A program made the position numbers and the translations under genes. Shown here piece after piece: positions 1-35,583 of a stretch of DNA of 35,583 bases (position 1 is the first letter of the stretch; every line of letters begins with the position of its first letter). The notes beneath the pieces are model-generated. The model saw only the letters and a program-made list of their open reading frames with translations. It had not been told where the DNA came from and ran no database searches. The stretch covers positions 1-35,583 of the forward strand of contig NZ_LR735017.1 in assembly GCF_900009265.2 (NCBI RefSeq), in the 5' to 3' direction. This DNA is from Planktothrix paucivesiculata PCC 9631. Lineage in GTDB: Bacteria; Cyanobacteriota; Cyanobacteriia; Cyanobacteriales; Microcoleaceae.

Positions 1-74
1 TAGAGACTATTTCTCAAGCAGCAATATTTGCCCCCTAAATCCCCCAAAATTGGGGGACTTTAAGAGGTTGTCCT
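1..74. repeat. Dispersed 74-nt intergenic repeat, copy 1
   Basis: This stretch is identical over 74 nt to 23612-23685. It contains a hairpin, CCCCC at 41-45 and GGGGG at 52-56 with a 6-nt loop. It lies just downstream of the minus-strand CHAT gene, so the hairpin could also help end that transcript, although no strong T-tract follows it. No coding capacity was seen. The element may continue to the left of the window. Confidence 0.85.
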
Positions 75-109
75 ATTCCCTATTCCTGCTATACAATGAA
101 TCCCAACCT

Positions 110-3100
110 CTATAACGCCTCACCCATTAACATAAATGATGACCAATAATAGGAATTAGGATTAGTCTTTTTAACGCTTAACATCGCCTGTCTTAACGCT
201 TGGGCTTTGTCTTTTGTCGTTTGTAGATTTTGATAGAATTGTGTCATTAATTCCCCCGTTGCTTGATCATCCACTGACCACAACGACACAACTAAACTGG
301 GAACTCCGGCACTCAAAAACGAACGGGATAACCCAATCACGCCATCTCCAGTAATTTTTCCTAACCCCGTATCACAGGCACTTAATACTACTAATTCCGC
401 ATTTAATTTTAACCCAAAGATTTGATCCGCCGTTAATAATCCATCTTCTGAACCTGAAGGAGTTAAGGCTATGCCACTATTTAAGGGTTGAATATTATCA
501 AATATTCCGTGGGTGGCAAAATGAACAATTCGAGCATTTGCCATGCGACTTAATACCGTTGATTCCGTCGCGTTTGCCCCAATTAATGGTTGTATTTTCA
601 ATAATTCTCCAATAGAAATCGCCTCTTGTTCGGCAAAGGGTAAGGGTTGTAAAGCCTTATGTTTTTCCCCTGGACTGGGTGCAATTTTAGGCATTTGAGG
701 ATTGCCAATAATTAGAATATCTGAAGCTGAATTTGATACATTTTGCCGTTGTTGATGGGTGGAATCTAAAACCGCAATTGAAGGCGAGACAACAATAGTA
801 TGTTTTTCGATTAAATATTTTCCAGTTTCATCTTGTAAGGCAGCAAAGGGCAAATAAAATAACGAATCCGTGGGAATAAAAATAACTCGTTCATCAGGAT
901 TTGTGGGTAATAAATCCGCAATGGGTTGAATCAAAATTTGATAGAGTTGTTGGAATTGTGGGTTTTTAGAAGAAGATGAAATAGGGATATTTTGAGTAGC
1001 TCGTAACCGAGCATCGGCATTAAATAAACCACTACTGCGGGTCTGGGTTCGAGTTAATTCACCTCCGGCAGAAGCTACAGTAAAATCGCTTTTACAGGCA
1101 TCATTATCAAAACAACGGGCAGCAAAAATTAAACGGCTCAGGTCTGTATTTTGTTGTTCCCCCAGGGGTTTAATATCTGAGCGTCTAAATTCTATTTCTC
1201 CCGTTGGTTTAATTACCCAAATATACAGTTCTGATTCCAGATATTCCTGTTTTTCTCCTGTATAAAAGATATCCTTAATTGTGGAGTATTCAACAATTGT
1301 TGCCTGTTGTTGTTGAGCAATTTGTTGGAGTTGGGCTAAAGAAACTACCGGAGAAAACTGGCTGGAATCAGGAGTAAATTGTTTGGCTAATAACTCCGCT
1401 AATGCTCTGCCTCGTCCGCGTTCAGAAATTTCTAAGGCTTGATTAATTTTATTTTGAGCGATTAAAACTTGTTGAAGTGTATTGTAAGAATTGCGTTGAG
1501 TTTCGGATAAAGACACTTTACTGAGATCATTTTTAATATCTTGTCGCAGAGATTCTTTAACTTCAAGACTCGCGAATAGATGTTTTTCTGCTTCAGGAAG
1601 ATTGCCCAATTTAAACAAAGCTGCACCCAAATTGTTGAGAGAATTTCCTTCTCCCTGGCGATCGCCAATTTCACGAAAAATAGTTAAAGACTGTTGATAG
1701 AATTCAATCGCTTTTTGATACTGTCCTAAGTCAAGGTAAACAATGCCCAAATTGTTGAGAGAAGAACCTTCTCCGTTGCGATCTCCAAGTTCACGAGAAA
1801 TAGCTAAAGACTGTTGATGGAACTCAATGGCTTTTTGAGACTGTCCTAAGTTCTTGTAAGCACCGCCCAAACCGTTGAGAGCATTCCCTTCTCCCTGACG
1901 ATCGCCAATTTCACGGGTAATAGTTAAAGAATGTTGATAGAATTCAATGGCTAATTGATACTGTTCTAAGTCATTGTAAGCAACCCCCAAATTGTTGAGA
2001 GAAGTCCCTTCTCCGTTGCGATTGCCAATTTCACGAGAAATAGTTAAAGACTGTTGATAGAATTCAATCGCCTTTTGATACTGTCCTAAGTCAAGGTAAA
2101 CATTGCCCAAATTGTTGAGAGAAGAACCTTCTCCATTGCGATCGCCAATTTCACGAGAAATAGTTAAAGACTGTTGATGGAATTTAATAGCTTTTTCATA
2201 CTGTCCTAAGTCACTGTAAGCCAATCCCAAATTGCCCAGAGAACTCTCTTCTCCGTTGCGATCGCCAATTTCACGAGAAATAGTTAAAGACTGTTGATAG
2301 AATTCAATGGCTTTTTGATACTGTCCTAAGTAATTGTAAGCCAAGCCTAAATTGTTGAGAGAACCCCCTTCTCCCTTGCGATTGCCAATTTCACGTCGAA
2401 TAGTTAAAGACTGTTGATAGAACTCAATCGCTTTTTGATATTGCCCCAAGGAATTGTAAGCACCTCCCAAATTGTTGAGAGAACTCTCTTCTCCGTTGCG
2501 ATCGCCAAGTTCACGTTGAATCGTTAAAGACTGTTGAAAGAATTCAATCGCTTTTTGATACTGTCCTAAGTAAACGTAAGCACCGCCCAAATTGTTGAGA
2601 GAACCCCCTTCTCCGTTGCGATCGCCAAGTTCACGTTGAATAGTTAAAGACTGTTGAAAGAACTCAATCGCTTTTTGATATTGCCCCAAGGAATTGTAAG
2701 CTGCACCCAAATTGAGCAGAGAATTACCTTCTCCGGTGCGGTCGCTAATTTCACGTTGAATAGTTAAAGACTGTTGAAAGAACTCAATCGCTTTTTGATA
2801 CTGTCCTAAGTTCCAGTAAACCGCGCCCAAATTGAGTAGAGAACCTTCTTCTCCCTTGCGGTCGCCAATTTCACGTTGAATAGTTAAAGATTGTTGAAAG
2901 AACTCAATCGCTTTTTGATACTGTCCTAAACTATTGTAAGTATTGCCCAAATTGAGTAGAGAATTCCCTTCTCCATTGCGATCGCCTATTTCACGATAAA
3001 GTTTTAATGCGGTTTCCCCTGACTGAATTGCCGATTGATATTGACTGGTTTGATATTGTTGTATTCCCTGCCGTAATAATCGGTCTGCTTCTGTTTTTTG

Positions 3101-3235
3101 TTCTGTGACGGTTTGGGCAAATACCCTATTACCTATCTGTAATGATTCCCAGATAAAAAGGCTGGGGTGTTCTGTTAGATTTAGGGTCGTTAATAGGGTG
3201 AATAACGTTGTTAATCCTAGATGTTGTAGTTTCAT
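110..3235 (-). CDS. TPR-CHAT caspase-like protein (exported)
   Basis: Predicted 1041-residue protein. A hydrophobic N-terminus (about residues 1-41) looks like a signal peptide or anchor, so export is inferred. Twelve TPR units of 40 residues follow (about 84-563), each carrying the pattern LGQYQKAIEF. The C-terminal domain (about 740-1040) is a CHAT domain of the caspase/separase clan. The catalytic dyad is visible as His909 in HFATHG and Cys954 in LSACDTG, so the protease is probably active. Known CHAT proteins are regulated peptidases, and TPRs usually bind partners. It is the last gene of a minus-strand cluster: the DUF928 gene ends 14 nt upstream and a CHASE2 adenylate cyclase lies before that. 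The function of this trio is not established. The substrate cannot be read from the sequence. Confidence 0.93.
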   Translation of the reverse strand: MKLQHLGLTTLFTLLTTLNLTEHPSLFIWESLQIGNRVFAQTVTEQKTEADRLLRQGIQQYQTSQYQSAIQSGETALKLYREIGDRNGEGNSLLNLGNTYNSLGQYQKAIEFFQQSLTIQREIGDRKGEEGSLLNLGAVYWNLGQYQKAIEFFQQSLTIQREISDRTGEGNSLLNLGAAYNSLGQYQKAIEFFQQSLTIQRELGDRNGEGGSLNNLGGAYVYLGQYQKAIEFFQQSLTIQRELGDRNGEESSLNNLGGAYNSLGQYQKAIEFYQQSLTIRREIGNRKGEGGSLNNLGLAYNYLGQYQKAIEFYQQSLTISREIGDRNGEESSLGNLGLAYSDLGQYEKAIKFHQQSLTISREIGDRNGEGSSLNNLGNVYLDLGQYQKAIEFYQQSLTISREIGNRNGEGTSLNNLGVAYNDLEQYQLAIEFYQHSLTITREIGDRQGEGNALNGLGGAYKNLGQSQKAIEFHQQSLAISRELGDRNGEGSSLNNLGIVYLDLGQYQKAIEFYQQSLTIFREIGDRQGEGNSLNNLGAALFKLGNLPEAEKHLFASLEVKESLRQDIKNDLSKVSLSETQRNSYNTLQQVLIAQNKINQALEISERGRGRALAELLAKQFTPDSSQFSPVVSLAQLQQIAQQQQATIVEYSTIKDIFYTGEKQEYLESELYIWVIKPTGEIEFRRSDIKPLGEQQNTDLSRLIFAARCFDNDACKSDFTVASAGGELTRTQTRSSGLFNADARLRATQNIPISSSSKNPQFQQLYQILIQPIADLLPTNPDERVIFIPTDSLFYLPFAALQDETGKYLIEKHTIVVSPSIAVLDSTHQQRQNVSNSASDILIIGNPQMPKIAPSPGEKHKALQPLPFAEQEAISIGELLKIQPLIGANATESTVLSRMANARIVHFATHGIFDNIQPLNSGIALTPSGSEDGLLTADQIFGLKLNAELVVLSACDTGLGKITGDGVIGLSRSFLSAGVPSLVVSLWSVDDQATGELMTQFYQNLQTTKDKAQALRQAMLSVKKTNPNSYYWSSFMLMGEAL
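1546..2986 (-). repeat. Tandem 120-bp TPR-coding repeats (about 12 units)
   Basis: About twelve successive 120-bp units encode 40-residue TPRs. Units are highly similar in DNA, with the recurrent phrase CTGTTGATAGAATTCAAT and a HIP1-like GCGATCGCC at nearly the same place in many units. Variation is concentrated in the Asn/Gly-Leu-Gly/Tyr helix region. This points to recent unit duplication or homogenisation, so copy number may vary between strains. Confidence 0.85.
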
Positions 3236-3249
3236 AGTATGAGTTTTGG

Positions 3250-4056
3250 TTAAATCAAGGGTTCATTAACAATCACATTTAATTCCACTTCATTCAGTAG
3301 TTTTTGCCAATTTTCTTTTAATTGTGGATCATTGGGATTTTGGCGGAGTTGTTCGGCTAAATTTGCGATCGCATCATGCCAAATTCCCGCCTTAGCATAA
3401 ATTAACCAGTGCTGATCTGTTGGAGTTTTTGCTAACTCTTGGGTTAGTTCGGGTGTGGGAATATTCCGTTGAATCAGTCCTTGAATAAAGGGGGAATTAG
3501 AACCCGGACAATTGAGTTGAAATGTCCAACGATAGGGGGTTTCTGTTTGTAATTCAGGACTATTTTTAGGCAAGGTAATCATTAAAATTCCTCCAGTTTT
3601 GGGAAAATTTAATGTAATTTTATAAACCAGTTGATTTGTCTTATAATTATAGATAACAAAATCAGCCGTTTCAGCTTGGCTGGGAGGGAAATAAATTAAT
3701 AAACTCGGATGGGGAGAAACCGTTAATTCTAATTGTTTTTCGCTTTGGGGAATCAAAGCAGTTAAGGGTTTAATATTCTCAGAAGTGAAACATTGATCTC
3801 GTGTTCCTGCTGGTTTTGTGTCTTCTGTAGCACCATCTATATCACGGGGAACTACGGGAGCTACAGGAGCTACAGGATCTCTCGGAGGTGGCACAACTCG
3901 CGTTCCTCCAGGTTTTGTGTCTTCCGTACCGTCTTCTGTATCATAGGGAACTACGGTCGGTTTTTCAGCGTTTATGGGGACGGGAATCAACCACAATCCT
4001 AAACTTAATATTAAAATTTTTAAACTTAATGGAAGCGAGAATAATGATTTTAGCAT
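3250..4056 (-). CDS. DUF928 family secreted protein
   Basis: Predicted 268 residues from the chosen start. The reading frame stays open to 4125, but those 23 extra codons come from spacer sequence. The ATG at 4056 has a good ribosome site (GGAGAA about 7 nt before) and opens a clear signal peptide (MLKSLFSLPLSLKILILS) ending near INA-EKP. A low-complexity segment follows in which TEDTKPGGTR is repeated as TEDTKPAGTR, a small internal duplication. The rest resembles the cyanobacterial DUF928 family, whose function is unknown. Position between a CHASE2 cyclase and a TPR-CHAT protein suggests a cell-envelope partner in the same pathway. That role is inferred from gene order only. Confidence 0.85.
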   Translation of the reverse strand: MLKSLFSLPLSLKILILSLGLWLIPVPINAEKPTVVPYDTEDGTEDTKPGGTRVVPPPRDPVAPVAPVVPRDIDGATEDTKPAGTRDQCFTSENIKPLTALIPQSEKQLELTVSPHPSLLIYFPPSQAETADFVIYNYKTNQLVYKITLNFPKTGGILMITLPKNSPELQTETPYRWTFQLNCPGSNSPFIQGLIQRNIPTPELTQELAKTPTDQHWLIYAKAGIWHDAIANLAEQLRQNPNDPQLKENWQKLLNEVELNVIVNEPLI

Positions 4057-4110
4057 TGTATTTTTTCTCCACTCAAATAGGGAACAGGGAATAGGGAGTA
4101 CCGGAACAGG

Positions 4111-4149
4111 GAGAAAAGACTTCACCGCCAGGTTTGCTGCATCCGTCTG
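4111..4149. repeat. Short dispersed repeat (CTTCACCG motif), copy 1
   Basis: This stretch begins GAGAAAA, followed by CTTCACCGCCAGGTTTG. It matches 7905-7943 with a few substitutions. It lies in the spacer between the cyclase and DUF928 genes and overlaps the non-coding 5' extension of the DUF928 frame. Probably a degraded intergenic repeat; no function can be assigned. Confidence 0.5.
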
Positions 4150-4155
4150 TGTCTG

Positions 4156-6039
4156 CTATAACCCTAACACTTGATAAACCTCAACCGATTTTTTTCTCCC
4201 CTTCAATGTTAACTCTCCCCAAGATTCGACTGTGTATTTTTTCGGTAAGTAAATTAATGTTTCTTTAGTTGTCAAAATTCGACATTCTCCGACATGACGA
4301 TCTTTTTCACAACTTTCTAAACGGGAAGCAATATTAACACTATCGCCAATTACCCCATATTCTAAACGATTTTTTCCTCCTAAACTGCCAACGGTGACAA
4401 CTCCCGTATAAATCCCGATTCGCATTCTAACTTCAGGTAAGTTTTGCTGTTGCCATTTTTGGTTTAATTCGGACAAACATTGACCCATTTCTAAGGCACA
4501 ATTAACGGCATTTTCCGCATCTTTAGCAATATCTTTTAAATGGATTCTAGGAACAGGAACCCCAAATACAGCCATTAACCCATCCCCGGTAAATTTACTG
4601 ACAATTCCATGATGATTTAAGACAATATCCGTCATCAAACCTAAATATTGATTTAACCAATTCATTAAGTCTTCGGAGGATTGTTTTTCGGCAATGGTAC
4701 TAAAGTTTTTTAAGTCTGTAAATAGGATGGTTGCGGTTAAAGTTTGGGGCGGGAAAATCCCTGAGTTAATTAAATGCGATCGCTCATTCCATAAAGCATT
4801 AGCAATTTCTGAGGAAGTCTGTTGTCCCAACAATTTCATGACAATTTTTTGCTGTTCTTGAAACTCCCAAGTTTGATGAATAACAATTCCTAAAAAAGTT
4901 AAAATATAAGCTAAAATTGGAGCCGCAATAGGTATCCATAATAGTTGTAAAAACAATCCATAACTGACTCCTAATAAAACGATTAATCCCAGAAAAAAAC
5001 CTGTTATTAACGACAACGGATGTTTACTTTTCCATCCCCAATAACTTCCTAAAATTCCCCAGGTAATTATCCATAAATATTCCCAATATTCTGACCAAAA
5101 TCTAAACAGAGGTTTTCCATCTAAAACAGCACTTAATATTTGACTAACTATCTGAGCATGAACCTCTATTCCTGGCATTTCTTTAACTTGAATTTTCCTT
5201 TCTTGATAGGGCGTTAAAAACTCATCTTTAACACTAAATGAATTCGTTCCGATTAAAACAATTTTATCTTGAACCAATTCCGGTTTATAATTACCTTGTA
5301 AAATCTCCATTAATGTAATAGTCTGTGCAATCTTTTGAGGAGTTCGATAATTCAGTAAGAGTTTATAGCCCTTTGCATCAATATTTTGATATCCTCCTGA
5401 ATTGGATTGCAATTTATCAAAAACGGCATTTCCTAATTGATATTGACCCTTGGCATTAAGTTTAGGCAAAATTCCCTCAGATTCCAAATAAAGTAAAGCT
5501 AATTGTAGAGAAAAAGCCGTTAATGTGGTTTTTTTATCCTTGGCAAATATTAATTGACGGCGGACGACTCCATCGGGGTCAATTGGAATATTTACAAACC
5601 CAACTTGTTTAGACGAAATTGTTGGCGGTGGGGAAATAGAGGGAATCAATTGAGTACCGATAGAAGTAACAGCAATAATATTCGGTTTTTGTAGTTGTTT
5701 AACCAATTCCCCATGACCCGGAGGAACTACAAGATCTCGATAGATATCAATACCAATAGCCCGGGGTTGATGTTGTTGTAAATTAGCTAAAACCTGTGCT
5801 AAAATGCCATCAGGAATCGGCCATTGTTTGATTGTTTGAATATCGGTTTCTGTAATTTCAACAATCAGTAACCGCGAATCAATTCCCGGGTCAGGACGCG
5901 ATCGCACCATCAAGTCATAGGCTTTTAATTCTAAGGGTTGTAAGCCTCCAAACTGACGAATAATAAATACAATAGTTAAGGTAAATCCCGTTAATATTAT
6001 CTCCGGTAATCCCAAGATTTGACGTAAGCGTTTACCCAT
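4156..6039 (-). CDS. CHASE2-domain class III adenylate cyclase
   Basis: Predicted 627-residue membrane receptor cyclase. One N-terminal hydrophobic segment precedes an extracytoplasmic CHASE2 sensor (about residues 30-330). Two or three membrane helices (about 345-430) lead to a C-terminal class III cyclase domain (about 435-620). Metal-binding Asp442 (FTDLKNF) and Asp486 (FTGDGLMAVFG) are present. So are the adenine-specifying pair Lys482/Asp566 and the transition-state residues Asn569 and Arg573. It is therefore predicted to make cAMP. The frame can start at TTG 6045, but ATG 6039 is preferred because GGAAA precedes it by 7 nt. It is the first gene of the minus-strand cluster with DUF928 and TPR-CHAT. 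The CHASE2 ligand is unknown. Confidence 0.93.
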   Translation of the reverse strand: MGKRLRQILGLPEIILTGFTLTIVFIIRQFGGLQPLELKAYDLMVRSRPDPGIDSRLLIVEITETDIQTIKQWPIPDGILAQVLANLQQHQPRAIGIDIYRDLVVPPGHGELVKQLQKPNIIAVTSIGTQLIPSISPPPTISSKQVGFVNIPIDPDGVVRRQLIFAKDKKTTLTAFSLQLALLYLESEGILPKLNAKGQYQLGNAVFDKLQSNSGGYQNIDAKGYKLLLNYRTPQKIAQTITLMEILQGNYKPELVQDKIVLIGTNSFSVKDEFLTPYQERKIQVKEMPGIEVHAQIVSQILSAVLDGKPLFRFWSEYWEYLWIITWGILGSYWGWKSKHPLSLITGFFLGLIVLLGVSYGLFLQLLWIPIAAPILAYILTFLGIVIHQTWEFQEQQKIVMKLLGQQTSSEIANALWNERSHLINSGIFPPQTLTATILFTDLKNFSTIAEKQSSEDLMNWLNQYLGLMTDIVLNHHGIVSKFTGDGLMAVFGVPVPRIHLKDIAKDAENAVNCALEMGQCLSELNQKWQQQNLPEVRMRIGIYTGVVTVGSLGGKNRLEYGVIGDSVNIASRLESCEKDRHVGECRILTTKETLIYLPKKYTVESWGELTLKGRKKSVEVYQVLGL

Positions 6040-6384
6040 GATCAATTTCCATAATAAAAATCAGATTATCCAATCTATCTTACGATTTTATTTACAAAAA
6101 AACATCGAAACAAAAAATATATAAACAACTGATTATATAGCAATCCGCGCTTTCGAGACGGAGGTTGTAATAATTTACAACTGATATGAAACAGCCATAA
6201 GTATTATCTGCTGTTCCCTATTCCTTTTTATATAGGATTAAATATAGAGGTGGAGATATTGACGGAATGATCCAAGCAAGTTAACCTTGATTATCAATAC
6301 TAACAATCCCGCAGAGTGTATAAGGATAGCCCACGTACAAACTCACTAAATTCTGTTTAACAACATCTAAAAACAAGGGGTAGC
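6040..6384. other. Divergent intergenic region, cyclase / amylase
   Basis: About 345 nt of AT-rich spacer between the divergent cyclase and alpha-amylase genes. It must hold promoters for both. The amylase has a good ribosome site (AAGGGG about 4 nt before ATG 6385). AT-rich stretches near 6105-6140 and 6228-6250 are candidate -10 regions, but no convincing -35/-10 pair was found. No small gene or RNA was recognised. Confidence 0.5.
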
Positions 6385-7860
6385 ATGGTCAAAATCAACG
6401 GTGTGATGATGCAATATTTCCACTGGTATCTTCCTGCTGATGGAAGCCTGTGGAATCAAGTTAAAAACAATGCCCAGGAGTTAGCAGATGCGGGAATTAC
6501 GGCATTGTGGTTGCCTCCGGCTTACAAAGGAACCGGGGGCGGGATGGATGTGGGATATGGGGTTTATGATATTTATGACCTGGGAGAATTTGATCAAAAA
6601 GGATCAATTAGAACCAAATATGGCACTCGTCAACAATATTTAGATGGGATTAATAGTCTTCATGAGTCAGGAATTGAAGCCTATGCCGATGCCGTATTAA
6701 ATCATAAAATTGGGGCGGATGGAACCGAAATTGCTAAAGCAACTCCTTTCCCTAACAATAATCGAAAAAATCCGAAAGGAGATTTACGAGATATTAAAGC
6801 TTACACCTTATTTAACTGTTCGGGTCGTCAAGGAAAATATTCTGAATTTGAGTGGCATTGGTGGCATTTTGATGCCGTGGATTATGATGAATTTACCAAG
6901 GAATCGGGAACAGTTTATTTATTTGAAGGTAAGACTTTTGATGATTATGTTGCCTTGGAAAATGGCAATTTTTCCTATTTAATGGGGGCGGATTTAGATT
7001 TTCAAAATGAGGAAGTCAGACGGGAACTCACGAACTGGACAAAATGGTATTTGGATACTACGGGTGTGGATGGATTTCGTTTAGATGCGATTAAACATAT
7101 TTCCGCTTGGTTTTTCCCGGAATGGTTAGATACCATAGAAAAACATACAGGTCGGGAACTGTTTACCGTGGGGGAATATTGGTCACCCGATGTATCAGTT
7201 TTGCATTGGTATTTAGACACCGTAGGGGAAAGAATGTCGGTGTTTGATGTGACTCTGCATTATAAATTCCACTATGCCAGTAAGGCGGGGGGATATTATG
7301 ATATGCAGACGATTCTGGATGGAACTTTAATGAAAGAACGTCCGAGAAATGCCGTTACTTTTGTAGAAAATCACGATTCTCAACCGTTACAAGCCCTAGA
7401 ATCCGTGGTAGAACCTTGGTTTAAACCCTTAGCTTATGCGATTATTTTATTGCGTCAAGAGGGTTATCCTTGTATTTTTCATGCCGATTATTACGGGGCA
7501 GAATATGAAGATAAAGGACGGGATGGTAATACCCATAAAGTTTTTTTACCTTGCCATAAACAGTTTATTGATCAGTGTCTTTATGCGCGCAAAAATTTTG
7601 TTTACGGCCCCCAATATGACTATTTTGATCACCCGGATATTATTGGTTGGACTTGTTTAGGAGACGAAAAACATCCGAAAGCTATGGCGGTGATTTTGAG
7701 TGATGGGCTCGAGGGAATTAAACCCATGGAAGTCGGCAAACCTAATACTAAATTCTATGACCTCACGGGGAATATTAAGGAGCCCATTGAAACTAATGAT
7801 GTCGGTTGGGGTGAATTTTCTTGTATGGGGGGTTCGGTTTCCATTTGGGTTCAGGAGTAG
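6385..7860 (+). CDS. amyA: Cytoplasmic alpha-amylase, GH13_5
   Basis: Predicted 491 residues, close in length and recognisably similar throughout to E. coli AmyA (about 495 residues). It hydrolyses internal alpha-1,4 bonds of glycogen-type glucans or maltodextrins. There is no signal peptide: the protein opens directly with the first strand, MMQYFHWY, so it is cytoplasmic. GH13 regions are intact: region I DAVLNH, nucleophile Asp234 in GFRLDAIKH, acid/base Glu264 in FTVGEYW, and Asp331 in VENHDSQP. The C-terminal beta domain ends GGSVSIWVQE, as in the family. It stands alone, divergent from the cyclase and convergent with the FAD gene. A role in turnover of storage glycogen is likely for a cyanobacterium but is inferred. 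Confidence 0.95.
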   Translation: MVKINGVMMQYFHWYLPADGSLWNQVKNNAQELADAGITALWLPPAYKGTGGGMDVGYGVYDIYDLGEFDQKGSIRTKYGTRQQYLDGINSLHESGIEAYADAVLNHKIGADGTEIAKATPFPNNNRKNPKGDLRDIKAYTLFNCSGRQGKYSEFEWHWWHFDAVDYDEFTKESGTVYLFEGKTFDDYVALENGNFSYLMGADLDFQNEEVRRELTNWTKWYLDTTGVDGFRLDAIKHISAWFFPEWLDTIEKHTGRELFTVGEYWSPDVSVLHWYLDTVGERMSVFDVTLHYKFHYASKAGGYYDMQTILDGTLMKERPRNAVTFVENHDSQPLQALESVVEPWFKPLAYAIILLRQEGYPCIFHADYYGAEYEDKGRDGNTHKVFLPCHKQFIDQCLYARKNFVYGPQYDYFDHPDIIGWTCLGDEKHPKAMAVILSDGLEGIKPMEVGKPNTKFYDLTGNIKEPIETNDVGWGEFSCMGGSVSIWVQE

Positions 7861-7904
7861 CAGGAAATAGATCACAGGGAGACATGATTATTGAGGTTGA
7901 TTAA

Positions 7905-7943
7905 GAGAAAAAAACTTCACCGTCAGGTTAGTTAGATCAGTCT
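7905..7943. repeat. Short dispersed repeat (CTTCACCG motif), copy 2
   Basis: Partner of 4111-4149. Both begin GAGAAAA and carry CTTCACCG-C/T-CAGGTT. Here it sits just after the amylase stop codon. Only two copies were noticed in the window. Confidence 0.5.
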
Positions 7944-7985
7944 TTCAGGAAGGTAGTTACGCTATATGTAGCTTGCTAATCAGTT

Positions 7986-8018
7986 GGCGATCGCGTTTGG
8001 GTGATGAGCGCGATCGCC
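7986..8018. terminator. HIP1-based hairpin between convergent genes
   Basis: A perfect 10-bp inverted repeat, GGCGATCGCG at 7986-7995 and CGCGATCGCC at 8009-8018, is separated by a 13-nt loop. Each arm holds one HIP1 octamer. It lies between the convergent amylase and FAD oxidoreductase genes, 34 nt from the latter's stop codon. It could act as a bidirectional terminator or mRNA-end stabiliser. No T-tract follows on either strand, so intrinsic termination is uncertain. Confidence 0.45.
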
Positions 8019-8051
8019 TGATCCTTAATGCGCTGTATTGCCTAAGTTTTA

Positions 8052-9284
8052 TTACAGATGATACCCAAACCCCGTCAGCAATTGTACTACTCGAATTGCA
8101 GAAGTGATAGCTCCTTCGTGTAAACCATCTCCCAGATAAGCACCCACATAATAAGTATTATTCTCGCCATTGGTACTCACAATTTCATCTCGATAACGAA
8201 AAGCTTCAACATTATAAAGGGGTGTGTGATGTTGTTGAATATGAATGATTTTATCTTTAGCAATCAAACTATCGAGGTTAAATGCCAAACTATATTGGCA
8301 AGAGGATGATAAACCACAAAGTTGATTGAGATAAGCATTATATCCCCATCCACTTTCCGTTTCAAAAAAATCAAATTCCGAAAATTCTTTGATCCGATAT
8401 CGAGCATACATGGAAGTATCTGTGTGCATAACTGTGGTTGCTGCATTTTTCTGCCAGGCTGAAAAACGCTTAATTTCGGCATTTGTTGGATCAGCTAATA
8501 ATGCCATCACTTGGTCAGGTGGTGTTGCAAACACAATATGATCAAATGTTTGGACTGACCCATCTGATAATTCAATAGTCACATGATCAGTTTCTCTGGA
8601 GATTTTGGCAATTTCTATATTTAAGAATAATTGACCTCGGAAACGTTGGAGAATTTTTTCAATATAGGAATAGACTCCTCCTTTAATTCTGACCCAATTG
8701 ATAAAGATATAATCCCTGAGAGCAGGAATCACTAATTCTGCTGGAAAATCATCAATTAATTGAAATGGCGTTGAATAAGAGTACATTGTCAATAACTTTA
8801 GCCAACAATTGCGAATACACTGACGTTTCAAATATTGAGAGAGGGGCTGATTATAAAAATCTAAATTTTGGGCAAAGCGTGTGGTCAACCATAGCCCAGC
8901 AGAACGAGCATAAAGAGTATCAATTCTGATATATTCGATAATACGTTGTATGCCTGTAAAGTTTTTTTGAATCATACCACCCGATAGAAAGTGGCGACCA
9001 TCTTGAAGAAATAACCCGGAACTAACATTGACAGGTTCTAATTCAACTTCTAATTCCTTCATTAAGTTTAAGAAATTGTAAAAGTTAACTGGAAATTCCA
9101 GGACACCACCTTCTAATATATCGTGACAGTCAGAGTTATTGGGTTGAATATTTTTATTTAAGGTACGAATATGTCCGCCTAATATTGGTTGTTTTTCAAA
9201 AACAGTAACATGATAGCCCTTTTGATCGAGTAGGTATGCGGTCACCATACCACTAGCCCCGCCTCCAATAATTGCTATTTTCAT
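8052..9284 (-). CDS. FAD-dependent oxidoreductase (amine-oxidase-like, COG2907 type)
   Basis: Predicted 410 residues. The N-terminal Rossmann motif GGGASGMVTAYLL at about residues 7-19 is followed by an acidic strand end (VFEKQ) and GGHIRTL, as in the flavin amine oxidase/phytoene desaturase superfamily. The C-terminal FAD-contact segment GAYLGDGLHEGAITSA resembles the COG2907 group (GAW-G-G-HEDG). The substrate is unknown. It is the last gene of a minus-strand set: a second FAD oxidoreductase lies 51 nt upstream, with a glycosyltransferase before it, which suggests oxidative tailoring of a lipid or isoprenoid. The start is secure because the FAD motif begins at residue 3. Confidence 0.85.
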   Translation of the reverse strand: MKIAIIGGGASGMVTAYLLDQKGYHVTVFEKQPILGGHIRTLNKNIQPNNSDCHDILEGGVLEFPVNFYNFLNLMKELEVELEPVNVSSGLFLQDGRHFLSGGMIQKNFTGIQRIIEYIRIDTLYARSAGLWLTTRFAQNLDFYNQPLSQYLKRQCIRNCWLKLLTMYSYSTPFQLIDDFPAELVIPALRDYIFINWVRIKGGVYSYIEKILQRFRGQLFLNIEIAKISRETDHVTIELSDGSVQTFDHIVFATPPDQVMALLADPTNAEIKRFSAWQKNAATTVMHTDTSMYARYRIKEFSEFDFFETESGWGYNAYLNQLCGLSSSCQYSLAFNLDSLIAKDKIIHIQQHHTPLYNVEAFRYRDEIVSTNGENNTYYVGAYLGDGLHEGAITSAIRVVQLLTGFGYHL

Positions 9285-9335
9285 GGTTTTTTCTCGCTAA
9301 GATTATTATAGTTTAACCTATGAGTTTTTAAGTTT

Positions 9336-10874
9336 TTAAGCGGCTTCTAAAATTAAATCCCCTGATAGTCTTTGATACAAAATTGCCCCTGTCCAAAATG
9401 TCGGAGCAAATCCTGGATAGCCCGATGAAGCATTACAAAAATAGAAATTTTTTAAAGATGTTAAATGATTCAATCTGCCAATTCCCATATTTTTGGGTGT
9501 CAGGCTGGAACCGTAGGAATTGCCTTGAGGACACCAGCAAAATCTCTCATTTGTCGTGGGACTCCCAGTAATTTTAAAGACTAAATATTTTCGCAGATTT
9601 GGAATATAATGTTGTTCCATTATATCCAAAATAGAGTTTAATATGGCTTCTTTTTTGTCATTATAGGCTTTGCGATTTGTAGCTTGAAGTTCTTTAAAAT
9701 AGGCATAATTAGCCACAGTTAAAAATTCAATAATTTGACAGTCTTCTGGACAATCCCCTGCGGTTTCTGTGAGTAAGGTAGGTGTTGTAATCGCAAAAGT
9801 GGGATTAGAATAATCATGTTGTTCATACATTTGATAAAAAGCTTCATTTAAGTTTTGATGTCCCGTATGAAAGGTATTCCATTTCCCAAATCCATAGTCT
9901 CGCAAATCAATGTCTTTGACTACACAATAGGCCATATAATTTGAGGGCGAATAATCGTAATTAAGCCGATGGCGGATTTTGCGGGAAAATTTGTCAATTC
10001 CAATCATCTGAGCCGCTTTTTTAGGGTCTATATTACAGATAATTATTTCACCACTAAATTCACGGGTTTGATGGGTAATTCGATCTGTTGCTTGAACTCC
10101 GGTTACTGTTTTATCCGTAACCAGAAAATTAGTAACTTCCTGGTTAACAAGCACCTCACCACCATTATCTTCAATAATTTTAACTAAGGAATTAATCACA
10201 AATTCAAAATGTTTGGTCGGGTAAAATGCACCCTGTTGATATCCTGTAAATAAAATTACCCAGGCGTAGAAAGAAAGTTGATCGGGGGGGAGTAAAAAAT
10301 CAGGCCACTGTGATGCTAAAAGTGTTTGTGCTTCTAGGGGTAATTGAAATTTATCAAAAACATTCTGAAGGGTACTATTAAGATACATGACAGCACAGGA
10401 AACTTCAGCAAAATGCTGAAATAATTGCATAGGATTAACTGGGGGCGATAATATCTTTAATCCTTTACTGGTCTTTTGGACTTCTAAAATAAATTGACAA
10501 ATTTGATTTGTATTTTGAGGAAAAAGTGCGGATAATCTTTGGATTAATTCTTGAGATTCTGAGGGAATATTGAGAGCATATCCTGGCATTCTCATGTGAT
10601 CAAAACCATCAGGATCATATCGCTCAAAGGTGACTGTTTGCTCTAAGTTGAGTTTTTTTAAAACTTGATTGACGGTATGTCCTTCACCACAATCCCAAAC
10701 ATAATGGAGTTGGGCATTAAATTTATATTTTTTTGCCATCGTAAAGGTATGACCAAAGCCCCCTGGATATTCATGGGCTTCCAAGATTTGAACTTTTTTA
10801 CCAGATTTTGCCATTAAAGAGCCAAATACTAATGCAGATAAGCCACTGCCAACAATCAGGTAATCTGTTTTCAT
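9336..10874 (-). CDS. FAD oxidoreductase of the CrtI/CrtISO/retinol saturase superfamily
   Basis: Predicted 512 residues. It has an N-terminal dinucleotide-binding motif (VGSGLSALVFGSLMAKSG) followed by EAHEYPGGFGHTF, as in phytoene-desaturase-like COG1233 proteins including carotenoid isomerases and retinol saturase. The C-terminus GYPGFAPTFWTGAILYQRLS matches the FAD-closing region of that fold. The start is supported by GGAGAA about 6 nt before the ATG. The reaction could be desaturation, saturation or cis-trans isomerisation of a polyene or other hydrophobic substrate; the sequence does not say which. It lies between the glycosyltransferase and the COG2907-type gene. It does not look like a standard cyanobacterial CrtP, CrtQ or CrtH, but I could not align it. 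Confidence 0.82.
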   Translation of the reverse strand: MKTDYLIVGSGLSALVFGSLMAKSGKKVQILEAHEYPGGFGHTFTMAKKYKFNAQLHYVWDCGEGHTVNQVLKKLNLEQTVTFERYDPDGFDHMRMPGYALNIPSESQELIQRLSALFPQNTNQICQFILEVQKTSKGLKILSPPVNPMQLFQHFAEVSCAVMYLNSTLQNVFDKFQLPLEAQTLLASQWPDFLLPPDQLSFYAWVILFTGYQQGAFYPTKHFEFVINSLVKIIEDNGGEVLVNQEVTNFLVTDKTVTGVQATDRITHQTREFSGEIIICNIDPKKAAQMIGIDKFSRKIRHRLNYDYSPSNYMAYCVVKDIDLRDYGFGKWNTFHTGHQNLNEAFYQMYEQHDYSNPTFAITTPTLLTETAGDCPEDCQIIEFLTVANYAYFKELQATNRKAYNDKKEAILNSILDIMEQHYIPNLRKYLVFKITGSPTTNERFCWCPQGNSYGSSLTPKNMGIGRLNHLTSLKNFYFCNASSGYPGFAPTFWTGAILYQRLSGDLILEAA

Positions 10875-10985
10875 GATCGTTCTCCTTCTTAAAAAGAGTA
10901 GCCTCAGTTTGCCTGCCCAGGTAGGGAAGTATCAGTTGATTGCTCAAATGGGTGTTGGCTTGAGTTCAGGTATTAATGGATTATC

Positions 10986-11075
10986 AGGACTTACGCAAAT
11001 TGGGGGATATAACCCTAGATGTAGGGGTAATTCATGAATTACCCCTACTATTGATAGCGGTGATGCCTAAGTCCT
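10986..11075. repeat. MITE-like element, 90 nt, AGGACTTACGCA ends
   Basis: The element starts AGGACTTACGCA and ends TGCCTAAGTCCT, an imperfect terminal inverted repeat. A perfect 28-nt palindrome sits in the centre (11021-11048), running from GTAGGGGTAA to TTACCCCTAC. It matches the 90-nt architecture of 17273-17362 although the palindrome core differs. It separates the glycosyltransferase from the downstream FAD gene and could form a strong hairpin in their transcript. No coding capacity. Confidence 0.85.
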
Positions 11076-11099
11076 GATTATAACAAGATTACAGAAAAA

Positions 11100-12377
11100 T
11101 TATTTTGTAGCTAAAACCGGTTTTCCAGTGGATACAACCTGTTCAATAATATCCGCAGCTTTCTTAACTCCCCCAGAACGTGCAATGGCTTCTTGGAGGG
11201 CGATTGCTCTTTTTTTATAAGAGGGTTCTGTAAGTACCTTTTCAATAGCAGTTCGCAATTTAGGAACACTAATTTGTTTCAAAGGAACCATTTCCCCAAC
11301 TCCGGTATAAACAATTCGGGCTGCAACACCAGGCCCGTCATTCATAACTGGAATAGCCACCATGGGAATGCCATTGGTTAACGATTCTAAGGTGGTATTC
11401 ATTCCGGCATGAGTAATGGTTAAAGTGGCTTTTTGTAACAGTTCTAATTGCGGTGCATAACCAACAACTATAGGATTTCCGGGTAATTGAGGTAAGGATT
11501 CAGGAGTCAGTCCACCACCGAGAGAAATCACCAATTGAGCATTTAATCCTTCACAAGCAGAGGCAATTTTTTGAAAAACCTCGGGTAAGTTATTAATAAT
11601 AGTCCCCATCGAGGCATAAATTAGCGGTTTCCCGTTTAACTGTTCAAAGGGAAAAGAAACAGCTTTGCAACTCGCGGGATTATGATAAGGGCCAGTGAAA
11701 TGAAAATAAGGAGGTAAATCTGTTCTAGGAAACTCGAATTCCGCAGGTTGTTGACTAATTTGAGCGAGTTTAGAGTAATAGTCATGGGGACTAGCATACA
11801 AGGGTAAGTTCCATTTCCCCCGATATTCAGCCAACAATTCTCGAATCGGTTTAGTTGCTAGAGTGAGTAACGAATAAGCCAATTGATTGCGTAGGCGTCC
11901 TGTCCAAGTGGGATTATATGGCCAAGTCGTAAAAATGGGTGGAATATTGGGATCTCGATTCAACAATAATGCACTACAAATTGTTATAAAAGGGAGATTG
12001 AGGTGATCAGCCACGGTTCCGCCTTGGAGTGTAACTTGATCTATCAGTAAAGCGTCTACTCCTGCTTTTTTAATTGCGGTGGGAGCTTCTCTGAGCATAG
12101 CATCCGCAGTCTTTGTCGTCTGATTAATGTTATATCGCAAAGCTGCTAATCCACTGAGCTTGCCCATTTCGGTTAGGATGTCTGCAATTGATCCAAGGGG
12201 AAATTCATCTTCAGCGAATGGATGAAATTCTAAGCCTCCTGCTAAGGTTTTGGCTTGAGCATCAAGAAAATCAAAAACGGTAACTTGATTACCACGACGA
12301 AGTAGTTCGCACCCTAACGGGATCATGGTGTTGAGATGTCCGGTAGAGCCTGGACAGAGAATGCCGAAGTGGGTCAT
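11100..12377 (-). CDS. GT1-family UDP-glycosyltransferase (MGT / CrtX-like)
   Basis: Predicted 425 residues with a GT-B fold. The N-terminus GILCPGSTGHLNTMIPLGCEL is the acceptor-side glycine loop. The C-terminal donor site (about residues 305-360) includes VVGYAPQLELL, THAGMNTTLESL and GIPMVAIP, the pattern seen in macrolide, zeaxanthin and ecdysteroid-type UDP-sugar transferases. HAG is the conserved nucleotide-sugar contact. It probably transfers a sugar from a UDP donor to a small hydrophobic acceptor in the cytoplasm. Two FAD oxidoreductases follow downstream, which suggests a shared product such as a carotenoid or other isoprenoid glycoside. That is inference. GGAG lies about 9 nt before the start. 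Confidence 0.88.
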   Translation of the reverse strand: MTHFGILCPGSTGHLNTMIPLGCELLRRGNQVTVFDFLDAQAKTLAGGLEFHPFAEDEFPLGSIADILTEMGKLSGLAALRYNINQTTKTADAMLREAPTAIKKAGVDALLIDQVTLQGGTVADHLNLPFITICSALLLNRDPNIPPIFTTWPYNPTWTGRLRNQLAYSLLTLATKPIRELLAEYRGKWNLPLYASPHDYYSKLAQISQQPAEFEFPRTDLPPYFHFTGPYHNPASCKAVSFPFEQLNGKPLIYASMGTIINNLPEVFQKIASACEGLNAQLVISLGGGLTPESLPQLPGNPIVVGYAPQLELLQKATLTITHAGMNTTLESLTNGIPMVAIPVMNDGPGVAARIVYTGVGEMVPLKQISVPKLRTAIEKVLTEPSYKKRAIALQEAIARSGGVKKAADIIEQVVSTGKPVLATK

Positions 12378-12797
12378 TAGAAACGGCTCCGTGTGAGTTT
12401 AAACGATTTTTAGCATCTTAATGATCAAGATGAAATGTTAGGAGAAGTGAATATATGGCTTGTGTTAATCAGCGACTCTTAATAACTATAGCTATAAACG
12501 CACTAAAAATAATTAACGGATAACTTAGTTTTAAACTAACCTTTCGCTGTGGGGATGGCCTGTACTTTTGGCTAGGTCGAAATTAGTCATCAGTCATCAG
12601 TTTATCGCAAGATTCCCCATTACCCCTTACCCATTCGTAATTCGTAATTCGTAATTTTTCCTCTCAGGTGCTTAACCGCTTGTGGTGATATTGGTCACAT
12701 AATTTATACGGAAACATCACTTAACCAGACCTAAATCAATCACCCCCCAAACTGGGTAAACACGAGATGATTAAAGTGTCGAGTTCAAGGTCTTGCC
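12378..12797. other. Intergenic region with heptamer repeat and one repeat arm
   Basis: A 420-nt divergent spacer between the glycosyltransferase and a small conserved gene. It contains three tandem TTCGTAA heptamers (12634-12654), which is cyanobacterial STRR-type sequence. They lie within a larger arm (12592-12655) that recurs inverted at 13074-13124. Promoters for both flanking genes should lie here. An AT-rich ATAATTTATAC near 12699-12709 is a possible -10 region for the small gene, but support is weak. Confidence 0.55.
12592..12655 (+). repeat. Left arm of inverted dispersed repeat around small gene
   Basis: The reverse complement of this arm matches 13074-13124. Exact blocks include TTGCGATAAACTGATGACT (19 nt) and AATTACGAATTACGAATGGG (20 nt). 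The left arm has about 13 nt more between these blocks. The two arms bracket the 72-codon gene at 12798-13016. This type of GGGGAAT/AATTACG repeat is known to be scattered in cyanobacterial genomes. Confidence 0.75.
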
Positions 12798-13016
12798 ATG
12801 ATGCCCTACGTTAATCTTCTGCCCGGTGCGATTACTGAAATGGTTGCTTCCATCGCCGATAACCACTGTTTAACCCAAGCCGACCGCTACGGATTAATGG
12901 CCGCAATTTTGGACGACTCCTTACCCGAAGAAGAACGGATGTGTATTGACCGGGTGTTACGATCGCTGCTGCGCGGAAAAATTGCGATTGTCAATGAAGT
13001 CTCTGCGATCGCCTAA
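12798..13016 (+). CDS. Small conserved cyanobacterial protein, function unknown
   Basis: Predicted 72 residues starting MMPYVNLLPGAITEM. It is all-helical by inspection, soluble and without cysteine pairs. A central segment (LTQADRYGLMAAIL) is followed by an acidic loop (DDSLPEEER) and a basic helix (IDRVLRSLLRGK). The composition and codon use look like a real gene. I recognise it only as the kind of short conserved protein seen in many cyanobacteria and assign no function. The first or second Met could be the start. It is bracketed by inverted copies of a dispersed repeat. The alpha/beta hydrolase downstream is on the same strand. Confidence 0.7.
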   Translation: MMPYVNLLPGAITEMVASIADNHCLTQADRYGLMAAILDDSLPEEERMCIDRVLRSLLRGKIAIVNEVSAIA

Positions 13017-13073
13017 ATTCAACACCACAACCCATATTTTGTGAACTCGACAAACTCACAATGGGGAATGGGG

Positions 13074-13124
13074 AATTATGAATTACGAATTACGAATGGG
13101 GAATTTTGCGATAAACTGATGACT
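13074..13124 (-). repeat. Right arm of inverted dispersed repeat
   Basis: Inverted partner of 12592-12655, with about 13 nt deleted relative to it. It lies inside the in-frame extension upstream of the alpha/beta hydrolase, and its translation (ELRITNGEF) is typical of spurious N-termini made by this repeat. Confidence 0.75.
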
Positions 13125-13129
13125 GCTAC

Positions 13130-13149
13130 AGACGCGCCGTGGCACGTCT
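13130..13149. repeat. Short hairpin repeat before hydrolase start
   Basis: AGACGCGCC and GGCACGTCT form a 9-bp arm pair with one mismatch and a 2-nt centre. Similar AGACGCGCC hairpins recur in cyanobacterial intergenic DNA. Only 8 nt separate it from the likely ATG at 13158, so it could mask the ribosome site or simply be a repeat insertion close to the gene. Confidence 0.5.
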
Positions 13150-13157
13150 CTACATTG

Positions 13158-14057
13158 ATGATTGAAAATATGTTTCCGAGTTTTCTGCCTGAATCTGTAC
13201 AAAAATTAACTGAAGCCACTTCGATTAGCTTCGCTCAAAATCTCAACTGTGAGCCTATTTCTACCCCCTTGCGAAAACAACCGATTCAAACCACTTATAT
13301 TTGTCAAGGGCAGGGGGGAACCCGAATTTTATTAATTCATGGATTTGATAGTTCTGTCTTTGAATATCGACGATTATTACCCTTATTAGCCTCAAAAAAT
13401 CAAACTTTTGCAGTAGATATTTTAGGGTTTGGATTTACAGAAAGAAGCACAGAATTTAAGTTAAATCGCTCGGAAATAGCCACTCATTTATATTCATTCT
13501 GGCAAACTTTAATTAATGAACCTGTGATTTTAGTTGGGGCTTCCATGGGCGGTGCAGTTGCCTTAGATTTTACCTTATTATATCCCCACGCCGTGAAGTC
13601 TCTTGTATTATTAGACAGTGCGGGCATGAAACCAGGGCCAGTTATGGGCAAGTTTTTATTACCTCCTTTGGATTATTTAGCTACGGAATTTTTAAGGAAT
13701 CCTAAAGTCCGTCAAGCGATTAGTGAAAGTGCTTATTTTGATAAAACTTTTGCGTCTGTCGATGCTCAAATTTGTGCCGCCTTGCATTTAGAAGCGATGG
13801 GCTGGAATCAAGCCTTGATTCGCTTTAGTAAAACCGGAGGCTATGGAAAGTTTGGTAATCAATTGCAAAAAATTCAGCAACCCACCTTGATTTTATGGGG
13901 CGATCATGATAAAATACTAGGAACTAAAGATGCGTATAAATTTGAAAAAGCTATTCCCAAATCTCAACTCATTTGGGTTAAAAATTCCGGTCATGTTCCC
14001 CATTTAGAAAAACCCCACACCACAGCACAATCTATTTTAGATTTTGTTAAAAATTAA
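13158..14057 (+). CDS. Alpha/beta-fold hydrolase
   Basis: Predicted 299 residues from ATG 13158. The frame is open back to 13041, but those 39 codons lie in dispersed repeats and are not likely to be translated. The catalytic triad is visible: Ser129 in the elbow VGASMGG, Asp249 in LWGDHD, and His279 in SGHVPHLEKP. The oxyanion region LLIHGFDSSVFEYRRL is near residues 55-70. It resembles the haloalkane dehalogenase/epoxide hydrolase-like esterase group, which is common in cyanobacteria. The substrate cannot be told. It has no signal peptide, so it is probably cytoplasmic. No operon partner was identified; the upstream small gene ends about 140 nt away. Confidence 0.87.
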   Translation: MIENMFPSFLPESVQKLTEATSISFAQNLNCEPISTPLRKQPIQTTYICQGQGGTRILLIHGFDSSVFEYRRLLPLLASKNQTFAVDILGFGFTERSTEFKLNRSEIATHLYSFWQTLINEPVILVGASMGGAVALDFTLLYPHAVKSLVLLDSAGMKPGPVMGKFLLPPLDYLATEFLRNPKVRQAISESAYFDKTFASVDAQICAALHLEAMGWNQALIRFSKTGGYGKFGNQLQKIQQPTLILWGDHDKILGTKDAYKFEKAIPKSQLIWVKNSGHVPHLEKPHTTAQSILDFVKN

Positions 14058-14201
14058 TCATCAAAAAGAGGGTCTATACTTAAGTAATACATAACAAAGT
14101 TTGAATGAGAAATAACTTATATTCCCTGATGCGTTAAAAGCAGACAGAAGAAGTGAACAGAACTTAAAAGATTAATTTCTGTTGGACAGAGGGATATAAA
14201 C

Positions 14202-17183
14202 ATGGCTGAACTACTGGTACTGAATAATCAAGATTCTGGGTTAGGATCATTAAGAGAGGCGATCGCTCAAGCAAATTCCGGTGATACGATTAAATTTAGT
14301 CCCGATCTGATCGGAGGAAATACCATCACCCTCAGCACTGGACAATTAGACATTCCAGTGGGTAAAAATTTAACCCTTGATGGAATAGATAATTCTAACC
14401 TGATCATCAGTGGAAATAATCAATTTAGAATTTTTTATCTCAATTCAACCTCCGTTACTCCTACTACTTTAAATCTCAAAAATCTGACCCTGAATAATGG
14501 CTATACCCCCGAAAGAGGCGGGGGAGTTGCGACCACCCATCAAGGAATTTTAACGATTGATAATATTAAATTTAATGATAATGTCGCCGATGGTGGTGGC
14601 GGAGCTATTTTTAGTGCTTTTGAAGGGAATTTAACCGTTAATAACAGTCAATTTAATCGAAATAAAGCGATCGCAGCGAATGACGAACGCGGAGCCGGAG
14701 CCATCGCTTTTTGGGGGCCAAAGAATATTACCGTTACCAATAGTCAATTTATTGATAATGAAGGTATTAATGGCGCAGCAATTAACAGTTTAAATGGCAA
14801 ACTAACCATTGAAAACTCTAGTTTTTTAAACAATAAAACCACGGCGGCTTTCTATGATAATGGAAAACCCAACCCCTTTTTACGCGGATTTGGTGGGGCT
14901 ATTTATACCGATCGCGCCAGTAGCATTAATGAACCATCAGGAACCATTAGTATTGTTAATAGTAATTTTGAAGGAAATATCGGTCGAGGCGAAGGAGGTG
15001 CTGCTTACCTCTACACCGGAACCCAAGATAACGTTATTTTTGAATCTAATGTTTTTAAAGACAATCAAATTTTACCGCTACCGAATGGGGGAAATAATGG
15101 AAATGGTGGTGCTGTTGTTCAAATTAGTAATGGATTAAATCAAGGATTTACCATCAATAATACTGCTTTTATTAATAATACCGCAGCGAGCCAAGGCGGT
15201 GGAATTTGGATGATGGATGCTCCCACAACGATTACTAATAGTACCTTCTCAGGAAATCGAGCCGAAGCCACCACCGTTCAAGGGAATGGCGGGGCTATGG
15301 CTATTTATGGCCCGACTAATATTATTAATACAACCATTGCCGATAATTATGCGGGATGGGTCGGAGGTGCAATTTCCGCATCATCAGGGGTGGAAGTTAC
15401 TGTTCAAAACACAATTTTTAATAATAATACTGCCAATAATGGGGGAAACTCTTGGAATATTCAGCAGCATACTAACCGAAGTTTCACGGATTTAGGTGGG
15501 AATATTCAATGGCCAGGAAATCCCAATCAAACCGGAAATGATTATAACGCTACTACCAATATTCAGAAAATTGATCCTCAGTTGGGAACCCTTGAAAATG
15601 TCAATGGAACTTATTTTTATCCTTTATTAATTGGTAGTCCTGCGATTGATATAGGGGTCAATAATTCATTAACAACGGATCAAAATAATCAACCTCGTGT
15701 TGTTGATGGGGATCAAAATGGAACCTCAATTATTGATAGTGGTGCTTATGAGTTTTCAGTTACCCCAATTCCGACTCCCTCACCAACTCCAACCCCGAGT
15801 CCAACTCCAATTCCAACACCAATTCCAACACCAATTCCAACCCCGAGTCCGACGCCAATTCCAACACCAATTCCAACACCAATTCCAACACCAATTCCAA
15901 CACCAATTCCAACCCCGAGTCCGACGCCAATTCCAACACCAATTCCAACCCCGAGTCCAACCCCGAGTCCAACCCCGAGTCCAACACCAATTCCAACACC
16001 AATTCCAACACCAATTCCAACACCAATTCCAACACCCGCACCAACACCCGCACCAACAGCGAGTCCAACTCCGGCACCGACTCCCGAACCGACTCCCGCA
16101 CCAACACCCGCACCGACTCCCGCACCAACGCCCGCACCAACTCCTGCACCAACGCCCGCACCAACGCCCGCACCAACTCCTGCACCGACTCCTGCACCAA
16201 CTCCTGCACCCAATCAAGATGACTGTTCCTGTCAACCTTTTCCTGCTTTAGATATAGAAACAAGTCGTCAACAAAATATCATTCAAAACACCTTAAATGG
16301 TACGGAAAATAATGATAATTTGATAGGAAATGATCTTAATGAAGAAATTAATGGGGGAAATGGAGACGATATTTTATTAGGAATGAAAGGAGATGATAAT
16401 TTATACGGAGATATTGCCAATGATACGGTTTTTGGGGGGCAAGGGAATGATTTTATTAAGGGGGATACAGGTTCAGACTTTCTATATGGAAATCAGGATT
16501 CAGATTTTATCTTTGGAATGGAAGGAGAAGATCAAATTTGGGGGGATAACGGCGATGATTATTTAAGAGGTGGAACTGACAATGATATTTTCTTTGGCAA
16601 TAGTGGCAATGATTTAATCTTTGGAGATGAGGGAGATGATACATTATTTGGTGAAGATGATCACGACTCCTTGAGTGGGGGATTAGGCAACGATCTTTTA
16701 TTTGGAAATACGGGTGATGATCAACTTCAAGGAAATGAAGGAAATGATACAATTTATGGGGGTAAAAATGATGATTTCTTGTGCGGGAATCAGGATGATG
16801 ACTTGTTATTTGGCAATTTAGGAGCCGATATTTTAGAAGGATGTGAAGGGAATGATACTCTCTATGGCGGTCAAGAAAATGATTTGATTAAAGGCGGAGT
16901 TGGGAATGATTTTCTGAGTGGAGATCTAGGAGAAGATACCTTAATTGGCGGAAGTGGAAATGATCAATTTGCGATCGCCATTAACTCAGGGAATGATACT
17001 ATTCTGGATTTTAATATCCAGGAAGATATGATTCATTTAATCGGGGAATTAAACTTTGAACAATTAGTATTTTCCACAAACAATAACGCCACCTTAATTC
17101 AGTTAGCCGGGAATGGAGAAATCTTAGCCACATTAATCGGTGTTGACCCTTCTAACCTTAATATTAGTCGGTTTACGACTTAA
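14202..17183 (+). CDS. Secreted beta-helix / RTX calcium-binding protein
   Basis: Predicted 993 residues. The N-terminal half (about 1-520) is a right-handed beta-helix of the choice-of-anchor-Q/polymorphic-membrane-protein type, with GGGAIFS and GGAIYT turns and opening [16 protein letters not shown] Pro-Thr linker follows (about 524-670). RTX nonapeptides (about 700-925, for example [11 protein letters not shown]) then bind calcium. The tail, with DTILDFN and about 60 further residues, matches the C-terminus of type I secreted proteins. There is no signal peptide, as expected for type I secretion; no transporter gene is in the window. All four cysteines lie after the linker (675, 677, 861, 881). 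Probably a surface adhesin or sheath-associated protein. AGAGGG precedes the start by about 9 nt. Confidence 0.9.
15773..16210 (+). repeat. Pro-Thr minisatellite linker
   Basis: About 440 bp of short-period repeats encode PTP, PIPTP, PSPTP and PAPTP units. It changes from AATTCCAACACC-type units to CCCGCACCAAC-type units midway, near 16030, so it appears to have grown by at least two separate expansions. The reverse strand is open in several frames only because of the base composition. Length is likely to differ between strains. Confidence 0.9.
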
Positions 17184-17202
17184 TCTAACGGCTAGATTTT
17201 TT
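17182..17202 (+). terminator. Possible rho-independent terminator of the RTX gene
   Basis: AATCTA (17182-17187) and TAGATT (17193-17198) form a 6-bp stem with a 5-nt loop, running straight into a T-run that ends at 17202. It overlaps the stop codon. The stem is AT-rich and therefore weak. A second, longer hairpin (TCTCTGCT 17204-17211 / AGCAGAGA 17236-17243) lies immediately after and may be the real end structure. Confidence 0.4.
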
Positions 17203-17272
17203 GTCTCTGCTTTAGCTCAAAAATTCGTGAGAGAGAGCAGAGATAACGATAAACTTAGGTGATAAATTAATC

Positions 17273-17362
17273 AGGACTTACGCAGAATACCCAATTATAC
17301 ACCATCTGTAGGGGCGAACGGCCGTTCGCCCCTACTAGATATGGTTGTTTTGCGTAAGTCCT
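17273..17362. repeat. MITE-like element, 90 nt, AGGACTTACGCA ends
   Basis: It has perfect 12-nt terminal inverted repeats, AGGACTTACGCA and TGCGTAAGTCCT. A perfect 28-nt palindrome lies at its centre (17308-17335), running from GTAGGGGCGA to TCGCCCCTAC. Length and layout match 10986-11075. It is located 50 nt before the cyclo-ligase gene. Confidence 0.9.
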
Positions 17363-17412
17363 GTTAATACTGGAAAATATAGTAAAATTTAGATTTATTA
17401 AATAAAAAAATA

Positions 17413-18000
17413 ATGCAAAATTTAACCAAAGCGGAATTGAGACGTTTACTAATTAAACAGCGTCGTTCTTTATCCCAAATAGACTGGAAATCAAAAAGCG
17501 ATCGCCTTTGTCAAAACCTACAACATAACCCGCTTTTTCAACAAGCAAAAACAATTTTATCCTATTTCAGTTTTCGCCAAGAACCGGATTTAAGTTTATT
17601 ATTAAGTAACACCGATAAAAAATGGGGATTTCCCCGTTGTGTTCAACAGTCTTTAACCTGGCATTATTGGCAACCTGGGGAAACCTATAATATCAATAGT
17701 TATGGTATTATTGAACCCGATGCTAATTTAATTCAACTACAGCCCTGTGAAGTTGACTTAATCTTAGTTCCATCCGTTGCTTGTGATGCTCAGGGATATC
17801 GGTTAGGATATGGAGGTGGATTTTATGACCGAATGTTGAGTTTACCCGAATGGAATTTAATTCCAACAGTGGGAATTATTTTTGATTTTTCTTATCTTCC
17901 TCAATTACCGATTGATTATTGGGATAAACCTTTAACTACGGTTTGTACAGAGTCTCAATTTATTGATATTTCCTATGGTTTACCTCCTAATTTACCGTGA
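17413..18000 (+). CDS. 5-formyltetrahydrofolate cyclo-ligase
   Basis: Predicted 195 residues, the usual length for this family (MTHFS). It converts 5-formyl-THF to 5,10-methenyl-THF using ATP, returning stored folate to one-carbon metabolism in the cytoplasm. The N-terminal KAELRRLLIKQRRSLS and the C-terminal signature RLGYGGGFYDRML (about residues 128-142) hold the ATP/Mg and folate-binding residues. VPSVACDAQGYRLGYG is also canonical. Its last codon overlaps the GTG start of an ABC permease by 4 nt, so the two genes are probably co-translated although no functional link is known. Confidence 0.95.
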   Translation: MQNLTKAELRRLLIKQRRSLSQIDWKSKSDRLCQNLQHNPLFQQAKTILSYFSFRQEPDLSLLLSNTDKKWGFPRCVQQSLTWHYWQPGETYNINSYGIIEPDANLIQLQPCEVDLILVPSVACDAQGYRLGYGGGFYDRMLSLPEWNLIPTVGIIFDFSYLPQLPIDYWDKPLTTVCTESQFIDISYGLPPNLP

Positions 18001-18824
18001 ATAATAAAACGATAAAAACAGTAATTATTTATATTATTCTCGGAATAATTGCTGTATTAATGCTCTTTCCTTTGGTGTGGTTAGTGAGTACCGCTTTTAA
18101 ATCTCCCAGTGAAAATATCTTTCAATTTCCACCCCAATTTATTCCGAGTCAACCCACTTTTGGGAATTTTATTAAAGTCTGGCAAACTAATCCTTTTGGG
18201 CGTTATTTATTTAATAGTTCTTTTGTCGCCCTATTAACAGTCAGTTTAAATTTATTGTTTTGTTCCCTAGCTGCCTATCCCCTAGCCAGATTAAACTTTA
18301 AAGGCAGAGATAGCGTTTTTACAGCCATTATTGCCACCATCATGATTCCTTTTCAAATTGTGATGATTCCGTTGTATATACTAACGGTACAATTGGGATT
18401 AAGGAATAGTTATTTGGGAATTATTTTTCCCAGTATTGCCTCCGCATTTGGAATATTTTTGTTAAGACAAGCCTTTCAAAGTGTCCCGAAAGAGTTAGAA
18501 GAAGCCGCTAGAATTGATGGCTGTTCGGAATTAGGCATCTGGTGGAATGTGATGATTCCTTCAGTTAAACCTGCGCTAATTACCTTAGCAATATTTGTCT
18601 TTATTGGGTCATGGAGTGACTTTCTCTGGCCGTTATTAATATTAGATCAACCGGACTACTATACCATGCCTTTAGGAGTAGCAACCCTAGCGGGAACATT
18701 CTCCCTGGACTGGCGATTAATTGCAGCCGGTTCTGTGATTTCTATTGCCCCTGTGTTACTCTTATTCTTAATATTACAACGCTATATTGTACCCACGGAT
18801 GCCGGGTCAGGGGTGAAAGGGTAA
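17997..18824 (+). CDS. Carbohydrate ABC transporter permease, MalG type
   Basis: Predicted 275 residues with about six membrane helices. The cytoplasmic EAA loop (EEAARIDGCSELGIWW, about residue 168) is the site that contacts the ATPase. Family context: MalG/UgpE-type permeases of sugar or polyol importers. The start is GTG 17997, overlapping the cyclo-ligase stop as GTGA; no better internal start precedes helix 1. No solute-binding protein, MalF-type partner or ATPase is adjacent, so the rest of the transporter must be elsewhere. The substrate is not predictable. Confidence 0.92.
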   Translation: MNNKTIKTVIIYIILGIIAVLMLFPLVWLVSTAFKSPSENIFQFPPQFIPSQPTFGNFIKVWQTNPFGRYLFNSSFVALLTVSLNLLFCSLAAYPLARLNFKGRDSVFTAIIATIMIPFQIVMIPLYILTVQLGLRNSYLGIIFPSIASAFGIFLLRQAFQSVPKELEEAARIDGCSELGIWWNVMIPSVKPALITLAIFVFIGSWSDFLWPLLILDQPDYYTMPLGVATLAGTFSLDWRLIAAGSVISIAPVLLLFLILQRYIVPTDAGSGVKG

Positions 18825-18862
18825 ATCATTTATCAGTAGGCCAGGCACGGCGTTTCTAATGA

Positions 18863-19459
18863 TTAGATGATATTTTTTTGTAATTCGGAGACAACAGCTT
18901 CAAATTCTTGAGTTAAAGCCAGATGGGGAGTGATTTGATAGACTTTTAATAAAGACTGATAAAACCAAATAATATTAGGTTTTCCACCATCAAAACTCGT
19001 CCAAAGTTCCTCGCCATAAGTTCGCCAGTGAAATAAAAGCGATCGCCCATTATGTAATTTATCCGCTAAAGAGACTAATTGCACCGATGAACTTCCGGTT
19101 TTAATTTGCTCAAGATAACGTAATTTTCGCTCTTTCCAAGGGGGTTTAGGAAAAGTATCAGACTCGGTACACCCTTCAACAATTGCTAAAACTTGTGCTC
19201 CAAATTTAACACTGATTTCTTCTCTAATTTTAGCACCGCCTTGATCTTCGATGGCATCATGTAATAAAGCGGCGATCGCTTCATTTTCTGTTCCTTCCGC
19301 TTCTAATACCAAAGCTGCAACACTCAACAAATGAGAAATATAAGGAATATTCCCCACCTTACGAATTTGAGTTTTATGGAGTTGATTAGCATAAATTAAC
19401 CCCTGTTCAAATCGGGGTGTTAATCGGTTAACATTCCCTGGAGTTTGTGATGAATTCAT
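18863..19459 (-). CDS. Stand-alone HD-domain hydrolase (SpoT/MESH1-like)
   Basis: Predicted 198 residues. It carries the metal-dependent HD signature of RelA/SpoT-type (p)ppGpp hydrolases: His43, His67-Asp68 followed by EDQGG, and Asp133 in LADKLHN. No synthetase or TGS/ACT domain is present, so it resembles small alarmone hydrolases or other HD phosphohydrolases. The substrate is inferred, not shown. The protein is soluble with no signal peptide. It is convergent with the permease gene (gap 38 nt) and is not clearly in an operon. Confidence 0.88.
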   Translation of the reverse strand: MNSSQTPGNVNRLTPRFEQGLIYANQLHKTQIRKVGNIPYISHLLSVAALVLEAEGTENEAIAALLHDAIEDQGGAKIREEISVKFGAQVLAIVEGCTESDTFPKPPWKERKLRYLEQIKTGSSSVQLVSLADKLHNGRSLLFHWRTYGEELWTSFDGGKPNIIWFYQSLLKVYQITPHLALTQEFEAVVSELQKNII

Positions 19460-19527
19460 ATTGAGTTCAGCTTAATTAAAATCTACTTTTAATTGTATGG
19501 CATTGTAGAAGACTCTATTTCTACTGC

Positions 19528-19611
19528 TCATTTGATATCAGGTATCTCAACATCTTCTAAAAGTTCATCCATTTCAGCACTCATTTGTTCTATATAAGCT
19601 ACTATCTGCCA
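19528..19611 (-). pseudogene. Possible C-terminal remnant of a lost gene
   Basis: On the minus strand, 27 sense codons end in TGA and read WQIVAYIEQ, then MSAEMDELLEDVEIPDIK. The amphipathic, acidic tail looks like a real protein C-terminus, but two stop codons lie just upstream. Not assignable to a family. It could be chance; an 18-codon ORF from the internal ATG is also possible. Confidence 0.3.
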
Positions 19612-19678
19612 TTACTAGACATAAATAAATTATTGTGTAATAATGATAGGCTATGCAATTTAAAACTAGGAACTCAAT

Positions 19679-19753
19679 ATGCTGACCAAATTCAGCGTTG
19701 GTAATTATCTATCTTTTCAAGAAACTGTCACCTTTAGTCTGGTGTACAACTAA
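19679..19753 (+). pseudogene. N-terminal remnant of an AAA15-type ATPase
   Basis: An ATG with AGGA 6 nt upstream opens 24 codons: MLTKFSVGNYLSFQETVTF, then SLVYN and stop. This closely resembles the first strand of AAA15/OLD-like ATPases, which typically begin ML-x-F-x-V-x-N-(F/Y)-x-SF-(K/Q)-E. The Walker A region that should follow about 15 residues later is absent. It is therefore a truncated gene whose body was deleted or replaced, immediately upstream of the NACHT gene. AAA15 ATPases are frequent in phage-defence loci. Confidence 0.6.
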
Positions 19754-19838
19754 TTTAGACTTGCTATAGTGGAAAAATGCACTCAAGCAAAAGCTAACAT
19801 TTCAACTAAAATTATTACACCCTATTTGGGATTGCTAT

Positions 19839-22800
19839 ATGGTATTTGAAACTGTAGTCACTGTAAGCACGGTAATTGCACCCTGGTTAGGAGAATGGGG
19901 AGCAGTAAAAATCGCAGGTCATATTCTAAAGAATATTTGCAGTCAATTAAATACCCAGGAGATTGGAAAAGCTTTAAAAGTGGCGATTACTGTTGCAGAT
20001 CAACAATGTAATCAGTTATTTGGTCAGAGTGATAAGGGGTTTAAAAGTAAATTTTTATATCAATATTTTAAGAGAGAAGAAGTTTTAGAAGAATTGCAAA
20101 AACCTCTAATTAATCAGGGAATTAATCTTGATTTTCTAGTTTTTGCTTTTGAAGATACAGTTAACAAGAATAATTCAGATAGAAATAATCGAATTAATCG
20201 AGAATTTATTCAGCCTTGGTTAGAACTATTTAAAACAGAATATTTTAAACAAATTGGTGACAATTTAAACTTTCAATATGCTAAGGCTGTTTATCTTAAA
20301 CAATTAATATGCTGGTATGATGATGTTAAGTTTGTGGGGATTGATGCTAAAGGACAGGAAAACGATAAATCAGAAAAGCTGGCTAAAATTTTTGTGATGC
20401 AAGATGTCAAAGAGGAGAAAAAAGAACGTTATGGGAGTCTGAGGGAAGCTGATTTTTTAGAGTTGGGAGATCAGGGAAATCGCCAAGGGGAATTATCCCG
20501 ACAACAACGTCAATGGATGGCTTCAGATAATTATGCGGGAAATCCCTTTCCGGCTCAGGATTTATTAACGAAAAATCAAGCTAAAAAGGTTGTGCTTTTG
20601 GGTGCGCCCGGTTCAGGAAAAACAACATTATTGAGTTATTTTTCAGTGATTATTGCTCAAAATCAATCGGAATTATTAGGCTTAAATTCAGAAGTTGATT
20701 GGCTACCGATTTTGATTCGGATGCGGGACTATGTTCGCTTTGAAAAGCTGAGTATTTTAGAATATTATCAGCAATTTTGCCATAAATCTCTGGTGGTTCC
20801 ATCTTTACCCGGAGGATTTTTTGAACATTGGCTAGAAGATGGTAGAGCTTTAATTCTTTTAGATGGTTTAGATGAAATTGTTGAAGAAGGCAAACGCAAT
20901 GACATCGTCCAAAAAATAGAGAATTTCCTGGGAAGATATGACCAAAATCGGGTAATGATTACGTCTCGTCCGGCGGGGTATCGCAGAGACTTTTTTCCGG
21001 CTGAAGAGTTTCCCCATTATTGGTTACAGCCGTTTGATGAACCTAAAATTAACGCATTTATTGAGAATTGGTATAATAGCCGCACTCCAGATCCAGAAGA
21101 AGCTAAACGCCGCAAGGAAGATATTAGAAAAGCCTTTGAGCATAATCCTCGCCTTCATGTTCTAGCGCGGAATCCTTTATTGTTAACGATTATTGCTTTA
21201 ATTCATCGTTATCAAGATAAATTACCCAAGGAAAGATATAAACTTTATCACTGTGCAGTACAAACTTTATTAACAACCTGGGATACAACCAATAAGCAAC
21301 TCGAAAATCATCACAAATTAGAGTATCTCAAAAATGATGATTGGGAAGATTTGATGCAAAATTTAGCGTTTTGGATTCATAGCCATCAAGACGAAATTGA
21401 AAATAATGAATTAGAGGGAACATTAATTGATCAAGATGAGTTAATTAACTTTGTAGCAGGTTATATCAAAGAAACAAAGCAGATTAAATGGACTCCAGCT
21501 AAAAATGAAGCCCAACGTTTTATTGATTTTGTGCGCGATCGCAGTGGCTTACTCAATGAGCAAGGGACAAATTGTTATGCGTTTGTCCATAAAACTTTTC
21601 AGGAATATCTCTGCGCTCAAAAAATACAACGGGAAATGGAGGAAGATTCCTATAACTTCGAGATTATTCTCGATGCTATTAAAACCCATCTCCATGATGC
21701 TCACTGGCGGGAGGTTTTGTTATTATTGGTAGCTCAACAGCAGAAAAAATCAGCAGCAAAAGCGATTCAAGTTATCTTAGATAATCAAAGTGAGTATGAG
21801 CAATGGTTACATCGAGATTTATTATTTGCTGGCAGTTGTTTAGCTGAAAATCCCAAAGGCTTAAATGTGGCGGATAGTCGTTTAGTGGAGGATATTTTAG
21901 CACGGTTAGTTAGTTTAGAGATTAGTGACAAGACATCAAATAAACTCAAGGAGCAGCTTTTGAAGGTGTTTTGCAGTCTCTACGAAACGGATTTTGCTCC
22001 GCAATGTTTGGCACGTTTAAAAGCCCAGACAAGCAAAATTTATTCAGATAGATTATTAACCTATCGAGTCGAATTAGGGGAAAAGGAAACAGTGATTGAC
22101 GAGTTAATTCAACAGTTGTCCGATAGCGCTGATTGGGTGCGTTGGAATGCAGCATCGGCATTAGGCAACTTAGGGAATGCTTCGGAAACAGTCATTGAGG
22201 CTTTGCTTAAGGCTTTGTCCGATAGTGATGATCGGGTGCGTCGAAATGCAGCAGAGGCATTAGGCAAGTTAGGGAATGCTTCGGAAACAGTCATTGAGGC
22301 TTTGCTTAAGGCTTTGTCCGATAGTGATGATCGGGTGCGTCAGAAGGCAGCAAAGGCATTAGGCAAGTTAGGGAATGCTTCGGGAACAGTCATTGAGGCT
22401 TTGCTTAACGCTTTGTCCGATAGTGACGATGAGGTGCGTCAGAATGATGCAGCAGAGGCATTAGGTAACTTAGGGAATGCTTCGGAAACAGTCATTGAGG
22501 CTTTGCTTACAGCTTTGTCCGATAGTGATGATGGGGTGCGTCAGAATGCAGCAGAGGCATTAGGCAAGTTAGGGAATGCTTCGGAAACAGTCATTGAGGC
22601 TTTGCTTAAGGCTTTGTCCGATAGCAATTATTGGGTGCGTTGTTATGCAGCACAGGCATTAGGCAAGTTAGGGAATGCTTCGGAAACAGTCATTGAGGCT
22701 TTGCTTAAGGCTTTGTCCGATAGTGAGGATGGGGTGCGTCGGAATGCAGCATCGGCATTAGGTAAGTTAGGGAATGCTTCGGAAACAGTCATTGAGGCTT

Positions 22801-23378
22801 TGCTTAAGGCTTTGTCCGATAGTGAGGATATGGTGCGTGTGTATGCAGCATCGGCATTAGACAACTTAGGGAATGCTTCGGAAACAGTCATTGAGGTTTT
22901 GCTTAAGGCTTTGTCCGATAGTGATAATGGTGTGGGTTGGAATGCAGCATGGGCATTAAGCCAGTTAGGGAATGCTTCGGAAACAGTCATTGAGGCTTTG
23001 CTTAAGGCTTTGTCCGATAGTGAGGATGGGGTGCGTCAGAATGCAGCAGGGGTATTAAGCCAGTTAGGGAATGCTTCGGAAACAGTAATTGAGGCTTTGC
23101 TTAACGCTTTGTCCGATAGTGATAATTCGGTGCGTTGTTATGCAGCACAGGCATTAGGCAACTTAGGGAATGCTTCGGAAACAGTAATAGAGGCTTTGCT
23201 TAAGGCTTTGTCTGATAGTGAGGGTTGGGTGCGTGGGTATGCAGCAACCGCATTAGGCAAGTTAGGCAAGCAATCCCCTAAAGTTAAGCCGTTGGTGGTG
23301 GAGTGGATTCAACAACATGAAGATTCTGAATTTGTTGGGAGTGGTATTGATGCGTTGTGGGATTTGGTGAATGGTTAA
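19839..23378 (+). CDS. NACHT NTPase with C-terminal HEAT repeats (bacterial NLR-like)
   Basis: Predicted 1179 residues. Residues 1 to about 190 form a helical N-terminal region with no enzymatic motif I recognise. The NACHT NTPase follows: Walker A GAPGSGKT (255-262), Walker B/NACHT acidic box LLDGLDEI (Asp342, Asp345, Glu346), and ITSRPAGYRR near 375. A winged-helix-like segment ends FVHKTFQEYLCAQ near residue 590. A transition region leads to twelve HEAT (PBS-lyase type) repeats from about residue 750 to 1142. Known bacterial NACHT proteins are STAND switches, several with antiphage activity. The repeats are the likely sensor. The gene appears to be single, with ATPase debris upstream and repeats downstream. 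Target and effector mechanism are unknown. Confidence 0.92.
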   Translation: MVFETVVTVSTVIAPWLGEWGAVKIAGHILKNICSQLNTQEIGKALKVAITVADQQCNQLFGQSDKGFKSKFLYQYFKREEVLEELQKPLINQGINLDFLVFAFEDTVNKNNSDRNNRINREFIQPWLELFKTEYFKQIGDNLNFQYAKAVYLKQLICWYDDVKFVGIDAKGQENDKSEKLAKIFVMQDVKEEKKERYGSLREADFLELGDQGNRQGELSRQQRQWMASDNYAGNPFPAQDLLTKNQAKKVVLLGAPGSGKTTLLSYFSVIIAQNQSELLGLNSEVDWLPILIRMRDYVRFEKLSILEYYQQFCHKSLVVPSLPGGFFEHWLEDGRALILLDGLDEIVEEGKRNDIVQKIENFLGRYDQNRVMITSRPAGYRRDFFPAEEFPHYWLQPFDEPKINAFIENWYNSRTPDPEEAKRRKEDIRKAFEHNPRLHVLARNPLLLTIIALIHRYQDKLPKERYKLYHCAVQTLLTTWDTTNKQLENHHKLEYLKNDDWEDLMQNLAFWIHSHQDEIENNELEGTLIDQDELINFVAGYIKETKQIKWTPAKNEAQRFIDFVRDRSGLLNEQGTNCYAFVHKTFQEYLCAQKIQREMEEDSYNFEIILDAIKTHLHDAHWREVLLLLVAQQQKKSAAKAIQVILDNQSEYEQWLHRDLLFAGSCLAENPKGLNVADSRLVEDILARLVSLEISDKTSNKLKEQLLKVFCSLYETDFAPQCLARLKAQTSKIYSDRLLTYRVELGEKETVIDELIQQLSDSADWVRWNAASALGNLGNASETVIEALLKALSDSDDRVRRNAAEALGKLGNASETVIEALLKALSDSDDRVRQKAAKALGKLGNASGTVIEALLNALSDSDDEVRQNDAAEALGNLGNASETVIEALLTALSDSDDGVRQNAAEALGKLGNASETVIEALLKALSDSNYWVRCYAAQALGKLGNASETVIEALLKALSDSEDGVRRNAASALGKLGNASETVIEALLKALSDSEDMVRVYAASALDNLGNASETVIEVLLKALSDSDNGVGWNAAWALSQLGNASETVIEALLKALSDSEDGVRQNAAGVLSQLGNASETVIEALLNALSDSDNSVRCYAAQALGNLGNASETVIEALLKALSDSEGWVRGYAATALGKLGKQSPKVKPLVVEWIQQHEDSEFVGSGIDALWDLVNG
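22173..23264 (+). repeat. Eleven near-identical 99-bp HEAT-coding repeats
   Basis: Eleven units of 33 codons each begin GGGAATGCTTCGG and encode GNASETVIEALLKALSDS, followed by a variable second helix. The total is 1092 bp because unit 3 carries one extra codon (VRQNDAAEAL). A degenerate unit precedes the array. Most of each unit is identical even at silent sites, while codons for repeat positions 19-21, 24, 25, 28 and 32 vary. This implies recent amplification or homogenisation with selective diversification. Confidence 0.95.
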
Positions 23379-23427
23379 TTGTGTAGTCTCGAATGCGATC
23401 GCTCAATATCTACCTAAAAACTTAAAC

Positions 23428-23765
23428 AGGACTTACGCAAGCAGGCTATATATAGCGTGTCAAAAGTAGGCGATCGCATACCAATGATAATAGCAATCGC
23501 CCTCAAAAGTCCTAATTATTTATTTTCCCCCCAATGTTGGGGGCTAGGCTAGATGGCTTGAAATGTATACTGTTTAGAATGATCAGGTTATGAAGGATTG
23601 ATCAGCAGTTTTAGAGACTATTTCTCAAGCAGCAATATTTGCCCCCTAAATCCCCCAAAATTGGGGGACTTTAAGAGGTTGTCCTGTTAAAGCGATCTCG
23701 TTTAAGTTACGAGCGTGATCGCTAACTCATTAGTACGCTACATATAGCGTAACTGCGTAAGTCCT
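23428..23765. repeat. Composite MITE-like element, 338 nt
   Basis: It is bounded by the same perfect 12-nt ends (AGGACTTACGCA / TGCGTAAGTCCT) as the 90-nt elements. Inside are a short palindrome GCTATATATAGC near the left end and a GCTACATATAGCG palindrome near the right end. The entire 74-nt repeat found at 1-74 lies between them. This looks like an element that captured, or was invaded by, another repeat. Confidence 0.75.
23612..23685. repeat. Dispersed 74-nt intergenic repeat, copy 2
   Basis: Identical to window positions 1-74 in the same orientation, including the CCCCCAAAATTGGGGG hairpin. It is nested in the composite element 23428-23765. Exact identity over 23.6 kb indicates recent movement or gene conversion. 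Confidence 0.9.
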
Positions 23766-23766
23766 G

Positions 23767-23985
23767 TTAAATTTTAGCACCCGCTACTAACTGAGCTACT
23801 AATGGTTGATCTGTTGATAACTGACTCACAGCTAATACAGAAAACCCTAATAAATTTCCGGCTTCATCCACTCGTTCCATAATCGCATCATTATCGGTTT
23901 CTCGCATATAACCCGGTTGATCCGAAAATAAAACTTCTAAAAAATCGCCTTCTTTATCAAAATAAACTTTTACAGTTGAGGCCAT
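23767..23985 (-). CDS. DUF2283 family protein
   Basis: Predicted 72 residues. The N-terminus VKVYFDKEGDFLEVLFSD and the central DNDAIMERVDEAGNLLGFSVL match the small DUF2283 family, whose function is unknown and whose members are often found near toxin-antitoxin or defence genes. It has an excellent ribosome site (GGAGAG about 5 nt before the ATG). No toxin partner is adjacent: the alaS gene lies upstream on the same strand, with a terminator between. It is flanked on both sides by AGGACTTACGCA elements. Confidence 0.85.
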   Translation of the reverse strand: MASTVKVYFDKEGDFLEVLFSDQPGYMRETDNDAIMERVDEAGNLLGFSVLAVSQLSTDQPLVAQLVAGAKI

Positions 23986-24015
23986 AGTTGCTCTCCTTTC
24001 TAAATCTCAAAATAT

Positions 24016-24045
24016 AAAAAGCCCCTCACCTAAACGGGAAGGGGT
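24016..24045 (-). terminator. Rho-independent terminator downstream of alaS
   Basis: On the minus strand, CCCCT (24044-24040) pairs with AGGGG (24026-24022) across a 13-nt loop, and CTTTTT follows at 24021-24016. The orientation fits termination of alaS transcripts before the DUF2283 gene. A repeat element lies between the alaS stop and this hairpin. Confidence 0.6.
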
Positions 24046-24054
24046 TAATTTAAC

Positions 24055-24154
24055 AGGACTTACGCACAAGACCAAAGAAACCGGGTTTCTGGCCCTGATT
24101 TTGCGGATGAAATCCAGATTTCTCGTTCAGAAACCCGGTTTCTGCGTAAGTCCT
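24055..24154. repeat. MITE-like element, 100 nt, AGGACTTACGCA ends
   Basis: It has perfect 12-nt terminal inverted repeats as in the other copies. The interior differs: two arms, AGAAACCGGGTTTCT (24076-24090) and AGAAACCCGGTTTCT (24129-24143), form an inner inverted repeat. It sits 7 nt after the alaS stop codon, inside the probable alaS 3' UTR. Confidence 0.9.
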
Positions 24155-24161
24155 ATTTAAC

Positions 24162-26801
24162 TTATTTCAACCCATCAATTAACTGGATTTTTGCACTCTC
24201 TAACGCTTCTTTTAACTGCGTTGCATCCCGTCCGCCAGCTTGTGCTAAATTCGGACGTCCGCCGCCTCCACCGCCGCAAATTTTGGCAATACCACCGATA
24301 AATTTACCCGCTTGTAAGCCTTTATTATTAACAGCTTTACTGAACGCCGCCACAAAATTAACCTTACCATCGGTTGTGGCTGAACCCAAGACAACGGCAC
24401 TTTCTCCTAACTTTTGTTGTAGCCTTTCTGCGGCGGTTTTTAATGATTCTGCATCCGCATCATGGAGTTCTGCTACAATTAATTTAAACTCACCAATGGT
24501 TTCAGCCGTGATTAATAATTGTTGGGAATTGGCGATCGCTAATTCGGCTTTAACGCCTTCTAATTGTTTCTGAGTAGTTTTTAACTCCTGTTGTAAATTG
24601 GTAATGCGTTCGGGAAGTTCTTCGGGTTTAGCTTTAAAGCGATCGCCTAATTCCTTAACCACCGTATCCCGTACTTTCAAATACTCTAAAACTGATTGTC
24701 CTGCTACCGCTTCAATGCGTCGAATTCCTGATGCAATACCCGTTTCCGAAATAATCTTAAATAGACCAATTTCGGCGGTATTACTAACATGAATTCCCCC
24801 GCATAATTCCATCGAAACTCCCGAATAATCAACCACCCGCACAATATCAGAATATTTCTCTCCAAACATAGCAGTAGCACCTTTCGCTTTAGCAGCTTCT
24901 ATAGCCATTTCCGCTATCACCGCCGGATGTGCTTCGGTGATCCAACTATTAACTTGATCTTCAATTTGTTGAATTTCTTCAGAGGTTAACCCCTTGGGAG
25001 AATTAAAATCAAATCGTAAACGCTCAAAATCAACTAAAGAACCCGCTTGAGAAATAGAGGAATCTACTATTAATTTTAACGCTGATTGTAACAAATGGGT
25101 TGCGGTATGATTAGCTTGGGCACGACGACGACAGGCGCGATCAATTTGGGCAGTTAATATCATTCCTGGGGTAACTATTCCCCGTTCAATGCGTCCGAAA
25201 TGGATGAAAATATTGGATTCTTTTTTAACATCTTCGATCCGAATAACGGTATCACCATAACTTAAATAACCGCGATCGCCAATTTGTCCCCCAGACTCGG
25301 CATAGAAAGGCGTTTTATTCAAAATCACTTGAATTTCTGTTCCCGCTTCTGCTTCCTCAACAGGTTTTCCATTAACTAAAACCGCTTCAACTTTAGCATC
25401 AGAAGTTAACAAAGTATAGCCTAAAAATTCCGTGGGGTGAATATGTTCTGCTAATTGATCTAAACTTCCTTGAACAGTTAAATCAATGGTTTCATGGGCA
25501 TCTTGAGAACGGCGACGTTGTTCTTCCATAGCCGTTTCAAAGCCTTTAATATCAACGGTTAACCCATTTTCTTCGGCAATTTCTTGGGTTAATTCTAGGG
25601 GGAAACCGTAGGTGTCATATAAGACAAACGCATCCTGGCCAGAAATTTGACCCTTCGCCTTTTCCATAATTTCTGCTAACAGTTTTTCACCCCGTTCTAA
25701 AGTTTCTAAAAACCGGGTTTCTTCCCTCTGTAATTCCCCTTTAATTGCGCTTTCCCGTTGACGCACATTAGGATAAACAGCTTCTGATAATTGCATGGCA
25801 GTTTCAGCTACCAAGGTTGTAAATTCCCCACTAATTCCAATTAACCGACCATGACGAACTACCCGCCGAATTAAGCGCCGAACAATATAACCCCGGCCAA
25901 TATTAGAAGCGGTGACTCCATCGGCAATTAAATGCACAACCGCCCGAATATGATCCCCAATAACTTTGAGGGAAACCTTAGTTTTATCATCGGATTTGTG
26001 ATAGTCTATTTGGGCAATTTCCGCCGCCGTTTTAATAATAGGAAAAATTAGATCGGTTTCGTAATTATTAGGAACTTGCTGTAAAATTTGCGCCATTCTT
26101 TCTAACCCCATACCCGTATCAATATTTTTGTTTTGTAAAGGGGTTAAATTGCCATCTGCATCTCGGTTATATTGCATGAAAACTAAGTTATAAAACTCAA
26201 TAAACCGAGTATCATCTTCTAAATCAATATTTTCCTCGCCACGTTCGGGGTGAAAATCATAATAAATTTCTGAACAGGGGCCACAGGGGCCAGTGGGGCC
26301 AGATTTCCAGAAGTTGTCCGCTTCTCCCATGCGTTTAATGCGTTGGGGAGATACCCCAATTTCGTCGCGCCAGATGGCAAAGGCTTCGTCATCTTCCTCG
26401 AACACACTCACCACTAAACGTTCTGGAGGTAACTCAAAAACTTTTGTAGAAATTTCCCATCCCCAAGCGATCGCTTGTTGTTTAAAATAGTCTCCAAAGC
26501 TGAAATTGCCCAACATTTCAAAAAAAGTGTGATGTCTGGCCGTTCTGCCCACATTTTCAATATCATTAGTACGGATACATTTTTGGGAGGTGGTGGCGCG
26601 GGGAAATTCGGGTTGTCGCTGTCCTAGAAATATCGGTTTAAAGGGTAGCATCCCCGCAATGGTTAACAAAACCGTCGGGTCTTCAGGAACTAGGGAAGCA
26701 CTGGGCAGAATTTTATGCCCTTTTTCGGCATAGAAGTTCAGAAACTTTTGCCGAATTTCGCTGCCTGTGGAATACTGGGGAAAAAAAGTCATAATACTCA
26801 C
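24162..26801 (-). CDS. alaS: Alanine-tRNA ligase
   Basis: Predicted 879 residues, the normal length. It charges tRNA-Ala and edits mischarged Ser/Gly in the cytoplasm. The class II catalytic domain is N-terminal ([21 protein letters not shown]... [12 protein letters not shown]). The editing domain has zinc ligands His565 and His569 (HTATH), Cys667 and His671 (CGGIH). The C-Ala domain ends with the glycine-rich [15 protein letters not shown]. The widest start is GTG 26801; ATG at 26792 ([10 protein letters not shown]) is equally plausible and agrees with other cyanobacterial AlaS N-termini. It is divergent from the DUF3370 gene with only 32 nt between the starts. Confidence 0.98.
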
Positions 26802-26833
26802 GGTAAAAAAATTAGACCAACCTTTCAGAATAA

Positions 26834-28306
26834 ATGAAAGATCAAATATTACATCGGATAATTCCTATTTTAGTTGTTAGTTTGTCTGCGGTGGGGGGTG
26901 CGGTCGGAGGAATTTGTTTTCGGCAAACTGTCATTGTTGAACGGTTTCCTACCCTTCTGCCTCGGTTGCCCTTTGCCAATGCCTTGCCACCCCAAGAAAT
27001 TATTGCCCAAAATGAAGTTCGCCCCTTACCTGGGAAACTGGATGAGGTGTTAATGTTTAATAGCAATAGTCCAGAATGGGTGAAACAGGAAGGAATTTTA
27101 CTTTCAACCTTTCCGGGGGGCTGGCGGGGTGATCCCGAAGCTCATTTGGAATATCGTTTAACTGGAGAATTTGAGGTATTTACCCATCATTTTACCCACA
27201 CTCCACCGGATTTAAAAACCTTGTATTTGGGGTTAATCGTTCATAATCCTGATTCTGAACCTGTCACCGTGGAAGTGTTATCCGGGGCGAGTTATTTATT
27301 GGAGCCAGATGCTCCCTTTAAAGAGAAACCAGCCATGAGTGATAATTCCAAGGGTGAGATTTATTCCGGGCCAGGAATTCGGGCGGTGGATGAGGTGTTA
27401 AGGGGAAAACGGCAATCGGAATTTCCGAAAACCCTGGAAATTGGCCCTGGGGAAAGTCAAATGTTAATGAGTTTACCGATTCCGGTTAAGGGGTTAGAGC
27501 GTCCGGTGAATGGACGTTCTAGCTTGATGCGGTTAAAAGTCCGAGGCAAAACCGATGATTCTGCTCTGGCTTCTATTTACTTAGCGAGTTTAGCCCAATT
27601 TGCGAAGATAGAACCTGATGGTAAGGAGCGATCGCCAACTTTAGAAGAATGGCAACAGTTACTTGATGAAGGTAGTCTAGCACAACCTCGCGATAAAATG
27701 CCAACCCCTCCAGAACAAACGGCTGGTCAGTTAATTTATAGTCGGGTGGCGGGGATTCAGCAAGGGGCAAAATGGGAAGCAGATTTAGTGGATGAGGGCA
27801 AAGATTTTCTCACTATTCCTAATCAGGGAAAGGGGATTTCTTTTCCGATTAGTACCGTCCGGGCGGGAACATTAGGCACAAAACAAGTGCAGGCGGCGCC
27901 GTTAATTGTTCGTTATCCTGATACCGCATATCAATCCCATGGCAATTATGGTGTACATTATGATTTACAGATTCCCTTATTCAATGCAACTGATGAAACT
28001 CAAACGGTAACAGTAACTTTAGAAACGCCTTTTAAGGAAGAAAAGTTATCAAAAAATGGATTAATTTTTCAACAACCTCCCTTAAATTTTCCGTTTTTTC
28101 GGGGTACGGTTAGATTAAGATATGAAGATGAACAGGGAAAAACCGTAACTAAATATTTGCATTTATGGCATCGTCGGGGGCAAATTGTTGATCCTTTAAT
28201 TAAACTCAAATTAAACCCAAAATCCTCCCGGTTTGTTAGAGTTGATTTTCGTTATCCTCCCGATGCCACACCCCCCCAAGTTGTGACCATCAAAACTTTA
28301 AATTAA
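26834..28306 (+). CDS. DUF3370 family exported protein
   Basis: Predicted 490 residues. The N-terminal hydrophobic segment (about 8-28, [18 protein letters not shown]) is a signal peptide or anchor. The [30 protein letters not shown] region, quoted here only as its start PPQEII and end NSNSPE, is typical of the cyanobacterial DUF3370 family. The body is beta-rich, with [17 protein letters not shown] and HRRGQIVDP. Function is unknown; an envelope location is inferred. The start is tightly opposed to alaS, so its promoter must overlap the alaS 5' end. CATAAT at 26790-26795 is a possible -10 box. A short hairpin with T-tract follows the stop. Confidence 0.82.
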
Positions 28307-28321
28307 CTTGGGTTTGTTGTT

Positions 28322-28339
28322 GGGCTTCAGCCCTCTTTT
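28322..28339 (+). terminator. Short hairpin terminator of DUF3370 gene
   Basis: GGGC (28322-28325) and GCCC (28330-28333) enclose a TTCA loop, followed by TCTTTTC. It lies 15 nt after the DUF3370 stop codon. The stem is only 4 bp, so efficiency is uncertain. Confidence 0.4.
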
Positions 28340-28374
28340 CTTGGGGTTTTGTCGGAAGTCCTATTCCTATTTTA

Positions 28375-28989
28375 TTAAATAACTCCAGCTTGAAATATTT
28401 GTTCAGCCGTTAAACTTAACTCTGGAAAAACGCCGGATTGAATACACTCATTTTCTCGAAATTGAGTAACTTGGTATTCTCCATCGACTAAAAAGTAAAC
28501 AGAAATAGTCGGTTTTTTGGGATTACCAATCAATTTACGAGCACCGAGGGCCAGATAATCTACAATCCAATATTCAACAATTCCAATATCTTCGTATTCC
28601 CCATATTTTTTATAATAATCATCCCGCCAATTAGTGCTAACGACTTCAATCACTAAGGGAATAGACTTACCCAAACTTACAGTAGATTCTTTCTTCCAAA
28701 AAGGTTCATTCACCAAATTAGAACGATCTAATAATAAGATATCGGGCGAATAAGCCGACTCACTCGAAGCTGATTTAACCAGTGCCGTTTTCGGAATAGA
28801 ATAAGAAAGATGGAGACGTACATATTCTAAAGTCAATTTTTCAGCTAAAAAACCCACAATATCTTCATATTCTCCCGTCGGTTGTGGCATTTCAATAATT
28901 GCGCCGACCTGGAGTTCATAGCGTTTGTTGTCCGGTTTCCACTGGATAAATTCAGAAAAATTTGTTGGTTTTGGTAAGGATTGAACCAT
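28375..28989 (-). CDS. Uma2 family (DUF820) PD-(D/E)XK nuclease-like protein
   Basis: Predicted 204 residues, typical for Uma2, a family greatly expanded in cyanobacteria. The restriction-endonuclease-like core is visible: Asp83 in SPDILLLD, Glu115 in PLVIEVVS (the E-x-K lysine position is Val, as is common in this family), a conserved Tyr/Lys helix (YYKKYGEYEDIGI), and EYWIVD at 139-144. The biological role is not established; many members are thought to come from or accompany mobile DNA. It is convergent with the DUF3370 gene and appears to be single. Start MVQSLPKPTNFSEF is usual. Confidence 0.9.
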   Translation of the reverse strand: MVQSLPKPTNFSEFIQWKPDNKRYELQVGAIIEMPQPTGEYEDIVGFLAEKLTLEYVRLHLSYSIPKTALVKSASSESAYSPDILLLDRSNLVNEPFWKKESTVSLGKSIPLVIEVVSTNWRDDYYKKYGEYEDIGIVEYWIVDYLALGARKLIGNPKKPTISVYFLVDGEYQVTQFRENECIQSGVFPELSLTAEQIFQAGVI

Positions 28990-29109
28990 AATTTATATCA
29001 ATTGTAAGAAATCTGAGTTAGTAGTGATTTTAAAAAATAATAAGCATCTATATTCTAGCAAAAAATCGACCAGGTTAAAAAGGGGTAAGGTGGGAGCGTC
29101 CTTGCTGCC

Positions 29110-29138
29110 TTGCCGTGATAGGTTAAAATAGGTAATAT
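29110..29138 (+). promoter_or_regulatory. Sigma70-type promoter, first paralogue
   Basis: TTGCCG (29110-29115), a 17-nt spacer and TAATAT (29133-29138) match a housekeeping promoter. The same arrangement is preserved in the duplicated copy at 30014-30042. The 5' UTR would be about 55 nt, ending in GAGG before ATG 29199. Confidence 0.55.
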
Positions 29139-29198
29139 TAAAATAAGTGTTAGCTGATGCCTGCACTCCGCTTACACACCCTAGAATTGAGGTGAATT

Positions 29199-29867
29199 AT
29201 GGAATCTGTTATTAAACTTTCGGCCCTGAATACCAGTGTAATCGAAATTCGCTTAATTGAAGGTCGGGATGAGGCGTATATTCTGGCGAATGAAGATTAT
29301 TTTTCCTTAGTGACGGGGAAAAAAACTAATATTTCTTCTGGCTTACAAGAAGGGGTTAATTTATTAAACTTGATGATTAAGACCTATCCGCTTATAGAAC
29401 GAATTCGCAGAGGGTTATTTAATCAAGATTGGTGTGGACGTTTTGAACTTTATATTGATGGAAAATTACGGGGAACCTATAATCAAAATGGCGGTGTGTT
29501 TCTGGGTTCTCGTGAATATACCGTTGCTAAAATTGAACTCAATATTGAAATTGATGAGCCCACCCCAACTCCTCAGCCCACCCCAACTCCTGATCTCCCC
29601 AAACAACTTTTAAGTATTATAAACAGCTTACAAAAAATTCCGGGTATGACTCCTACCCATTTCCAAGATTTAAAATATTCAACCCCCTACATTATATTAG
29701 AGAATAATATAAAAATCAATGTTTGGAAAAACTTAGCAGAAGTTGATCATGTGTTTTTGATTGACTCGGCGGAAAAATGTTGTTTTGCGGGTTATGTGGG
29801 ATGGGTTCATCGTAAAAAATTCTATCAAACGTTACAGCAAATTCGGAATGATTTTTCTGGGGTTTAA
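29199..29867 (+). CDS. Unrecognised two-domain protein, paralogue 1
   Basis: Predicted 222 residues. I do not recognise the family. Domain 1 (about 1-120) is beta-rich and contains IEIRLIEGRDEAYI and QDWCGRFELYIDGKLRGTYN. Domain 2 (about 138-222) includes HFQDLKYSTPYIILENN and ends HRKKFYQTLQQIRNDF. The linker here is Pro-Thr rich (PTPTPQPTPTPD). There is no signal peptide or membrane helix, so it is probably cytoplasmic. The paralogue at 30103 is nearly identical apart from the linker and a few positions. GAGG precedes the ATG by 6 nt. Its own promoter is likely; there is no other operon partner. Confidence 0.82.
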   Translation: MESVIKLSALNTSVIEIRLIEGRDEAYILANEDYFSLVTGKKTNISSGLQEGVNLLNLMIKTYPLIERIRRGLFNQDWCGRFELYIDGKLRGTYNQNGGVFLGSREYTVAKIELNIEIDEPTPTPQPTPTPDLPKQLLSIINSLQKIPGMTPTHFQDLKYSTPYIILENNIKINVWKNLAEVDHVFLIDSAEKCCFAGYVGWVHRKKFYQTLQQIRNDFSGV

Positions 29868-30013
29868 AGAGCGATCGCCTTTAATCTCATCTAATCCGAG
29901 AACCAATCTCAACCCAAAGTTGGAATTTTCAAACAAAACATTACAATACTTAAGCTGAAGACTTACCTTTTCCTGATAATTTCTTTCAGGGCGTGACCTC
30001 CGTTTTCTCTCCC

Positions 30014-30042
30014 TTGCCGTGATAGGTTAAAATAGGTAATAT
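30014..30042 (+). promoter_or_regulatory. Sigma70-type promoter, second paralogue
   Basis: TTGCCG (30014-30019), 17-nt spacer, TAATAT (30037-30042). Sequence is identical to the first copy in both boxes. Each paralogue therefore seems to be transcribed from its own promoter. Confidence 0.55.
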
Positions 30043-30102
30043 TATAATAAGTGTTAGCTAATGCCTGCACTGCGCTTACACACCCTAGAATTGAGGTAAA
30101 TT

Positions 30103-30783
30103 ATGGAATCTGTTATTAAACTTTCGGCCCTGAATCCCCGTTCAATCGAAATTCGCTTAATTGAAGGTCGGGATGAGGCGTGTATTTGGGTGAATGAAGA
30201 TTATTTTTCCTTAGTGACGGGGCAAAAACTTAATATTTCTTCTACTTCTAGCTTACAAGAAGGGGTTAATTTATTAAACTTGATGATTAAGACCTATCCG
30301 CTTAAAGAACGAATTATCAGAGGGTTATTTGGTCAAGATTGGTGTGGACGTTTTGAACTTTATATTGATGGAAAGTTACGAGGAACCTATAATCAAAATG
30401 GCGGTGAGCTTATGGGTTCTGGTAAATATACCGTGGCTAAAATTGAACTCAATATTGAAATCAAAAAACCTGATCTTGATGATGATGACATCAAAAAACC
30501 TGATGATGACATCAAAAAACAACTGTCAAGTATTATAAACAGATTACAAAAAATTCGGGGTATGAATCCTACCCATTTCCAAAATGTAGGATATTCAACC
30601 CCCTACATTATATTAGAGAATAATATAAAAATCAATGTTTGGAAAAACTTAGTAGAAGTTGATCATGTGTTTTTGATTGACCCGGAGGGAAATTGTGTTT
30701 TTGCGGGTTATGTGGCATGGGTTCGTCGTAAAAAATTCTATCGAGCTTTACAGCAAATTCGGAATGATTTCCCTAATATTTAA
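30103..30783 (+). CDS. Unrecognised two-domain protein, paralogue 2
   Basis: Predicted 226 residues, paralogue of 29199-29867 with the same two domains. The linker differs completely: an acidic/basic repeat (IKKPDLDDDDIKKPDDDIKK) instead of Pro-Thr. Other changes are scattered, for example EGNCVFAGYVAWVRRKK against EKCCFAGYVGWVHRKK. Both copies are intact, which suggests both are in use. The gene converges on the YVTN gene with only 18 nt between stop codons. Function unknown. Confidence 0.82.
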   Translation: MESVIKLSALNPRSIEIRLIEGRDEACIWVNEDYFSLVTGQKLNISSTSSLQEGVNLLNLMIKTYPLKERIIRGLFGQDWCGRFELYIDGKLRGTYNQNGGELMGSGKYTVAKIELNIEIKKPDLDDDDIKKPDDDIKKQLSSIINRLQKIRGMNPTHFQNVGYSTPYIILENNIKINVWKNLVEVDHVFLIDPEGNCVFAGYVAWVRRKKFYRALQQIRNDFPNI

Positions 30784-30801
30784 TTAGCGATCGCTTAACA
30801 T

Positions 30802-32121
30802 CTATTCATCCTGTAAAACTATCAAACTTCCTGTATAACACGCCACCCAAACCTGATTTGTTTCGGGATCAAAGGTAATCCCAATCGGGTTTAAATCCAC
30901 CGTAATATTTTCAATAATTTCCATGGTTTCGGTGCGAACTTTACTCACCGTATGGGAATAATAGTTGACTACATATAAATATTGATTATCTCCCGATAAA
31001 ACCATACTGCGAGGCGCACTTCCGGTAAATATTTTGGTAATAATTTCTCCTGTTTTTGTATCAATTTTTGCCACATGATCATCTCCGTTAAGTGTCACAT
31101 ACAAATATTTTCCCGAAGTATCTAATACTAAATGACGCGGATATAATCCCACATTATCCATCCAATTAACCGTATAATCTTCTAAATTAACTACCGCAAT
31201 ATCGGAAGTTCCCATCACCGCAATATAAGCTATTTTTGAATTAGGATCAATTGCAATTCCCCGGGGAAATTGACCTAACGGAATCCGTTTAATTTCCCGG
31301 TTAGATTGGCTATCAATAATACTTAAATCTCCCGAACACCAATTACTAACTAAAACCCAACGATTATTAGGAGAAACCGCTACAAATTTAGGTACAGAAC
31401 CCACTTTAATTAGATTTGTAATATCTAAAGTTTGGGTATTAATTTTATAGATAAAACTGGAATCAAATTGATCAGAAGGTTCACAGGTATCATAACCAGG
31501 GTTCGTAAATTCTGAACCAAACATTTCATAATTGCTGACATAGGCGGTGTTTCCATCGGAAGAAAAAGCCACTTCCACCGGAGAACCTTTATATTGAGGA
31601 TCTTTAAATTGGGGATAACCATAATCCTTTAATTTAACTTTATCCTGAATTTTTTTAATTAAATTAAACTGACGATCATAAACATTAATAGTATGTTCAT
31701 ACATCATATTTTGGACAAAAAACAACCCCTTTCCTGAATAAACAACGGATTTGGGTGTTAAATCTCCTTTAATTCTTTTCTGAAGTTTTAATTTTGAATT
31801 TAAACTTTCATCTGTTGGCTTTAAAGTTTCAACTTGATGGTCGGGATAAAAGGTTTTATTTAATTGTGGATTTGTGTTTTTATTTATATTATGATTAATT
31901 TTAACAGCTTGATTATTTTGTGTTGAACTCGCTTGACTAAAGGTAACTAGAGATAGAACTAACAACAGTAAGGAACCTGTTATAAAACCCAATGTATGCT
32001 TTTTATTCCAACTTTTTTGAGGAAATTTGGAATCTAAAATCTGTTCCTGAACAGAGGTTTTTTCCGCCTTAATCGGTTGTTGCTGAACAGTATCCTGTTC
32101 TGATTCAAGTCCTTTACTCAT
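30802..32121 (-). CDS. Membrane-anchored YVTN beta-propeller protein
   Basis: Predicted 439 residues. A charged N-terminal tail (1-43) is followed by one membrane helix (about 44-65, FITGSLLLLVLSLVTF), then an extracytoplasmic seven-bladed-type propeller (about 105-437). Blades carry the YVTN-like pattern: AYVSNYEM, AYIAVMGTSDIAVVN, YLYVTLNGDDHVAKID, YLYVVNYYSHTVSKV. A Cys pair in the blades (DTCEPS and NWCSGD) could form a disulphide. Such proteins often act as surface or adhesion scaffolds or as dehydrogenase-like propellers; the specific role is unknown. The start is supported by GAGGAAAG directly upstream. Confidence 0.88.
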   Translation of the reverse strand: MSKGLESEQDTVQQQPIKAEKTSVQEQILDSKFPQKSWNKKHTLGFITGSLLLLVLSLVTFSQASSTQNNQAVKINHNINKNTNPQLNKTFYPDHQVETLKPTDESLNSKLKLQKRIKGDLTPKSVVYSGKGLFFVQNMMYEHTINVYDRQFNLIKKIQDKVKLKDYGYPQFKDPQYKGSPVEVAFSSDGNTAYVSNYEMFGSEFTNPGYDTCEPSDQFDSSFIYKINTQTLDITNLIKVGSVPKFVAVSPNNRWVLVSNWCSGDLSIIDSQSNREIKRIPLGQFPRGIAIDPNSKIAYIAVMGTSDIAVVNLEDYTVNWMDNVGLYPRHLVLDTSGKYLYVTLNGDDHVAKIDTKTGEIITKIFTGSAPRSMVLSGDNQYLYVVNYYSHTVSKVRTETMEIIENITVDLNPIGITFDPETNQVWVACYTGSLIVLQDE

Positions 32122-32309
32122 CTTTCCTCACACCTAATGATCTGAATTTGATTAGGGAATTTCCCCCTCACCCGGTTTCGTCGGGTTAGTTGAATAGTTT
32201 AACATTTCTTGACAATTTAGGCGAAGGCTAAAATTCAAAAGTTTAGGATAATCAATAGAATATTATCCTAAACAATCACTTGCGTACTCTGCTTTATGGT
32301 TTTAATCGT

Positions 32310-35300
32310 TTAAATAAAATCACCACTATCCAAATTAGTAGCTGTAATTTTTTGTAAAATTGCTAGATAGTTTCCATTAGAATTAAGTTGAATAATTGTA
32401 TCCTGACTCCATTGATTTTGTCCTTGAGTAATCTTTAATTGTTCAAAGGTTAAACCTAGAGGTAATTCAATTTTATCTTCTGTTAGTTTAAAATCCGTAA
32501 TTATATCCACTTGATTCAGAAGTTTTATTTCCAAATTATTACCAATTACAAACGCATCATTTCCGATATATCCGGTTAAGGTATCGGCGTCTTCGCCTCC
32601 ATCTAAGCGATCATTTCCGAAGTCTCCAAATAGTTTATCATTTCCTTCTTTTCCATATAAACGATCATTTCCGTCTCCTCCAAATAGAATATCATCTCCT
32701 ATTCCTCCATCAATAAAATCCGTTCTATTTCCCCCAATAAGTACATCATTTCCGGCTTCTCCCATCAGACCATCAGCACCTTTTTGACCTAAAATTAGAT
32801 CATTTCCCCCCTGACCCATTAACTCATCATTTCCGTCTCGTCCATAGATAACATCATCAATTTCTGATCCTTGAATTTGATTATCGTGATCAGTTAAACC
32901 GATAATATTGTCTGCATATAAATTGAGTTCTTCGCCTATATTATCGTTGTCTTCTATATTAAATATTATCTGTTTTTCTAAGGCGTTATATCGACTATCT
33001 TCACTCTTAGCAATATGATTAATAGATAGGGTTTGTTCGCCTTCTATTGCTTGATCTTCGATCCCTTCTACGGTAATAATTTGGGGAATATTCCAATTAT
33101 TGGGAGTAAAGGTAATAGTTTGCTGATTGGCTTTTACTTGTTCATCATAATTGATCGCGATCGCAACATCAGCCGTCGGTTCACTTTCTAAGACTACTTT
33201 ATAGATATCAAACCCAAATCCCTCCCAAACTTCTGTGGTGTTGACGGGTTGAATTAAACGGATATTAGCTGTTCCAGGGGGTAAGGGTTTGTCATTTTCA
33301 GTAATATTAACGGTCAGAAAAGAAGTTTCTACTTGATCAATAAAAATGGGAGTTTTGCTATTATAATTATTATCAGAACTACTGATAGAATGTACTAGAG
33401 TGCTAGTATGAATTTCATCCTCAACTATGCTATCATCAATAGCACTAATATTCACTAATTGGGGAAGATTCCAATTGTCCGGGGTAAAGGTTAATGTAAT
33501 CGGGCTATCTTGTCCATTTCCTAAGTCAGTTTGACTATCAGATTTAATCGTGAGGGTAACATTTGCTGTCGGTTGACTGGTTAGAATGACTTCATAAAAA
33601 TCGGTGATTCCCGCTTCACTTACGTCCGTACTTTCTTGACTTTGATTGATTAGAACGGAGGCGGTATCATTATCATTAATGGTGGTGGTAACATCGGGGA
33701 GTGTCACCTGAAGGTATTGGGGATCGGTGGTATTGACGGTATGGCGAATTGTGATCGTTTGGGAAGATTCTGCGATCGCATCATCAACGGTTTTCACTTC
33801 AATTGTTTGGGGTTGATTCCAATTATTTTGGTCAAAAGTTAGGGATGAAATGGGTTGTAATTGGTTTTCTGTTTCAAAATTAATAATCACAGGATTATTA
33901 GGTTTCGCGCTTAAACCTATTTGATAGGTCGCATTTTCTTCGCCTTCTGTTAAAGTCAGATTAGTAGGATTAATCGAAATTTCTGCGAGAGAATCATTGT
34001 CCTCAATTTCCACAAAAACCGAATTGATTGTTAATCCGTTATAATTAGTTTCAGGACTGGTGATTTGATGAGTAATAGTTGTATCGCGATCGCCTTGTAA
34101 TTCTTGATCATCTACCACCTCTACCAGCACTGTTTGAGCAATATTCCAATTATCTTTATCAAAAACAATATCTGGAATCGGTTCGATTTGTTCATCAGTA
34201 TTAAAACTAATTGTAATCGGTTCTATCGGTTCGGTTGTTAAAATGATAGAATAATTATTATTACCTCCTTCTACAATTTTTAAAATATTTGGATCAATTA
34301 AAATATTAGCTGTATCATCATCAACATTAGTAATAGCAATATTTTGGTCTGCTAACTCAGCATATTGACTATCCCTACTTTCAGCTACACTAGCAATAAT
34401 AGAATAACTAATATCTCCATCTTGAATATCATCATCGACTCCGGTAACGGTAACGAGTTGAGAGGTACTCCAGTTAGTAGAATTAAAGGTAATATTGTTA
34501 GTTGATAATGTTCCTTCAGTGGTGTCATTATTAGTTAGACTAATTAGAACATCTGATGTGGGTTGGGAATTTAAACCGATGTTGAAAGTAGCAGTTTCTA
34601 GGGTTTCTGATGTGAGGGTGTCTAAAAGGTTAATATTAATTCCGATGGTATCGTCATCTTGATTAATAAAACTTAGGGTTTCAGGAGGTAAACTACTATA
34701 TTGGCTGTTACTATTTTTAGCTACACTAGCAATAATAGAATAAGAGATATCTCCATCTTGAATATCATCATCGACTCCGGTAACGGTAACAAGTTGAGAG
34801 GTACTCCAGTTAGTGGAATTAAAGGTAATATTGTTAGTTGATAATGTTCCTTCAGTGGTGTCATTATTAGTTAGACTAATTAGAACATCTGATGTGGGTT
34901 GGGAATTTAAAGCGATGTTGAAAGTAGCGGTTTCTAGGGTTTCTGAGGTGAGGGTGTCTAAAAGGTTAATATTAATCCCGATGGTATCGTCATCTTGATT
35001 AATAAAACTTAGGGTTTCAGGAGGTAAACTACTATATTGGCTGTTACTATTTTCAGCTACACTAGCAATAATAGAATAAGAGATATCTCCATCTTGAATA
35101 TCATCATCGACTCCGGTAACGGTAACAAGTTGAGAGGTACTCCAGTTAGTGGAATTAAAGGTAATATTGTTAGTTGATAATGTTCCTTCAGTGGTGTCAT
35201 TATTAGTTAGACTAATTAGAACATCTGATGTGGGTTGGGAATTTAAACCGATGTTGAAAGTAGCAGTTTCTAGGGTTTCTGATGTGAGGGTGTCTAAAAG

Positions 35301-35583
35301 GTTAATATTAATTCCGATGGTATCGTCATCTTGATTAATAAAACTTAGGGTTTCAGGAGGTAAACTACTATATTGGCTGTTACTATTTTTAGCTACACTA
35401 GCAATAATAGAATAAGAGATATCTCCATCTTGAATATCATCATCGACTCCGGTAACGGTAACAAGTTGAGAGGTACTCCAGTTAGTGGAATTAAAGGTAA
35501 TATTGTTAGTTGATAATGTTCCTTCAGTGGTGTCATTATTAGTTAGACTAATTAGAACATCTGATGTGGGTTGGGAATTTAAA
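32310..35583 (-). CDS. Giant Calx-beta-like / RTX secreted protein (N-terminus outside window)
   Basis: The frame is open without a stop from the window edge (35583) to the TAA-type stop at 32310, giving at least 1090 residues. The first possible start inside the window, GTG 34130, lies within a repeat domain and is not a real start. The part seen consists of successive 110-residue Calx-beta-like beta-sandwiches (pattern NWN-x-PQ-x-I-x-V-x-x-V-D-D), three of them near-identical. RTX nonapeptides follow (about 32560-32870), and a C-terminal secretion tail (IITDFKLTEDKIELP) matches the tail of the 14202-17183 protein. Likely a calcium-dependent surface protein exported by type I secretion. No transporter is in view. 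Confidence 0.9.
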   Translation of the reverse strand, partial: LNSQPTSDVLISLTNNDTTEGTLSTNNITFNSTNWSTSQLVTVTGVDDDIQDGDISYSIIASVAKNSNSQYSSLPPETLSFINQDDDTIGININLLDTLTSETLETATFNIGLNSQPTSDVLISLTNNDTTEGTLSTNNITFNSTNWSTSQLVTVTGVDDDIQDGDISYSIIASVAENSNSQYSSLPPETLSFINQDDDTIGININLLDTLTSETLETATFNIALNSQPTSDVLISLTNNDTTEGTLSTNNITFNSTNWSTSQLVTVTGVDDDIQDGDISYSIIASVAKNSNSQYSSLPPETLSFINQDDDTIGININLLDTLTSETLETATFNIGLNSQPTSDVLISLTNNDTTEGTLSTNNITFNSTNWSTSQLVTVTGVDDDIQDGDISYSIIASVAESRDSQYAELADQNIAITNVDDDTANILIDPNILKIVEGGNNNYSIILTTEPIEPITISFNTDEQIEPIPDIVFDKDNWNIAQTVLVEVVDDQELQGDRDTTITHQITSPETNYNGLTINSVFVEIEDNDSLAEISINPTNLTLTEGEENATYQIGLSAKPNNPVIINFETENQLQPISSLTFDQNNWNQPQTIEVKTVDDAIAESSQTITIRHTVNTTDPQYLQVTLPDVTTTINDNDTASVLINQSQESTDVSEAGITDFYEVILTSQPTANVTLTIKSDSQTDLGNGQDSPITLTFTPDNWNLPQLVNISAIDDSIVEDEIHTSTLVHSISSSDNNYNSKTPIFIDQVETSFLTVNITENDKPLPPGTANIRLIQPVNTTEVWEGFGFDIYKVVLESEPTADVAIAINYDEQVKANQQTITFTPNNWNIPQIITVEGIEDQAIEGEQTLSINHIAKSEDSRYNALEKQIIFNIEDNDNIGEELNLYADNIIGLTDHDNQIQGSEIDDVIYGRDGNDELMGQGGNDLILGQKGADGLMGEAGNDVLIGGNRTDFIDGGIGDDILFGGDGNDRLYGKEGNDKLFGDFGNDRLDGGEDADTLTGYIGNDAFVIGNNLEIKLLNQVDIITDFKLTEDKIELPLGLTFEQLKITQGQNQWSQDTIIQLNSNGNYLAILQKITATNLDSGDFI
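34575..35582 (-). repeat. Three 336-bp near-identical Calx-beta-like repeats
   Basis: Three in-frame units of exactly 336 bp (112 codons) at 34575-34910, 34911-35246 and 35247-35582 differ at only a few bases. A further partly matching unit extends to about 34380. Each encodes a unit beginning LNSQPTSDVLISLTNND and containing VTVTGVDDDIQDGD. The array continues beyond the window edge. High DNA identity implies recent tandem amplification and a risk of assembly collapse. Confidence 0.95.

What the first reader, a model, noticed from the sequence alone, without database searches (positions are those of the whole stretch)
22173..23264. NLR-like protein with HEAT repeats diversified on one helix face
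Aligning the eleven 33-residue units by eye, most positions are invariant, often even at silent sites. Position 21 takes R,R,E,G,W,G,M,G,G,S,W. Position 24 takes R,Q,Q,Q,C,R,V,W,Q,C,G. Position 25 takes N,K,N,N,Y,N,Y,N,N,Y,Y. Position 28 takes E,K,E,E,Q,S,S,W,G,Q,T. Positions 21/24/25/28 are i, i+3, i+4, i+7, a single helical face. These are the same positions (xxVRxxAAxALGx) known to be variable in PBS-lyase-type HEAT repeats and used for binding in artificial alphaRep proteins. In a NACHT protein this suggests a rapidly evolving recognition surface assembled by repeat shuffling, comparable to fungal NLRs with high-identity WD or TPR repeats. It may be an antiphage or self/non-self sensor.
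Basis: partly seen in the sequence, partly recalled or inferred. Interest (0 to 1): 0.9.

Follow-up and report, generated by a model that had tools for sequence, protein, structure and literature searches.

The report
Diversifying repeat receptor in a cyanobacterium
A cyanobacterial protein built like an animal or plant immune sensor carries a binding surface made of similar repeats in which mainly the contact residues change, and that surface has been rewritten between close relatives, as expected of a receptor in an arms race.

Summary
ORF 19839-23378 (1179 aa) is NNH2 - NACHT - a HEAT solenoid of 12 units (not 11) at 22086-23276, then a conserved cap. With two more they are the six positions randomised in alphaRep binders, which are also the nearest solved structures. 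Of 10 same-genus genomes 4 hold the gene, 92-96% identical in DNA before the array. Inside it no combination of the four residues is shared between species (39 distinct of 40 units). Nonsynonymous difference at the four positions exceeds synonymous difference in the framework in 19 of 19 arrays (bootstrap bound above 1 in 16). Phycocyanin lyase CpcE, a HEAT protein of the same genus, shows no change at 24 equivalent positions. The gene sits at three different places in four species; a fifth has a candidate phage-defence pair at the window's site. No DGR was found. Best reading: a stand-alone bacterial NLR whose contact face is diversified by repeat recombination plus positive selection. The ligand is unknown, phage defence is inferred, and there are no strain-level data.

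The parts
19733..19838 (+). upstream segment that travels with the gene (homologous in G003; a shorter part in G008)
   Evidence: homology to G003 begins at 19733 and to G008 at 19769; in G006 it begins only at 19837
19839..23378 (+). whole gene, 1179 aa NLR-like protein
19875..20345 (+). NNH2, NACHT N-terminal helical domain 2 (residues 13-169), presumed effector or adaptor
   Evidence: Pfam PF22734 E=2.7e-26; also in 7 of 7 relatives' N-termini scanned
20589..21074 (+). NACHT NTPase core (residues 251-412)
   Evidence: Pfam PF05729 E=1.1e-11
20601..20624 (+). Walker A GAPGSGKT (motif name recalled)
   Evidence: translation; all of these residues except A256 are invariant in the 3-sequence alignment A1
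20850..20879 (+). Walker B LILLDGLDEI (motif name recalled)
   Evidence: translation
21075..22085 (+). helical linker region between NACHT and the repeat array
   Evidence: predicted helical (mixed confidence); 88-91% aa identity of residues 1-747 in three orthologs
22086..22184 (+). HEAT unit 1, N-terminal capping unit with unique first half (ETVIDELIQQL)
   Evidence: contact residues differ between all four orthologs
22185..23177 (+). HEAT units 2-11 (33 aa each, unit 4 of 34 aa), hypervariable above all at columns 16/17/20/21/24/28
23178..23276 (+). HEAT unit 12 with unique end (GKLGKQS)
23277..23375 (+). conserved C-terminal cap (PKVKPLVVEWIQQHEDSEFVG...IDALWDLV)
   Evidence: near-identical in G003 and G006; by eye recognisable in 17 of 17 relatives outside the genus whose frame runs past the array

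Best explanation
A single-gene bacterial NLR-like receptor. SHOWN BY SEQUENCE: an N-terminal helical NNH2 domain, a NACHT NTPase with intact P-loop, and a C-terminal alphaRep-type HEAT solenoid. Its framework stays alike within arrays, while the residues facing the binding groove are replaced faster than silent sites change. The gene, with a short upstream segment, occupies different genomic sites in different species. INFERRED: the groove binds a ligand that changes or evades, most likely a phage protein, alternatively a non-kin protein. Binding would release NACHT autoinhibition, allow ATP-dependent oligomerisation, and switch on the NNH2 helical domain to harm or arrest the infected cell. 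New specificities would arise because similar units can be duplicated, deleted and converted by homologous recombination, with point changes at contact codons retained by selection.
For: Architecture. Arrays rewritten between orthologs that are 92-96% identical in the N-terminal part; units of the same index are no closer than other between-species pairs (HV 0.524 vs 0.506; framework 0.099 vs 0.095); over all four arrays units are more alike within than between (0.074 vs 0.095, 0 of 1000 shuffles). No four-residue combination is shared between any two of 19 arrays (176 distinct among 183 units). Boundary units anchored by unique sequence: the six positions differ 0.86 (unit 1, 4 orthologs) and 0.83 (last unit, 3 orthologs), against 0.19 and 0.09 elsewhere in the unit. 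pN(4 positions)/pS(framework) above 1 in 19 of 19 arrays as point estimates, bootstrap lower bound above 1 in 16 of 19; in the four genus arrays, inner units only, median ratios 12.1, 2.4, 2.7 and 6.8, lower bounds 6.8, 1.9, 2.0 and 3.0. Fold-matched control: CpcE (NCBIfam equivalog 444.7 bits over cut-off 330), 5 orthologs, 0.000 difference at 24 alphaRep-type positions (4 motif matches) vs 0.126 at the other 253. Tryptophan is 8.2% of the four positions vs 0.2% of the rest of the repeat and 1.7% of the N-terminal parts. The six highest mean-entropy columns over 15 arrays outside the genus are 17, 21, 20, 24, 28, 16, i.e. alphaRep 19, 23, 22, 26, 30, 18 (positions, offset from the VR/AA/AL motif). 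alphaRep A3 and bA3-2 bind each other through concave faces that hold the variable residues. Exact tandem copies of units in a relative on an 8.26 Mb contig. Three genomic sites in four species and a PDC-M02A/M02B pair at the window's site in G004.
Against: No ligand, no phage assay. The immediate neighbours look like ordinary genes; a Uma2 protein matching candidate model PDC-S03 lies about 5 kb downstream without evident link. PADLOC matches of the protein itself fall only in the repeats. Species-level, not strain-level, comparison: the rate within a species is unknown. Three of 19 arrays lack a bootstrap bound above 1 (L051, L052, L068). One array, L021, is internally more diverse in its framework (0.133) than the mean between arrays (0.095), so homogenisation is not uniform. 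The six columns are the top six only on average: per array, of 19, column 17 is among the top six in 19, 20 in 17, 21 in 14, 24 in 13, 16 in 10, 28 in 8, and column 15 in 8 as well. Repeats recombine, so pairwise pN/pS among units is not a clean phylogenetic dN/dS. Draft assemblies: order and number of repeats may be wrong in places, and G008 breaks off inside the array. The full-length AlphaFold model is poor (pLDDT 55.9). The concave placement rests on alphaRep crystal structures; I could not read coordinates of the model.
Confidence: 0.72

Rival explanations
1. Allorecognition receptor rather than phage sensor: filaments or mats of cyanobacteria use the array to tell kin from non-kin, like fungal NWD/HET genes.
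For: Same kind of signature (internal conservation, concerted evolution, diversifying selection at contact sites) as fungal het-d/het-e (abstract and passages of PMC12222747; passages and one section of PMC4986451); a kin-recognition role was also suggested for DGR sensors of multicellular bacteria (passages of PMC10907252).
Against: Present in only 4 of 10 genomes of the genus (one of the six without it is only 73% complete) and moving between sites, which fits a defence gene better than an obligate kin system; no polymorphic partner is known.
Confidence: 0.2
2. Neutral drift: exposed helix residues are simply unconstrained, and repeat homogenisation makes them stand out.
For: Equivalent positions are variable in the natural collection of alphaRep-like repeats (passages of PMC3754942); 3 of 19 arrays do not have a bootstrap bound above 1.
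Against: Nonsynonymous difference exceeds synonymous difference; equivalent positions are unchanged in CpcE of the same genus; strong bias to W, S, G, Y; most other positions of the unit vary far less.
Confidence: 0.08
3. Targeted mutagenesis by a diversity-generating retroelement or similar mutator writes the contact codons.
For: Cyanobacterial DGRs are thought to diversify conflict-system sensors, and DGRs diversify NACHT proteins in other multicellular bacteria (passages of PMC10907252); first and second codon bases vary most.
Against: RVT_1 rings 11 times in the genome; the RT frames at the 4 of these loci whose ORFs I listed and read look like group II intron proteins, not DGR RTs (my reading); no second copy of the array or a template was found; third bases vary too.
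Confidence: 0.05
4. Assembly artefact: short-read assembly scrambled similar units and produced false differences between species.
For: Illumina assemblies of fungal WD40 NLR arrays were shown to be unreliable (abstract of PMC12222747); G008 breaks off inside the array.
Against: Misassembly can reorder or collapse units but should not invent contact codons; unit 1 and the last unit are joined to unique sequence and differ at the same positions; four arrays on 6.7-8.6 Mb contigs also have pN above pS, 4 of 4.
Confidence: 0.04

Closest known systems
Fungal NLRs with high internal conservation (Podospora het-d/het-e NWD, and ANK/TPR NLRs)
   Same: NOD/NACHT core plus similar repeats whose contact residues are under diversifying selection; concerted evolution; variable TPR positions on the concave face (PMC4986451, PMC12222747; passages read)
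   Different: bacterial; alphaRep-type HEAT of 33 aa where the best-studied fungal cases are WD40, ANK and TPR; NNH2 N-terminus; mean unit identity 61-76% aa, below the fungal 85% criterion; allelic series not yet known
alphaRep artificial binders
   Different: designed 31-residue units (length recalled), not natural; here two residues longer, natural, fused to a NACHT switch and evolving
DGR-diversified NACHT/STAND sensors of multicellular bacteria
   Same: bacterial NACHT protein with a diversified C-terminal putative antigen sensor (PMC10907252, passages read)
   Different: there a C-type lectin fold mutated by a retroelement; here a repeat solenoid with no retroelement found
bNACHT antiphage proteins (bNACHT25 and others)
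   Same: NACHT core, tripartite layout with C-terminal sensing domain (PMC12169576, passages read)
   Different: in the passages read they carry NCH1 or SNaCT C-termini, not a hypervariable HEAT array; antiphage action untested here
Highly-repetitive prokaryotic WD40 proteins
   Same: high internal identity with variable interaction hotspots; prokaryotic WD40s are enriched in cyanobacteria (PMC5587647, passages read)
   Different: beta-propellers, treated there as young duplications; the words NACHT and 'positive selection' do not occur in the text

Membership tests
NACHT STAND NTPases | NACHT domain with P-loop and Walker B | tested here: met
   PF05729 45.3 bits over cut-off 26.7; GAPGSGKT and LILLDGLDEI read
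NACHT STAND NTPases | ligand-driven ATP-dependent oligomerisation | not testable with these tools
   needs protein
bNACHT antiphage proteins | protects a host against phage, dependent on Walker A | not testable with these tools
   no assay
bNACHT antiphage proteins | match to a known defence model | tested here: inconclusive
   5 PADLOC families match, each best stretch within the HEAT array; no NACHT or Avs model listed
alphaRep-type (PBS-like) HEAT repeats | xxVRxxAAxALGx motif with variable positions 18,19,22,23,26,30 | tested here: met
   same six columns have the highest mean entropy over 15 arrays (per-array counts), positions from PMC3754942, alphaRep chains are top matches
NLRs with high internal conservation and diversifying selection | repeats over 85% identical over at least 100 aa | tested here: not met
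   mean aa identity of units 0.61-0.76; framework alone 0.70-0.88
NLRs with high internal conservation and diversifying selection | concerted evolution of repeats within a gene | tested here: met
   framework difference 0.074 within vs 0.095 between arrays, 0 of 1000 shuffles, but L021 alone is 0.133 within
NLRs with high internal conservation and diversifying selection | positive selection at contact positions | tested here: met
   pN/pS above 1 in 19 of 19, bootstrap bound above 1 in 16 of 19 arrays; no recombination-aware codon model run
NLRs with high internal conservation and diversifying selection | repeat-number polymorphism between alleles of one species | not testable with these tools
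   one genome per species held; between species 12, 12, 11 and at least 8 units
DGR target | DGR reverse transcriptase and template repeat in the genome | tested here: not met
   in a draft genome of 97.5% completeness; RT frames at 4 of 11 loci read

The most novel reading that the evidence does not exclude
Cyanobacteria of this order carry a widespread receptor family that makes new specificities without a retroelement, by recombining and selecting natural alphaRep-like units in a germline array: a bacterial counterpart of fungal NWD receptors with a HEAT groove, probably turning over within species fast enough to act as population-level adaptive immunity.
Probability: 0.4. Interest if true: 0.88.

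Novelty: new variant of a known kind. Interest (0 to 1): 0.72.

Why it matters
It gives a natural, selected library of alphaRep-type binders attached to an NLR switch, so receptor-ligand arms races in bacteria can be read from sequence and tested by swapping arrays. It would add a third route to sensor diversity in multicellular bacteria, besides retroelement mutagenesis and domain swapping. It would also place the fungal design (repeat recombination plus selection at contact sites) in prokaryotic NACHT proteins. The family is easy to study: relatives at E of 1e-80 or better were found in 59 of 388 genomes drawn from the order.

Tried and rejected
Neutral drift: rejected on pN against pS and on the CpcE control. 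The control covers only the 4 places in CpcE where my motif pattern matched. DGR: no template, and the RT frames at 4 of 11 loci read as group II intron proteins; the other 7 were judged only by the similarity of their scores to those read. Donor cassettes elsewhere in the genome: none at DNA level. Full-length fold: poor outside the HEAT part, so NNH2 stays without a mechanism; a lenient Pfam scan of 7 relatives' N-termini gave NNH2 plus sub-threshold matches. The PDB has no sequence relative of residues 1-747 at E up to 0.01. A first CpcE count failed through a faulty motif pattern and was redone. A passing idea that the codon pattern hints at adenine mutagenesis was dropped: third bases also vary (0.275) and selection explains their lower variation. 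The Foldseek list for the full-length model was dominated by other HEAT or ARM proteins.

Rows dropped: of 43 complete units in the four genus arrays, 3 with insertions were left out of column counts (40 used), and one search also left out first and last units (33 used). Of 30 family loci (4 of the genus, 26 others returned), 3 gave no frame by my motif (L049, L063, L072) and 8 gave too few units or unreadable stretches, leaving 19. Of the four later arrays, columns 17 and 20 are in the top six in 4 of 4, columns 21 and 24 in 2 of 4 each.

Literature limits: in the listings I saw no paper on hypervariable HEAT arrays in bacterial NACHT proteins; the library lacks most subscription journals, and the 2023 bNACHT paper is not held.
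Full report
WHAT WAS CHECKED. The gene is ORF 19839-23378 on the + strand, 1179 aa. Tandem Repeats Finder sees 11.6 copies of a 99-bp unit at 22116-23266, 88% matches. Pfam gives NNH2 at residues 13-169, NACHT at 251-412 and HEAT models over the C-terminal array. Cutting the protein by period gives 12 units of 33 aa, unit 4 having 34.

HOW UNUSUAL THE PATTERN IS. In nine inner units, synonymous difference outside the four columns is 0.041, while nonsynonymous difference inside them is 0.506. Only 5 of 40,920 sets of four columns, itself included, reach their summed entropy there, and among all i,i+3,i+4,i+7 faces they rank first. On a helical wheel columns 17, 20, 21, 24 and 28 fall within 100 degrees; column 16, the sixth alphaRep-type position, lies 40 degrees outside that arc.

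RELATIVES. Ten genomes of the genus are held; four have the gene (own, G003, G006, G008; 88-91% aa identity over residues 1-747), five others have only distant NACHT matches and one (73% complete) has none. Before the array the four genes are 92.3-96.1% identical in DNA, with pS 0.088-0.138 and dN/dS 0.17-0.47. The arrays have 12, 12, 11 and at least 8 units (the last is cut by the contig end). Four-residue combinations are 39 distinct of 40, the one repeat being two neighbouring units of one array; over 19 arrays, 176 distinct of 183 and none in two arrays. Units of equal index are no closer between species than other between-species pairs (HV 0.524 vs 0.506; framework 0.099 vs 0.095). Taken together, units are more alike within an array than between arrays (framework 0.074 vs 0.095; 0 of 1000 label shuffles), but by array the figures are 0.026, 0.085, 0.133 and 0.057, so L021 alone does not show it.

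BOUNDARY UNITS. Unit 1 starts with a unique sequence (ETVIDELIQQL) and the last unit ends with one (GKLGKQS), so they are orthologs by position. In unit 1 codons 1-12 are the same in all four species but for one silent base, and the contact codons then differ. Differences at the six positions are 0.86 (unit 1, four orthologs) and 0.83 (last unit, three), against 0.19 and 0.09 elsewhere in the unit. Misordered repeats would not easily produce this.

SELECTION. Pairwise Nei-Gojobori counts over units: pN at the four columns against pS in the framework gives ratios above 1 in 19 of 19 arrays (1.2 to 4.5); the bootstrap 2.5% bound is above 1 in 16 of 19 (the exceptions are L051, L052 and L068). 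The 19 are those with six or more readable units among 30 loci returned. Four further arrays on contigs of 6.7-8.6 Mb have pN above pS as well, 4 of 4, without bootstrap. Control: CpcE of the genus has 0.000 difference at 24 equivalent positions, in the four places where the motif pattern matched, and 0.126 at the other 253, over 5 orthologs. So the face is not loose by nature. At the four positions W makes up 8.2%, S 18.4%, G 9.2% and Y 6.1%; W is 0.2% in the rest of the repeat and 1.7% in the N-terminal parts. Limits: units recombine, counts are uncorrected for multiple hits, and bootstrap units are not independent.

MECHANISM OF CHANGE. A relative in another family of the order, on an 8.26 Mb contig, has two runs of three units identical in all 99 bases, and a neighbouring unit that differs from one run by 2 bases, so tandem duplication of units is recent there. 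No second copy of the repeat was found in the own genome. RVT_1 matches 11 places; the RT frames at the four loci I read (L010, L012, L016, L019) look like group II intron proteins. I therefore favour homologous recombination among units with selection at contact codons over a retroelement.

GENOMIC SETTING. Homology to G003 runs from 106 bp before the start codon to 7 bp after the stop; to G006 from 2 bp before the start to the same end. The neighbours differ: here an HD-domain gene and alaS; in G003 and G008 a mutM-like gene upstream; in G006 genes that I read as cysS and rbcL nearby (names other than HD by recall from the protein sequences). G004 keeps the HD gene and alaS but has between them a DUF4365 protein and a second gene that match PADLOC candidate defence models PDC-M02A and PDC-M02B. 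The gene thus behaves as a single movable cassette, at least one of whose sites can hold defence candidates. A Uma2 protein matching PDC-S03 lies about 5 kb downstream in the window; I see no link.

WHAT IT MOST LIKELY DOES. Shown: architecture, hypervariable face, faster amino-acid than silent change, turnover between species, different sites. Inferred: ligand binding in the groove, NTP-driven oligomerisation, output through NNH2. General STAND logic supports these steps (Kaur 2020 PMC7159879, passages; bNACHT25 paper PMC12169576, passages). The ligand may be a phage protein or a non-kin protein; I put phage first because of mobility and patchy presence.

NOVELTY. Fungal NLRs with this signature are known (PMC4986451, passages and one section; PMC12222747, abstract and passages), including HEAT-type arrays in fungi. 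Prokaryotic repetitive WD40 proteins with variable hotspots are reported (PMC5587647, passages). DGR-diversified NACHT sensors are reported (PMC10907252, passages). In the listings I saw no paper on a hypervariable HEAT array in a bacterial NACHT protein; the library is partial. Hence: new variant of a known kind.

Noticed in passing
window 110-3235 (-), array about 1626-3000: A CHAT-domain protein with about 11 similar 40-aa TPR units shows a like signature: framework almost invariant, with columns 1, 8, 19, 22, 26, 29 and 30 variable (pN 0.45-0.76 against overall pS 0.27). A second possible diversifying repeat surface in the same window.
   Followed up: partly
L166 (G166:C1:6054500-6059900): A relative with two runs of three units identical in all 99 bases: a snapshot of recent unit amplification.
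   Followed up: partly
L117 2113-3713 (G004): At the window's HD-alaS site G004 carries a DUF4365 protein and a partner matching PADLOC candidates PDC-M02A/M02B, so this gap may be a place where defence candidates replace each other.
   Followed up: partly
window 28375-28989 (-): Uma2 protein matching PADLOC candidate model PDC-S03 (E=5.3e-94), about 5 kb from the NACHT gene.
   Followed up: no
   Followed up: no
L119 (G000:C160, about 10452-12746): Another long protein in the same genome, with a weak match to the NACHT region in a separate frame nearby, carries a HEAT array of similar units (NPQVIAALVKVIENTED...) that by eye looks less variable at the alphaRep-type positions; a useful contrast.
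   Followed up: no
window 4156-6045 (-): Protein matching several PADLOC Pycsar cyclase models in its C-terminal part, near the CHAT-TPR gene; may be an ordinary cyclase domain.
   Followed up: no
window 34375-35583: Tandem repeat of 336 bp, 3.6 copies, 98% matches, running to the window end.
   Followed up: no
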